A DNA stretch of 64,000 nt. It comes from Bacteroidia bacterium. GTDB taxonomy: Bacteria; Bacteroidota; Bacteroidia; Flavobacteriales; Flavobacteriaceae. The stretch covers positions 1-64,000 of the forward strand of contig JAUIBH010000008.1 in assembly GCA_030427985.1 (NCBI GenBank), in the 5' to 3' direction. The translations under genes and the position numbers were made by a program. Below are positions 1 through 64,000 of this stretch, one piece after another; position 1 is the stretch's first letter; each line of letters starts with the position of its first letter. The notes beneath the pieces are model-generated. The model saw nothing but the letters and a program-made list of their open reading frames with translations, was not told the origin of the DNA and did not search any database.

Positions 1-1
1 G

Positions 2-508
2 CTTACCGCTTCCCAAACCTCAATCAAAAATGAAAGGATTGCACATCTACTACAGCTTTTGGAGTTTTTAAGACGGTTTTTCAAGAATGCCATTCTCATG
101 GAATTGGATTCCACTGTGCAACAGTTGTTAATAAATGGGGAGCGTGTTAGCGGCAGCAAAATATCTGAGGTTTATTTAGAATTGTTAGAAGACTATTATG
201 GAGTCAAAAAGGACATCATGGAAATACCAAAATACTTGAAAAATGATTGGATGACAGAAAGCGCTGTTCTATTTATGCCAAAGTACGAGCATCATTATTG
301 GGCGCCATCATTGGCTGTTGGAGCTGCAATGGTAGAGGATAAAACATATTCTAATCTATATCTATCTCCATACAAAGAAGATAGATATGATTCTTATTCA
401 GTACTTAAAAGGGAAGGATTTAATCTAACTCAAGAGGAATCTTATGCAAATATAATTGATTTAATGAACAGCACTATGGACGAAATAGAAAGGGAACTAA
501 CGGATTAA
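2..508 (+). CDS. C-terminal part of a peptidase family M3 (oligoendopeptidase F-like) protein, truncated by the left window edge
   Basis: Frame is open from base 2 (LTASQTSIKNERIAHLLQLLEFLRRFFKNAILMELDSTVQQLLINGERVSGSKISEVYLELLEDYYG...), upstream of the TTG-start ORF in the track. The E-rich helix, 'Y.ELLEDYYG' and a later H/Y-rich segment resemble the M3 C-terminal region. The HEXXH motif would lie outside the window. Confidence 0.5.
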   Translation, partial: LTASQTSIKNERIAHLLQLLEFLRRFFKNAILMELDSTVQQLLINGERVSGSKISEVYLELLEDYYGVKKDIMEIPKYLKNDWMTESAVLFMPKYEHHYWAPSLAVGAAMVEDKTYSNLYLSPYKEDRYDSYSVLKREGFNLTQEESYANIIDLMNSTMDEIERELTD

Positions 509-633
509 TTTGTGGGTAAATAAACCTTGTGACATCTAATGATCAATTACCGATAATGAATTGTGACCACACATTGCTTTATTTAAACCGTTCTTGCTAA
601 TATTGTTTATCACAAAACATAGCAAGCTTAATT

Positions 634-1716
634 ATGACACCCGAGGGGATTCTATTAAATCTGGAATCGTGTATCATTGTACTAACACTTTTCTTTGGAT
701 TGAATTTGATCAAAGAATTCAATGTTCGAAGCAATCTTTGGCTTTCCTTGATTAACCTGACCCTGTCTTGTCATTTTTTGAACCTGTTTTTACTATCAAA
801 TGGAATCAATGTTCCCAATTTTGGCCTAGTGTTTGGCTTGCTGTACGGACCGTTGCTTTACTATTTTATTGAGTCTCATTTAATTGGCGCCGACAAAGAT
901 TTAGGGCTCCAGTTGATTCCATCACTCGTATTGGCGATATGGATATTGGTTTATTACATGCTTTCCATAAACACGTCAGATGTTGAATTACAAATTTTAA
1001 GAGTACTGGTGTTCTTGCACTTTATAGGCTATATGATCGTGTCCTATCAAAAATCAAAAAAAATTAAGTTGGGAACTTTAAAGTATCGTTCCAACAAGAT
1101 AATTGAGGAGAGAATTGGCATTGTGGAGAATACAATGATTATAATTTCAATTCTTTACCTAATTGGTTTATTTGAGATTATCTTGGTATTTGGGGAAAAT
1201 TCAACGTATCTCGTATACATAAGCATAATAGCTTGTGTCCTTATCCTATTGGGGCTATTGAAGTATATGTCCAGGGGATTGAACTATTACAATGTGGTAT
1301 ACAGCACACCACTTTCAAACGAAAAGTTCCCAGAATTGGAATCCGATAAGTACAAGTCTTCCTCATTGTCAAAGAAGATGGCAGAGCAATACGTTGAAGA
1401 GCTAAATGAATTGATGCTTAAGGAGAAACCTTTCACAAACTTTGACCTTACTCTTGCCCAGTTGGCCAAAATGTTGAATATGCCCGAGAGATACCTGTCC
1501 CAAGTTATAAACGAATATTTTCATCAGAATTTTTACGATTTCATAAACTCAAAAAGAATAGAAGAAGCCCAAGGGGAATTGAGAGATAAAAGCAAGAGGA
1601 TATCTGAAATAATGTACGATGTTGGTTTTGTGTCCCGATCGTCTTTTAATACCTCATTCAAAAAATATGTTGGAATGACACCAAGCGAATTTCGACGAAA
1701 AACAACTAACAGTTGA
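634..1716 (+). CDS. AraC family transcriptional regulator with N-terminal multi-TM domain
   Basis: Hydrophobic N-terminal half, C-terminal AraC HTH (FTNFDLTLAQLAKMLNMPERYLSQVINEYFHQNFYDFINSKRIEEAQ...ISEIMYDVGFVSRSSFNTSFKKYVGMTPSEFR). Confidence 0.9.
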   Translation: MTPEGILLNLESCIIVLTLFFGLNLIKEFNVRSNLWLSLINLTLSCHFLNLFLLSNGINVPNFGLVFGLLYGPLLYYFIESHLIGADKDLGLQLIPSLVLAIWILVYYMLSINTSDVELQILRVLVFLHFIGYMIVSYQKSKKIKLGTLKYRSNKIIEERIGIVENTMIIISILYLIGLFEIILVFGENSTYLVYISIIACVLILLGLLKYMSRGLNYYNVVYSTPLSNEKFPELESDKYKSSSLSKKMAEQYVEELNELMLKEKPFTNFDLTLAQLAKMLNMPERYLSQVINEYFHQNFYDFINSKRIEEAQGELRDKSKRISEIMYDVGFVSRSSFNTSFKKYVGMTPSEFRRKTTNS

Positions 1717-1816
1717 GGTCTTTGGGTTAAAAAATTATGTTCGAGTTCCTGTATTGCTACAATTATCAATAATGTACTTGATTACTTTGTCAGAAATCAG
1801 AAAACGGTAAAGTTGA

Positions 1817-3676
1817 ATGTACAGGTCTATATTAATAGGGGTATTTAGCATTTGTTTGGTCACCACAAGCTATGCCCAAGATTCAGAAGATAAAATTGTT
1901 GGCGAGGAGTCCATAAAAAAATGGGCAGATTCCATCATTGACCATGCCATTGAAGATTATAATATTCCGGGTGCCACCTTTGCTTTTGTAGAAGGAGAAA
2001 GTATCATTTATGCACAAGGTTATGGCTATTCTAATTTGGCTACGCAATCTTCCATGGAACCATACACCCATAATTTTGACATGGGTTCCATTCCAAAATC
2101 AATGGTAGCCGCTGCTGCACTTCAACTTGAGGAAGAGAAAAAATTAAAACTCACCGACCCAATATCCAAGTACATAGACCATCAAGATGCAAAGTCATTC
2201 AGGAAAATCACAATACACGATCTATTGACCCATAGTGCTGGCCTGGATGATATCTCCAATATTAGCAGCGCTTCCTTGAATCCTGAAGATGTGCCAACCT
2301 TGAAAGAGTATGTTACCAACAACCGGCCGGTTCAAATAGAAGAACCAGGAGCCATAATCAGCTACTCCAACATTGGGTACGCGTTGCTTGGCAGGGTCAT
2401 TGAAGAAGCTTCTGGCGTGGACTTTTCTGATTATATGCAAGAAAACATACTGGACCCTCTTGATATGAAAAACAGTACGTTTCAGTCAAGATTACCAGCA
2501 CATATAAAAGAGAGTAGGGCAACGGGATATGAATTCAATGGTATGGAATTGGAAGTAGTCCCACATAACTTTCAATTTAACCTACCTGCGGGTGGACTAA
2601 GGAGCACTGCCGGTGATATGGCAAATTTTCTGATGTTTCTGCTTAATGATGGTAGTTTCAAAGAGAATCAGATTGTTGGTATGGAGGAGTTGAAGAAGAT
2701 GTTTGCCAAACAATTCTCAAATCACCCTCAACTGCAAGGTCTAACCTATTCATTACGCGAAGAGTTTATAAATGGCTATAGAGCTTTGGGACAAAATGGA
2801 GGTTGGCAAGGTTTCAATCATGATTTTTATCTTTTCAAAGAAGCCAACTGTGCATTCATAATTTGTCTGAATGGTAATGATGGCTCAGAAATTAGTTCAA
2901 TATTGGCCAATTCCTTTGTGGAAAACTTTATTCGGCCAAAAGGCACAGAAACACAAGGTCAAACCCCCATTTTGTATCCCGAAAAATATGTGGGCACCTA
3001 TAGGAGCAATCGCTATTCAAGAAATAGTATTACCAAATTGGGAGTTTTGTTGGGGGTTGTTCCAGAGTTTGAAATTACCTCGCGAAATGACTCGTTATTT
3101 TACTTTTCAACGCCTTTAATCTATGAAGGGAATAACGTTTTTAGACGCTATAACAAGAATGGACTACTGGCATTTCTGGAAAATCCAGATGGTGAAATTA
3201 CGCATATGGTCAGAGATTACAGTCACTATGATGCCAATGAGAAAATAACATGGTTTCAAAAATCAAAAACCCAAATGCTGTTCTATGTTGCAATTCTGGT
3301 TTTACAAATAGTTGTTATTTTGATATTCATCATCGGGAAAATTAGGTTTAAGCAACATAGAAAATCTTCCTTTGATTGGATTACACAATTCGCGCCTTCA
3401 TTTCTTTCGATAATTTTTGTCGCAGGCTTTATAAGTGCATTTTTCGCCGTTGGGGCATGGAACCTTCAATATGGTATGAGCAGTGCTATTAAAGCTTTAT
3501 TATTGGTTCCTTTATTCTTGATCGGATTGTTTGTGCTAATGGGTTTTCTCATTTTCAAAAAAAGAAACACAGTGGAGCAAAAACTTAGAAAGTGGAATGC
3601 CATCCTGTCTTTCATTACTTTATTCTTGTTTCTATTGTTTCTGGACCACTGGAATTTGATTGGATATAATTACTGA
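1817..3676 (+). CDS. Serine hydrolase, class C beta-lactamase family, with C-terminal TM segments
   Basis: SxxK motif in GSIPKSM, YSN in ISYSNIGYALLG, QNGGWQGF near a KTG-like position, signal peptide, several C-terminal hydrophobic helices. Confidence 0.88.
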   Translation: MYRSILIGVFSICLVTTSYAQDSEDKIVGEESIKKWADSIIDHAIEDYNIPGATFAFVEGESIIYAQGYGYSNLATQSSMEPYTHNFDMGSIPKSMVAAAALQLEEEKKLKLTDPISKYIDHQDAKSFRKITIHDLLTHSAGLDDISNISSASLNPEDVPTLKEYVTNNRPVQIEEPGAIISYSNIGYALLGRVIEEASGVDFSDYMQENILDPLDMKNSTFQSRLPAHIKESRATGYEFNGMELEVVPHNFQFNLPAGGLRSTAGDMANFLMFLLNDGSFKENQIVGMEELKKMFAKQFSNHPQLQGLTYSLREEFINGYRALGQNGGWQGFNHDFYLFKEANCAFIICLNGNDGSEISSILANSFVENFIRPKGTETQGQTPILYPEKYVGTYRSNRYSRNSITKLGVLLGVVPEFEITSRNDSLFYFSTPLIYEGNNVFRRYNKNGLLAFLENPDGEITHMVRDYSHYDANEKITWFQKSKTQMLFYVAILVLQIVVILIFIIGKIRFKQHRKSSFDWITQFAPSFLSIIFVAGFISAFFAVGAWNLQYGMSSAIKALLLVPLFLIGLFVLMGFLIFKKRNTVEQKLRKWNAILSFITLFLFLLFLDHWNLIGYNY

Positions 3677-3835
3677 GCAATAACAATATTGATATCTCAG
3701 GATATGGCAAGGTGGCATTTAGGTAAATAATAATTGGATTTGTAATTGGGAACCAATCTCTTGATTTAAAATAAAGATAAAATCACTATAAACATCCACA
3801 TGGGATTCAAAGCAAATCATTAAATAAGTAGCACT

Positions 3836-5190
3836 ATGAATAAAATTGCAGTAGTAGGAATTTTTCTTTTTTCATTGGGGTATTCCTTGCAAAATGCAAA
3901 GGCCCAAGAGCAAAAGAATTTTTACGGAATAATCAAGCCATTTGTGGATACGAATAATTTTAGTGGCTCAGTAATGATTCAGCAAAGGGGTAAAACAATT
4001 TTTGAGGATAGTTTTGGAAGAAAGAGCATAGAGTTTGATTTGAAAAACGCTATGGATACTAAGTTTTATTTGGCATCGGCTTCCATGATTTTCACTTCAG
4101 CGGCCATTATGAAGTTGGTTGAGAATGGAAAAATTAACCTCGAGGACAAGCTGGATAAATTTATACCAGATTACCAACATGCCTCCAAAATTACCATACA
4201 TCAAATGTTGGCTCAGCGATCGGGCATTCCTGCAATTGGCAAATTTGGAAATACGGATTATACAACGATTACGCAGTTTACCCAGACCCCCCAGTCCCTC
4301 TATAGTTTGTTCAAGGATTATGACCTGCTTTTTGAGCCGGGTTCTGAATATAGCCATGAACGTTCTGAATACATCCTTTTGGCTTTGATTATAGAAAAAA
4401 TAACTGGGAGGCCATTTGGGGAGTATCTTAATGATGAAATATTTGTCCCTTTGGGCATGAAAAATACGGGACACTCTTCTAGCGAGGGCCAAATAATAAT
4501 GAATCTCGCAAAAGGATATGCTACAAAGGATCTTTTTGACCTGGAAGCACCAACCAAATCGATTGGTCATCAAAAACAGGTCACGCCTCCATATATTCTA
4601 CGGCACAAGACTTAATGTTATTTATCCAAGCCAGTCAGAGCAACCAATTGCTGTCAGAACCCTCATGGGAAAAGATATTTACTAATTACGGAGGTGATAG
4701 TGTTGGCTATGGTTGGTTTGTAAGGGATCATTTGGGCAGAAAAAGGATACATATGAATGGACGGTCACCTGGCTTTTCTTCATTTTTGTGTATATATCCA
4801 GAAGAAGAATTAGCGGTTGTTGTTTTAAGCAACATATATACAACGGTTCCTACATCTTTGGGTAACATGCTAGCTGCAAGAGCATTGGATGAATCCTTTG
4901 AGCCACTGAATTTGAGTAGTGCCCCTATTAATGATGCCTATGGAAAAGAGATTTCTGGAGTGTATGAATTCGGGGAGAACTTCTATGTGCCCAATTTCAA
5001 ACTTAAAGTTCAATTGCAAGAAGGAAATTTGTATGCTGATTGGGGCGGTCTTTTAGCTGTGGAAAATGAATTCAAAGAAATTGAAAGATTCATTTTAAGA
5101 ACATATTGGTCTGATGTTAAGTTTGTTAAGGAGGATGGAAAAATTGTGGGTATGGAGTACGATGATTTTTTTGGAAAAAAAATTAGGTGA
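3836..5190 (+). pseudogene. Degenerate class C beta-lactamase-family serine hydrolase, split by a frameshift (ORFs 3836-4615 and 4615-5190)
   Basis: The two ORFs are N- and C-terminal parts of one fold. The downstream frame reads back as ...TGHASIYSTAQDLMLFIQ, matching the usual 'GGIYSTAQDL' junction. The shift falls at the A5 run at 4572-4576. The catalytic SxxK reads SASM (Met codon 4085-4087) and YSN reads YSH. Confidence 0.75.
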
Positions 5191-5364
5191 ACGTGGCAGA
5201 ATGATATTAAATCAAAATAATCTTAAGTTCCTTGACATAGTTTCCGATAAATCTGGTCCTAGTTCAGTTGACCCGTTTTTGCAGCATTGGCCAATGCAAC
5301 AGAAAACGCCTATATGATTAACCCTTTTTGACATAGTCAAAATTGGGTACTGAAATACTGATTT

Positions 5365-6450
5365 TCACTGCATGGCAGGTAAAATTTGATTTTGAATGAC
5401 GCTAAAAAGCTGGTCTCGATAAAAGCCATTATTTCCAAAATTTTCGCTGGTCAATGTAAGAACAAGGTTTAATTGTTTGATAACCAATATGAATTGTCCC
5501 CCGTTTCCCCATGCATAATGTATGGTGTAATTGACCCCATTGCTGAACACCTTTCCTTTCCACCATTGTACAGAATATTCATTGGAAACGGGACTTTGGT
5601 TAAAGGTATAGCTTACCCAACTGGTAGGAAGAACTTGAATGCCGTTATAAGCACCATTATTGGAGAACATCAGACCAAACTTTAGAAGTTCCCTTGGCCT
5701 TACAGCCAATCCACCACCTGTTTGAAATACACCGTTTTGCTGGGACCATATAAAGGTGTCTATGCCCAAGGGATCAAATAAATTACTTTGGGCAAATGCA
5801 TAAAAACCATCGTCAGCTACCTCATCTAAAATGTACCCCAGCAATATCGATGCACCACTATTATAGTTAAAATCTGTTCCTGGAGACGTTTCCATGGGTT
5901 GTTCCAAAATAAACTGTATCCAATCATCACTTAACCCCAATTGTCTATGGATGTTGGAACTATCCTCATAAGGCACATCCGTTTCATTCCACTGGATACC
6001 TGTGGTCATAGTCAACAAATGCTCTATGGTGATATCAGCTTTGCCATTCGACCAATCAATCATATCATAATTGATAAAATAGGGCATAATAAGGTCATCC
6101 AAACTTAATAATCCCTGTTCGATGGCTAATCCAACAAGTGCTCCTGTAAAACTTTTTGTGACGGACTGTACATAAAACTGCTGATTAAACGTGGATGATC
6201 CTGTATATTCAAAAAACAATTTGTTTTCTGCGGAAATCAGAAAAGACTTTATGTTTCCATACGCTCCGGATTCCAGATCTAATTGAAGTTTACCAAAGTT
6301 AGACTCCTCATAACCCAAATCAGAAATGGAAGTAACCGCTATGCCGTCTTCCAAGGAAACTGGAATGTCAATGCCGCCATTAACCTGATCGGAATCACTA
6401 TTTTTGGAACAATTCCATACCAATAGGGCTAATAAGAAATATTTTTTCAT
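5365..6450 (-). CDS. Serine hydrolase, class C beta-lactamase family, lipoprotein
   Basis: N-terminal MKKYFLLALLVWNCSKN lipobox-like; SVTKSFTGALVG (SxxK); YNSGASILLG; WGNGGQF. Confidence 0.85.
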   Translation of the reverse strand: MKKYFLLALLVWNCSKNSDSDQVNGGIDIPVSLEDGIAVTSISDLGYEESNFGKLQLDLESGAYGNIKSFLISAENKLFFEYTGSSTFNQQFYVQSVTKSFTGALVGLAIEQGLLSLDDLIMPYFINYDMIDWSNGKADITIEHLLTMTTGIQWNETDVPYEDSSNIHRQLGLSDDWIQFILEQPMETSPGTDFNYNSGASILLGYILDEVADDGFYAFAQSNLFDPLGIDTFIWSQQNGVFQTGGGLAVRPRELLKFGLMFSNNGAYNGIQVLPTSWVSYTFNQSPVSNEYSVQWWKGKVFSNGVNYTIHYAWGNGGQFILVIKQLNLVLTLTSENFGNNGFYRDQLFSVIQNQILPAMQ

Positions 6451-7406
6451 GGCAATGGCATTTTTGTAACCTGAAAATCAGCGAATAGCTCTTCTTCTCC
6501 AGCCAGTGCATAGAGGTACTCATTGTCCACCGCCAATTGATGAATATTACCACCATTTGGAAGCTCAAAATCAATCTCGGTAAACGCGTTGGTTTCCGTA
6601 TCGTATTTTCCCAAAATCGTTGTGGTGTTCTCACCATTCACTACGTGGCCGGCCACATAAATGGTACTGCCCAATTTGGCAGTAAAGGTTCTAAAAAAGC
6701 TATAGGGGAGCATTATTTTAGTTTCGGTTTGGGTATTGAGATCATAAATGAGAATTGTATTTTTAATGGGGGTGTTCTCAAACTCTTCCTGGCCCCCAAA
6801 TACGTATAGGGTATTGTTAATGATTTCACCATGTGCCCACGTTCGTGGCTCGGAAAGTTGGCCGTAAACCTCAAAGAGATTTGTACTTTGGTTGAGTTGA
6901 TAGATTTTATCGGAATTCACTTCATTCAGGTCTCCTCCCCATATAAATAAAGTATTGTTATGAAGGTCGCTTCCAAATCGACTAAGTTCCAAGCCGTGAT
7001 TGAAGGACTGTAGGAGCTCTAAATTTGCAGAATTGTAATAGGTTACAATGGTTCCGCCAATGATTGCCAATTCGTTGTTGAGAACGTGTACGTTTTTTGA
7101 AATGAAATCCTGAACATCACTGTAGGTGGTTATTCCAGTCTTGTTCACAAGATCTATTTTGGTGATTCTTTCCGTGGATTGCCCTGATCCTGGGTCGGTT
7201 TCCCGGGTAACGATAAAGCAGCTATTTGAAGCATTGTCAATTTCCATACCTGTGGCTTGCCAGAGGCGTTCTCCTGAAACAGTTATGACGGTCTCAAAAG
7301 AAGTTTTGGGCATGGAGTCATTATCCTTTGAACAGGATGATGTTCCAAGACTTAACAGAAGTGAAAACAATAAAATCTTAAAATAGTGATAGGTAGTTGG
7401 TTTCAT
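6447..7406 (-). CDS. Kelch-like beta-propeller lipoprotein
   Basis: Lipobox (LLSLGTSSCSKD); repeated blades such as 'TWAHGEIINNTLYVFGGQEE', 'LNNELAIIGG', 'LHNNTLFIWGGD'. Overlaps the downstream hydrolase start by 4 nt, suggesting translational coupling. Confidence 0.65.
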   Translation of the reverse strand: MKPTTYHYFKILLFSLLLSLGTSSCSKDNDSMPKTSFETVITVSGERLWQATGMEIDNASNSCFIVTRETDPGSGQSTERITKIDLVNKTGITTYSDVQDFISKNVHVLNNELAIIGGTIVTYYNSANLELLQSFNHGLELSRFGSDLHNNTLFIWGGDLNEVNSDKIYQLNQSTNLFEVYGQLSEPRTWAHGEIINNTLYVFGGQEEFENTPIKNTILIYDLNTQTETKIMLPYSFFRTFTAKLGSTIYVAGHVVNGENTTTILGKYDTETNAFTEIDFELPNGGNIHQLAVDNEYLYALAGEEELFADFQVTKMPLP

Positions 7407-7517
7407 ATAACATCAATTGGTTTTGGGATCAAAAGTCAAGCTTAAAAACTACCTGCAAAATATTATGGTATGTGTTGGCCTTTTAGTTACATGTATCGTA
7501 CATTTTTGTGATTGATT

Positions 7518-7652
7518 CTAGGAGAAGAGGGGGCCAGAGAAACGTTTTTCAAACAGGTCGTTACCTTGAAGGTCAATTTCTTGATCCTTGCTATCACAAG
7601 ATTGATTGATCACAAAAGAAGTCATTGAAAGCATTACGGCAAGCTTTTTCAT
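7518..7652 (-). CDS. Small putative lipoprotein (44 aa), absent from the supplied ORF track
   Basis: ATG at 7652 (complement): MKKLAVMLSMTSFVINQSCDSKDQEIDLQGNDLFEKRFSGPLFS*. Signal peptide followed by Cys and an acidic tether. Confidence 0.4.
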   Translation of the reverse strand: MKKLAVMLSMTSFVINQSCDSKDQEIDLQGNDLFEKRFSGPLFS

Positions 7653-7881
7653 GGAATAATGGAATTTATTAATCTATAAGATTCATTGAGCCACAAATCT
7701 TTGCTTATAAAAAAATGACTAAATTAGTGATGTAAAACTCCCATAAGTTTTGCTTTTAGATGTGCCGATTTGAACACGGTTCAGAGTTCGGTTAACTGGT
7801 CTTAGTTAACGGTGTAAAAAATTGAAAATCAACTATTTATGTTTAAAGGGATGGGCCTGCCACCCCAACTTTTTTATTTGC

Positions 7882-7908
7882 AAACCCTTGATTTTCAAGG
7901 GTTTTTTG
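7882..7908 (+). terminator. Rho-independent terminator-like hairpin
   Basis: AAACCCTTGA-TTT-TCAAGGGTTTTTTG: 10-bp stem followed by a T tract. Confidence 0.7.
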
Positions 7909-8330
7909 TTTTATATAGATTTCACTCCCCATAAAACACCGAATTTCACTATGCTCGAGAAATGACCACTTCTCTCAAATTAGATAAAAAATCCAAAAAT
8001 GAGATTGGGCAATAGAAATGGATAAACACTTATAATCAACATATTATAGCACAATCAAAACAATATTACTTGCCAAAATTTATTATGCCAAGGTCAATCG
8101 TACCATTTTGATAGTATTAAATTTATTGCTTTATGCATTGTTCTTCTCGTGCTCCCCTGCCGATGAGAGCAGAGGCCTCAACTTTGATATATTGAATACT
8201 GAGGGAGATTTTTTCTTGGATGCTATGGCCCTTTTTATATAGGGTGTTTTTTACTCTTTTAGTGAAAGGATGGGAACAAAAAATCCACTAATAATCCAAG
8301 GTACCCTCTTTTCGTTGATTAATTCTAAAA

Positions 8331-8954
8331 TTGAACATTTTGAGTAACAGGGGAAAACATAGATTACTTCAATATATCGCAGGATACATCCAACTAACGG
8401 AGGAAGAAGAAGAGCTTTTGTTGTCACATGTCATAGAGCGCAAATATTTAAAAAGTCAATACATCGTTCAACAGGGTGATGTATGTGATAAGGAAAGTTT
8501 TGTGCTAAGTGGGTGTGCCCGGACCTTTTATCTAGATGGGGAAGGAAATGAGCATGTTGTGATGTTTGCCATAGAAAATTGGTGGGTAGCAGATATGGGC
8601 AGTTTCACGTCAAAAACCCCTGCCACATACAATGTCCAGTGTTTGGATGATACCGAAGTCATTCAGTTTACGTATGATGCCTTGGAGTTTTTGTACCGAA
8701 AAATACCAAAGCTTTAACGCTTTTTTAGATTGATAATCCAAAAAGCGTTTATTGCTTCTGAAAAACGAATATTATCTAACTTCTCATTGACCGCTAGAGA
8801 AAGATATTTCAACTTTCTGGCCATGTATCCTGAAATAGAACAAAAAGTTCCTCAGTACATGGTCGCATCCTATTTGGGGATTACCAAAGAATTTCTCAGT
8901 AAAATCAGAAGTGAAATGCGTAACTCCCCAATTGAAAATGTTAATCTAGTTTAA
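8331..8954 (+). pseudogene. Crp/Fnr family regulator interrupted by an in-frame TAA at 8715-8717
   Basis: ORFs 8331-8717 and 8730-8954 share one frame; reading through gives ...YRKIPKL*RFFRLIIQKAFIASEKRILSNFS.... The intact paralogue at 14376-14981 reads ...HKFETFFRIMAEKGLAFEHRRILFNL, with Glu at the stop position. Confidence 0.8.
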
Positions 8955-9027
8955 CCGGTTTTTTTAATGTAGCTTATTTTTCTTCCAGTTGATTCGTTGC
9001 AATTTTGTCCTGATAAAACATTAAAAA

Positions 9028-9636
9028 TTGTTGAAATCGATGAAAAAGAAATTGCAAAAGAGCGTATTGCTCTTACTGTTCTTAAATGTTGTTTGCTTCG
9101 GATTTGGTCAAAGCACAGTTTGGAAAATAGACCCCTCACATTCAACCTTGGGGTTTTCAATAGACCATTTGGTCGTTTCAGAAACAACGGGTGAATTCAA
9201 AGATTATTCCGTAACCGTTGTATCAGATGAAAAAGACTTTTCTGATGCCAAGATGGAAGTTATGATTCAGTCGGAAAGTATTGACACCAATGCTAAAGAT
9301 CGGGACGAGCATTTAAAAAGTGCTGACTTTTTCCATGTTGAAAAGTACCCGCAAATAATTTTTAAATCAAATGGGTTTCATAAATCCAGTAACGGCGATT
9401 ACAAATTGTCAGGAACCATTCAAATGCACGGTGTTACTAAAAAGATAGCGCTAAATGCAAAGTTTGGGGGTATAGTAAAGGATCCTTGGGGCGGTACCCG
9501 CGCCGGATTAAAAATATGGGGTGTTTTGGATCGATATGACTTTGGTCTAAAATACAATTCTGTTATGGAGGCCGGTGGACTTTCCATTGGGCGAGAAGTT
9601 AGGGTTGACTGCCGTGTTGAGTTGGTAAAAGAGTGA
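9028..9636 (+). CDS. YceI family protein
   Basis: Signal peptide, then WKIDPSHSTLGFSIDHLVVSETTGEFKDY ... SADFFHVEKYPQIIFKS ... LSGTIQMHGVTKKI. Confidence 0.93.
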   Translation: MLKSMKKKLQKSVLLLLFLNVVCFGFGQSTVWKIDPSHSTLGFSIDHLVVSETTGEFKDYSVTVVSDEKDFSDAKMEVMIQSESIDTNAKDRDEHLKSADFFHVEKYPQIIFKSNGFHKSSNGDYKLSGTIQMHGVTKKIALNAKFGGIVKDPWGGTRAGLKIWGVLDRYDFGLKYNSVMEAGGLSIGREVRVDCRVELVKE

Positions 9637-9761
9637 GTGATTTCGGAAAAGAATGGGCTTTTGGATTAAGCTATTGTGTAACCGCTAAATCCAACCTATT
9701 ACGCTGTAGATTACATGATGTTAACTTGTTTTATTACTAAACTTTGATTGGTTGTAGATGT

Positions 9762-9802
9762 AAAGGCGGTTCATGAGGTAGTGTTGGCCTCAAGCCGCTT
9801 TT
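9762..9802 (+). terminator. Imperfect terminator-like stem-loop downstream of the YceI gene
   Basis: AAAGGCGGTTCATGAGG ... CCTCAAGCCGCTTTT inverted repeat with mismatches. Confidence 0.4.
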
Positions 9803-9939
9803 ACTGATACAATGGAGAGGAACGACATATTATTTGGATATCTTTTCTAATACATCTAATCCATAATAATCTGTAAGTGAAGCGATAAAAATCGACAAAT
9901 ACTGAGAAAATTGATTACCCAGATTTAGCTGTTCAAAAT

Positions 9940-10752
9940 ATGCTCCGACACTGTTATGGAATTTATACGGTTCTCATTTTGCTCATTGGTATGACAAACA
10001 ATAACCTTTATTCCCAAATAAATGGTGAATCAGGAACCATTACTATTGATGGAAAGCATATTTATTTTGAAAAATATGGGGTAGGGGAACCTCTTGTTTT
10101 TTTGCATGGTTATGGATTGTCGTCCAAATCTTGGAAATCTTATGTACAGGATTTTGCTCAGGATTATACGGTCTATCTCATTGATTTGCCTGGGCATGGT
10201 AGGTCAGATAATTTTCAGGAAGACCTTTCCGTAAAAGAAGTCGCAGAGGATGTGAACAAAATGCTGGATAAAATTGGATTGGATAGCATCAAGGCAATTG
10301 GTTTTAGCTTTGGTGGCGATATACTTTTTCAACTGGCACTTCGTAATCCCCACCTTATTACTTCTATGGTCAGTGTTGGTTCAGTGGGTTCATGGACCAT
10401 TACGGATTTTCCTCAACTTAAAGAGAGTTTTACCTATGAAAACAGGGAGCAATACAAGTGGCTTGTAGAAGCACAAACCAGTGAAGAGCAGGTCAAGATA
10501 TTGATGGAACAATTTCAGAATTATACCATTTACCTTACGGATGAAGAACTGCAACAAGTTGAATCCGATGTGCTTATCGTCTCTGGTGATGATGACCCAG
10601 GCGTTGACTTATTTGAAATAGCCAGAGCTCAAAAATACCTAAGCAAGGTCGATGTCTGGATTTTGCCAAATGTTAGTCACAGTGCCCATACAGGTCGAAA
10701 CAAGGATGCCTTTATCTCAAGGGCCAAAGCGTTTTTAGCCAAAACAAGGTGA
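9940..10752 (+). CDS. Alpha/beta fold hydrolase
   Basis: LHGYGLSSKSW, GFSFGGD nucleophile elbow, late VSHSAHTGR His region. Confidence 0.88.
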   Translation: MLRHCYGIYTVLILLIGMTNNNLYSQINGESGTITIDGKHIYFEKYGVGEPLVFLHGYGLSSKSWKSYVQDFAQDYTVYLIDLPGHGRSDNFQEDLSVKEVAEDVNKMLDKIGLDSIKAIGFSFGGDILFQLALRNPHLITSMVSVGSVGSWTITDFPQLKESFTYENREQYKWLVEAQTSEEQVKILMEQFQNYTIYLTDEELQQVESDVLIVSGDDDPGVDLFEIARAQKYLSKVDVWILPNVSHSAHTGRNKDAFISRAKAFLAKTR

Positions 10753-10938
10753 CCCTGACATCAAATCTTATTTTTCACAATGCTTTTTGAGTTATCGTAA
10801 GGAGAGCTCTCTTTTTCGGTCAATCTTAAAACATAAATATATGTTAAATTATATAAACAGACTTGTCTGAATATATTTATGTTGATTACTTTTGGATTGC
10901 ATAAAAAATTCAATTCAAACAACCCAAATAGTTAAAAA

Positions 10939-11904
10939 ATGATTGTTCAAAATGTAATGGCAACACTGGTGTTCTTTGTGGGCGCTTTGGTATGTCCCAA
11001 CAGTGGTCTTGGTAAAAAATGGAATAAAAATTCAAACGATATGATAACAACACAGGTACAGTTTAAAAGAAAGAAAATTAGCGGCATCAACATTTTTTAT
11101 AGGGAAGCCGGAGACCCTAAAAACCCAACAATTGTGCTGCTGCATGGGTTTCCCACATCTTCACACATGTACAGAAAGGTCCTGGATGAACTTTCCAACG
11201 AGTATCATTTGATTGCTCCGGACTATCCCGGATTTGGGGAAAGTGATTTTCCTTCACCCGACACATTCAAGTACACCTTTGATGCCATCGCCAAATTGAT
11301 GGATGAGTTTATCGCGAGCTTCAATTTGGAAAACTATGCCCTAATGATACAGGATTATGGAGCGCCTATTGGCTTTCGGATTGCTACGGCCCATCCCGAA
11401 AAGATAACCGCCATCATTAATCAAAATGGCAATGCCTACGAAGCTGGGTTGGGAGATGCATGGGCAAGTATTCGAAAATTATGGGCAGAAAATAGCGAGG
11501 AAAATAGAAATGCGCTTTTGGGAGCTTTCTCTTTGGAAGGACTCAAATGGCAGTATACCCACGGAACCAGGAGTCCTGAAAACATCAATCCGGATGCTTG
11601 GCAGTTGGACTACCACAGGTTATCCCGGCCGGGTTCGCACGAAATCAATCTAGACCTTTTCTACGATTACCAAAACAATGTAAAACTTTATCCCAAATGG
11701 CAGGAATATTTACGAAAATATCAACCTCCCATGCTCATTGTTTGGGGCAAGAACGATGAGTTTTTTCCAGAGTCGGGAGCCAAAGCCTATAAAAATGATT
11801 TAAAGACTATTGATTACAATGTTTACGATACTGGTCATTTTGCCCTAGAGGAAGACGGTGAGGCCATCATTGAAAAAATACGTTCCTTTATGGGGAAATT
11901 GTAA
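10939..11904 (+). CDS. Alpha/beta fold hydrolase, haloalkane dehalogenase/epoxide hydrolase-like
   Basis: LLHGFPTSSHMYRKVLDELS, PDYPGFGESD, Asp-type nucleophile elbow IQDYGAPIGFRIA, terminal DTGHFALEEDGE. Confidence 0.85.
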   Translation: MIVQNVMATLVFFVGALVCPNSGLGKKWNKNSNDMITTQVQFKRKKISGINIFYREAGDPKNPTIVLLHGFPTSSHMYRKVLDELSNEYHLIAPDYPGFGESDFPSPDTFKYTFDAIAKLMDEFIASFNLENYALMIQDYGAPIGFRIATAHPEKITAIINQNGNAYEAGLGDAWASIRKLWAENSEENRNALLGAFSLEGLKWQYTHGTRSPENINPDAWQLDYHRLSRPGSHEINLDLFYDYQNNVKLYPKWQEYLRKYQPPMLIVWGKNDEFFPESGAKAYKNDLKTIDYNVYDTGHFALEEDGEAIIEKIRSFMGKL

Positions 11905-11910
11905 AGTAGC

Positions 11911-12459
11911 ATGGTGCAGCATAATCAAGATGTAAAGGATAGAATTCTAATTACGGCTGATAGATTGTTCCAGGAACAAGGGTTCAACGAGACGGGAATC
12001 AATCAAATTATCAGTGAGGCCAATATTGCAAAGGCCAGTCTTTACTATCACTTTAAATCTAAAGAAGAGTTGTGCGTAGCCTATTTGCAACGACGCAATG
12101 AAATTTGGAACAAGGCCTTTTATGAGTTTCTGAGAAACAAGAATAACAAGGCCTTGGCTGCATTTGATTTTTTGGTTGAACGAAATAGCATGGACAATTT
12201 TAGAGGATGTAGTTTTTTAAACATGCTTTCTGAAACCAGCCCGGAAAAGAAATTGGTCTATGACGAGATTCAAAACCACAAAAGTGGGCTACTTCTGTTT
12301 TTTGAGTACGAATTGAAGGAAAAAGAGTTGGCTTATCTTATATATTCCCTGTTCGAGAATGCCATAATTGAAAGTAAGCTGCAACGAAATCAAGAGCCCG
12401 TTTATCGGCTAAAAAAACTCGCGGAAAGTTTGATTCAGTCCAAGAAACCTTCAAATTGA
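11911..12459 (+). CDS. TetR/AcrR family transcriptional regulator
   Basis: ILITADRLFQEQGFNETGINQIISEANIAKASLYYHFKSKEELCVAYLQ. Starts 6 nt after the preceding hydrolase stop. Confidence 0.92.
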   Translation: MVQHNQDVKDRILITADRLFQEQGFNETGINQIISEANIAKASLYYHFKSKEELCVAYLQRRNEIWNKAFYEFLRNKNNKALAAFDFLVERNSMDNFRGCSFLNMLSETSPEKKLVYDEIQNHKSGLLLFFEYELKEKELAYLIYSLFENAIIESKLQRNQEPVYRLKKLAESLIQSKKPSN

Positions 12460-12466
12460 GGAGGTA

Positions 12467-12919
12467 TTAGTCCAAACCCATTTCGTAGGCTATGTTTTTG
12501 CGAACTTTAAAACCAAGTTTTTCATACAATTTTTTGGCCCTTGCGTTATCAGGGGTAACTTCTAGTTGAAGACTTACCGCATCGGCAAATTTGGATTTGG
12601 CCAATTGGTAAATCAGTTGGGAACCTATCCCTTTTGAGCGATAATCCTGTTTTATAAATAGCTCATCAATATGCAAAATGTTCCCGCCATATTCATTGCT
12701 CCAATAATTGATGAGTAGGCAATACCCTATGATTTCTTCTTTGTTCTCAACAACCAAAACAGCACCTAAATCACTTTTCTTTGAAAGCACATCCAAGGTG
12801 TTCAAGGCTTTTTCTTTGGTCATTTGTATGAGACCGGGGTCCTCATGGTATAGATGGATTATGAAATCTGTAATGACATCAAAATCCGAAGTTTTACAGC
12901 GTCTGAAATTGATTTTCAT
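12467..12919 (-). CDS. GNAT family N-acetyltransferase
   Basis: LHIDELFIKQDYRSKGIGSQLIYQLAK ... LEVTPDNARAKKLYEKLGFK. Confidence 0.92.
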   Translation of the reverse strand: MKINFRRCKTSDFDVITDFIIHLYHEDPGLIQMTKEKALNTLDVLSKKSDLGAVLVVENKEEIIGYCLLINYWSNEYGGNILHIDELFIKQDYRSKGIGSQLIYQLAKSKFADAVSLQLEVTPDNARAKKLYEKLGFKVRKNIAYEMGLD

Positions 12920-13045
12920 ATATAGGTTTTATCGTGCCGAATTAGTAGAAGTTCGTGGATGAAAATTATAGTTACTTTTGGTATAGGATATCATTTTATA
13001 TATGGTTGATAGGATAGAACTACTTACACCTATCTGAAAATTAAA

Positions 13046-13080
13046 AAGCCCAGAGGAAACATTTTCCCATGGGCTTTTCT
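13046..13080 (-). terminator. Terminator downstream of the YHS-domain gene
   Basis: AAAAGCCC ... GGAAACATTTTCC ... GGGCTTTT inverted repeat just past the stop at 13085 (minus strand). Confidence 0.75.
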
Positions 13081-13084
13081 AGTG

Positions 13085-13537
13085 TTACTTGCTTAGCTTT
13101 GTCCAATTGGCATCAGCCTTTTTCTTCACTTGCTGGTGATTTTCGGCCAACCATAGTTGTTGGGCATCCACTTCTACATCGTATAGAAATAAGAAGTACT
13201 TCCCATCCTTAACCACAAATTTTGTGGGATCGACCCTAAATTTAGCACCTACGGAAACACCAAAGGCGCAGTAACCGCCATATTGGGGAAGGTATTTCTC
13301 AGGAGAAGCTTCAAAAGTTTTCTTTTGGGCCGCACTAGTAAAGTAGTAGGATATCCCATTATGTGTGGCTTTGTACTCTTTAAGCCCTCTTTGTGCAATG
13401 CCCAAATCCAAATAGGAGACTGGACTGTACCCTTGCAATGCAATTTTACTGTCATCTATGTTATTGCTATCTTTCAAGTTTTGTGAATAACCTAGTGATG
13501 CGATTAGTAGCGTTGCCGCCAATAGTAATGATTTCAT
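13085..13537 (-). CDS. YHS domain-containing protein, exported
   Basis: Signal peptide; ALQGYSPVSYLDLGIAQRGLKEYKATHNGISYYFTSAAQKKTFEASPEKYLPQYGGYCAFGVS. Confidence 0.88.
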   Translation of the reverse strand: MKSLLLAATLLIASLGYSQNLKDSNNIDDSKIALQGYSPVSYLDLGIAQRGLKEYKATHNGISYYFTSAAQKKTFEASPEKYLPQYGGYCAFGVSVGAKFRVDPTKFVVKDGKYFLFLYDVEVDAQQLWLAENHQQVKKKADANWTKLSK

Positions 13538-13542
13538 AGTTT

Positions 13543-13911
13543 TTAATTTTTTGCTTTTTGTAAATTATTTTCTGGTTTATGTAAACTGACCACCGTTAAA
13601 ACGGCAATGCCATTGATCCAATAGTAGTAGGCGTCCAAGCCTTTAAAACTCAATATAAAAGGTGCTAGGACAAATAAGGCTCCTACCAAGCCATCAACAA
13701 TAAGGTGACCCTTATATGGGATAATTCTGTATACCCCGAACTGGTGATCTGTCAAAAGGGTCAACACCAATGCAGCTATTCCCACAATAAAGGAAAGTTT
13801 CCAGGCCATTGGGTTAGAAGACCCCAATCCCAATATAAAAGGTAGGGCCATCAACGCCGCCGCTACCGGATAATCCAAGTACGCATGTATTTTTTTCGTT
13901 ACAAATCCCAT
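13543..13911 (-). CDS. SPW repeat-like small membrane protein
   Basis: Four hydrophobic helices. Start set at MGFVTKKIHAYLDYPVAA (13911), because the longer track ORF to 13992 overlaps the upstream gene. Confidence 0.6.
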   Translation of the reverse strand: MGFVTKKIHAYLDYPVAAALMALPFILGLGSSNPMAWKLSFIVGIAALVLTLLTDHQFGVYRIIPYKGHLIVDGLVGALFVLAPFILSFKGLDAYYYWINGIAVLTVVSLHKPENNLQKAKN

Positions 13912-13922
13912 GGCGAACCTTA

Positions 13923-14276
13923 TTACGCTTTGAAGTATTGTTCCTCTACAATCTGTCCATTGTGCCAGACGGTTCGCAGAATCTCGTGCCATAAGATTTT
14001 ACTACCGTCCTTCATGTCAAAATCAAAGGTGAATTCTGAAAAAGAGACATCACCGGACAAGGATGTATTGTGCAGGGTAATGCCGTTGACCTTGGCAATA
14101 GCTCCAGCAAATCCTTGCATTTTGGAGAGCATTTCGGTTTTGTTGTTGGTAACCGTACCGTCAAAATCATAGGTTTTGGCATCCGAAGAAAAATACTTTT
14201 CGGTGGCCTCAACAATTTGTCCATTTTTGACCATCTCATTTTTGGCCGAAAGGACTTCATTTAATGATTGTTCCAT
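13923..14276 (-). CDS. SnoaL/NTF2-like protein
   Basis: About 117 aa: VEATEKYFSSDAKTYDFDGTVTNNKTEML ... EFTFDFDMKDGSKILWHEILRTVWHNGQIVEEQYF. Confidence 0.7.
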   Translation of the reverse strand: MEQSLNEVLSAKNEMVKNGQIVEATEKYFSSDAKTYDFDGTVTNNKTEMLSKMQGFAGAIAKVNGITLHNTSLSGDVSFSEFTFDFDMKDGSKILWHEILRTVWHNGQIVEEQYFKA

Positions 14277-14375
14277 TTTTACTGTTTTAATTCTGTGTCA
14301 ATATCGACAAGACAAATGTCCTCTGATTGGGAGCCAATTAAAATGAAGTACATCAAGAAAAAGAGTTGAACTAGT

Positions 14376-14981
14376 TCAACTTTTCTTGACTCTTTTGTTT
14401 CGGATTCTGGAAAGAAATTCTGTGGTCATGCCCAAATAGGAAGCTAGGGCATACTGCGGTACCCGATTCACAAAATTTGGAAAATTCAGCAAAAAGTTTT
14501 CATACCGAGCTTCTGCTGAATTGGTGAGGTTAAAAAGAATTCTGCGGTGTTCAAAGGCAAGTCCTTTTTCGGCCATGATCCTAAAAAAGGTCTCAAACTT
14601 GTGGTTGGATTTTTTCAGTTCTTGTTCTTGATTATATTCAATTTGTAGAATAGTGCTGTCTTCCAAGGCAACGATGAAAAGCGTGGCGGGATGTTGGTAG
14701 ATGTAGCTGTTGAAATCTGAAACCCACCAATTCTCTATGGCAAATTGAAGGGTGTGATCTTGCCCATCATTGGTGATGACATAGGCTCTAAATGCACCTT
14801 TTATCACAAAAGCCCTATGCATATTGGTAAACCCTGGCTGAACAATGAACTGTCTCTTTTTTACGTGTACTTCCTCAAAACTTGATGCTAATTGATTGGT
14901 TTCCTCATTGGACAATTCGATGAAGTTGTTCACATAATTTATTAGCGATTTTTTACTCGACACAGGATAGGGTAATTGCAC
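14376..14981 (-). CDS. Crp/Fnr family transcriptional regulator (intact)
   Basis: Cyclic-nucleotide-binding-like N-terminus (KKRQFIVQPGFTNMHRAFVIKGAFRAYVI), FAIENWWVSDF, C-terminal HTH VPQYALASYLGMTTEFLSRIRNK. Confidence 0.9.
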   Translation of the reverse strand: MQLPYPVSSKKSLINYVNNFIELSNEETNQLASSFEEVHVKKRQFIVQPGFTNMHRAFVIKGAFRAYVITNDGQDHTLQFAIENWWVSDFNSYIYQHPATLFIVALEDSTILQIEYNQEQELKKSNHKFETFFRIMAEKGLAFEHRRILFNLTNSAEARYENFLLNFPNFVNRVPQYALASYLGMTTEFLSRIRNKRVKKS

Positions 14982-15143
14982 ATTTTGGCACCGAAATCAA
15001 CGAGTGGTACCCAATTCACTTTCAATCATAAATTTAAGCATATAAAATGTAAGCATGTTGCTTTTAATTCCTTAAAATGGAAAACCTTACCTCCAAATGA
15101 AATATTCAAATGGAAGTAAGGAACTTTCAATGTAACAGAAATT

Positions 15144-15167
15144 AAAACCCGAATGTTTCGGGGTTTT
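15144..15167 (-). terminator. Terminator hairpin downstream of the 15209-16066 gene
   Basis: AAAACCCGAA-TGT-TTCGGGGTTTT. Confidence 0.65.
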
Positions 15168-15208
15168 CTTCAAGGATTATCTATCATGTAGATACTCCAA
15201 TACGTGTT

Positions 15209-16066
15209 TTAGTACTCTATGGAAATACCTAACGAGAAGGTTGCTCCGTCATAAATATTTTTGCGATCTACCAAGAAACCAGCATAATCTGAATACGCGG
15301 TGACCAAACTCAAGTGCCCCCCTAATTTATAGATGGCATTGAACCCATAAGAAGTAAACGTTGTGCCTTCCCCATAAAGAAAGGAACCACCTTGGAATCC
15401 GTCATTGGAAGACAATTTTTCCAATATACGCAGTTTGCCAATCAAATACAGTTTATCAAAAAATAGATGCCCAACTTCAGCACCTGCCTGAAACTGATTG
15501 CTAAAGGATTCAGTTCTGAAATTTACCCCGGTGTATAAACTTCCGTAGGTCTTTCCATCCCCAAAGGAATGGGATCCAATAAGATTGGTCCACACATTAA
15601 ACTCCCCATCAGAAGTTGGAAGGTTAATTTCATCAAAAGTGCCCAGGGCATTGGGTTGCTTTGATCTTGCAAAATTCGTACCGTCATCTGTGGGTATTTC
15701 CAGACTGGCCTGTATGGCAATGGGAATGTTGTTGAACAGTCTATATTTTAAACCAACATTGAGGCTGCCCACGCCTGCAACGGTTTCCGTAGAGCTGAAA
15801 CTGTTCAACATCACCACGGGTAAATCCACAATGGCTGTAATGCGGTCCGTTACACCGTATTCACCATATAAGATAAGAGCACTGCTACTGAACCTACTTC
15901 CGCTGTCAAATAGAATACCTTCTGTGGTATAGTAATCTTTTGAAGAATAGTAAGATGCTGTACTCTGAATATAAAAACTTTTGGCTTTCCTTGTCCACCC
16001 ACTTTGGGCCTGGATTTGGGATATCATTAGGGTAAAGACCACAAATGCATACCAGTACTTTTTCAT
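15209..16066 (-). CDS. Outer-membrane beta-barrel protein, transporter-like
   Basis: Signal peptide MKKYWYAFVVFTLMISQIQAQ; alternating amphipathic strands; terminal SLGISIEY. Confidence 0.6.
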   Translation of the reverse strand: MKKYWYAFVVFTLMISQIQAQSGWTRKAKSFYIQSTASYYSSKDYYTTEGILFDSGSRFSSSALILYGEYGVTDRITAIVDLPVVMLNSFSSTETVAGVGSLNVGLKYRLFNNIPIAIQASLEIPTDDGTNFARSKQPNALGTFDEINLPTSDGEFNVWTNLIGSHSFGDGKTYGSLYTGVNFRTESFSNQFQAGAEVGHLFFDKLYLIGKLRILEKLSSNDGFQGGSFLYGEGTTFTSYGFNAIYKLGGHLSLVTAYSDYAGFLVDRKNIYDGATFSLGISIEY

Positions 16067-16167
16067 AGCATTAATTTTTTTGAATTAAAAAATACCTTCG
16101 GGAAACAGTTGGAAAATATTAGTTGCCGTTATAGTTCCCCGAAGGTAATTGTGTGCATTATGTTGTT

Positions 16168-16626
16168 TTACTGAAGTTCGGCGTTCCCGAAGGGGATACC
16201 TGCAGTGGCACACCACAAAATAATGTGGGTGAACTTTGCTTGGGGAGCACTGTCCAGTTTAACGAACATTTCTCCATTACTTTCTACATTTCCAATCAAT
16301 CGTAAATCAGGATTCCCATTGGCTGGGTCCGCAGTGTACACAGAAGACGTGGACAAGAATATGGCCACGGTACCTGTTCCCAATTCGGTGGTGAAGTCAT
16401 CGGAGAAGCGTAAAAAATTGGTTCCTTCCGAATCGGTTCCCAGTTGTACCGTTCCTTGGGTGGGAGTCCCACTTTCTGCGACCAAGTCACCTTGACTGTC
16501 AACTTCAAAATCACCAACGGGTAGTCCGGTGTCAATGGTTATTGTTTCAGTATCATCATCGGAACAACCGACAAGTACAAAGGCAAACACTGAAAAAATA
16601 CTGGCTAGTCGTACAAATTTTCTTTT
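16168..16626 (-). CDS. DM13 domain-containing lipoprotein
   Basis: Lipobox in MKRKFVRLASIFSVFAFVLVGCSDDD (start moved to 16626); GTVQLGTDSEGTNFLRFSDDFTTELGTGTVAIFLS ... HIILWCATAGIPFGNAELQ resembles DM13. Confidence 0.65.
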   Translation of the reverse strand, partial: KRKFVRLASIFSVFAFVLVGCSDDDTETITIDTGLPVGDFEVDSQGDLVAESGTPTQGTVQLGTDSEGTNFLRFSDDFTTELGTGTVAIFLSTSSVYTADPANGNPDLRLIGNVESNGEMFVKLDSAPQAKFTHIILWCATAGIPFGNAELQ

Positions 16627-16785
16627 CATCAATTTAGTTTTAAATATTTTTAATTTGTTTTTGAAATTCATTGTGGATGTTTCAATTCCTGTGAATTTCG
16701 ACCCAAACCTATGGGTAACCTATCACAGAAAAATCACGGTTGTATAACAAAAGAATTCAGGTGGATTTTTAATTGAAATGGTAGG

Positions 16786-17508
16786 TTATTCCATCTTGTT
16801 CAAAGACCAATCGTAGGGGTAAAAAACGACTTTTGAGGTAGGGTCTATTTTTTTGGTTCTATACATGTTTACGAAGTCGATAAAGCTTTTTCCATTTTTT
16901 GTGAAATCACCCGAATACCATTCAAAAATTTGGGACAATTCAGCCTTGTTGCCTTTAATGCGGACAAAATGTGGGTTGTTCAAGGAAAGTTCTGTTTGTT
17001 CTTGCAATTGTGCTTCTAATGTTTTTGGTAAATACGCTTTATCAATGATTGGGGGACACCCCAGACCAGCGCAGACCAGGGCAAAATGAAACCGGGGTTC
17101 ATTGGGGAAGTTTGCCCGTAGCAAATTGTTCTCAATTTCATTCAATGTTCTATCCATATTGCCAATGGAATAGGTTTTTGTATCGAAAAACCCCTGAACA
17201 TCCAGTGGGGAATTAATGGGATAGTGGTCCACCACACCCTTGATAACGCATAGGTTGTAGGCATTTATCCAAAAAGCTTGAAAGGTTTTTGAATTGTTTT
17301 TGGTTACCGAGATAGTTTGGGCCAATTCCAAAATTTCGTTCAGTTTTTTAGGATTTGAATGAATTTGGGCGTAGTCTACCTTTCCCTCCTTCACATATTG
17401 ACCAAAGAATGCATTGGTCTTTTCAAAAAATAGCGCAGTGTCTTGACCAAAACCATATGAAAATGACAGGGTTAAAGCACAGGAAATCAATAAGTTTCTT
17501 GTTTTCAT
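16786..17508 (-). CDS. DUF547 domain-containing protein
   Basis: FQAFWINAYNLCVIKGVVDHYPINS ... NNLLRANFPNEPRFHFALVCAGLGCPPI, the characteristic DUF547 core. Confidence 0.88.
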   Translation of the reverse strand: MKTRNLLISCALTLSFSYGFGQDTALFFEKTNAFFGQYVKEGKVDYAQIHSNPKKLNEILELAQTISVTKNNSKTFQAFWINAYNLCVIKGVVDHYPINSPLDVQGFFDTKTYSIGNMDRTLNEIENNLLRANFPNEPRFHFALVCAGLGCPPIIDKAYLPKTLEAQLQEQTELSLNNPHFVRIKGNKAELSQIFEWYSGDFTKNGKSFIDFVNMYRTKKIDPTSKVVFYPYDWSLNKME

Positions 17509-17767
17509 TTTACTGGATTCTATTTCAGAACTGTTTTTAAAACTAGATCAAAGTAATTATCAACATATCCCGTAGAGATCACAAAAACATCAAATCTTCA
17601 TTATGTGACCCCAAATCATCGGCGTAGTAGAGAAGCTGTTCGTTGCTAAACGACTTATTATGATTTGGTGACTTTTTTGTGATGTTTTTAGCTGTATTTC
17701 GTGTCATTGCTATTTATGGCCATGGTTGGCCGTTAACTCGGAACAGCGATTCCACAATTAAACCATT

Positions 17768-18253
17768 TTGAAAGTACTTTACATTGTATCCTATCTTCTA
17801 TTTTGTTTAAGCACCACTGGTAAAACGGCTTCGGTGGAATATGTCAAAAAATTTTATCCAACAGGTATCCTTAAATCTGAGGGGTGGATCAAGGGAAGTG
17901 ATAAAATTCGGTATTGGAAATTTTACTATCCCATTGGAACTCTTATGAAAAAAGGTCACTATAGGAACAATACCAAGGAGGGGTATTGGTACTTCTATTC
18001 CAAAAATGGTGTTTTGGAAAAGGAAGGGCATTTTATTGATGGAAATATGGAACATTGGTGGTTGTTTTATGATGACCGAGGTACTATTGATCACAAATGC
18101 CAACTTACCAAGGGAGTAAAGGATGGGTATTGCCTGCGATATGAGAATGAAAAATTGATTTCTGCAGAAAAATATAAAAAGGGAGAGAAGGTAAATGAGT
18201 GGTATGATTTTTACAGCTTCAAAAAGGATAATGATCTTTCCAAATTAAGATAA
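17768..18253 (+). CDS. MORN-like/YwqK-type repeat protein
   Basis: Repeated 'YYPIGTLMKKGHYRNNTKEGYWYFYSKNGVLEKEGHFIDGN' units. Confidence 0.75.
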   Translation: MKVLYIVSYLLFCLSTTGKTASVEYVKKFYPTGILKSEGWIKGSDKIRYWKFYYPIGTLMKKGHYRNNTKEGYWYFYSKNGVLEKEGHFIDGNMEHWWLFYDDRGTIDHKCQLTKGVKDGYCLRYENEKLISAEKYKKGEKVNEWYDFYSFKKDNDLSKLR

Positions 18254-18295
18254 AACAGGGGTGTTTTTTTACATCCATGATTTACAGCTAAGACC

Positions 18296-19792
18296 TTAAA
18301 TGGCACTGTAAATTGGTAATTCAAAGCTGAATTCTGTTCCTTTATTTGGATTGCTCAAAACGGTAATTTCACTATCGTGAATATCCATGATTTTTTTTAC
18401 GATGGCCAACCCCAATCCTGAACCTTCTTTTTCTTGTCCTATTTTGGTCTGTCTGTACCGTTCAAAGATAAGGGCTTGACTTTCCTTATCAATGCCAGGT
18501 CCCGAATCTTGGATAACAATTTCCACATGGGTTTCCGAGGGTAATATCTTCATTACAATTTCACCATTTTCAGGGGTAAATTTTATGGCGTTGTCCATCA
18601 GGTTTTCAATGGCCCGTTCCACCAATGAGATATCAGCAAAAACCAGAGGAATGTCATCGGACATGGACAAGCTTAGGGCAATGTTCTTGTTTTGGGCCAA
18701 CATGGAATAGTTCCTATGGATATCGTTGGCCAGTTCAGTGATCAGGAACGGTTCTTTCTGCGGCTGAATTTGGTTTGATTCCAGTTTAGAATATTCAAAC
18801 AATTGCGAAATTAAGTTGGAGAGTCGTTCACTGCCTGAAGAAATTATTTTTAAATACGCTTGCCGCTCTGCTGCTGAAAGTTGGTCACCTTTCATATGCA
18901 AAGTTTCAATGTACCCTTGAACAACAGCTAGAGGTGTCCTAAGATCATGTGAGATGTTCGCGATGAGCTCTTGCCTTAACTGATCAATGGATTTTATTTT
19001 TTCTATATCGGAAAGAATGGTATCGGCCATGCTATTAAAAGTGGTGGCCACATTGGCCAAATCCGTGCTATCTGCATTTTCAATTCGATATTTTAAATCT
19101 CCCTCCTGAAAGCGTTTGGCGGCATATATAATTTTTCTAAGGCTCCGTGTGAGGTGCCAAATGGCAAGTATCCCCAGAAAAGTTGAAAAAAAGAGGGTGA
19201 GTAAAGAACCTCCAAGACCTATATGCATCAAATACCCATTGAACAAATCGCTTCGTGCCGCTAAAAAATCTTCTCCCGCCAGAATGATGTATACATATCC
19301 TTTATTACCATTTTGGTTAAATTCTGCTGCGGAAAAAATGGTTTGGTGGGTTAAATCTTTGGGGTCTTGACCCAATATATAGTTGCGTCCATCGTCTTTT
19401 ATGAATTTGTGTATGGGAGCGAGATCAATTTTTTTTTGATTGGTCTCAGGCATATTATGATCTAAAACCACAGAGTATTGCACATACCCTTGATCATCCA
19501 ATAGATATACTTCAATGGCCCGGTTCACGGCCATCATATTGTGCATAATATCCCCAAAAAGCACTTTGTTTACCGTTCCGGTGGAATCGAAAGGTTTGGT
19601 GTTGCTGAATTTTTCGGCAACAAGATCTTTAGCTAGACTTGCATTTAACCGTTGTGTGGTTTCGTAGAAATATTGATTTGAGAAGTAAATTGAGGTGACG
19701 GTGTATCCAATCCCTGCCATTAGGATGATGGTAAAAAAGGTAAGTATCAACTTAACAACAAACTTGGTGGTAAGTACTTTACGGGTTCCCAT
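18296..19792 (-). CDS. Sensor histidine kinase, HAMP-containing
   Basis: Two TM segments, HAMP region, H-box ELIANISHDLRTPLAVVQGYIE, N-box NLMDNAIKFTPENG, G-boxes QDSGPGIDKESQ / GSGLGLAIVKKI. Start set to MGTRKVL (19792). Confidence 0.93.
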   Translation of the reverse strand: MGTRKVLTTKFVVKLILTFFTIILMAGIGYTVTSIYFSNQYFYETTQRLNASLAKDLVAEKFSNTKPFDSTGTVNKVLFGDIMHNMMAVNRAIEVYLLDDQGYVQYSVVLDHNMPETNQKKIDLAPIHKFIKDDGRNYILGQDPKDLTHQTIFSAAEFNQNGNKGYVYIILAGEDFLAARSDLFNGYLMHIGLGGSLLTLFFSTFLGILAIWHLTRSLRKIIYAAKRFQEGDLKYRIENADSTDLANVATTFNSMADTILSDIEKIKSIDQLRQELIANISHDLRTPLAVVQGYIETLHMKGDQLSAAERQAYLKIISSGSERLSNLISQLFEYSKLESNQIQPQKEPFLITELANDIHRNYSMLAQNKNIALSLSMSDDIPLVFADISLVERAIENLMDNAIKFTPENGEIVMKILPSETHVEIVIQDSGPGIDKESQALIFERYRQTKIGQEKEGSGLGLAIVKKIMDIHDSEITVLSNPNKGTEFSFELPIYSAI

Positions 19793-19802
19793 TTTGTAGC
19801 AA

Positions 19803-20513
19803 TTAGGCTTTAACAAGCTCTTCGTTAAACTTATAGCCAACGCCCCAAGTGGTTAAAATATACTTGGGCTTGCCCATGTCGGGTTCTATCTTGGATCTAA
19901 GACGATTGATATGGGAATTTACTGTATGTTCATACCCACGAAAGTCATACCCCCATATCATGTTCAATAATTTGGAGCGGTCATAACTCTTCCCTGGGTT
20001 GGAAGACAATAGTACCAGTAATTCAAATTCCTTTGGAGAGAGCTCCACTTTTTCACCCTTTAGGAGCACCTTCCGCATTTCAATGTCAATGAGCAACGTC
20101 TCAAACTGTAGTATTTTAGTGTTGTCGATGGATTGTTCAAGATTATCCAGCTTCTGTCGCCTAAAAATGGCTTTGACCCGAGCAATGAATTCCCGAACAC
20201 TAAAGGGTTTGGTCAAGTAATCATCTGCTCCAACCTCAAGCCCCAAGACCTTGTCAATTTCTTCAGATCTTGAGGTAAGCATCATAACGGGAGTGGTTAT
20301 GTTGTTGGCTCTTAATTTTTGACAGAGCTCAATACCATCCATTTCTGGGAGCATGACATCCAAGATGATGAGGTCGGGATTTTTGTTCATTGCCTGGTTG
20401 AGACCTCCAATTCCATTAGTTTCGTTTATAACATCGCACCCTAAGTCCTTTAGATGTATTTGTAGTAAACGAACAATTTCCAGATCATCCTCAACTATAA
20501 GTACATTTTTCAT
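19803..20513 (-). CDS. OmpR/PhoB family response regulator
   Basis: Receiver domain (VEDDLEIVRLL, LIILDVMLPEMDG, MLTSRSEEIDKVLGLEVGADDYLTKPF) and winged helix (LSPKEFELLVLLSSNPGKSYDRSKLLNMIWGYDFRGYEHTVNSHINRLRSKIE). Confidence 0.96.
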   Translation of the reverse strand: MKNVLIVEDDLEIVRLLQIHLKDLGCDVINETNGIGGLNQAMNKNPDLIILDVMLPEMDGIELCQKLRANNITTPVMMLTSRSEEIDKVLGLEVGADDYLTKPFSVREFIARVKAIFRRQKLDNLEQSIDNTKILQFETLLIDIEMRKVLLKGEKVELSPKEFELLVLLSSNPGKSYDRSKLLNMIWGYDFRGYEHTVNSHINRLRSKIEPDMGKPKYILTTWGVGYKFNEELVKA

Positions 20514-20783
20514 GGCTTAACCTACTTTTAAATGGTGGAACGGAAGTTTTTAAACCTCACCAAAACCATCTGGCTTGGTTAAGCAGTCTTGTTTTAAGCT
20601 TAAACTTTACAAGATTTTTTCACTTTAACATACTCCAGGTAGATGGATGCCATGGGATTTTTAGGTTACCCATCATTAGTGATTCTAGATGAAAAAAGGA
20701 TTTTCTCACCCTTAAAATTTGGCTTTGGATGGGTTATGGTGACTTGTTGTTTTCCCTCTCCTTATCAAGGTGTCTTTCATAAG

Positions 20784-20818
20784 AAAAGCCCTGATATTAA
20801 TCGGTTATCAGGGCTTTT
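20784..20818 (-). terminator. Strong hairpin terminator downstream of the carboxylesterase gene
   Basis: AAAAGCCCTGAT ... ATCAGGGCTTTT perfect 12-bp inverted repeat. Confidence 0.85.
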
Positions 20819-20970
20819 GTGTTTTTGGTTGTCACCTTAAATTGACCCAAAGTTTATGAGGTTCAAGTATTAAGATGTTCAATAGAATGTTTTAAAAAGG
20901 GGCATTTACATGCTTTACTTTAATGGATATCACCCTCAATTTAGAAAATATCTCCAGTATAAAAGTTAGG

Positions 20971-22563
20971 TTATTTATTTGATACAAATTCCATAAGTTT
21001 TCTATCATGGTTGGTGACAATTTTACACTCATCGTCAAAGTACATGGTAATTCCATTTTCCTTGGTGTATGGATCCCATTTTGGTAATTTCCAAGTGACA
21101 TTGGGATTGCCGTTTTTGGCAAAATTCAACCAAGCTGAACTCATTTTGTCCGCAAGTTCCCATGCTTCATCCGAATTTCCGGTCCAGTCTTCCCTTAAAT
21201 CCACATTGTTGAACGCCAGTGGAATATCCAATCCGTGAAAAGAGCCTTTGGAGCTATTTTCAACTGGACTTTTCCAAGCCAATAAATAAAGATAAATAGG
21301 CACATCTCTTTTTTCTGCCCTCTCATCCGCGGTTCTTATGGTATTGGGTCGGAAAACGGTATCGATGGACAAAAGATCTTGAGGAGTAAAATCAGGATAT
21401 GCCTCTTTGTACAGCGAAACGTAATCTTTGGTCTGTTCCCCATACGTCTCTTGTAAACGTTCTTCTGCCTCTTCCAAGCTCAATTCTTTTTCGGAATAAG
21501 CAGTTTGCATGAGTTCGTTCAAGGTGGTTCCCATCATAAGGGGTATATCTTTTGATATATCCGAGAACCCAGGACTAAAGGGTTGCTGTAAAAGTACGCT
21601 TCCATCCACGGAAGGGGCAAACCCAAACATGGTTGGAGAACCAGGTTTTCTTGGGCCAGAAATCTCCATAACGGCATCGTTTCCGGCTTTTACAAGGTCG
21701 GCGTAAGGTATGGTATTGAGCTTATCCAAATCTTCTGAACCGATATTTAGGTTTTCAAGCACTTTAGATCCGAGCGCTTGGGATTTTTCTTCGGTCATTA
21801 CATTAAGCAATGTTCCACTTTGAATAATGGCCTTATGAAACAAACCTTTGGCAGCAGGCATGCACATAAGTGTTCCTACTTTTCCTCCTCCTCCCGATTC
21901 ACCAAAAATGGTTACGTTGGAAGAGTCGCCTCCAAAATTCCCAATATTGCTTTGTACCCATTCAAGGGCCTTCACAACATCGAGCATACCCACATTGGCC
22001 GATTGGGCATATTTATCGCCATGTGCCGATAGGTCTAGAAAACCAAGAATGTTCAGACGGTGATTTACGGAAACAATTACCACATCTCCTTTTTTGGCCA
22101 AAGCTTTGCCATAAGTCATTGGATCATTGCTGCTCCCAACACGGAATCCTCCACCATGTAACCAAAACATAACCGGGCGCTTTTTTCCGTCGTTTACACC
22201 ATTGGTCCAAACATTCACACTAAAAAGTTTGGCTTCATCCATATCAGCATCATCGATCCAAGGAACGATTTGTTTTGCAACGGGTCCAAAATCTGTGCAT
22301 TCCCGCACCTCTTTCCATGGCTCTGGATCTTTTGGAGGCATAAACCTTTCCGCTTTGGCATAGGGAATCCCCTTGAAAGCATAAACTCCATCCTCCTTAC
22401 TGCCAGACACCTCACCAGAGGAAGTCTGTACAATGGGGTTTTCATTTTTGATTGGAGCTTTCTCCTCTGTTCGGCATCCAAAAGAAAATAGTACCAAGAG
22501 GACCAATAGCAGTTTTCCCATTTTTAAGGGTGCTGTATGATGTCTGTGTTTGTAGCTGTGCAT
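20971..22563 (-). CDS. Type-B carboxylesterase/lipase family protein
   Basis: PVMFWLHGGGFRVGSSND, VNHRLNILGFLDLS, WVQSNIGNFGGDSSNVTIFGESGGGGKVGTL, SFHGLDIPLAFNN. Start set to MHSYKHRHH (22563). Confidence 0.93.
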   Translation of the reverse strand: MHSYKHRHHTAPLKMGKLLLVLLVLFSFGCRTEEKAPIKNENPIVQTSSGEVSGSKEDGVYAFKGIPYAKAERFMPPKDPEPWKEVRECTDFGPVAKQIVPWIDDADMDEAKLFSVNVWTNGVNDGKKRPVMFWLHGGGFRVGSSNDPMTYGKALAKKGDVVIVSVNHRLNILGFLDLSAHGDKYAQSANVGMLDVVKALEWVQSNIGNFGGDSSNVTIFGESGGGGKVGTLMCMPAAKGLFHKAIIQSGTLLNVMTEEKSQALGSKVLENLNIGSEDLDKLNTIPYADLVKAGNDAVMEISGPRKPGSPTMFGFAPSVDGSVLLQQPFSPGFSDISKDIPLMMGTTLNELMQTAYSEKELSLEEAEERLQETYGEQTKDYVSLYKEAYPDFTPQDLLSIDTVFRPNTIRTADERAEKRDVPIYLYLLAWKSPVENSSKGSFHGLDIPLAFNNVDLREDWTGNSDEAWELADKMSSAWLNFAKNGNPNVTWKLPKWDPYTKENGITMYFDDECKIVTNHDRKLMEFVSNK

Positions 22564-22638
22564 TGATTTTTTGCATAAATCAACACGCCTAACACTAGGT
22601 ATTAAGATCATTATAGAATTAAATTACGTGATTTATTC

Positions 22639-23589
22639 TTACTCCTTTTCTTTCAAAAATCCGTTTACATCCAACCAATGTGTGAAAGCATCAAACCATT
22701 TGTTGCTAGTTCGGTTGGGGTTTCCTAGGCCGAAACCGTGACCACCGTTCTGGTAAAGGTGAAATTCAACAGGAATGCCTGCTTTGTACCAAGAATCGAT
22801 AACCCCAAACTGGCCTCTAAAAAGAAAGTCATCCGAAGCAATAGCATTGAACATGGCGGGTGCGTTTTCTGGAACTTCAACGGGTCCCATACCACCATAA
22901 ATAGGGCCTATAAAGGCTAATTTCATGGTTTTGGAGTTTAGTGTGGAATGCATGGTAAGTCCGGCACCGGCCGAAAAACCGATCATCCCTATTCTTTCAG
23001 TGTCCACGCCCCATTCATCGGCACGATCTATGATCATGGCATATGCGGCTTCAGCATCTTCCAATTGGTTGGAAAGATCGCGTTGTGGTGGAGCCGGCGG
23101 TGTATCCTCTTCTTCTGCTTCGTCTTCGGAAGGTGGTGGCGGTGCAGTTCGTGGTCTGTTCATCCAGGCAGTAAAATCGTCAAGTGATTCCGGAGTTGGG
23201 TGCAATCTGTATTTGAGTACAAAAGCAGCAATACCTTTTTTTGCAAGGGCTTCTGCTACTTCCCAACCCTCATTGCCCATGGAAAGCCATCTAAAACCAC
23301 CTCCAGGTGCCACAATCACGGCAGCCCCGTTTGCTTTTCCGGGTTCGGGAAGAAATGGGGTAAGGGTGGCGGTGGTAATGTTGCGCGCCATTGGATCGCC
23401 CCATTGGCGAAACCATGATTCGGATGCGGGTTGATCCTCAACTCCACCTGTATTAAGCAGAATGGCATTGGGCTCATCGGGAGCATCAAGTGGGTAAATG
23501 GTTCCATCTTGGGACATAAGATTCCCAGTACTGTGTAACATCACCAATAAAACTAGTGATCTACCAAATTTGTTTAATGTTGCGTGCAT
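22639..23589 (-). CDS. Alpha/beta hydrolase, acetyl-esterase-like, secreted
   Basis: VIVAPGGGFRWLSMGNEG, GFSAGAGLTMH nucleophile elbow, GGHGFGLG. Contains a Pro/Glu-rich insertion (RPRTAPPPPSEDEAEEEDTPPAPPQRD). Confidence 0.85.
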   Translation of the reverse strand: MHATLNKFGRSLVLLVMLHSTGNLMSQDGTIYPLDAPDEPNAILLNTGGVEDQPASESWFRQWGDPMARNITTATLTPFLPEPGKANGAAVIVAPGGGFRWLSMGNEGWEVAEALAKKGIAAFVLKYRLHPTPESLDDFTAWMNRPRTAPPPPSEDEAEEEDTPPAPPQRDLSNQLEDAEAAYAMIIDRADEWGVDTERIGMIGFSAGAGLTMHSTLNSKTMKLAFIGPIYGGMGPVEVPENAPAMFNAIASDDFLFRGQFGVIDSWYKAGIPVEFHLYQNGGHGFGLGNPNRTSNKWFDAFTHWLDVNGFLKEKE

Positions 23590-24400
23590 TTGAATAAAGT
23601 TTATTGTTAGTTGCAAAATATAGTGTAAAAAACACATTTATAATGCAATATACTATTTTTCAGTTATCTAAATCCAAATGAGACTTTCAAAAGCAGTGCG
23701 ATGTAAAAAATTAGTATTTCTTTAACTGTTAAGGATGACGAAAGTTTTGTTTTCGAGATGAGACTTATAGTACAAATGTGATATATGTAACAATCAATGG
23801 ATGAAGTAAGCTCTAATATTTGGTAACTTAATTAAAGCAATAGCTCAACAGAATTAATAAGGAGGGATAGCAACTGTGTTGCACAGGTACGAATCATTTT
23901 TGGATCCAAAATTAGGTGCTTTCATAGATATTGTCCCGAGAAAGAGGTTTTTGACTTCTTTCCATGGAATGCAACATTTGAAATAATGGTAAGGGTTTGC
24001 CTTGGTGTTTATGGGAACAAATTTTAATTGTGAGGATGAATTGATGACGCCCAATCCCTTTTATTTTCCGCCTTTGTTTTTGTGTTTTTTACTATATTCA
24101 CACTTTTTGGAGATGCTAATTAGAAGATTTTCAATCTAGCGGTGCTATTTTCTAAACTAGTTGATTTAGGACGCAATTGCGGAAGCATATTGCAAATAGG
24201 ATCAAAGAGAAAAAAATACGGGATATGAAGTCTGACAATTGGCCATAATTCATGAAAAATAAAAAAGACAACAACAATTAATCGAACTATTTTTTGGTCT
24301 TATAAAATGATTTGGGTTGCATACAATCTAAATAACTTTCTATGACAAACCTTATCTAGTTTTTTGAAAGAACCTTTAAAACGAAACAATTACCAATCAC

Positions 24401-25558
24401 ATGAAAATACTCAAACCATTTTTTTTGATTTTAGCGGTAGTACCTTTGTTCATTTGCTGCAAACAAACCAAAGAAGAGCCCGCAGAAGAACCCGCAAAAC
24501 CTATCACACTAAGAAACGTTTATGAAGATGCTTTTTATATTGGAACCGCATTGAACAGGTTTCAGATAGACGAAACCGATTCTGTAATGGCAAGCATTGT
24601 TGGAAGGGAATTTAACAGCATTACCGCAGAGAACATCATGAAGTCAATGATGATTCACCCTCAAAAAGATACCTTTAATTATGAAATGGCCGATAAGTTT
24701 GTTGCACTGGGGGAAAAGTACGACATGTTCATCCACGGGCACACATTAATTTGGCACAGTCAATTATCACCTTGGTTTAGAAGTATTGAGGACAGTTTAG
24801 AGTTCGCTACTGCGGCAGAAAACCATGTCAAGGATATCACATCAAAATACAAGGGCAAGATTGATTCTTGGGATGTTGTCAATGAAGCTTTGAATGAGGA
24901 TGGAACCTTGAGAAAGTCAATTTTTCTAGAAAAAATGGGTGAAGCATACTTGGCTTCTGCATTTAAATGGACCGCAGAAGTTGACCCAGACGCGGACCTG
25001 TACTACAATGATTACAATATGACCAACCCCGAAAAAAGACAAGGGGCCATAAGAATGGTCAAGAATATTTTGGATCAGGGAATAAAAGTGGATGGCATTG
25101 GAATGCAAGGCCACTGGCACTTGAATTCGCCATCACTGGAAGAAATTGAGCAAAGTATTTTGGATTATTCCGCGCTTGGGGTAAAGGTAGCCATTACGGA
25201 ATTGGATGTTAGTGTATTGCCCAACCCATGGGATTTGGAAGGAGCGGAAATCAGCCAAAATTTTGAAAACAGTGAGACTATGAACCCTTACACCAATGGC
25301 TTGCCAGATTCAGTTCAGGTACAATTGGCCAACAGATATAAAGACATCTTCAACCTCTTTCTAAAACATAAGGACAAAATTAGCAGAGTTACCTTTTGGG
25401 GGGTCAGTGATGGACAATCATGGTTGAACGGTTTCCCAATCAGGGGAAGAACCAATTACCCATTATTATTTGATAGGGAGCTACAACCAAAGGCAGCCTA
25501 TGATAGCATCATTGCGTTAAAGAAAAGATTTGACGAGCAACAGAATCCAGCTAATTAA
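24401..25558 (+). CDS. Endo-1,4-beta-xylanase, glycoside hydrolase family 10, lipoprotein
   Basis: Lipobox (VPLFICCKQ); GHTLIWHSQLSPWF; acid/base WDVVNEAL; nucleophile AITELDVSVLP; GVSDGQSWL. Confidence 0.96.
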   Translation: MKILKPFFLILAVVPLFICCKQTKEEPAEEPAKPITLRNVYEDAFYIGTALNRFQIDETDSVMASIVGREFNSITAENIMKSMMIHPQKDTFNYEMADKFVALGEKYDMFIHGHTLIWHSQLSPWFRSIEDSLEFATAAENHVKDITSKYKGKIDSWDVVNEALNEDGTLRKSIFLEKMGEAYLASAFKWTAEVDPDADLYYNDYNMTNPEKRQGAIRMVKNILDQGIKVDGIGMQGHWHLNSPSLEEIEQSILDYSALGVKVAITELDVSVLPNPWDLEGAEISQNFENSETMNPYTNGLPDSVQVQLANRYKDIFNLFLKHKDKISRVTFWGVSDGQSWLNGFPIRGRTNYPLLFDRELQPKAAYDSIIALKKRFDEQQNPAN

Positions 25559-25566
25559 CTCCATCA

Positions 25567-26981
25567 ATGAATATAGAATCTCACAAACTATCGGTAAGGG
25601 AAAAAATTGGGTATAGCCTTGGAGACCTTGCCGCCAATTTGGTCTTCCAGACACTGGTGACCTATTTGGCCTATTTTTATACGGACATATATGGGCTTAA
25701 GGCCAACGATGCCTCAGCCGTTACATTGGTCGTAGGTTTAATAGCCGCATTTGCATTTAATCCCTTAATGGGGGTAATAGCGGATAGAACAGTAACCAAA
25801 TGGGGAAAATTTCGTCCTTGGATCCTTTGGACGGCCATTCCTTTGGGTGTTGCCGCCATATTGGCTTTTAGCACTCCAGATTTTTCATATAAAGGAAAGG
25901 TAATCTATGCCGTAGTCACCTATACGCTTCTTCTGCTCTTGTACGCTGCAAATAATTTGCCCTACTCGGCTTTGAGTGGTGTAATTACCGGCGATATGAA
26001 AGAGCGCAACAGCCTTTCCGCATATCGGTTTATTGCCGTGATGGGAGCGCAGTTCTTTGTTCAGGTTTTTATGTACGACTTAATCTTAAAAGCAGGTGAC
26101 GGAAATAAAGCCGCAGGAATGGAAACCGTAATGACATGGCTAGCGGTAATAGGAACCGTTATGTTGCTGATTACCTTTTTCGCCACCAAAGAACGTGTGG
26201 TGCCAAAACCAGAGCAAAAATCCAGTATAAAGGAAGATTTAGGGGATTTGATAAAAAACAGGCCTTGGATCATTATGTTGACCATAACAACCTTGGTTTT
26301 TATAACCTTGGCCATGAAAGGAGGCTCATACGTCTATTATTTTGAAAACTATGTTGATCAACAAAGTCTAAATGCTTTTTTAAATCCCATGAAGAGCTTT
26401 TTACCAACCTTTGAAAACGACACCTCATTGGGATTGGGTGTGTTTAACGGTGGTGGTATTCTTGTGGGCTTGATCGGCATTGCACTTTCCAAAAAATTGG
26501 CCGATAAATATGGCAAACGAAATGTATTTGGGGCTTCATTGTTTATATCCACACTGTTCATTATAGCGTTCTACTTTTTTCCACCCAATGCCGTAGGAAT
26601 CATTTTTGGCACTCAGATATTGCACATGTTTTTCTATGGTATCAGCACCCCCATTTTATGGACCATGATTGCCGATGTTGCCGATTATTCAGAATGGAAA
26701 ACAACACGGCGGGCGACTGCAATTATTTTTTCGGCTATGATGGTGGGACTTAAAGGAGGGCTAAGCATTGGTAGCGCATTGGTCGCTTGGATTTTGGGAC
26801 TTTATCATTACATTACCAAAGAAGCGGCGATTCCCGGTGTGGAAACCGTACAACCCGAAAGTGCCATAGAGGGAACACGAATGTTAGTAAGTATATACCC
26901 TGCAATTCCTTATTGTTCTTTTATGAAATTAATAAAAGGATGGAATTACAGATAGAGACCGAATTAAAAGGAAGAAGATAA
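25567..26981 (+). CDS. GPH-family sodium/cation:glycoside symporter (MFS), apparent C-terminal frameshift
   Basis: MNIESHKLSVREKIGYSLGDLAANLVFQ; ...ATAIIFSAMMVGLKGGLSIGSALVAWILG. Frame 1 ends at 26955 with an atypical tail; the family-like tail LLFFYEINKRMELQIETELKGRR* lies in another frame ending at 26981. Confidence 0.85.
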
Positions 26982-26996
26982 TTCAAAACAATTAAA

Positions 26997-28034
26997 ATGC
27001 CGGAAGATAGTATAGACCATATCGATTTTGATGAGTTAAACAAAAAAGCAATAGCACAACCTATTGTTTCCCATATGTACACTGCGGACCCATCTGCACA
27101 TTATTTTAATGGTAAAATATATATTTACCCATCGCACGATATTGATGGAGGGGAAGCCTTTGACGATTTGGGTAGTCATTTTGCCATGGAAGACTACCAT
27201 GTTATTTCCATGGATAGTGTAGACAGTGAAGCTGTGGACCACGGTGTAGCGTTGCATGTGGACGATGTGCCATGGGCAGAAAAACAAATGTGGGCGCCAG
27301 ATGCAGCCCATAAAGATGGAAAATACTACCTGTTTTTTCCGGCGAAGGGATATGATGGAATCTTCAGGATTGGGGTAGCCGTTAGCGATTCACCTGTAGG
27401 ACCGTTTACCCCACAGCCCGAAGCCATTAAAGGAAGCTTTTCCATAGATCCCGCCGTTTTTGAAGATGAAGATGGGAGTTACTACATGTATTTTGGAGGC
27501 CTTTGGGGCGGACAACTACAACGCTGGAGAACGGGGGAATTCAATGCGGAACAACCAGAAAGTCCAACAGCACACATCCCCGAAGATGATGAAACGTCAC
27601 TTATGCCCAAAATTGCAAAAATGACCGATGACTTATTGGAATTTGCAGAAGAACCAAAGGACGTTCTGATTATTGATGAAGATGGCAACCCAATATTGGC
27701 TGGGGACAATGACAGACGATTTTTTGAAGCAGCATGGTTACACAAACACAATGGCAAGTACTATTTCTCCTATTCCACTGGAGATACACACTTTATTTGT
27801 TATGCCGTTGGCGACAATCCATACGGGCCATTTACCTACAAAGGAAGGATATTGGAGCCAGTTGTAGGTTGGACCACCCACCATTCTGTTTGCAAAGTTG
27901 ACGGAAAATGGTATTTATTTTACCATGATTCAAGCTTATCAAAAGGGGTAACCCATTTGAGGTCCGTAAAAGTAAGTGAGATTGAACATGATGCAAATGG
28001 ACTTATCAAAACTCTAAAGCCTTATAGGGAGTAA
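26997..28034 (+). CDS. Glycoside hydrolase family 43 protein (xylosidase/arabinofuranosidase type), no signal peptide
   Basis: MYTADPSAHYFNGKIYIYPSHD (catalytic base), IDPAVFEDEDGSYYMYFGG, FFEAAWLHKHNGKYYFSYS (acid). Confidence 0.93.
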   Translation: MPEDSIDHIDFDELNKKAIAQPIVSHMYTADPSAHYFNGKIYIYPSHDIDGGEAFDDLGSHFAMEDYHVISMDSVDSEAVDHGVALHVDDVPWAEKQMWAPDAAHKDGKYYLFFPAKGYDGIFRIGVAVSDSPVGPFTPQPEAIKGSFSIDPAVFEDEDGSYYMYFGGLWGGQLQRWRTGEFNAEQPESPTAHIPEDDETSLMPKIAKMTDDLLEFAEEPKDVLIIDEDGNPILAGDNDRRFFEAAWLHKHNGKYYFSYSTGDTHFICYAVGDNPYGPFTYKGRILEPVVGWTTHHSVCKVDGKWYLFYHDSSLSKGVTHLRSVKVSEIEHDANGLIKTLKPYRE

Positions 28035-28085
28035 ATGTGAAGACTTTCTATTTAAAGGTTTATCTAAAATCGAATCAATCTTTTT

Positions 28086-28118
28086 GGGAGGCAAAGTAGT
28101 TTGTCTCCCATTTTTTTT
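28086..28118. terminator. Bidirectional terminator between convergent GH43 and lacI-type genes
   Basis: GGGAGGCAAA-GTAG-TTTGTCTCCC followed by TTTTTTTT. Confidence 0.75.
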
Positions 28119-29142
28119 AGACTGGCATTGCTTGAGTGGATTTCCGTACCACTAGATTTGTTTTGATGATTTTTGTTTCAAAATCATGGGTGTTTTTGCC
28201 CTCTATTCGGTCAATTAATATGTTAGCGGCATTTTCGCCAATAAATTTTCCATGTTGACTGACCATTGTTGCCGGAGGACTGACATACTTTGAAAGTTCT
28301 CCGTTGGTAAATCCAATAATGGCTATATCCTTGGGAATCTGATATCCCTTGGAACGTACCATATTCATCACTTTTACGGTGGTGATTTCATCAAAAACCA
28401 ATATCCCATCAATTTTTTCCAAGTCCAATGAAATGGAAAGTGTAAGCTCCAAGTCTTCTTTAGGATCTATGGGCACTATTAAATCAGCATCAAAAGGCAG
28501 TCCTTTTTCCTGTAATGCTTTTTTATACCCTTCCACTCTTAACCTTCCAATGGAAGAATTTGTTATGGGATTGACCACTGCAATTTTTCTGCATCCGGTC
28601 TCTATAAAATGGATGGTGGCCCTGTAGGCCGCTTCAAGATCATCAACAATTACCTTATCACAATCAATAAGATCAGTGACCCTATCAAACATGACCATGG
28701 GTATTTGCTTGTCCTGTAATTCCTTGAAATGCTGCACGTGACTGGAAAGTTCGGTTTCTGCAGCTACTGTTGAAATAATCACTCCATCAACAGAACCGGA
28801 GCATAGAAAATCCAAAATTTTAATTTCCTTTTCTATGGATTCGTTGGTACTACAAGTGATGATGCTATACCCCCTTTGGTCCATTACCTGTTCTATTCCG
28901 TAAAGAACTTGGACAAAAAAGTAATTCAGCATATTGGGAATGACCACCCCAATGGTCTTCGTATTCCGATTTAATAAATTAAGGGCGACCCTATTGGGTT
29001 TGTAATGGTTCGCTTTGGCATATTCCTTTATACTTTCCCTAAGTTCCTTGCTGATTTCATGGCTATCATTAATGGCCTTGGAAACTGTTGATACGGATAC
29101 CTTAAAATGGGAAGCAATGGATTTAAGCGTTATTTTGGACAT
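28117..29142 (-). CDS. LacI family transcriptional regulator
   Basis: ITLKSIASHFKVSVSTVSKAINDSHEISKELRESIKEYAKANHYKPNRVALNL, followed by a periplasmic-binding-like domain. Confidence 0.96.
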   Translation of the reverse strand: MSKITLKSIASHFKVSVSTVSKAINDSHEISKELRESIKEYAKANHYKPNRVALNLLNRNTKTIGVVIPNMLNYFFVQVLYGIEQVMDQRGYSIITCSTNESIEKEIKILDFLCSGSVDGVIISTVAAETELSSHVQHFKELQDKQIPMVMFDRVTDLIDCDKVIVDDLEAAYRATIHFIETGCRKIAVVNPITNSSIGRLRVEGYKKALQEKGLPFDADLIVPIDPKEDLELTLSISLDLEKIDGILVFDEITTVKVMNMVRSKGYQIPKDIAIIGFTNGELSKYVSPPATMVSQHGKFIGENAANILIDRIEGKNTHDFETKIIKTNLVVRKSTQAMPV

Positions 29143-29271
29143 AGGAACCTATCATAAGCATTGATAGTAGAATATAAGTATTTTTTACTATCCGAAGCAT
29201 TGAAAACACAAAAATAGCATTCTATGATGGTACCTATGCCCAATCTTATTTACAAGATGATTCGTATTCGT

Positions 29272-30597
29272 TTAAACAAATCTATTTATAACATTTTCGA
29301 ACAATTCTTGTTTGCCACTGATTTGCTGAGGCTCGCCTGTTTTAACGGCATAATTATATAGATCCGTTAAACCTAGCTTTTCTGATACAAAGTCTGCGCC
29401 TTTTCCAGCTTCAAAGGAGGCATATCGGTTCTTCAACAATTCTTCGTAAGAAGAGTTTTCCAAGATTGCATCGGCGGCCAATAAGGCTTTTGCAAAAGTG
29501 TCGGCCCCTCCAATATGGGCTAAGAAGATATCCTCCAAATCGGTACTGTTTCTGCGGGTTTTGGCATCAAAGTTTACACCTCCACCTTGAAGTCCTCCAG
29601 ATTTTAGAAATACCAACATGGCTTCTGTAACTTCCAGAACATTATTGGGGAACTGATCGGTATCCCATCCATTTTGGTAATCCCCTCGGTTTGCATCAAT
29701 GCTTCCCAACATTCCAGCATTGGCAGCCACCTGCAATTCATGCTGAAACGTATGCTGTGCAAGAGTAGCATGGTTCACTTCAATGTTCAGTTTAAAATCA
29801 TTCTCAAGGCCATATTCACGAATGGAGTTGATGGAAGTAGCCGCATCAAAATCGTATTGATGTTTGGTGGGCTCCATGGGTTTGGGCTCAATAAAAAAGG
29901 TTCCAGTAAAGCCTTCTTTTCGGGCATAATCCTTGGCCATGTTTAAAAAGCGGCCAATGTTGTCCTGCTCCAATTTCATATTGGTGTTCAAGAGAGACAT
30001 ATAGCCTTCACGACCACCCCAGAAAACGTAGTTTTCACCACCTAGTGCTATTGTTGCATCCAAGGCCATCTTTACTTGGGCTCCCGCATGGGCCACTACA
30101 TCAAAGTTTGGATTTGAGGCAGCTCCGTTCATATATCTTGGGTTAGAGAAACAGTTTGCGGTTCCCCAAAGCAATTTTACACCTGATGAATTTTGCTTCT
30201 CCTTTAGATAATCTACTATTATGGATAATCTTTTTTCGGATTCCGCCAATGTATCTCCCTCGTCCACTAAATCAAAGTCGTGGAAACAATAGTAGTCAAA
30301 ACCTATTTTGGTAATGAACTCAAAGGCCGCATCCGCTTTTTCCTTGGCGGCGTTTATGGGGTCTGCATCTGTTGACCATGGAAATTGCTTTGTTCCGGGC
30401 CCAAAAGGATCCCCTCCGGTTCCGCACAAGGTATGCCAATACGCCATGGCAAACTTGAAATGCTCTCGCATGGTTTTCCCTGCCACAACTTGATCGGGAT
30501 TGTAAAATTTAAAAGCCAAAGGATTGTCAGATTCCTTGCCTTCAAACTTAATCTCGCCTATTCCTTTAAAATATTCTTTGTTACCTAAAAGTGCCAT
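29272..30597 (-). CDS. xylA: Xylose isomerase
   Basis: [70 protein letters not shown]. Confidence 0.97.
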
Positions 30598-31180
30598 TTT
30601 ATTCTTGTTTTATAATTAATTTTAATGTGCTCAGTTCCTTTGTAAATGTAATTCCACCCAACTTCAGGTTTTTGTTCTGTGTTCCATTTGGGACTTGTCT
30701 TTTTTTTATTTCATCAACCGTGTTCTCCCATAGCATCAACCTCTCTCTGTCATCTTTGGCTTTGAAAGTTATTTTTAAGCAGAAGGGACTAAACCTATTC
30801 CCTAATACTACATGGAAGATGTTTTTTCTGAATAGTCAAATGTAAAAAATGAACATTGTAATCAGGACTTTCTTTAAACTGACCGCAATGCATAGTGCTA
30901 AAAAACATAGAGCTCCATGTATAAATATACCTATTTAAAAAATTGATATATAGGTTTTTAGGTGTTATATGCTCAATATGTAAAATTACCGAAATGGTTT
31001 TCGTAAATAAAAGGGTTTAACCCGTGGCTTGACTGTTTTTTAGGGGGCTTTAGCTGCGATACAGTTATCCATATCAATAAAGGTTGAAGAGTACCCTAAT
31101 ATTAATTGTGTGAAAAACACACCACTAAAAGTAAATTCCATATATTTAAGTTTCTCATAACGCATTAAAAATATACACTG

Positions 31181-34100
31181 ATGGAACTCAATGGTCAACC
31201 CTTTTTCACATTTGCTTTTAAAATTGCCATACTGTTAATTTTGGTCTCTGGGTGCAGTGAAGTTCCTCCAAGAAATGAAGGCCCTGGCGATATTTATGCG
31301 GCATCTGGTTATACTCCTACTGCGGCGCACAGTACCACTAGGGCTTTGTTCGCAGACTATAATGGCCCCCTTTACCAACTTATACGCGAGTCGGATGGCC
31401 AAACGCTGGATATAGGAGTGGTGCAACCCACCATAGGTGACCCTGGCGGTTATGCAGATGCCACTGCACAGGATGCTTTCTGCGAAAATTCATTGTGTTG
31501 GATCAGTATTATTTATGACCAATCTGGAAATGGCAATGATTTAAAACAAGCACCTCCGGGAACTTTTAGAGGATTGGAGAAAGGTGGGTTCAATAGTTTT
31601 CCTATTGCAGATATGGCTCCGGTTATGGTCAATGGGCATAAAGTTTATGGAGCTTATGTGATGCCCGGAGCGGGTTTACGAAATAATAATGCGGTTGGTC
31701 TCGCCATTAATGATGAAGCAGAAGGCATTTATATGGTTTTGGATGGTACTCATTTTTCCAGTGGTTGTTGCTTCAACTATGGAAACACTTCCACAAATAG
31801 TAGGGCAGTGGGTACGGGTACCATGTCAACCGTATATTATGGAACAGCAACGGCATGGGGCAAAGGTGAAGGAGAGGGGCCTTGGATTATGTCTGATATG
31901 GAAGCAGGGCTTTTTTCCGGCTATGAAACCAAAGAAAATGCCGCGAACCCTACCATAGATTCTTGGCGTTTTGTCACGGGTATGGTGAATGGTGGCGGTG
32001 GCAACCAATGGGAAATTTGGGGTGCCAATGCCCAAGAAAATGAATTGACAAACTTTTATAAAGGGGAGCGCCCACAATCCAAAGAGAATGATAGGTATTA
32101 TCCCATGCACCGTAAAGGATCTATACAAATGGGAAATGGGGGAGACAATGGAAACGGTTCAGCCGGTACGTTTTATGAAGGTATCATGACAACTGGTTAC
32201 CCTTCGGAGGATGTTATTAAAGCGGTGCAGGCCAATATTGCAGCTGCCAACTATAGTGTGCCAAGCGTAACCATGTCAAGGCTCACAAGCTTTACCCCAG
32301 GTTCCTCACAGGAATTGAAAGTATCGATTACAAACAGTTCTTCAGAAGATATATCTGACATTGAAATAAACTTGAATGTACCGGATGGATGGCCTACTGT
32401 GGAAGCGAAGAGAATTGAAGAAGTGATTGCACCAGGAACTTCCTTTGAGACAACCTTTACCGTTGCTTCCGGATCATCAGTGGATGCGGGTTATTTGACG
32501 GCAAAAGCCGAATGGGGAAATCAAACTTATGAAACGTCTCAACGTGTAAGAAGCGTACTTCCCGTTAAGATCAATGAGGCAAGCTTCAGTGGCGGTGATA
32601 ACCCTACCAATCAATTTGTGGAACTTTTTAATGCTTCGGATTCTGATATGGATATTTCCAATTGGTCCGTTATAAACACCCCAGCAGAATGGGCTTCCAT
32701 GGAGTTGGCTAAAATTCCAGCAGGAACAACATTGGGGGCAGGTGAATTCTACCTTTTTGGTTTGGCACACTCAGGTTTGGTGGCATCGGCTAAGGCAGGC
32801 GACAAAATAATTAATGTACGTAGTACAGAAGGTCTAAAAGTTGGTCAACAGATTGCAATTGAGGGTGAAAAGAAAACCATTGCCAGTATCGGTACGCCAG
32901 CAGCGGATAAAACACTACTCTTTGTGCCGGTTTCAACAGGACCTTGGCTTCATTTTCCTGCGGGCTCAACCAATTTGCCCGTTGCCAATGCAGATGGATT
33001 CACGGTAGGGGATAAAATCGGCATAGATTTAGGCGGCAATTACGAGGTGGCCACTGTGACCAAAGTGGGTAAAGCGGCTACGCAGAGTAACCTTGCAGAA
33101 CCTGCTAAGGCAGGTGACAACATTATAAAAGTATGGCGAAATGCCAATATGAGCCCGGGTGATACCCTTACCATCAATACGGGTGCCCGTATTGAGTTGG
33201 CTGTGGTGAAAAATGTCATCAGTGAGGTACAGCGACCCTATCGGGGCCGATTTGTTGGCGACCCAGGTGAGGTGGAATTAACCGCCCCACTTCAGAAAGA
33301 CCATATGCTTGAGGTAGATGTTTCGTCACCAGGTACGGGAATCAGTTTTACACCAGCTACACGTTTTCCCCACAAAAGTGGCGATGCCGTTCAGGCACTT
33401 GGTAGTGGGGTCACCCTAAAAGAAGGCTTGGCTAAATCCCATGAAACGGGTACGCCGATTGTGTTTTTGGGAAATACAAATATTGGTTACCAAGGTACCG
33501 TTCAACCCAATCAATATTATGGACTTCCCATGTCCATTTATGCAGGTACAGTGGCACTTATGGACCCTAGTGGCGAAGTGTTACTAGATGCGATGGTTTA
33601 CGGATCTCAACAGGGCAATTCCAGTGCCCGCGGTTCGGTACCCACTCCGGCCATAGCCACTTTGGAAGGTAATCAGGGGCAGGGAGGTTGTATAGCCGTG
33701 CTTCCCGGTACCAGTCAAGGTTCCTTCACGGCTTCCTACGACCCGATGATCAGAAGTTTGGGACGTTTCCCTGATGGGAATGATAGTGATAGCAATTGTG
33801 AGGATTTTACATCACAAAATGTTATTACGTTGGGCAGTACAGTATTTGCCAATTCAAAAAACATTAAAGTTGTGAGTGTAGAAGGCTTTAATGCGGGTCA
33901 GGAAATTATTATCGGGACAGGTGGTAAAGCTGAACATGTTGAGGTTGCTGAAGTAGGCACTTCTGGAGTGACCACCATAACTTCGGCTGTAAGTGCCGGA
34001 GCAACCACAATTCCTGTTGCACGGATTTTTGGTTTTAGCGAAGGTCAACATATTACCATTGGTAGCGGCCCAAGTTTGGAGACAGTAACCATTACATCCA

Positions 34101-34309
34101 TTACATTTCCGCGCCGTAATTTTGAGAATCCAGCCGAAAGTCAAGGTCCCTCTATTACAGTCAGTGAAGGATTACGCTATGCCCATGGTGTGGGGGAACA
34201 ACTTTCAGGAAGTGGAATTACGCTGAAGCAAAGTTTGCGTAAATCCCATCCCGAAGGAACACAAGTATCCAGCAACCTTCCTACACCGGGAAGTGCCAAT
34301 GGGTTCTAA
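31181..34309 (+). CDS. GH54-type alpha-L-arabinofuranosidase catalytic domain fused to a NEW3-like domain and an interrupted lamin-tail-like domain, lipoprotein
   Basis: Lipobox LILVSGCSEV; GPGDIYAASGYTPTAAHSTTRALFADYNGPLYQL, IIYDQSGNGNDLKQAPPG, GCCFNYGN, GPWIMSDMEAGLFSG, GGDNGNGSAGTFYEGIMTTGYPS are diagnostic of GH54. Then NEW3-like LTSFTPGSSQELKVSITNSS, LTD-like VKINEASFSG..NQFVELFNASDSDMDISNWSVI and closing LPTPGSANGF. Confidence 0.87.
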   Translation: MELNGQPFFTFAFKIAILLILVSGCSEVPPRNEGPGDIYAASGYTPTAAHSTTRALFADYNGPLYQLIRESDGQTLDIGVVQPTIGDPGGYADATAQDAFCENSLCWISIIYDQSGNGNDLKQAPPGTFRGLEKGGFNSFPIADMAPVMVNGHKVYGAYVMPGAGLRNNNAVGLAINDEAEGIYMVLDGTHFSSGCCFNYGNTSTNSRAVGTGTMSTVYYGTATAWGKGEGEGPWIMSDMEAGLFSGYETKENAANPTIDSWRFVTGMVNGGGGNQWEIWGANAQENELTNFYKGERPQSKENDRYYPMHRKGSIQMGNGGDNGNGSAGTFYEGIMTTGYPSEDVIKAVQANIAAANYSVPSVTMSRLTSFTPGSSQELKVSITNSSSEDISDIEINLNVPDGWPTVEAKRIEEVIAPGTSFETTFTVASGSSVDAGYLTAKAEWGNQTYETSQRVRSVLPVKINEASFSGGDNPTNQFVELFNASDSDMDISNWSVINTPAEWASMELAKIPAGTTLGAGEFYLFGLAHSGLVASAKAGDKIINVRSTEGLKVGQQIAIEGEKKTIASIGTPAADKTLLFVPVSTGPWLHFPAGSTNLPVANADGFTVGDKIGIDLGGNYEVATVTKVGKAATQSNLAEPAKAGDNIIKVWRNANMSPGDTLTINTGARIELAVVKNVISEVQRPYRGRFVGDPGEVELTAPLQKDHMLEVDVSSPGTGISFTPATRFPHKSGDAVQALGSGVTLKEGLAKSHETGTPIVFLGNTNIGYQGTVQPNQYYGLPMSIYAGTVALMDPSGEVLLDAMVYGSQQGNSSARGSVPTPAIATLEGNQGQGGCIAVLPGTSQGSFTASYDPMIRSLGRFPDGNDSDSNCEDFTSQNVITLGSTVFANSKNIKVVSVEGFNAGQEIIIGTGGKAEHVEVAEVGTSGVTTITSAVSAGATTIPVARIFGFSEGQHITIGSGPSLETVTITSITFPRRNFENPAESQGPSITVSEGLRYAHGVGEQLSGSGITLKQSLRKSHPEGTQVSSNLPTPGSANGF
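32780..33500 (+). repeat. First block of coding 'AKAGD-I-V-gf-vGd-I-I' beta-repeats
   Basis: SAKAGDKIINVRSTEGLKVGQQIAIEGEKKTIASIG / STNLPVANADGFTVGDKIGIDLGGNYEVATVTKVG / PAKAGDNIIKVWRNANMSPGDTLTINTGARIELAVV. Confidence 0.7.
33820..34270 (+). repeat. Second block of the same coding beta-repeats
   Basis: ANSKNIKVVSVEGFNAGQEIIIGTGGKAEHVEVAEVG / SAGATTIPVARIFGFSEGQHITIGSGPSLETVTITSI. Confidence 0.7.
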
Positions 34310-34390
34310 TTGTATCCCTGTTTTAGGGGGTTGGGCATTTTAGTCTTCAACTAAAATCTATTTGGAATACGCAAATTGGTTTTAGAAGGC

Positions 34391-36916
34391 TTAGTTCTTG
34401 ATTTTAAATGTATAGGTTTTCCCTTTTTCCGTCATGATATCATAAAGAAAAGTTGGAACCAATGATAATTCTTCAAGAGTGGCTTCTTTTGAAATAAGGG
34501 GATTCATCGTTTGCGCTATCTTGAAAAAATGGTTGGGATTGCTTCCTTCAGCCTGCTTGAAATTCCCAGTTCCTACGAGTTCCAATTCGTTGGGAACACG
34601 GAGACGTAGGTTACCCCCCAAGTTTGATTTTATGGTGGCTACCACAAGTTTCTTGTTTTTCCATTCTAAAGCAATGACTTCAAAACCACCTCTAGCCTTT
34701 AACCCACCTACATATCCAGTATCAAGGGCATCGGGAACGGCAGGAAGCAAATGAACCGCTCCATCGGAACTTTGCAACAGCATTTCAGATATACCGGAAG
34801 TACAGCCAAAATTTCCATCAATTTGAAATGGCGGATGAGCATCAAACAAATTGTTGTACGTACCGCCACCACCTCGATTGATTCCCACTGGTGTCAATTG
34901 GTCTTTGATCAATTTATAGGCATGGTTACCATCTTGCATTTTAGCCCACCAATTTACCTTCCAACCCATGCTCCATCCTGTTGATATGTCGCCCCGCTGT
35001 AACAAGGTATTTTTTGCAGCGGCGAAAAGTTTGGGAGTTCTGTAAGGTGAAATTTGATTGGACGGGAAAAGACCGTACAAATGGGAAATATGGCGATGAT
35101 GGTCTTCCGGCGAATCCACATCATCCAACCATTCCTGTAGTTGATTGTGTTTGCCTATCTGCATGGGGGGCAATTTGCTCCGCAAGACCTTGAGTGAGTC
35201 AATAAAGGTGCTCTCTTTTTCCAAAACTTCAGCCGCTTGGATGTAGGTGTTGAACACATCAAACACCAATTGATTGTCCATGGTGGACCCAGCTGTAATG
35301 GATGAACCTTGATGGGCTTCGGGCGCATTTTCGGGAGAATTTCCGGGGGCAACGACCAAATAGGGGTAGTTGGGGTGTTGCACCAAAAAGTCCGCATAAA
35401 ATTCAGCAGCCCCTTTGAGCGCTGGAAAAACGGATTTCAAAAAAGTAGTGTCCCCAGTGTATAAATAGTGCTCCCAAAGATGTTGACTGGTCCAAGCTCC
35501 TCCGCCATTCCAGATACCCCAAAACGCTCCGTCTATAGGGCCGGTTATCCGCCAAATATCGGTATTGTGATGGGCCATCCAACCTCGTGCACCGTACATG
35601 GTCTTGGCTGTTTCCTTGCCTGTTATGGAAAGCTCTTGAACCATTTTAAGAAAGGGTTCGTGAAGCTCAGAGAGGTTGGTGCGTTCGGCTGGCCAATAAT
35701 TCATCTCTGCATTGATGTTGATGGTATATTTGCTGTCCCATGCAGGTTTCATCCTGTGGTTCCATATGCCTTGAAGGTTGGCAGGCTGCCCTCCGGGTTG
35801 GGAAGATGAAATCAATAAATATCTGCCATATTGAAAGTACAGGGCAACAAAGGATGGGTCTGTGGTGTTCCTAAAATTGGCCAATCGTTCATCTGTGGGT
35901 AATTTTGAAGCTTCCGTGCTTCCAAAATCCAAAACAACCCTGTTGAACAATTCTTGGTATTTTTTAATATGATTGGATTTTAATAGCTCATATGCCTTAT
36001 CAAAACCAGCATCCAAATAAGTTTTTGCACGTTTATTTTCATCACCGTTGAGGTCTTGGTATGAATTGAAGTTGGAAGCAATGGAAATCATCAAAATGGC
36101 ATCATTTGCATTTTCAACTTTTAGGGATGTGTCCGTTTGTGTGATTGTTCCATTTTCGGTTTTTAATCGCATCAGTGCATTAAATTCGACTTTGCCCTCA
36201 ACGCCTTCATGATCACTGGTTTTTCCCCAAAGGGAAATTTGATTTTCTCCATTGATTTCAATTTTGGAATCGGTATGTGGAGTGGTAAGATTTGCGGTAA
36301 ATGAAATTTTACCGGGTTGGTCCGCTGTTAGTCGAACAATGAGTAACCGATCGGTCAATGAAACAAAAGCTTCTCGGGTATACGTAATGCCATCAATTTT
36401 GTAGGATGTTTTGCTTGTGGCATTGCTGATGTCCAGTTCGCGATAGTATTCCTCATAATCCATATGGTTTGGGAAAGACAATTCCAAATTCCCAACAGGT
36501 TGGAACATTTGTCCATGTGATTTTTTGGTTATGATCTTGTCATTGGCCAATTGTTCGGCAGCTTTGTATTCACCATTGAATATGAGTTCCCGGACCTTGG
36601 GAAGCGCTTCAAGCGCATTGGGGTTGTCATTTCTATTGGGACTGCCACTCCATACGGCATGTTCATTGAGTTGGAATATTTCGGTGCCCACATTACCATA
36701 GACCATGGCCCCCAATCGGCCATTTCCAATGGGAAGTGCATTTTCCCATGTATCTCCAGAGGGTTCATCATACCATAATTTTAAATCGTTGGATTGTTGG
36801 CCATAGGACAAACAGCCTGTGCACAAACAAACCAAGTAGAACCATTTTTTCAGGTTAAAACCTTGGGTCGAAAAATTGGAAAACCAATTATAAATCAAAG
36901 TGTGTGATACGGACAT
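34391..36916 (-). CDS. Glycoside hydrolase family 95 alpha-L-fucosidase-type protein, secreted
   Basis: [55 protein letters not shown] ... [25 protein letters not shown] ... [19 protein letters not shown]. Confidence 0.95.
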
Positions 36917-36994
36917 ATCTTTTGTTTTGAGAATGTGTAGTTATATTTTTATGTGTGTATTTTGCTAAAAATGAAATAGTTGAAAATTAGAAAA

Positions 36995-38164
36995 CTAGTT
37001 TTTATTCCTTACCCTATGCAGGGGCATTTGGTTCACATCAGTGCATCCAATTTGCTCCATTACTTGCCGTAATTGTGTTTTTAATAGGGAGATGGTATGG
37101 TCTCCACCTCGGTTGCCCAAAGCTGCGGTGCCGTACATAAATGGACGTCCCATAAAGGTAAACCGGGCACCACTTGCCAAGACTCGTGCAATATCTGGCC
37201 CCGACCGTATCCCACTGTCCATCATAATTGTAATCTGGTCGTTATATTTTTCCACTATGCGCTGTAAAGGCTTGATGGTAGATTCCCCCGCATCCAATTG
37301 CCTGCCCCCATGGTTGGAGACTATGATGCCATCCAACCCCAATGAAATGGCTTTTTCAGCATCAGCTTCTGTGGCCACTCCTTTTAAAACCAATTTTCCT
37401 TTCCACATATCCCTAATGGAAGCGATCTTGTCCATGTTCATTCGTTTGCTAAAGGTTTGGTCCATGAAATAACCGAGTTGCTTTAGGTTCAATCCTTTGG
37501 GCATATAAGGTTTCAATACTTCAAAATTGGGCTGACCATGGCGTAAGGTTTCCAATGCCCATTTAGGTTTGCCCAAAATTTGTAAAATGTTGTTCATGCT
37601 CATTTTAGGGGGCATGGAGAGTCCATTCTTGATTTCCTTGGGTCGAAATCCAAAAACGGGTGTATCGCAGAGCAATACCAATACAGGGCACTCAGCGGCT
37701 TTGGCGCGTTTAATTAAATCATTACGGACAGATTCCTCCGTGGGATGGTAAAGTTGAAACCACGCATTACCTTCGGTAATTTCGCTGATACGTTCAATGC
37801 TGGCAGTGGTCACCGTACTCAAAATGAACGGAATATTATGGGTAAATGCAGCTTTGGCCAATATTTCAGGGGAATTGGGCCACATAAGCCCTTGTAATCC
37901 AACGGGAGCTATTCCAAAAGGAGCGTCATAGGTCTTGCCAAAAAGCTCGGTGCTGAGATTTGCACCATGATAGTTGTCCAGATAGCGGGGCAGTAATTCA
38001 ACCTCTCGTATTTCAGAGGTATTTTTTCTGAGGCAGACCTCTTCATTGCAACCTCCATCCAAATATTCAAAGGCAAATTTAGGGATACGCCTACGTGCTT
38101 TTTCCCTTAAATCCTCTATGGATGGGTATTTTGGATTGAATTGTATTTGTTTTTGATTTCTCAT
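36995..38164 (-). CDS. FMN-dependent alpha-hydroxy-acid oxidase/dehydrogenase (L-lactate dehydrogenase-type)
   Basis: FEYLDGGCNEEV, FGIAPVGLQGLMWPNSPEILAKAA, GIIVSNHGGRQLDAGEST, MMDSGIRSGPDIARVLASGARFTFMGRPFMYG. Confidence 0.93.
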   Translation of the reverse strand: MRNQKQIQFNPKYPSIEDLREKARRRIPKFAFEYLDGGCNEEVCLRKNTSEIREVELLPRYLDNYHGANLSTELFGKTYDAPFGIAPVGLQGLMWPNSPEILAKAAFTHNIPFILSTVTTASIERISEITEGNAWFQLYHPTEESVRNDLIKRAKAAECPVLVLLCDTPVFGFRPKEIKNGLSMPPKMSMNNILQILGKPKWALETLRHGQPNFEVLKPYMPKGLNLKQLGYFMDQTFSKRMNMDKIASIRDMWKGKLVLKGVATEADAEKAISLGLDGIIVSNHGGRQLDAGESTIKPLQRIVEKYNDQITIMMDSGIRSGPDIARVLASGARFTFMGRPFMYGTAALGNRGGDHTISLLKTQLRQVMEQIGCTDVNQMPLHRVRNKN

Positions 38165-38508
38165 GCGGTCCGTAAATCAAATATTTTATCCATCAACACC
38201 CATTTTTCACCGGGTTTGGCCGTTGGAATGGCCTGTTGGTAGTTCCACATCAGTTTTTCCCATTCCTGAACTTTTGGATTGTTCACATCGGCCTGTTGTT
38301 TCTTTTCAAATGAGAACGATTCATCAACTTCCATGACCATGAACAACCGGTTTCCAATCCTATAAATTTCCATTTGTTGGATTCCGGATTCCCGAATACT
38401 TTCCAAAATCTCAGGCCATACTTTTTTATGGTAATCCAGATATGTGGCTATACTGTTTTTATCATCCACTAGATCAAGTGCGAGGCCATATCGTTTTAAA
38501 GTTCCCAT
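38161..38508 (-). CDS. L-rhamnose mutarotase-family protein (DUF718-like), likely sugar mutarotase
   Basis: RYGLALDLVDDKNSIATYLDYHKKVWPEILESIRESGIQQMEIYRIGNRLFMVMEVD. Overlaps the next gene by 4 nt. Confidence 0.85.
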   Translation of the reverse strand: MGTLKRYGLALDLVDDKNSIATYLDYHKKVWPEILESIRESGIQQMEIYRIGNRLFMVMEVDESFSFEKKQQADVNNPKVQEWEKLMWNYQQAIPTAKPGEKWVLMDKIFDLRTA

Positions 38509-39812
38509 TCTCGATTTGTTTCAAAGTGTTTGTGGGTTCTAAATCCAAACCAAGTGATAAAAGCAAAGCAGCACAACGGAAGAATGAAGGAGAAATTTAC
38601 TTCTGATACCCCTATGATATGGGTGTCTGCTACCTCACTTCCTCCAATATCAATGATCATACCTTGTAACTTTGGCATTAACGCCCCTCCTACAATGGCC
38701 ATGATCAGTCCCGCAGCACCCAATTTGGATTCTTCCTCGGTCAAATTATCCAAAGAAATACCGTAAATGGTCGGGAACATAACCGACATGAACAACGAGA
38801 TGCAAACAAGGGAGTACAATCCAATTTCCCCTTGGACAAAAATTGCTCCCAGGGTAGCGATACCTGCAAGGATGGCAAACCACATCAACAGTTTTCCAGG
38901 GCTAATGAAACGGAGCATGTAGGTGCCGATTGCCCTGCCCGCCAAAAAGACCACAAAGGCCAAAAATTGGTAATTAGCCGCGGTGTCACTTGATATTCCA
39001 ATGGCTTCTGCATATTGATAAATATAGGTCCAACACATGATCTGTGCACCTACGTACAGCACTTGTGAGATGACACCTAAAACATAACTTGGCCTTTGGA
39101 ACAGAGCTTTTCCTATTTGTTTGACGGAAGGGAGTTCGCCATCACTCTTGGCCTGGGGCATTTTACTGATTAAAATGAGTACAAAGACAAAGAGGATCAC
39201 TAGTCCTAAAATAACGTAGGGGTCTCTAATGACCATTAAATCAGAAGTTCTGATCAAGACTTTTTTTGCCTCGCTAAGTGCATTGAAATTGGAAATATCA
39301 TCAGATTCCAATCGTCTTAAAACAAACTGTTGTGCCACCAAAAGTCCCAAAATTGAACCTACAGGATTAAACACTTGGGCCAGGTTTAACCGTTGTGTTG
39401 CGGTTTCCCTATCGCCCATGGCCAAAATATACGGATTGGCCGTTGTTTCCAAAAAGGCAAGGCCAAAGGTGAGGATGTAAAGACTTAAACAAAAGAACCA
39501 AAATTTTTCGGTAATGGCAGCAGGATAGAACATAAGCGCACCGGCAGCATAGAGTGCCAGGCCTATCAGAACCCCGGTCTTGTACGAATATTTCCTTACA
39601 AAATGTGCCGCAGGCAGGGCCATGCAAAAATAACCACCGTAAAACGCCATTTGTACCCAAGCGGCCTGGGAGTTGGATAGCTCCAAAACTTTTTTAAAAG
39701 CCTGTACCATAGGATCCGTAACAGCGTTGGCAAATCCCCAAAGCGCAAAGAGCGAAGTGATCAGTATAAATGGAAGCAGGACTCCTTTAGGTACTATTTT
39801 TGATTTTTTCAT
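38496..39812 (-). CDS. fucP: L-fucose:H+ symporter family permease
   Basis: LFALWGFANAVTDPMVQAFKKVLELSNSQAAWVQMAFYGGYFCMALPAAHFVRKYSYKTGVLIGLALYAAGALMFYPA ... GLAFLETTANPYILAMG. Confidence 0.94.
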   Translation of the reverse strand: MKKSKIVPKGVLLPFILITSLFALWGFANAVTDPMVQAFKKVLELSNSQAAWVQMAFYGGYFCMALPAAHFVRKYSYKTGVLIGLALYAAGALMFYPAAITEKFWFFCLSLYILTFGLAFLETTANPYILAMGDRETATQRLNLAQVFNPVGSILGLLVAQQFVLRRLESDDISNFNALSEAKKVLIRTSDLMVIRDPYVILGLVILFVFVLILISKMPQAKSDGELPSVKQIGKALFQRPSYVLGVISQVLYVGAQIMCWTYIYQYAEAIGISSDTAANYQFLAFVVFLAGRAIGTYMLRFISPGKLLMWFAILAGIATLGAIFVQGEIGLYSLVCISLFMSVMFPTIYGISLDNLTEEESKLGAAGLIMAIVGGALMPKLQGMIIDIGGSEVADTHIIGVSEVNFSFILPLCCFAFITWFGFRTHKHFETNREWEL

Positions 39813-39821
39813 GGTATGGTT

Positions 39822-40601
39822 TTAGAGGGCACGATCTAAGTGGGTGTAGCCACCATCAACATAAACAAGTTGGCCGGTTGTATGGCTAGATTTTTCAGAA
39901 AGCAGGAACACAACGGCGTTGGCAATTTCCTCTGCTGTGGTCATCCGGTTTTCAAAGGGGATGTTGTCTGTAATTTTCTTTAATCGTTCTTCCGGGTTTT
40001 CAAACGTATTGATCCATTTCTTGTATAAGGGCGTATAACATTCTGCAACGATTACCGCATTCACCCGGATGGAGTAAGGAAGGAGTTCCACGGCCCATTC
40101 TCGTGTAAGCGAGTTTCTGGCACCATTGGCAGCCGTATAACCCGATGTATTTCCCTGTCCGGTAAAAGAAGTTTTTGACCCAATGTTCACGATGCTTCCC
40201 TTGTTTTTCTTCAAATAAGGTAGCACATAATGGGCCATCACGTAATAGTGACCCACATTGCGCTCCAATGAACGCAAAAAGTCTTTGTAGTTGCCGTGCT
40301 CCAGTCCAACACCATCATTTATCCCAGCGTTGTTCACCAATCCATTGATTCTGCCATATTTTTCGAGTGTTGCATCTATGGCTTTCTTGCACTGTTCGGG
40401 ATCAGTAAGTTCCGCAATGGCATAAAAGGCTTGGCCTCCCTTTTGCTTGATTTCATCTACTGCGGAAAGAACATCTTTTTCGGTTCTCCCAATGATAACG
40501 GGTATGGCATTCTCTTCCGCCAAAACAGAGGAAATTCCCTTTCCAATACCCTTGTCTCCGCCTGTGACCAATATGACCTTATCTTGTAATCCTAAATCCA
40601 T
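39822..40601 (-). CDS. SDR family oxidoreductase, candidate L-fucose dehydrogenase
   Basis: VTGGDKGIGKGISSVLAE, NNAGIND, SxxYxxxN-type region GQGNTSGYTAANGARNSLTREWA, VYVDGGYTHLD. Specific role is from context. Confidence 0.88.
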   Translation of the reverse strand: MDLGLQDKVILVTGGDKGIGKGISSVLAEENAIPVIIGRTEKDVLSAVDEIKQKGGQAFYAIAELTDPEQCKKAIDATLEKYGRINGLVNNAGINDGVGLEHGNYKDFLRSLERNVGHYYVMAHYVLPYLKKNKGSIVNIGSKTSFTGQGNTSGYTAANGARNSLTREWAVELLPYSIRVNAVIVAECYTPLYKKWINTFENPEERLKKITDNIPFENRMTTAEEIANAVVFLLSEKSSHTTGQLVYVDGGYTHLDRAL

Positions 40602-40661
40602 TTTTGTATTTAAAGTGTCTTTTTATGTTTTTGATTGGTTGAAATGTTCATCCCAAGAATT

Positions 40662-41504
40662 TTATTGTTGAATTCCATAAAATTTTAGGGCATTCAATCC
40701 CATGATTTTTTCTCGAATATCTGTCTGTACATGTTTGAGATAGCGCTCCACAATTTCGATAACCTCTTCATAATGGGCGGAGAGAAGGCATACAGGCCAA
40801 TCCGAGCCGAACATGATTTTATCTGAATCAAAGGATTCGAAGACCTTGTCAAGATAAGGGACAAAATCATTTTTTGACCAAGCACCCCATGTTGTTTCCG
40901 TTACCATCCCTGAAATTTTGCAATAGACATTGGCACACTTGCCCAATTCTGAAATATGGGAAGACCACTCCTTATCCACTATACCATCAATTTTAGGCTT
41001 GGCGATATGGTCAATCACAAAAGGTTGATCAGGAAATTTTTTGACGAGTTCCAAAGCAGCGGAGAGCTGTTTTGGATAAATTAAAATATCGTAAGTGAGC
41101 TTATATTTTTGAAGCAGGGAAATACCCTTTACAAAGTCGGGGCGGAGCATGAAATTGTCGTCAGGCTCATCCTGAACCACATGCCTAAGACCTTTTAGTG
41201 CTTTGAATTGGGTGTATTCTTGCAGCTTTTCCTCAAAAGTATCTGCACAAATATCCAACCACCCTACTACGGCTTTTATAAATGCATGCTTTTTGGCCAG
41301 TTGCAATAGGAATTTGGTTTCCGTTTCGGATTGTTGTGCCTGAACAGCAACACAGCCTTCAATACCATTCGCTTGAAGGATAGGTTTCAAGTCTTCGGGC
41401 AAAAAATCTTTTTTAATGGTTTCCATGGAAGAATCGATCCAGCCGTGTGTATTGGGATGATATTTCCAAAAATGTTGGTGACTGTCAATCATTATGTCAT
41501 TCAT
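40662..41504 (-). CDS. Amidohydrolase family protein, candidate L-fuconolactonase
   Basis: MIDSHQHFWKYHPNTHGWID ... GLRHVVQDEPDDNFMLRPDF ... FVIDHIAKPKI ... KIMFGSDWPVCLLSAHYEEV. Start set to MNDIMIDSHQHF. Confidence 0.9.
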   Translation of the reverse strand: MNDIMIDSHQHFWKYHPNTHGWIDSSMETIKKDFLPEDLKPILQANGIEGCVAVQAQQSETETKFLLQLAKKHAFIKAVVGWLDICADTFEEKLQEYTQFKALKGLRHVVQDEPDDNFMLRPDFVKGISLLQKYKLTYDILIYPKQLSAALELVKKFPDQPFVIDHIAKPKIDGIVDKEWSSHISELGKCANVYCKISGMVTETTWGAWSKNDFVPYLDKVFESFDSDKIMFGSDWPVCLLSAHYEEVIEIVERYLKHVQTDIREKIMGLNALKFYGIQQ

Positions 41505-41724
41505 GCAAAATCGAGTCTTTTTGGTGCCTCTATTTTGAAATTTCCTCTCGGGTCCATTCAATAGCCGTTATTGAAACTAAAATTAGGTGTTTTTTTCACA
41601 CTTTTCCAATAAATTTAAACCCAAGTACGGCCATCAGTTCTATCTTTGGCTGTACATTTATACTTAATTTTCGTGGATTACATACGAATAGCAAAATCTA
41701 AATGTATGAAATGTACCATAGAAT

Positions 41725-41736
41725 TCAAACGTTTGA
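41725..41736. promoter_or_regulatory. Perfect palindrome TCAAACGTTTGA, possible operator in a divergent intergenic region
   Basis: 12-bp perfect inverted repeat, 37 bp upstream of the 41773 start and between divergent genes. Confidence 0.35.
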
Positions 41737-41772
41737 GATGAATATGAAAATGCTAAACTTAACTCATGTGAT

Positions 41773-42804
41773 ATGAAATATGTGGTCTGTGAAAAGCCCG
41801 GTAAATTTGTCCTAAAGGAAAAAGAAGTTCCCATCCGAAAAAGAAATGAAGCATTACTGCGCATAAAAAATGTGGGTATTTGTGGCACCGACATCCATGC
41901 GTATGGCGGAAACCAAGCCTTTTTTACCTATCCACGAATTTTAGGTCATGAACTTTGTGCTGAAGTCGTTGAGGTTGAAAACAACAATACAACTATAAAA
42001 GTGGGGGACAGAGTGGCCATAATGCCCTATTTAAGCTGTGGTACGTGCAGTGCCTGTACCAATGGAAAAACAAATTGTTGTTCCAACATTAAAGTGATTG
42101 GGGTCCACACGGATGGCGGCATGCAGGAGTTTATAAGCCTGCCTACAAGTGTATTGATTCCGGTAAACCACCTTACGGATAATGAGACGGTTATCATTGA
42201 ACCCTTGGCGATAGCCGCCCACGCCATACGTAGGGCAGGTTTAAAGAAAGGGGAGACCATTGTTGTCATGGGATGTGGACCCATTGGAATTGCATTAATG
42301 GCTCAGGCCAAAATAATTGGGGCACGTGTCATTGCCCTAGATATCGATAACAAACGTTTGGCGTATGCCCAGGATCATATGGGTGCAGATTTTATCATAA
42401 ATACTGTGGAAGAAAATGCTGAGGAAAAGATTATGGCGCTTACCAATGGCAATCTGTGTGAGGTTGTATTTGATGCCACTGGGGCAAAACGGGCATTGGA
42501 GGAAGGGCCAAAATTCATGTGCCATGGGGGAAGGTACGTTTTGGTTGGTTTATCTAAAGGCGATTTGGTCTACAATCATCCGCAGATCCATGCCAAAGAA
42601 ACTACATTGCTATGCAGCAGAAATGCCACCTATGAAGATTTTGAGCATGTTATACAGATGATCAAAAGTTTTCCAACCGATAAATACATCACCCATAGAA
42701 TGACATTTTCATCACTCCCTGAAACCTTTGATGGTTTTATTGGTTCTGATGATTTGGCCGTGAAAGCGGTAATAGATTTGGATAAAATTGATTCGAAGGG
42801 GTAA
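41773..42804 (+). CDS. Zinc-binding medium-chain alcohol dehydrogenase family protein
   Basis: GICGTDIHAYGGNQAFFTYPRILGHELCAEVVEV, four-Cys lobe CGTCSACTNGKTNCC, VVMGCGPIGIALMAQAKIIGARVIALDID. Confidence 0.94.
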   Translation: MKYVVCEKPGKFVLKEKEVPIRKRNEALLRIKNVGICGTDIHAYGGNQAFFTYPRILGHELCAEVVEVENNNTTIKVGDRVAIMPYLSCGTCSACTNGKTNCCSNIKVIGVHTDGGMQEFISLPTSVLIPVNHLTDNETVIIEPLAIAAHAIRRAGLKKGETIVVMGCGPIGIALMAQAKIIGARVIALDIDNKRLAYAQDHMGADFIINTVEENAEEKIMALTNGNLCEVVFDATGAKRALEEGPKFMCHGGRYVLVGLSKGDLVYNHPQIHAKETTLLCSRNATYEDFEHVIQMIKSFPTDKYITHRMTFSSLPETFDGFIGSDDLAVKAVIDLDKIDSKG

Positions 42805-42851
42805 AATTCACGTTTCATCAGAAGCGTATCTTCCTCAAATAAATAGCATAT

Positions 42852-44282
42852 ATGTCAAGAAAAAGACCCATTAAAATTGTTCAATTCGGTGAAGGCAACT
42901 TTTTACGGGCATTTGTGGACTTCGCATTCCATAAACTTAACACCGAATTGGATTTTAACGCAGGAATTGCGGTGGTACAGCCCATTGAAAAAGGACTAAT
43001 TGATGTTCTTAATGAGCAGGATGGCCAGTATGCCCTTTTTTCAAAAGGAGTAGTGAACGGTATTGAAGTTCAAGAAAAATACGTGATTGATTCCATCGAA
43101 TATGCTGTGAATCCCTATGTTGATTTTGAATCCTTCAAAAAATTGGCCCATGAGCCCGAACTACAATTTGTAATCTCCAATACTACGGAAGCCGGAATTG
43201 CCTACAATGAAGACGATGCCCAAGAAATGGCTCCGCCCAATTCATTTCCGGCCAAGTTGACCGTTTTTTTATATGAACGTTTCAAACATTTTAAAGGAAA
43301 CAAGGATAAGGGCCTTACCATTATTCCATGTGAACTTATCAATACCAATGCGGATGCATTAAAAAAATTCATACTTCAATATAGTGAAGCCTGGCAATTG
43401 GGTCCGGATTTCAAAAATTGGGTTGACAGGGACTGTAGTTTTCACAATACATTGGTGGATAGGATTGTTCCAGGGTATCCCAAGGATGATATTTTAAGCT
43501 ATACCCAACAATTGGATTATGAGGACAAATTGATCGTTACTTCAGAGGAGTTCTTTTTGTGGGTAATAGAGGGTGATGAAACGCTCAAGAAAAAGCTGCC
43601 ATTTCATAAAACGGGATTAGATGTAAAAATCGTTCCCAATATGCAACCCTACAGGACCAGAAAAGTACGTATTTTGAATGGAGCCCATACGGTAATGGTA
43701 CCTTTTTCTTTAATGTACGGAAATAGTACTGTAAAAGAGACCGTTGACGATAAATTCACGGGAAAATTTGTTTCAGACCTTATTTTTGATGAGATCATCC
43801 CCACTTTGGAACTGGATAAAGAAGAACTGGAAATTTTTGCCAATGCCGTTTTGGATAGGTTCAGAAACCCCTTCATCAAACATTATCTGGCCAGCATTGC
43901 ACTGAATTCCATTTCCAAATTTAAAGTAAGGGTGTTGCCAAGCCTCTTACAGTACCAGAAGAATACAGGTGAACTACCTCCAAGACTGGTCTTTGCCTTT
44001 GCATGTCTGCTCAGATTTTACAAAGGTGATTGGAAGGAGAAAAAACTCCCAGTGAATGATGATGAAAACGTTGTATCTTTTATCCAGAACATTTGGAATT
44101 CATCAAGTAAAATTCAAGCCGTGGTTGATGCCATAATTGGTGAGGAAAGCTTTTGGGATCAGAACTTGACCAAAGTAGCAGGTTTGAGCCAATCCCTTAC
44201 GCTCGCCATGGAACATATTGAAAGGAATGGGATAGAAGAAGGTTTCAACGCATTTTGCAATCATATAAAAAAACAAAAATGA
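42852..44282 (+). CDS. uxaB: Tagaturonate reductase (altronate oxidoreductase) family, mannitol dehydrogenase superfamily
   Basis: KIVQFGEGNFLRAFVDFAFHKLN ... TRKVRILNGAHTVMVPFSLMYG. Confidence 0.87.
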   Translation: MSRKRPIKIVQFGEGNFLRAFVDFAFHKLNTELDFNAGIAVVQPIEKGLIDVLNEQDGQYALFSKGVVNGIEVQEKYVIDSIEYAVNPYVDFESFKKLAHEPELQFVISNTTEAGIAYNEDDAQEMAPPNSFPAKLTVFLYERFKHFKGNKDKGLTIIPCELINTNADALKKFILQYSEAWQLGPDFKNWVDRDCSFHNTLVDRIVPGYPKDDILSYTQQLDYEDKLIVTSEEFFLWVIEGDETLKKKLPFHKTGLDVKIVPNMQPYRTRKVRILNGAHTVMVPFSLMYGNSTVKETVDDKFTGKFVSDLIFDEIIPTLELDKEELEIFANAVLDRFRNPFIKHYLASIALNSISKFKVRVLPSLLQYQKNTGELPPRLVFAFACLLRFYKGDWKEKKLPVNDDENVVSFIQNIWNSSSKIQAVVDAIIGEESFWDQNLTKVAGLSQSLTLAMEHIERNGIEEGFNAFCNHIKKQK

Positions 44283-45886
44283 AACAACTGATAAAGGTGC
44301 ATCCTAATGACAATGTGGCCATAGCCCTTGTGGATTTGTCCAAGGGAGACCATATTGAGTTTGAGGATATACGGTTGGAATTACGCTCTGACGTTCCAGC
44401 CAAACATAAAATCAATTTACAACCGCTCAGCAAAGGGGATAAGATTTATATGTATGGGGTTTTAGTGGGCACGGCAAAAAAAGAGTTGGAAAAAGGGGTG
44501 CAATTGACGACTGAAAATGTCATTCATGAAAGTGCCATTACCACAGGACGAAATGGGAAATCGGATTGGTCGCCACCTGATATTTCCAAATGGAAAGACA
44601 GACAATTTCTAGGCTATCATAGAGCTGATGGGCAGGTGGGAACCGAGAATGTATGGTTGTTTTTTCCACTTGTTTTTTGTGAGAACAAGAACATTGAGCG
44701 TTTAAAGGAAATATTTGACAAGGAACTGTATATAGAGGAGGTGAGTGAGCAAAGACAGCTTCTTCGGAGCCTCATTAATGGAGAGGAAGAAACCGCCCAA
44801 CCCCAATTGGAGCGAAAATCCGTTTTCCAAAACGTTAAGGTGAAATTCATTACCCATCAAGGTGGGTGCGGTGGAATACGGCAAGACTCCGAATTGCTGG
44901 CCAAATTATTGGCAGGCTATGTAAACAATCCCAATGTTGCCGGCGCCACCGTACTGAGTTTGGGCTGCCAGAACCTACAAATCAAAACCTTTAAGGAAGC
45001 ACTGAACACTATTAACCCAGACATAGGAAAACCAGTCCTGATTTACGAACAGCAACAAATGGGTACTGTAGATAATATGCTGAATACCATCATAAAGGAA
45101 ACCTATGAAGCATTGATCAAAGCCAACGATATTGAAAGACAAGCTGCCCCACTCTCCAAATTAAAACTGGGTCTGGAATGTGGTGGCTCAGATGGGTTTT
45201 CAGGTATATCAGCCAACCCAACCTTGGGATATGTGTCTGATGTTTTGGCTACTTTGGGTGGTTCACCCATTCTTTCCGAGTTTCCTGAACTTTGTGGGGT
45301 AGAGCAGGAGTTGGTCAATCGGTGTGTTGACGATAAAAAGGCCGATAAATTTCTCAGCTTGATGAAAGCCTATGAAAAATCTGCTATCGATGCTGGATCA
45401 GGTTTTGATATGAACCCATCCCCCGGAAACATTAAAGATGGACTTATCACCGATGCCATGAAATCGGCCGGTGCAGCCAAAAAAGGAGGAGCCTCCCCCA
45501 TAACGGATGTGCTGGACTACACAGAATATGTGACCAAACCAGGACTTAACCTACTTTGTACGCCAGGCAACGATGTGGAAAGCACCACTGGAATGGTAGG
45601 TTCAGGAGCAAACATGGTAGTGTTTACTACGGGGCTGGGCACCCCAACTGGAAATCCCATAACACCGGTGATTAAAGTGTCATCCAACACGACTTTGGCG
45701 AAAAAAATGCCCGACATCATTGATGTGGATACAGGTCCTGTGATACGTGGTGAAAAGAGTATTGAGGAAATGGGTACCCTTCTGTTGGAATATATCATAG
45801 CTGTGGCCAGTGGCGAAAAAACCGCCAAGGCCGATATGCTAGGGCAAGATGATTTTATTCCTTGGAAAAGGGGAGTGTCCTTGTAA
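44279..45886 (+). CDS. uxaA: UxaA-family (altronate dehydratase-type) hydro-lyase
   Basis: MKQLIKVHPNDNVAIALVDLSKGD; FLGYHRADGQVGTENVWL; FITHQGGCGGIRQD; LGLECGGSDGFSGISANP. Start set to 44279, an ATGA overlap with the preceding gene. Substrate not determined by sequence. Confidence 0.9.
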   Translation: MKQLIKVHPNDNVAIALVDLSKGDHIEFEDIRLELRSDVPAKHKINLQPLSKGDKIYMYGVLVGTAKKELEKGVQLTTENVIHESAITTGRNGKSDWSPPDISKWKDRQFLGYHRADGQVGTENVWLFFPLVFCENKNIERLKEIFDKELYIEEVSEQRQLLRSLINGEEETAQPQLERKSVFQNVKVKFITHQGGCGGIRQDSELLAKLLAGYVNNPNVAGATVLSLGCQNLQIKTFKEALNTINPDIGKPVLIYEQQQMGTVDNMLNTIIKETYEALIKANDIERQAAPLSKLKLGLECGGSDGFSGISANPTLGYVSDVLATLGGSPILSEFPELCGVEQELVNRCVDDKKADKFLSLMKAYEKSAIDAGSGFDMNPSPGNIKDGLITDAMKSAGAAKKGGASPITDVLDYTEYVTKPGLNLLCTPGNDVESTTGMVGSGANMVVFTTGLGTPTGNPITPVIKVSSNTTLAKKMPDIIDVDTGPVIRGEKSIEEMGTLLLEYIIAVASGEKTAKADMLGQDDFIPWKRGVSL

Positions 45887-45889
45887 CCC

Positions 45890-46747
45890 TTATTTTTTGT
45901 ATGCGATGCAGCTTTGTTTGGAGGTCCCTAAACCTTCAATGCCAAGTTCCATGATATCGCCTGGCTTTAGGTATCTGGGTGGATTAAAACCAAGCCCAAC
46001 TCCAAAGGGTGTCCCTGTTGAAATCACGTCTCCCGGCAAAAGGGTCATAAACTGACTGATATAAGAAACCACTTCTTGAACATTAAAAATAAAATCTGAT
46101 GTAGAGGAGTGTTGTAGACGTTCACCATTAACGTCCAACCATAATTCCAGATTATTGGGATTTTGTATTTCGTCCGTTGTGGCAATAAATGGACCCAGGG
46201 GAGCAAATGTATCACAACCCTTCCCTTTGCACCATTGCCCTTCTTTCTCTATTTGGAAGGCCCTTTCGCTAATGTCATTATGAAGGACATATCCGGCAAT
46301 ATGGTCCATGGCTTCTGATTCTTCTATATAAGAAGCTTTTTTACCAATAACAATAGCGAGTTCTACCTCCCAATCGGTTTTTTTGGAATTTTTGGGGATA
46401 ATAACCTGGTCATTTGGGCCACAAATGGCAGTGGTGGATTTAAAGAAAAGTACGGGTTCCTTAGGGATGGCCATGCCAGCCTCTTTGGCATGCATTGCAT
46501 AATTTAATCCTACACAGACAAGTTTTGAAGGTCTTGCCAAAGGTGGACCCAATCGAACTTCATTGGCCACGGTGGGGCAATCGGATTCATTGTCCTTCAA
46601 CCAATTTCTAAGTTTTTCTATGCCGTCGTTGCCAAAAAATTCCTCATTATAGTCCATTCCAAAAGCAGATACGTCAAGTTTTGTTCCATCTGCCAATTGT
46701 ACACCCGGCTTTTCTTGTCCGGTAGTTCCAAATCGAATTAATTTCAT
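45890..46747 (-). CDS. Fumarylacetoacetate hydrolase family protein
   Basis: KLVCVGLNYAMHAKEAGMAIPKEPVLFFKSTTAICGPNDQVIIP ... DWEVELAIVIGKKA ... GDVISTGTPFGVGLGFNPPRYLKPGD. Confidence 0.94.
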   Translation of the reverse strand: MKLIRFGTTGQEKPGVQLADGTKLDVSAFGMDYNEEFFGNDGIEKLRNWLKDNESDCPTVANEVRLGPPLARPSKLVCVGLNYAMHAKEAGMAIPKEPVLFFKSTTAICGPNDQVIIPKNSKKTDWEVELAIVIGKKASYIEESEAMDHIAGYVLHNDISERAFQIEKEGQWCKGKGCDTFAPLGPFIATTDEIQNPNNLELWLDVNGERLQHSSTSDFIFNVQEVVSYISQFMTLLPGDVISTGTPFGVGLGFNPPRYLKPGDIMELGIEGLGTSKQSCIAYKK

Positions 46748-46756
46748 ATGTTGTGT

Positions 46757-47533
46757 TTAACCTTTTAGTTTTATGAACCCACCATCAATGGGGTAATCTG
46801 TTCCAGTAATAAATTTTGCCTCATCTGAACAAAGGAAGAGAGCCAAGTCGGCAACCTCCTGTGGCTCTGCCATACGCCCTATGGGTTGGGTCTTGGAAAG
46901 TTTGTCAAATATTTCTTTTTCCCGACCTGGATAGTTTTTTTTAATGAAACCGTCTACAAAAGGCGTGTACACCCTCCCAGGGGAAATACAATTGCACCGT
47001 ATTCCATGGTTGATATAATCGTTGGCAATGGAATAGGTCATGGTAAGGACTGCACCCTTGGTCATTGAATAAGCAAAGCGATCTGTTATTCCTACCGAAG
47101 CAGCCACCGAAGCAATGTTTAAAATATTGCCATTTCCCTTTTTCTTCATGAAGGGGAGTATGGACTTGGTACAATTGTAGATGCCTTTTATATTCACGTT
47201 GTACAATTTATCTAAGTCTTGCTCGGATACAGCTTCAATGTTTCCTACATGGGCAATGCCCGCATTGTTCACCAAAATGTCCGGTACTTCATTTTTGGCA
47301 ATTTCGGAGATGACTTCGGTTACATTTTCTTGATTTGAAACATCGCACATGTACCCAAATGCATCCATTCCCAATGCTTTGATTTCCTCAACAACATTTA
47401 AGGAGGATTCTTGGTTGGCATCTAAAATATGGACCTTTGCACCTTGTTGGGCAAATGTCATGGAAATTGCTTTTCCAATTCCGCTGCCGCCTCCGGTTAC
47501 AATGACAATCTTACCGTTTAAACTAAACTTCAT
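46757..47533 (-). CDS. SDR family oxidoreductase, candidate 2-keto-3-deoxy-L-fuconate dehydrogenase
   Basis: VTGGGSGIGKAISMTFAQQGAKVHILDAN, NNAGIAHVGN, YSMTKGAVLTMTYSIANDY, CISPGRVYTPFVDGF. Role from context. Confidence 0.9.
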   Translation of the reverse strand: MKFSLNGKIVIVTGGGSGIGKAISMTFAQQGAKVHILDANQESSLNVVEEIKALGMDAFGYMCDVSNQENVTEVISEIAKNEVPDILVNNAGIAHVGNIEAVSEQDLDKLYNVNIKGIYNCTKSILPFMKKKGNGNILNIASVAASVGITDRFAYSMTKGAVLTMTYSIANDYINHGIRCNCISPGRVYTPFVDGFIKKNYPGREKEIFDKLSKTQPIGRMAEPQEVADLALFLCSDEAKFITGTDYPIDGGFIKLKG

Positions 47534-47966
47534 TTTACCTGTTGCTTCTATTCTTTCTGTTTCTTTTGACTATGGGCAATACTAGGAAACAAGGCATCTA
47601 GGTGCTCAATGCAATAATAGTCAGTTTTTTCATTAAATGGAGGAGGAGCACTGTTTTTCCTGTTTATAGAAATCTTGTCCCGGACAAAAATTACCAAAGG
47701 AAATTTTAGCTGCCTGTTTGTTGGGTATGTACCTTTTAAAATATTGTTTTTTTAAATTTATAAATATAGAGGTGGTTTTTTTTGATATAATGTGGTTTAA
47801 TTCAAAAATAATTTGCAAGGTTCGTAAAAAATTATTTAATTTATAAATGTAATTAAAACACTTATTGATGATTGTATATGGATTTTAGCCTGACATCCTA
47901 CATTGGACCGTTTCTACGGATCAGATAGATGGCAGCGTTTTTTTTTAACCAATAAATACGAAGCTG

Positions 47967-48830
47967 TTGGAAAATATGCCTACTACACGATTTGACGAAT
48001 CTAGAACCGCCCTAAAACCTTACGGGATGAGGTGTGAGTTGTGGCAGCCAAAAAGGATGAAAAGGGAAGAGCGGCACAATGAATTGGAAATCAATTTTAT
48101 GCCCAATTGTTCCATTACCTATCTTATCAGTAATCGTAAGTTTAAAATAAAAAAAGGGTCAGTAATTGCATTTTGGGCACTCATGCCACATCAAGTTATT
48201 GATTTTAAAGACGATTGTCCGTATTACGTCATCACTATACCATTCTCAGTTTTATGTGAATGGAAACTACCCAAAACATTTCTTGATTCCATCTTTCAGG
48301 GAGAAGTACTGTTTAACCAAGAATTGGAAGATCTCCAATTTGAGAAAAAGCGTTTTGATCGATGGTCCACTGAACTTGATCGTAAGGGAACTGAACTCTA
48401 TTCGGCTTGTTCGCTGGAAATTTGTGCCTTTTTAAAAAGATTGGCTTTAAAGACCTCGTCGCTGTCCTGTCAACAGAAAGTTCAACCGCCACCCATTAAT
48501 CTTGTAGAAAGAATGGCCATGTTCATTGCGAATAACTTTACGGAGCCGATTAAAGCGGGTGATGTGGCAAATGCAGTTGGCCTCAATCCAGATTATGCCA
48601 ATTCAATTTTCAAAAAAACATTTTGCAAGACCATATCAAATTACATCATTGGCCAGCGTGTACTGTTGGCAGAAAGGAAGCTTTCAATTTCTGATGAGCC
48701 AATCACTTCATTGGCATTTCAATCTGGTTTTAGTTCTATAAGTAGGTTTAATGCAGCTTTTAAGAAAAAAAACAACTTGACTCCCAGGGAGTATCGAAAA
48801 AAGCATTTGCTAAACCTTCAAATGAAGTAG
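47967..48830 (+). CDS. AraC family transcriptional regulator, N-terminal cupin type
   Basis: C-terminal HTH: EPIKAGDVANAVGLNPDYANSIFKKTFCKTISNYIIGQRVLLAERKLSISDEPITSLAFQSGFSSISRFNAAFKKKNNLTPREYRK. Confidence 0.92.
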   Translation: MENMPTTRFDESRTALKPYGMRCELWQPKRMKREERHNELEINFMPNCSITYLISNRKFKIKKGSVIAFWALMPHQVIDFKDDCPYYVITIPFSVLCEWKLPKTFLDSIFQGEVLFNQELEDLQFEKKRFDRWSTELDRKGTELYSACSLEICAFLKRLALKTSSLSCQQKVQPPPINLVERMAMFIANNFTEPIKAGDVANAVGLNPDYANSIFKKTFCKTISNYIIGQRVLLAERKLSISDEPITSLAFQSGFSSISRFNAAFKKKNNLTPREYRKKHLLNLQMK

Positions 48831-48884
48831 CGCCTCTGCTGTTTTAATATTGATCTATCCTTCTTGTTTTACTTTTTACCAAAT

Positions 48885-48920
48885 AAAAAAAACCACCTGT
48901 TTTGCAACAAGTGGCTTTTT
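48885..48920. terminator. Bidirectional terminator between araC-type and susD-type genes
   Basis: AAAAAAAACCACCTGTT-TTGC-AACAAGTGGCTTTTT, one internal mismatch. Confidence 0.7.
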
Positions 48921-48958
48921 AAAAATAACTAACTCAAAATAATTATCACTGATTCTAT

Positions 48959-50536
48959 TTATGGGACATCCCAAAAAACTCGGGAAATCAGATTATCCCC
49001 CCCAATGGCAGTAGCTGCCGCTGCATAGTTTTCTGCGTTTGCAGAAGCCTCGGCATCTGGGTAGGACATTCTATGTACAAAACCATCCCCACCATTGGCC
49101 AAAAGGTTGTCGTTGAAATCATTTCTCTCTAAATCGGGGAAGCCACTTCTTCGCACATTGGCAAAGGCTTCTGTCCCGTTTCTAAAGTTGACCAACCAAT
49201 ATTGCGTATTGATCAACTCCAATGCATTGCCTGCATCATATGCAACCTCAGGTTCTGCCAAATAGGCATTTATTTCGGCATTTGAGATGGGCGTAACATT
49301 TGGATAAAGTGCATAAGCTTGCATATCTGCCCTTATTCCTTGCTCGTAAAGTGCTTCTGGATCTCCAGATATCCATCCCCTAAATGCAGCCTCTGCCATG
49401 AGCAAAGAGGTTTGTGCATAGGTTACATAAAAATCCGGTGCAGCAGGTGATGCCACAGCAAAAATATTGATCTGCGAGTAAGCCAGTCCTGCACCATTAG
49501 TGCCACGATACCCTAGAGAAGTGTCCGATAGTTCCAAATCTGAAACCCCGATTGGCACCCCAAATTGGTTGGCCAAATCGGTATCTGGGTCAGTGTCATT
49601 AGCCACTGCACCTGGGTCATCATACGTAGCGATCATGTATTGGCCCCTAGGGTCGTTTGTGGATTTTAGTTGGTCCACCAAAGGTTCGGCTGCATAATTA
49701 AAAAATGAGAAGTTTCGCAAACCATTGTTGTCGCCTTGAGTAAATGTACTTCCATCATACTTTACATAAGCGTTGTCTGCGTTTGAGGTCATAACCCCTC
49801 CGGCAACAGCTTCGGCAACTATGGACTCGGCTCTGGAAGCATTTACTTTTGAATAGCGCATGCCCAACCTTAGCAAAAGTGAATTGCCCAATTTTCTCCA
49901 TTTTTCTGCCTGAGCGGAGGCCCCACCGGTGGGGTTTTCGCTATTGGCCCCATAGAAAAGGTCTTCAGGGACAAAACCTCCATTTGAACTCAGTGCTGCA
50001 ATGGCTTCGGTGAGCTCATTGTATAGATCCTCATAGATGGCTTCATCATCATCATAGGCTGGGAAGTAAATGAGTTCACTTACGGCCTTAGCGGCATTAA
50101 AGTAAGGGATATCTGCATAGTTGTCCACAAGGCCCATAAAAATTTGGGCTTTCCAAATGCGGATCATACTGGTAAGGTTTGTTCTATTACCACCCTCATC
50201 TTGGCTTAACAAGATCAAAGCCTGCTCAAGATTCCTGATGTCAGAGGGATATGAACCGTTCCACTTTGGATTGCTGACCCCATCAATGTCTTCATTGAAA
50301 TTAAAACCCAGGGTAGCACCTTGGTTAAATGGGTTTACAAAATGTTGCACAATAGTATGTTCGGCAGACCAAGTTCCTAAATGGCTCCGTTGCGCCCCAG
50401 CGAACAATAGTGCAGGGTCAACTTCCGTTACCGCGTAAGGATTTGTGTTCACTTCCACAAAATCTTCGTCACATCCACTCATACCGATAACCAGGCAAAC
50501 AAAGACTATATGTTTTATATATTTTATCGTTTTCAT
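48959..50536 (-). CDS. SusD/RagB family outer-membrane lipoprotein
   Basis: Lipobox VFVCLVIGMSGCDEDFVEVNTNPYAVTEVDPALLFAGAQ; AEKWRKLGNSLLLRLGMRYSKV. Start set to MKTIKYIKH. Confidence 0.92.
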   Translation of the reverse strand: MKTIKYIKHIVFVCLVIGMSGCDEDFVEVNTNPYAVTEVDPALLFAGAQRSHLGTWSAEHTIVQHFVNPFNQGATLGFNFNEDIDGVSNPKWNGSYPSDIRNLEQALILLSQDEGGNRTNLTSMIRIWKAQIFMGLVDNYADIPYFNAAKAVSELIYFPAYDDDEAIYEDLYNELTEAIAALSSNGGFVPEDLFYGANSENPTGGASAQAEKWRKLGNSLLLRLGMRYSKVNASRAESIVAEAVAGGVMTSNADNAYVKYDGSTFTQGDNNGLRNFSFFNYAAEPLVDQLKSTNDPRGQYMIATYDDPGAVANDTDPDTDLANQFGVPIGVSDLELSDTSLGYRGTNGAGLAYSQINIFAVASPAAPDFYVTYAQTSLLMAEAAFRGWISGDPEALYEQGIRADMQAYALYPNVTPISNAEINAYLAEPEVAYDAGNALELINTQYWLVNFRNGTEAFANVRRSGFPDLERNDFNDNLLANGGDGFVHRMSYPDAEASANAENYAAAATAIGGDNLISRVFWDVP

Positions 50537-50540
50537 AGTT

Positions 50541-53500
50541 TTAGAATTTAACATTTAGGCTAAAATTGTAATTACGGGTGGTCGGTAGCGCAGAGTTTTC
50601 ATACCCAGCCCTAAAGTCACCGGAAGACTGTACAGCTTCTGGATCAATGCCAGGGAAGTCTTTGTAGAGAATTGCCACATTACGGCAAGAAGCAGACAAA
50701 GTCAACCCTTTTATGAATTTCATATCTGGAATTTTACTGATAACATCGGTAAAATCATAAGAGAGGTTTATGCTTCTTAGTTTAACAAAATCGGATTTAA
50801 ACGTAAATGGATCACCGATTTGAAGGTTACGATAATCTGCATAAAAAGATTGCAAATTGCTTACTGCAGTGGTGTTAGGTTGACCGCTACTCTCATAAAC
50901 ACTGTTAGGTACAATAATTCCATTTTCACCTTCTCTACGACCTTCAAGTGACAAGATGGAATGTCCTTGTCTCAACATGTTCAAATGTGTTGAGGACAGA
51001 ACTGTGCCACCAAACTTGTAATCGATGAAAAAGCCAAAGCTAAAGTTCTTATACCGGAAACTGTTGTTCCAACCTCCTGTATGTTTTGGGATGGAGCTAC
51101 CAACCGGCAAGAAACCATTGGTTTCCTCTGCACCTGGTGTGTCGCTGTTTGTAGCTAGCAAGCGTCCATCATCATTCACCAAAATTTGTCCATTGGCGTT
51201 TCTTCTGTACGTCCTTGTGTACAATTGGTTCATGGCCATACCTTCTGTATATCTCAATTCACCAAGGAACTCGTTTCCGGTACCGTTGAAATAAATAAGA
51301 AGAATAGAGCCACTCTCATTACCCACATCCAACACTTCGGTATCAAGGTAGGCGTTGTTCCATGAGCTGACCCAGGTAAAATCGTTGGTCTGAATGGGTG
51401 TAAACTCCACTAAAGTTTCCAATCCACTGTTTCTCAAGGAAGCTATGTTTTGCTTAGAGTTGTTGTAACCCGAAGTATTTGAAAGGGTAACGTCCAAAAT
51501 TTGATCTGTGGTGATTTTCTCAAAAGCCGCTATGTCCAATCGTAGTCGATTGTTGAACAATCTCATATCCAGACCAATCTCTTTTTCAGTAACTGTAAAT
51601 GGTCTTAACAATGGGTTGGGAGCAAATCCTCCTTGAACACCTGCAGTGGTCTGACCATTGAACGGTGGATTGATGTTGTAATTCAATATACCTTCATAGG
51701 TGTTAACACCATTGGCGCTACCAACTTCGGCCCAAGATGCTCTTACCTTACCATAATTTAGCCAGCCATCTCTATCGTTCAGTAATTCGGAGAAGACAAA
51801 ACTACCTGAAACGGATGGATAGAACACGGAATTATCTGCAGGGTTAAGCACGGAGAACCAGTCCTGTCTTCCCGTAAAATTCAGATAAATCAAGTCATTG
51901 TAGCCAAAATCAGCTGTTCCATACAGGGAGTTGATCCTAAACGTGCTATATTGATAAGGTTGAAAGCCCGCTTGGTCAGTTTCAAAGAAGGTACCATTGG
52001 TAATTGAATATAGGTCCGGTACCACAAAGAGCCTTGAGAACTGTTCATTTCTTTGGAACTTGGACCTCCATGTGTTACCACCAAAAGTAGCATCCACAGA
52101 AAATTTACCAAAGGTATTGCTAAAACCAAGTAAGAAATCGGCGTTGATATCCCTTGTCTCGGTTTGTTGAATGTTATATTGACCTCGGTAAAATCCTGTA
52201 TCACCTTCTAAAGTTGTAGTGGCACCTGCACCATTTAGCGTATTCCATTCTCTAAAATTGGTGGCATAGTCATAGTTATATCGACCTTGCAAATAGAGCC
52301 AATCTGTAAAATCATATCTCAGGGTGGCAGTACCTAGCAAGCGATTACGATCATCGTTAAAGAACTGATTTTTTTGTAGCTGATAGTATGGGTTGTTAAT
52401 GGTACCCAAGAATCCGTTGGTACGTAATTCAGCTCCTGTAACCGGGTCGATGGCACTTTGCTCATAAGCCTCAATAGGAACGGAAACAGTCGTCCTGTTG
52501 AAGAAGTTCACCGCACCTGGACCTTGAGTTCCAATTTCAGGCGGGTTAATATTCTCTTCATTGGCATAGTTAACGTTCAACAACATATTCAGCTTTTCCG
52601 TGATATTATAGTTAATACCTACGTTAAAGATTCTTTTCTTGTATGTATTGGTTGGTTGAATACCCTCAGCTTTGGTATCCGCAAATGACACCCTAAAGCT
52701 TCCTTTTTCATTTCCTCCAGATAGCCCTATAGTATTGGTAAGGTTGGATCCTGTTCTAAGGAAGTCATAGAGTTTATAGGGATACGCAGAGTAGGGGCGC
52801 ATTACACCATCAAAATTGATCGTAGGAGCACCATCAAGTCTTTCTCCAAAGCCAAATTGACCTGTAGCTGCAGCTTCACCCTGTGTTTGAGGTCTTAAAC
52901 CACTGGTACCCTGACCATACATGGTCTGGGTGATTTCATCCATGAAGTTCAATGCCTCAGAGGTAGTGTAACTCGAGGTGAATTCAACACCAATGCCCTG
53001 ATTCAGTCTACCTGATTTTGTGGTGATGATCACCGCCCCGTTGGCAGCCCTTGCACCATAAATGGCTGCTGCTGTGGCTCCCTTAAGGACAGTCATGCTT
53101 TCAATGTCATCGGGGTTGATGTTCTGTAGATTATCACCCAAATCCCTTTGATTGCCACGACCGTTTGCTCCTCTAGCCCCTTGGTCTATGGGTAGACCGT
53201 TGATAACAAAAAGAGGGGAGTTGCTCGCACCAGCAAATGCTGCTTGACCACGCAAACGAATCTTCATACTTGAAGCTGCACCTGCAGAAGGTGGGGTAAT
53301 GTTTAAACCAGAAACCTTACCCACCAAAGATTCCATGGGGTTCACTGTTCTCGTTTTGGTGAGTTCCTCGGTTTCGACTGAGGTCACCGCGTAACCAAGT
53401 TTTCTGGTATCTTTCCGGATACCAAGCCCGGTAACCACTACTTCATTCAAAGAAGTTACATCTGGTTCTAGGCTAACATTGATTACACTCCGGTTTCCAA

Positions 53501-53813
53501 CTACAATTTCTTGGGTTTTGTAGCCAATAAAGGAAAATACCAATACACTCTGATTGTTTCCAACCTCAATCGAATAATTTCCATCGAAGTCTGTTGAAGT
53601 ACCATTTGTAGTGTTCTTGACGACCACGGTGACCCCCAGAAAGGGCTGCCCATTTTCGTCAGTAACCATACCGGTAACAGTAGTTTGTAACTCGGATGCA
53701 TTGAAAATTTTCCGGTCCATGTCTGTATCCATGGCCACACCGCTATAGGCATTGGCCATAGCACTTGAACATGTTAACAGTACAATGCACCACAAAAAGT
53801 GATAATTTTTCAT
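50541..53813 (-). CDS. SusC/RagA family TonB-linked outer-membrane protein
   Basis: Carboxypeptidase-like plug extension (VTGMVTDENGQPFLGVTVVVKNTTNGTSTDFDGNYSIEV), LNEVVVTGLGIRKDTRKLGYAVTSV, MTVLKGATAAAIYGARAANGAVIITTKSG. Confidence 0.96.
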   Translation of the reverse strand: MKNYHFLWCIVLLTCSSAMANAYSGVAMDTDMDRKIFNASELQTTVTGMVTDENGQPFLGVTVVVKNTTNGTSTDFDGNYSIEVGNNQSVLVFSFIGYKTQEIVVGNRSVINVSLEPDVTSLNEVVVTGLGIRKDTRKLGYAVTSVETEELTKTRTVNPMESLVGKVSGLNITPPSAGAASSMKIRLRGQAAFAGASNSPLFVINGLPIDQGARGANGRGNQRDLGDNLQNINPDDIESMTVLKGATAAAIYGARAANGAVIITTKSGRLNQGIGVEFTSSYTTSEALNFMDEITQTMYGQGTSGLRPQTQGEAAATGQFGFGERLDGAPTINFDGVMRPYSAYPYKLYDFLRTGSNLTNTIGLSGGNEKGSFRVSFADTKAEGIQPTNTYKKRIFNVGINYNITEKLNMLLNVNYANEENINPPEIGTQGPGAVNFFNRTTVSVPIEAYEQSAIDPVTGAELRTNGFLGTINNPYYQLQKNQFFNDDRNRLLGTATLRYDFTDWLYLQGRYNYDYATNFREWNTLNGAGATTTLEGDTGFYRGQYNIQQTETRDINADFLLGFSNTFGKFSVDATFGGNTWRSKFQRNEQFSRLFVVPDLYSITNGTFFETDQAGFQPYQYSTFRINSLYGTADFGYNDLIYLNFTGRQDWFSVLNPADNSVFYPSVSGSFVFSELLNDRDGWLNYGKVRASWAEVGSANGVNTYEGILNYNINPPFNGQTTAGVQGGFAPNPLLRPFTVTEKEIGLDMRLFNNRLRLDIAAFEKITTDQILDVTLSNTSGYNNSKQNIASLRNSGLETLVEFTPIQTNDFTWVSSWNNAYLDTEVLDVGNESGSILLIYFNGTGNEFLGELRYTEGMAMNQLYTRTYRRNANGQILVNDDGRLLATNSDTPGAEETNGFLPVGSSIPKHTGGWNNSFRYKNFSFGFFIDYKFGGTVLSSTHLNMLRQGHSILSLEGRREGENGIIVPNSVYESSGQPNTTAVSNLQSFYADYRNLQIGDPFTFKSDFVKLRSINLSYDFTDVISKIPDMKFIKGLTLSASCRNVAILYKDFPGIDPEAVQSSGDFRAGYENSALPTTRNYNFSLNVKF

Positions 53814-54447
53814 AATTGTACGAATTAGTTTAATCGGTTAATGTTAGTGAATATGGACACCCAGGTACACTGTTGTTTTTTTATTATAGCCTACTTGTTT
53901 GCCCATATGGTTTTAGTTTGAAAATTTTTTTTGGGGAAGCTGTCGATGTTTATACACTTTCTACATTTTAGAAGTGTTTTTTTTATACTTATTTTTTTTT
54001 GACATGAAACTCCCCAGGAATAAATTCCCAAACTGAAACAAAGGAGTAGAAATCTATGGAAAGAAACCAATTACATTTTAGATAAAACCTATCGTTTTCC
54101 TATATTTTGATAATAAAACCATTAAAATTTAATGAATATCATAATTTGATGGAAAATGGTGGTATTTATAACTACATGCCTATTACTAATATGTATGATT
54201 TTATTTTAATACTAGGTGGTTCTTTTAAACGTACTTTTTTTCAGATGAAAATGTTTCGAAGCCACTGATATTCCTAAAATTTAATGAGTAGTCTTCATTT
54301 GATAGTGTTTAAGAAAAGTTATAATAGGGTCTGATAAAAAATAAAGAAGAGAATTTGGATTCTGTTGGAAATAACTAGATGTAAGGGATGCTGATGAATA
54401 GCCTACATCCATTTAAAATTTTGATTAGGATGAAATCTTATAGGCAG

Positions 54448-55254
54448 TTAAATAAGCTGAGCCAGTTCTCTACAAATAACAAGCACGGAAATACACAATA
54501 CCACATAGCCAAACCCTTTTTTTAAACTCTTTTCGCCAATAAGGTGCGAACTGTGTATACCTATGGCCATTCCCGTTAAGGAGATAGCGGTGAAGCTGAG
54601 CAACAATATCCAATCTATTTCAATGCTGCCTACGTCTCCAAGAAACCCTATAAAGGATTTTAAGGCGATAATTATAAGTGACGTGGCAATAGCTCTTTTT
54701 ATGGGAAGCCGTAAGAAGAGGATAAGTACCGGAACAATTAAAAAACCACCTCCGGTGCCGGTTATCCCGGTGATAATACCAATTCCTACACCAAACAAGA
54801 GAATGGGAAAGTAATGCTGCTTGGAATTGCATGGTTTTGATGATTTTTTCTTCGCATCTTTTATGGTACGTAATGCCGCCACGGCCATCAATACACCAAA
54901 AAATATCATAATTACCAAATCCCTTGTAATGGCAAGGTTATCTGTGTGATAAACTACAGGAGGAATTGAAGGCAATAAGAACTTACGTACCAGAAACACC
55001 GTAACCACCATGGGAATAGAAAAAAGCAGGGCCAATTGCCAATCCATGCTTTGTTTTCTTGCATTGAGCAATACACCTGCAGAAGCTGACATGCCCACTA
55101 CAAATAAAGAATGGGCAGTAGCAGAGTGCATATCCATTACAAACAAATAATTGAATATGGGAACGGCCATTGCAGACCCACCACTTCCCGTGGATCCCAT
55201 GATCAATCCTATGGCAAAAGCACCCACATATCCTATAAGTTGGAATGTTTCCAT
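54448..55254 (-). CDS. Sulfite exporter TauE/SafE family protein
   Basis: GYVGAFAIGLIMGSTGSGGSAMAVPIFNYLF and second half GIGIITGITGTGGGFLIVPVLILFLRLPIKRAIATSLIIIALKSFIGFLGD. Start set to METFQLIG. Confidence 0.9.
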   Translation of the reverse strand: METFQLIGYVGAFAIGLIMGSTGSGGSAMAVPIFNYLFVMDMHSATAHSLFVVGMSASAGVLLNARKQSMDWQLALLFSIPMVVTVFLVRKFLLPSIPPVVYHTDNLAITRDLVIMIFFGVLMAVAALRTIKDAKKKSSKPCNSKQHYFPILLFGVGIGIITGITGTGGGFLIVPVLILFLRLPIKRAIATSLIIIALKSFIGFLGDVGSIEIDWILLLSFTAISLTGMAIGIHSSHLIGEKSLKKGFGYVVLCISVLVICRELAQLI

Positions 55255-55299
55255 TGATGCGTGTTCTCTTAATGTTGAAAATGGCGCACATAAAACCAA

Positions 55300-55319
55300 G
55301 GGGCTATTTGGATAGCCCC
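55300..55319 (-). terminator. GC-rich stem-loop between the Tat-signal protein and tauE-type genes
   Basis: GGGGCTAT-TTGG-ATAGCCCC. Confidence 0.55.
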
Positions 55320-55349
55320 CTTAAAGTTCATGCTATGCCGTTAAAATAA

Positions 55350-56039
55350 TTATCCCCCAGCGTAGATGTAGGAACATCCATGCGCTTGGGCACGACTCAG
55401 GGCCCATACACCAGAAGGAACCAATTGAATCCCTGGAAGGATGGCATCTACCCATTCGTTGTACACCTCTTTTGGATCTAACCCCATTTTTTGGGCTGCA
55501 ACGCTGGCGCATACCGTTATGGCAAGATTGCATACACAGAACATGGCCCCGCGTTCTTGAAGACGTTTTATACCCTCAATATTGGGTAGGGGCAAATCGC
55601 CTTCCTGTGGTTCAAAATATGGGTTGCGAAGTGAAGGTTGCTGAGTGGTATTGTCATTGATTTTAAAGACTTCACCAAGCTTGTATTTTTTCCAAATATC
55701 TGAGTGCAATGCAAAAGGGATGGCATCGTGCCTAAGCACGGTCATGGCTGTAATATCACTGTCAGGAGATCCCGTTTCGTTATTGCTTAAATAATAGGCC
55801 CAATTCCAGATAACAGGAAAGCCGTCATGTGGCATGGAACCGTCAAATACCACGCGGTGTGTGCCCTTGATTTTTTTGAACCAAGCTTCGGCATCCCCAA
55901 CTTCTACAGCTTCATTTTCCGCTGCTGAAAGTTTTGAATACCACGGACTTAAAGGGTTCGTTACTGCCGCCATTGTACCAGCTGTTGTTCCCAAAGCCAG
56001 TGTTCCGATAAACATTCGTCTTGATTGATGATTTTTCAT
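55350..56039 (-). CDS. Tat-signal hypothetical protein, possibly DsrE-like fold
   Basis: Twin-arginine N-terminus MKNHQSRRMFIGTLALGTTAG; HRVVFDGSMPHDGFPVIWNWAYYLSNN; conserved-looking CVCNLAITVCA near the C-terminus. Start 3 nt downstream of the cytochrome gene stop. Confidence 0.6.
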   Translation of the reverse strand: MKNHQSRRMFIGTLALGTTAGTMAAVTNPLSPWYSKLSAAENEAVEVGDAEAWFKKIKGTHRVVFDGSMPHDGFPVIWNWAYYLSNNETGSPDSDITAMTVLRHDAIPFALHSDIWKKYKLGEVFKINDNTTQQPSLRNPYFEPQEGDLPLPNIEGIKRLQERGAMFCVCNLAITVCASVAAQKMGLDPKEVYNEWVDAILPGIQLVPSGVWALSRAQAHGCSYIYAGG

Positions 56040-56041
56040 TA

Positions 56042-57076
56042 CTACTTGTTTTTGATTAAATTAAACTGCTTTTTATAATACTCCATAATGGGTTGAAAGG
56101 GCCCCAATTGATGTTGAACCAGCGAGAAATTGTCCACATAGGGGCCATAAGGTGTGGACACCGGTTTCTTTTTAAGGTCTGGGAAGTCTTCTTCAAGATT
56201 GCTTTTCTGTGGTCTTTGTTGCTGATTTATATATCCCGCCACATCATAAGCTTCTGAATCTGTAAGTACAGGGTTCTTGTATGTGGCGCCATAAGGCATA
56301 TTGGCTTTGATAAAGTTTGCAGCAGTTATCACCCGTGTCATTCCAGCACCATTGTTATAGGAATCTTTGCCCCAGAGTGGTGGATATAGGTAAACCTGTC
56401 CTGTTGCAGCCAGTTTTCCTTGGCCGTCATCACCATGGCATTCCACACATCGTTTTGTAAAGATTTTTTCCCCCATTTCAAGATCAACGGGTCGTTCAGG
56501 AACTTGAATTTTCACGAATCCTTGCCCTTCTATTTTACCATCCGAAGGTGCGTAGCGACCCAACCACTCCAAATAGGCAATGAACGCTTTCATTTCCTCA
56601 CTATCCTCTGGGAGTGCAACACCATTCATACTACGTTGCATACAACCATTGATGCGTTCCTCAAGAGAACCTATTTTGTTTTCTCGGTTCCGGAACTGTG
56701 GGAAACGTTTTGCAATACCAATCAAAGGAGCTGCATAAGGTTTGGTTCCTGATAAGAGATGGCAGTTGTTACAGGAGAGGTAGTTTCCAGCGTATGGTTT
56801 TTTACTATCTGGACCTATATGTTCTGGTGTATGTTGAAACAGTTCATAACCATATTTTATGGTCTTGCTCCTACTGGAATTCCCCAAAAGGGAAACGTTA
56901 TAGTTCTGATGGTATACATCTTCATATTCCCTACTATCAAAAAAGCTATCATCCACCCCAAAGGCATATACCATTAGTCCTAGGGAAAGAACAATGACCC
57001 CCAAAATGGGATAGAGTAGCATCTTGTGGAGTCGTTCCATGCCCAAAAGCATACTATTTTGCCTATCTGTGGCCAT
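56042..57076 (-). CDS. Dihaem c-type cytochrome, thiosulfate dehydrogenase (TsdA)-like
   Basis: Two CXXCH motifs (CNNCH, CVECH); LSCNNCHLLSGTKPYAAPLIGIAKRFPQFRNRENKIGSLEERINGCMQRSMNGVALPEDSEEMKAFIAYLEWL resembles TsdA; N-terminal TM anchor. Confidence 0.8.
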   Translation of the reverse strand: MATDRQNSMLLGMERLHKMLLYPILGVIVLSLGLMVYAFGVDDSFFDSREYEDVYHQNYNVSLLGNSSRSKTIKYGYELFQHTPEHIGPDSKKPYAGNYLSCNNCHLLSGTKPYAAPLIGIAKRFPQFRNRENKIGSLEERINGCMQRSMNGVALPEDSEEMKAFIAYLEWLGRYAPSDGKIEGQGFVKIQVPERPVDLEMGEKIFTKRCVECHGDDGQGKLAATGQVYLYPPLWGKDSYNNGAGMTRVITAANFIKANMPYGATYKNPVLTDSEAYDVAGYINQQQRPQKSNLEEDFPDLKKKPVSTPYGPYVDNFSLVQHQLGPFQPIMEYYKKQFNLIKNK

Positions 57077-57363
57077 ATCTGTCCTTCATGGTTTTGCGTA
57101 TTCTGTGTACTGTTCTTTCAAAAAGTCTCTTAAAAAGGCAAATACCATGTATTCTTTTTGAAGGGTGCAAACCTATCTAGACGATGGGAAAAATGGTATA
57201 AGGAACACGTGCATGCTGTGTGTACAGGGCCGTATACTTGGTAGACAAAAAGTACTGGATTCTTAAAAAAAGGTAGACAATAGGTAAACAAAAATTTGTA
57301 TTTCTTTGAAAACCAGTGTGAAAGATGGTGTTAAATGGAAGGTGCTTAAATCGGAAAAACCCA

Positions 57364-59028
57364 TTAACTTTCTTGGTCCCATTGCGATAGAAATGAAAAA
57401 AGGTCGTCTTCTTGTGCCATTTTCAGTTTTTTTCGGAGTCGATACCGAGCTGTTTTGGCACTTTCTGGGTAAATCCCCAAAATATTGGAGGTTTCCTTAA
57501 TGTTCAAATTCAGACGGGCAAGAGCTGCAACTTTTAGGTCGTTGCTACTGAGTTCAGGGAAATTTTCTTTAAGTGCTGTCAAAAAGTTGGAATGTACCTG
57601 TTCAAAATGGATTTTAAAATCTTCCCAATCTTTTTCGCGTGACCTGTGTTGTCTAATGAGCTGTTCCATTTGATTAAAGTACTTGGCCTTGTCTTTTTGG
57701 GAAGCACTCTTAAGAGCTTTTAATTGGTCATAAAGATTTTCGAACAGCTCATTTTTTTGAACAAAATTTAGGGCATAAGAAGCCAATTCCTTGTTCTTGA
57801 AATGTAGTTGGCTTTCTAACTCAATCTGTTTCAATTTTTGATTTTCAATGGTCTTTGTATTCAGGTTCTCCTGGGAAATCAACAATTCTTTTTGCTTTTT
57901 GTTCCTCAGTTTTAAACTCCATATCAAGGAAATGGAGAGAAGGGTGATCATAACAAAACTGATTCCCAAAATCCATTTTATTTTTGAATCTGTTCGCTTG
58001 GTTTGGTTAAGGTACTCCAATTGGCTGTCTTTCTCCCTCAGTTCATTTTCAAATTCTAAAGCAGCTATTTGTTTGGATTTGTCCGTATTGTAAATGGAAT
58101 CCTTAAGCGCAATATATTGGTCATAGTACTCAAGGGATTCTCCCAGTTTTCCTTCCTGTTTTTTTAGGAGTTTCAATTCCCGAAGCGCATTCAGTTTGTA
58201 TTTTTTTAAATTCTTTTTATCCGCTCCCGCCAAGGCTAGGTTTAACTGGGTTTCCGATGCTTCAAATTCATTCCGTAACCGCAACAAATGTCCGTACAGA
58301 ACAAGATTGCTGATTTTTCCGTCTTCATCGCCCACTTCTTTTCCCAAATCAATGGAATGTATAATATGGTATTCAGCTTGCTCCAGCTCTCCTTCCTCCA
58401 TAAAAAGTTTTCCCAATTGGTTATGAGCTTCGGCCATACCATAAGTGAAATTATTTGCAGAATGTATGGACAGGGCATTGTCTAAAAACCTTTTGGCGTC
58501 CTGTAAATTATTTTGTGCGAGGAAGATATCGGCCATTTTGGTATACGTGGTCGCAATTCTGTCCTTTAGGTCATGTGCGGTGAACTTTTCTATTGCCCTT
58601 TCATAGAGATTTTTTGCTTTTGTAAACTCATCAATATCAGCGTAAACCATACCAATATTCAGAAAACAATTGGCAAGGCCTACATCATCCCCAATCTCTT
58701 CATACCTGGTTTTGGACGCAACAAGGTTTTCCAAAGCAGATTTAGGATTGCCTTGGGCCCAATACGAAACACCTATAATCCTTCGGGCCCTTGCCATTCC
58801 GGGAATATACCCCAGCTCTTCTGCCAATTTCTGGGCTTCAACCCCATACTTGACGGATTTTTCCGTATCCACAATCCAATATTCATAACCCAGGTCGTTC
58901 AGGATATCCACTCTTTCAATCTGTGATAGCGTATCCTGGGCCAACAAATACTCCAAGCTGTCCAAACTCTTTTGACCGTTGACCAAGGCCAAGACAAAAA
59001 AGATAATAAGGGTTGCTGAGGTCTTCAT
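57364..59028 (-). CDS. TPR-containing signalling protein with C-terminal LuxR-like HTH
   Basis: Tandem TPR segments, one TM helix (KWILGISFVMITLLSISLIWSL), coiled coil, DLKVAALARLNLNIKETSNILGIYPESAKTARYRLRKKL. Confidence 0.85.
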   Translation of the reverse strand: MKTSATLIIFFVLALVNGQKSLDSLEYLLAQDTLSQIERVDILNDLGYEYWIVDTEKSVKYGVEAQKLAEELGYIPGMARARRIIGVSYWAQGNPKSALENLVASKTRYEEIGDDVGLANCFLNIGMVYADIDEFTKAKNLYERAIEKFTAHDLKDRIATTYTKMADIFLAQNNLQDAKRFLDNALSIHSANNFTYGMAEAHNQLGKLFMEEGELEQAEYHIIHSIDLGKEVGDEDGKISNLVLYGHLLRLRNEFEASETQLNLALAGADKKNLKKYKLNALRELKLLKKQEGKLGESLEYYDQYIALKDSIYNTDKSKQIAALEFENELREKDSQLEYLNQTKRTDSKIKWILGISFVMITLLSISLIWSLKLRNKKQKELLISQENLNTKTIENQKLKQIELESQLHFKNKELASYALNFVQKNELFENLYDQLKALKSASQKDKAKYFNQMEQLIRQHRSREKDWEDFKIHFEQVHSNFLTALKENFPELSSNDLKVAALARLNLNIKETSNILGIYPESAKTARYRLRKKLKMAQEDDLFSFLSQWDQES

Positions 59029-59294
59029 GTAATAAGCGGGTACTTTGCGTGCTAAAAGTCACAAAGTTAAATGATTCGCAACTTCCATAAGAATATGGTT
59101 TCATTATTGTTTAAATGTTAAACATATATATTGGAACTTATATAGAGAGAAGTGTAATTGATATATGTTTTTTCGACTCTTAGTATGTATTCGAAGATTG
59201 ATTATAAGGTCTTCATCGGTGTTTTGGTAGATGGAGCTAATGGAATTTAGACTTTATGTGAGGTAAATCACCAAGAAAAGAAAAAAATAAAGCC

Positions 59295-59873
59295 ATGATA
59301 ATTAGAAAACCCAAAATAGAAGATTCAACAGAAATTGCTACATTGTTTATGTTGGCAATGGACGAATTGATTTTTGATTTTATTGGAGAGAATTCAGTTG
59401 AAAAGGCCATGCATTTTTTAGAAAGCTTGGTACGTACCGAGGCCAATCAATATTCGTATGAGAATTGTTGGGTTGTTGATATTGGAGATGAGGTTATAGC
59501 TATGGCAAATGTTTATGATGGTTCAGAATTACATCGGTTAAGAAAACCAGTTACAAAAAAGATAGCATCCATGTTCACAAAGGAGTTTAATCCAGAAGAT
59601 GAGACTCAAAGTGGGGAAATCTATATAGATAGCTTGGCGGTGCACTCCGATTGGCAAGGCAAAGGAATTGGTTCAAAAATGCTTAATTTTTTAATAAATC
59701 AATACGTGGGTAAATTGGATAAAACTCTTGGTTTACTTGTGGATATGGATAATGTGGATGCCAAAAAATTATATATGCGAATGGGTTTTGAAAAAATTGG
59801 AGAGAAGCAATTATCCGGAAAAAAAATGGAACATCTTCAAATTTATACAGCAACGCCACCGAACAAAATATAG
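59295..59873 (+). CDS. GNAT family N-acetyltransferase
   Basis: EIYIDSLAVHSDWQGKGIGSKMLNFLINQ ... LLVDMDNVDAKKLYMRMGFEKIGEK. Confidence 0.92.
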   Translation: MIIRKPKIEDSTEIATLFMLAMDELIFDFIGENSVEKAMHFLESLVRTEANQYSYENCWVVDIGDEVIAMANVYDGSELHRLRKPVTKKIASMFTKEFNPEDETQSGEIYIDSLAVHSDWQGKGIGSKMLNFLINQYVGKLDKTLGLLVDMDNVDAKKLYMRMGFEKIGEKQLSGKKMEHLQIYTATPPNKI

Positions 59874-59966
59874 ATTATTTTGCCGACTTAGAAACACCCT
59901 CTAGCAATTGATACGTGTTTATTTTCAATTGTTTAGAAATTATTGAATTATCTTTTATTGACTATA

Positions 59967-60314
59967 TCAAAAAAGATGAGCAACTATAACCAGAATACTG
60001 AACACCACACTTAAGATGAGAATATTGAACGTGGTTGATGGTTTTAATTGGGCCAAAACAGCTCCGTTAAAGGCCATACAAAAAATGGTCACCAAAAAAA
60101 GCAAAATCATTTTAAGCAACATGTTCATTTCTCCCATTAAAAGGACCATGGCTGCTGCCGAACCCAGACAACTTTGACCTATGATGGCAATGGTTGCATA
60201 ACCAAGCTGCTTTTTTTTAAACTCATTGAACGTTAATTTGTATATGTTCTTTACACCATTAACTTTCTGTTCAGTTCTTGAATGTGTCATTGGTAGTATT
60301 GTGGAATGTTTCAT
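59967..60314 (-). CDS. Small hypothetical membrane protein
   Basis: About 115 aa with three hydrophobic helices; same strand and near the RIC gene. Confidence 0.6.
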   Translation of the reverse strand: MKHSTILPMTHSRTEQKVNGVKNIYKLTFNEFKKKQLGYATIAIIGQSCLGSAAAMVLLMGEMNMLLKMILLFLVTIFCMAFNGAVLAQLKPSTTFNILILSVVFSILVIVAHLF

Positions 60315-60363
60315 TATAGATGATTTTATGTTGTTTGTTAGTTACCCTTTGTGGGCAGCCCCA

Positions 60364-61089
60364 TTAAAATGAGTTGCCCAATACTTTGCTTTCCAGAATT
60401 TCAGCTTTTGGAAAAAGGATGTTGTTTTCTAAATGGATATGTTCGTGAAGGTCTTCTTCAAATTCCTGAAGGAGTGAAAAGGCAACTCTATAGGTATTAC
60501 AGGCATCCGCTGGAGGAGTGTAATCATTACTGAGTTCAGCAATTTTGCGAAAACGTTCACCCTCATTATCATGCTCCTGCATCATCATTTGAATGGGATT
60601 TTTAATGGTACCAAAATGGGGAGTGGTCTTACTTTCGGTGCCACCAACCATTTTGCGAACCCATGGGAATAGGACCAACTCTTCCTTTTTCATGTGCATG
60701 GCCAAATCTCCGGCAGAAGCATTGAAATGCTCAAAAATATCGAGCAGTTCTGGATGACGTTCTCCGTGTACTTTGCAAAGTTTGGTCAGGTATTGTTTTA
60801 AAATCGGAATTTGTTGCTCCACGTAACGATGGTGCTTCTTTTCAATATAATCGACCAATAGGTCCAAAGGCCAAGTTTTAAAATCGGGCTGGTCATTTTG
60901 GTTTTGGTTCTGGACAGCATCAAGTTCCTGGATCAAGCTTTCCAAGTTCAGGCCATTTTTTTCTACAACTTCTTCTAGGGTTCGATTTCCTTTACAGCAA
61001 AAATCTATTTTATGATTTTTAAAGACTTGGGCAGTGCGATAGTTCTCCGCTACCAACTGTCCGACTGTTTTTTCCATAGTATCATTCAT
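60364..61089 (-). CDS. ric: Iron-sulfur cluster repair di-iron protein (RIC/ScdA/YtfE family)
   Basis: TVGQLVAENYRTAQVFKNHKIDFCCKGNRTLEEV, hemerythrin-type HHRYVEQQIPILKQYL, MHMKKEELVLFPW, MMQEHDNEGERF, EDLHEHIHLENNILFPKA. Confidence 0.96.
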   Translation of the reverse strand: MNDTMEKTVGQLVAENYRTAQVFKNHKIDFCCKGNRTLEEVVEKNGLNLESLIQELDAVQNQNQNDQPDFKTWPLDLLVDYIEKKHHRYVEQQIPILKQYLTKLCKVHGERHPELLDIFEHFNASAGDLAMHMKKEELVLFPWVRKMVGGTESKTTPHFGTIKNPIQMMMQEHDNEGERFRKIAELSNDYTPPADACNTYRVAFSLLQEFEEDLHEHIHLENNILFPKAEILESKVLGNSF

Positions 61090-61157
61090 GATTTTTTATT
61101 TTTTAGATTATCGATGCGTTAATCGGACAATTTTATCCGAAATAGGTTTAAATTTTT

Positions 61158-61595
61158 TTAGCGTTTTAAATAGGTCAAACCAACCTCTAACCCCATGGCC
61201 AATTCATACAAACTTGTGTTCCTCAGCATTTTACTTAAATCACTACGGATGTCAACAAATTTATCGTGCAAAGGGCAAGGTTTGTCCGCATTACATTCCT
61301 TAAGTCCCAGACCACATCCCTTATAGATATCGTCCCCATCAATGGCCTTTACGATCATGTTCAATTTTACGGACTCCATGTTTTCCCGTTCAATTTCAAA
61401 TCCCCCAGTAGGTCCTTTTACGGAGTGAATGATATTGCTTCTGGAAAGCTGCTGCAAAATTTTGGCCGTGAACGCAATAGGGGAATCAATTTCCTCGGCA
61501 ATCTCATTTACGCTGACACGCCTTCCCTCCATGGATTGAAGTGCAATGTAAACCGATGCGCGTATACCATATTCACAGGCTTTTGAAAACATCAT
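61158..61595 (-). CDS. Rrf2 family transcriptional regulator (NsrR-like)
   Basis: KACEYGIRASVYIALQS, VSVNEIAEEIDSPIAFTAKILQQLSRSNIIHSVKGPTGGFEI; three-Cys region CGLGLKECNADKPCPLH. Confidence 0.93.
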   Translation of the reverse strand: MMFSKACEYGIRASVYIALQSMEGRRVSVNEIAEEIDSPIAFTAKILQQLSRSNIIHSVKGPTGGFEIERENMESVKLNMIVKAIDGDDIYKGCGLGLKECNADKPCPLHDKFVDIRSDLSKMLRNTSLYELAMGLEVGLTYLKR

Positions 61596-61732
61596 AGGGA
61601 ACTTTTAGTAGTACAAAGATAATATTTAAATTAAATAGGACAAAATTGTCTTTTATTATTTCTGGTATAAAATCCAAAAAAATTAAATTTAAGGCAAAGG
61701 AGTGGGGAGGGCACCATGGTTTAGCACCTAAT

Positions 61733-62935
61733 TTAGGTCTTATTGCGGTTTTTTATAAGCATCAGAACAATTCCCAATGGAATTAGGATTGAGACCACTG
61801 CTAAAAGTTTTACATGTCCGCTGAATATGCCCCATTGCTGCCAAGCGGCAAAGCCTTTGTAAAATATCAATGTTTCGGTAAGGAGGAACCCCAAAAAATA
61901 CCATAAATAGGATGTTTTAGTGATCCGAAACAAATCAAAATAATCCATAAAAAAGAAAAGACCTATGCTGATGACGCCCAAAAAGGTCAAGTGCAAATAC
62001 CCGATTGTAAAATCAAGATAAGTAGCCGCCATATGGGCAAAATAGGGAAGGACGGTTAATAGCTGTAAAATTATTTTTATCAAACCTAACACTACAACTG
62101 ACTTGAGGAGCAACTTTTGAAATTCTGACAATGCCAATTTCGAAAACCAGTTCTTGATCATGTTCCACAAGCATACAAATGCAAAAATTTGTGCTACTGC
62201 ACCAAATCCTGCCAGTGCATAAAAACCAAAAGAAGGTTTTGCCCAAAGCGTGGACAAGAAAAAAGTGAAAATAATACCTAGGTTGAGGCTCGTAAAAAAA
62301 CGAGCGAAGGATTTTTTTGGAATTTCAAAACCTAGCTGTTCCCAAACATATAAGAACAGCCCAACCAAGGCAAGCATTATCCAGGCATTATACTGAAAAT
62401 GAAGGTAAAAATAAATGGCCAACCGATACCAAATGGATTGTGCCCCCAAAGTGGTCATGATACCTCCCAAGGCCCAAGGTCCTAAACTGGAGATTACCAT
62501 ATAAATTAGGGCTGCTTTTGCACATTTCAACCCTTTACTGTGCTTGTGTTTTTGGTCGATATTTTTCCAGAAATGATAAACGTAAACGTAGGATACAATC
62601 AAGAAGAGCGTGGAAAAAATAATGGAAAAGAGCGCATATCCTTGAAAAGGGAAAGTCAGCAGCATGCCGATCAAAGTGGCTTGGGTACACCAAAAAATAC
62701 GTTTATAGTTTGTGGTGGATTTCTTTCTTTCCACAAAACAAAAATGAAACAAGGTCGTCAAAGCCAAATAAACCCAACCCAACAGCGCTATGTGCGAATG
62801 CCCATGTACAACAAACCTATAATTGAAATCAAAAGAAAAAATAGAGAAGGAGCGGAGCAGTATGCCCAGAACAGCAGCCACGAGAAAATATACCATGGCC
62901 ACCTGTAGATGAGATCGATATAATTTATCCTTCAC
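61733..62935 (-). CDS. Polytopic membrane protein, haem-copper oxidase subunit I-like
   Basis: About 11 hydrophobic segments; conserved-looking His positions in FVVHGHSHIALLGWVYLALTTLFHF, YLHFQYNAWIMLAL, GYLHLTFLGV. Confidence 0.6.
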   Translation of the reverse strand: MKDKLYRSHLQVAMVYFLVAAVLGILLRSFSIFSFDFNYRFVVHGHSHIALLGWVYLALTTLFHFCFVERKKSTTNYKRIFWCTQATLIGMLLTFPFQGYALFSIIFSTLFLIVSYVYVYHFWKNIDQKHKHSKGLKCAKAALIYMVISSLGPWALGGIMTTLGAQSIWYRLAIYFYLHFQYNAWIMLALVGLFLYVWEQLGFEIPKKSFARFFTSLNLGIIFTFFLSTLWAKPSFGFYALAGFGAVAQIFAFVCLWNMIKNWFSKLALSEFQKLLLKSVVVLGLIKIILQLLTVLPYFAHMAATYLDFTIGYLHLTFLGVISIGLFFFMDYFDLFRITKTSYLWYFLGFLLTETLIFYKGFAAWQQWGIFSGHVKLLAVVSILIPLGIVLMLIKNRNKT

Positions 62936-62968
62936 TTTGAACGGTTTGTAAAAATGCTCTGGTCAAGA

Positions 62969-63751
62969 TTAAAAATCTTTTTTCATGGCTTTATATCGTA
63001 ACCCTAATATAGGCAGAACAGTCCACAATAAAAGAATGACCAGTGAAATAAAGAAACCTAGATTGGTGCCAAAGAATTGCTTGAAAATGGCCCCCGTGTA
63101 CCCCAATAAGGCCGAGATGTCCAATTTGAGCAGTATCAAAATCCTGGACAAGTCAATGGGGTTGAGCATGGTGGCCACCAGCGAAAATGTATCCAAGGGA
63201 TATTCCTCAAAAACGATGAGGGACATCAAGAACAGCCCATCGTAAACCACTGCTAAGAAAAGCCAAAGCAAAACCGCATAACCGAACCCTTTTATCTTGT
63301 TTTCATTGGATATGGCTATCACAAAGGATAGTCCCACAAAAATAAAGGTCAAGAAAGCTCCTGTGACCAACAATAAGGAAAAGTCAAAAATAGCATTGCT
63401 CCGCAAAAGTCCGTATAGTACAAATGGAATCCCCAAACCAAGCACCAGGCTTAGGGTCAGTGAACCGGCCACGCCAAAATACTGTCCCATGAAGATGGAA
63501 CTACGCTTTATGGGCTGCGCCAATAGCAGCTCCGTAAATTCTCGGGAATTGTAGTAGTACATCACCCCAAATATGGTTCCTATCAGCGGAATAAGCACAA
63601 TGATCACGTTCATTAAGGTGATTACGGCTTTAGAGACATCGTTGTTCAAAAACAACAGCACAAAACCAAGAGCGAGGTAAAACAAAAAGTAGACATAGCT
63701 CCAACGGCTTCGTATTAGGTCGTAAAAACTGTATTTCAATATTTTAAACAT
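62969..63751 (-). CDS. ABC transporter permease, NosY-like
   Basis: About 260 aa, six TM helices, 'FGVMYYYNSREFTELLLAQPIKRSSIFMGQYFGVAGSLTLSL', ATPase gene directly upstream. Confidence 0.8.
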   Translation of the reverse strand: MFKILKYSFYDLIRSRWSYVYFLFYLALGFVLLFLNNDVSKAVITLMNVIIVLIPLIGTIFGVMYYYNSREFTELLLAQPIKRSSIFMGQYFGVAGSLTLSLVLGLGIPFVLYGLLRSNAIFDFSLLLVTGAFLTFIFVGLSFVIAISNENKIKGFGYAVLLWLFLAVVYDGLFLMSLIVFEEYPLDTFSLVATMLNPIDLSRILILLKLDISALLGYTGAIFKQFFGTNLGFFISLVILLLWTVLPILGLRYKAMKKDF

Positions 63752-64000
63752 GGCTACCCGTTGTTATGGCCGCAATGGCGTGTTCAAAATTGGTTTGCTC
63801 GGTCTGCTGTAAAAGTTTTTCTATACTCCCTTTAAAATAAATTTCCCCTTCCAATAGATATAAAATCTCATCCGCCATTTCTTCCACAAACTGCATAATG
63901 TGTGAGGTGATCAAAATGGTTTTTCCATTGGCTTTTTCTTTTTGGATCAATTCCTTTAGTCGAATCAAAGCTTTGGGGTCCAAACCAGTCGTAGGTTCAT
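63744..64000 (-). CDS. ABC transporter ATP-binding protein, NosF-like, truncated by the right window edge
   Basis: Open to the edge: EPTTGLDPKALIRLKELIQKEKANGKTILITSHIMQFVEEMADEILYLLEG (Walker B/D-loop and H-loop region). Confidence 0.85.
   Translation of the reverse strand, partial: EPTTGLDPKALIRLKELIQKEKANGKTILITSHIMQFVEEMADEILYLLEGEIYFKGSIEKLLQQTEQTNFEHAIAAITTGSHV

Follow-up and report, generated by a model that had tools for sequence, protein, structure and literature searches.

The open reading frame at positions 31181-34309 (+ strand) of the window, that is, the whole 64,000-nucleotide stretch of DNA analysed here, very probably encodes a working retaining exo-alpha-L-arabinofuranosidase that belongs to clade A of the bacterial GH54 enzymes and is carried on a putative surface or periplasmic lipoprotein. 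What had been supposed to be a fungal oddity is a bacterial family of two clades that has its own tail and, to our knowledge, no characterised member. In relatives, members of the second clade (GH54B) are often linked to a VKOR-DsbA gene, which points to a testable route by which strict anaerobes could make a disulfide-dependent secreted hydrolase.

A complete GH54 catalytic domain on a putative lipoprotein

The reading frame is intact, starts with ATG and encodes 1042 amino acids. More specifically, a Pfam search matched residues 35-359 (31283..32257; features of this gene are all on the + strand) to the complete PF09206 model (1-315 of 315) with 394 bits, against a curated cut-off of 25, and an E value of 5.1e-118, so that the GH54 assignment first made by motif reading is confirmed. 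In a PDB sequence search, the only relatives were A. kawachii-type AbfB structures (1wd3/6sxt; E about 1e-102, residues 34-402 aligned). The N-terminal signal peptide (31181..31255) carries a lipobox-like LVSG-C25, recognised by eye, which marks the product as a putative lipoprotein with predicted lipidation, as the original prediction had it. SGC also occurs in the closest relative, from Muricauda sp. CP2A (L002), whose GH54 domain is 94% identical. A search of the source genome for a second GH54 gene found none.

An alignment set the window protein against AkAbfB and 74 further bacterial proteins. W226, D239, E241, D322, C196 and C197 do not vary in any of its 75 bacterial rows. E241 (31901..31903) aligns with E221 of AkAbfB, D322 (32144..32146) with D297, the vicinal C196-C197 (31766..31771) with C176-C177, and C101 and C106 (31481..31498) with the disulfide pair C81-C86. 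In AkAbfB, E221 serves as the nucleophile and D297 as the acid/base, and the vicinal disulfide faces the bound arabinose. On this alignment the window protein keeps the GH54 catalytic apparatus of nucleophile Glu, acid/base Asp and vicinal Cys, in agreement with the claim that its catalytic residues are intact. E241 would attack the anomeric carbon with D322 as acid/base, and the C196-C197 disulfide would contribute to the face that binds the sugar, as it does in the fungal structure.

The window protein thus shares with AkAbfB (PDB 1wd3, 6sxs-6sxt) the whole length of the catalytic domain, the nucleophile, the acid/base, the vicinal cysteines and the C81-C86 pair. It differs in having a putative lipoprotein signal and a tail made of NEW3 and a split lamin tail domain (LTD), and in lacking both CBM42 and the first fungal disulfide, C21-C31, which is replaced by G36/P46 here and is also missing in its flavobacterial relatives.

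A split LTD tail in place of CBM42

No CBM42/AbfB match was found in the reading frame at E values up to 1, and the protein is not of the fungal GH54-CBM42 type. The C-terminal part is instead occupied by NEW3 (PF10633, NPCBM_assoc; residues 372-441, 32294..32503, E 3.9e-10) and LTD (PF00932; residues 461-530, 32561..32770, E 7.8e-10), the latter with 39.5 bits against a cut-off of 34.3 and with strands in the AlphaFold2 model. Both modules, and the missing CBM42, had been read correctly from the sequence at the outset. The Pfam match is restricted to the N-terminal half of the LTD because the domain is interrupted twice, by insertions that carry five copies of one repeat, as seen in the tail alignment and with a repeat HMM.

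Insertion 1 (about residues 533-775, 32777..33505, limits approximate) was delimited by the repeat HMM and by alignment with shorter forms, and holds three repeat units (540-570, 595-629 and about 650-679). The alignment places the middle part of the LTD at about residues 785-880 (33533..33820), followed by insertion 2 (about residues 883-1030, 33827..34270) with two repeat units (895-925 and 940-974). The closing LTD motif PTPGSANGF (34280..34306) forms an end that is conserved in long and short forms. The repeat HMM was built from a single unit (seed 940-974) and matched all three units of insertion 1 and the other unit of insertion 2, giving five with the seed; at E 0.01 it gave 172 matches over 54 family tails, compared with 1 in the same tails reversed. 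Insertion 2, from the DF motif to the closing PTPG motif, is cleanly absent from L014, L023, L026, L031, L033, L040, L049, L050 and L066, and the forms without it come from Micromonospora, rumen Bacteroidales and others. Because it is absent without trace in many relatives, insertion 2 behaves as a modular insertion. The split LTD with its repeat-bearing insertions is described as new here.

LTD was matched by 53 of the 54 tails in Pfam. The tail model reached a pLDDT of 86.9 and a pTM of 0.82 (AlphaFold2); PDB and viral fold searches matched no solved structure to the whole-tail fold, the only matches, to generic beta domains, being partial and of low TM. The nearest Pfam name, the K1-lyase Rider domain, was rejected (19.2 bits against a cut-off of 27, with matches in 3 of 54 members).

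This tail of NEW3 and an LTD with two beta-repeat insertions would replace the fungal CBM42 and most likely serves as a stalk, which may also bind glycans weakly. That the LTD and its repeats form a carbohydrate-binding module functionally replacing CBM42, rather than a spacer, is rather unlikely. The tail does occupy the position of the CBM and is kept across phyla, and one member, probably L025, adds a recognised CBM5/12; however, no Pfam CBM matches the window protein, the PDB fold search yielded only the partial beta-domain matches, and insertion 2 is dispensable.

A recognised CBM5/12 occurs in one of the 54 tails, for which the GH54 protein of Micromonospora arborensis (L025) is the likely carrier, as its C-terminus reads like CBM5/12. 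On plasmid pP6W1 of Novosphingobium sp. P6W, a gene annotated as hypothetical (L143:6022-7923) encodes a tail of the GH54 type but no catalytic domain, with transposase genes upstream, and is probably a decapitated relic. A search for a GH54-type tail on another enzyme of the source genome gave nothing convincing. The LTD cysteines C837 and C873, in the middle part, are both present in 57 of 75 rows, both missing in 16 and single in 2. In the rumen-clade rows L031-L064, the alignment column of window N168 often has an extra Cys, mostly together with another in the column of S716 within insertion 1 (both in 24, single in 5 and 2). This pair, found mostly in one clade, could possibly be an inter-domain disulfide.

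Two bacterial GH54 clades

GH54 has been best studied in fungi, and we know of no characterised bacterial member with this tail architecture. One scan of genome contigs identified 77 bacterial GH54 loci in seven phyla, namely Bacteroidota, Acidobacteriota, Planctomycetota, Verrucomicrobiota, Lentisphaerota and Actinomycetota, plus one alphaproteobacterium; PF09206 matches in other Bacteroidota that were limited to about the first third of the profile (8-112) were not taken as GH54. GH54-NEW3-LTD is common to most of the complete bacterial loci. Proteins of this architecture from Confluentibacter, Marixanthotalea, Muricauda sp. CP2A, rumen Bacteroidales, Micromonospora, Acidobacteriota and Planctomycetota share 35-82% tail identity with the window protein. 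They differ from it in that many are without insertion 2, rumen members have more cysteines, and many anaerobes add GH54B and VKOR-DsbA.

In the tree, A. kawachii AbfB pairs with a Streptomyces sequence that ends soon after its GH54 domain, and the window protein groups with bacterial sequences apart from this pair with 99% SH-aLRT support, the root being based on these two sequences, one fungal and one from Streptomyces. All other bacterial rows fall into two clades, B with 26 rows and A with 63 including the window. A published sequence-similarity network of the same family covers 1594 sequences, 20 of them characterised, and proposes no subfamilies (PMC10461819), whereas in the present tree the bacterial members form clades A and B, distinguished by a sequence signature and by a genomic marker. 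Both this split and the linkage of GH54B to VKOR are, as far as described here, new.

The phylogeny, which had been proposed as a check, also bears on the origin of the gene, and with one fungal sequence in it the tree rejects a recent transfer from a fungus to a bacterium. Such a transfer is highly improbable. It would agree with the best-characterised GH54 enzymes being fungal and with a patchy spread, the window's genome being the only one of 25 drawn from its genus to have GH54 and 400 genomes from the window's family yielding 5 full-length cases. However, the rows nearest to the window are all bacterial (flavobacteria first, followed by Bacteroidota, Planctomycetota, Acidobacteriota and Micromonospora), the fungal and Streptomyces sequences fall outside all other bacterial sequences, and the tail is bacterial without the fungal CBM42. 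That a fungal enzyme had moved into a bacterium, as the original reading implied, is not supported: the window protein belongs to a widespread, multi-phylum bacterial clade, though rare per genome, in most members of which its architecture recurs, and the novelty of a fungal-type enzyme in a bacterium is reduced.

Two side observations concern unusual matches. L009 contains two tandem GH54-like stretches (4474-6447 and 7817-11104), the first without the usual tail frame. In L083-L090, first-third GH54 profile matches fall within other Bacteroidota proteins, 300-3500 aa long, and perhaps represent a shared beta-sandwich fragment.

Genomic neighbourhood and predicted role

The window GH54 sits between a xylan block and GH95. 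The block consists of GH10 (24401-25558, +), an MFS_2 sugar transporter (25567-26955, +), GH43 (26997-28034, +), a LacI-type regulator (28117-29142, -) and xylose isomerase XylA (29272-30597, -), the last two divergent from GH54; GH95 (34391..36916, -) is convergent with it. XylA was assigned from its own sequence and a weak TIM-barrel match and the others by Pfam, and the xylan/pentose neighbourhood originally reported is borne out.

As a link of GH54 to GH10 and XylA, however, it is weak. The GH10 linkage is not conserved: in Muricauda sp. CP2A only the esterase and GH95 sides are kept, with GH95 again adjoining GH54 by tblastn synteny and no GH10-MFS-GH43-LacI-XylA block between esterase and GH54, and the GH10 orthologue of two further flavobacteria is on a different contig from GH54. 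XylA is near GH54 in two unrelated loci (L014 and L073), and a pentose link therefore stays plausible. A pentose role of the window GH54 is likely. The enzyme most likely strips arabinose from arabinoxylan or arabinan side chains, with arabinoxylan as the suggested specific substrate, and this removal would let the xylanases and xylosidases of the same genome proceed. A search for an operator shared by LacI/XylA and GH54 found no palindrome common to the intergenic regions.

Further along the window (41773-53813), uronate-type catabolic genes (ADH, mannitol-type dehydrogenase, altronate dehydratase-like, FAH), an AraC regulator and a SusD/SusC pair look like a separate polysaccharide utilisation locus.

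Linkage of GH54B to a VKOR-DsbA fusion in relatives

A census of 56 genes flanking GH54 comprised esterases, GH127, GH95, GH43 and others, with no constant partner except VKOR, which was found adjoining GH54 as a fusion with a DsbA-like domain. VKOR is present in 26 of 42 GH54 genomes. In 18 of these 26 it lies directly downstream of GH54B on the same strand and is VKOR-DsbA-sized wherever the gene is complete, this being inferred from coordinates in G834 and G846 and the gene being cut by the contig end in G843. Counting all genomes, a VKOR(-DsbA) gene directly follows GH54B in 20, from two phyla, with spacing often of 4-10 bp or overlapping; as these units could go back to a small number of events, the genome counts are not independent. 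Four loci (L108, L109, L110 and L111, in G818, G824, G836 and G854) have the order GH54B-VKOR-GH54A on one strand, and the spacings in this three-gene unit are -4 to 7 bp in G836 and G854 (L110 and L111, where the genes are 4-7 bp apart or overlap by 4 bp). No adjacent VKOR was seen at the GH54B genes L012, L130, L133, L134, L135, L136 and L137. The fusion does not adjoin GH54 in G835 and G847, and in G837 the GH54 and VKOR genes are both near contig ends, where adjacency is not judgeable.

As an outside test, we used an even draw of 247 Bacteroidales genomes, of which 13 had VKOR above the cut-off. Full-length GH54 occurred in the centre genome, G928 and G1032, and in the latter two the fusion is 42-48 bp downstream of GH54. 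With the centre excluded (246 genomes), any VKOR was present in 2/2 GH54 carriers versus 10/244 others (Fisher p 0.002). Two VKOR genes examined from genomes without GH54 have a different domain order.

The relatives' fusions have a VKOR match, four VKOR cysteines and a C-terminal CxxC, and the active-site cysteines of VKOR and of the DsbA CxxC are invariant in 22 of 22. They resemble the VKOR-DsbA oxidases of Synechococcus and Clostridium sp. CAG:768 in the N-terminal VKOR with its four cysteines and the C-terminal DsbA/thioredoxin-like CxxC, and differ in being encoded beside GH54 (PMC12453122). GH54B itself carries the motif W-[IVL]-M-T-D-Q-E-N-N-[LI]-V-G-C and, roughly ten residues further along, a second Cys in 25 of 26 sequences, both cysteines being lost in one. 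This extra pair, beside the nucleophile, corresponds to window positions 247/255, and the window GH54 has fewer cysteines. GH54B and VKOR distances correlate (r 0.67, 0 of 5000 permutations), as is also expected because linked genes share descent.

DsbB was found in 1 of 23 GH54 genomes tested, the alphaproteobacterium only, and a clostridial VKOR-DsbA fusion is reported to rescue E. coli mutated in both dsbA and dsbB (PMC12453122). Since the fusion can supply disulfides and DsbB is nearly absent, a folding partner for disulfide-rich GH54 is the simplest reading. From the gene linkage we infer that VKOR-DsbA, directly downstream of GH54B in anaerobic relatives, would oxidise the GH54 disulfides as a dedicated oxidase where a general Dsb system is lacking; the anaerobic or low-oxygen habitats (rumen, gut, digesters) are those given in record titles. 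The literature collection searched contained nothing relevant to VKOR together with an arabinofuranosidase, or to VKOR from Bacteroidetes.

We put at just short of even the prospect that GH54B, VKOR-DsbA and GH54A constitute a dedicated enzyme/folding-catalyst operon, in which a private oxidase lets an anaerobe make a secreted plant-polymer hydrolase, dependent on its vicinal disulfide, without oxygen or general Dsb, and that the marine lineage of the window kept GH54A alone and shed one disulfide. It is quite possible, if somewhat less than evenly so, that VKOR adjoins GH54B only through hitch-hiking carbohydrate clusters and serves envelope proteins generally: the fusion adjoins carboxylesterases or GH43 in G835 and G837, VKOR-DsbA fusions elsewhere are general oxidases (PMC12453122), and linked units may have spread together. 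Against this stand the direct and tightly spaced adjacency across the 20 genomes, the extra cysteines of GH54B, and the fact that related genomes lacking GH54 seldom have VKOR.

Neither VKOR, and with it the fusion of its relatives, nor DsbB was found in the source genome, which is 88.9% complete; the VKOR mechanism therefore cannot apply to the window protein, whose own disulfides have to form in some other way. If GH54B does need VKOR-DsbA, this could help explain its rarity in Bacteroidales and would suggest co-expression for producing such enzymes. A further arrangement occurs in G822, where the VKOR-DsbA fusion precedes a lone GH54A.
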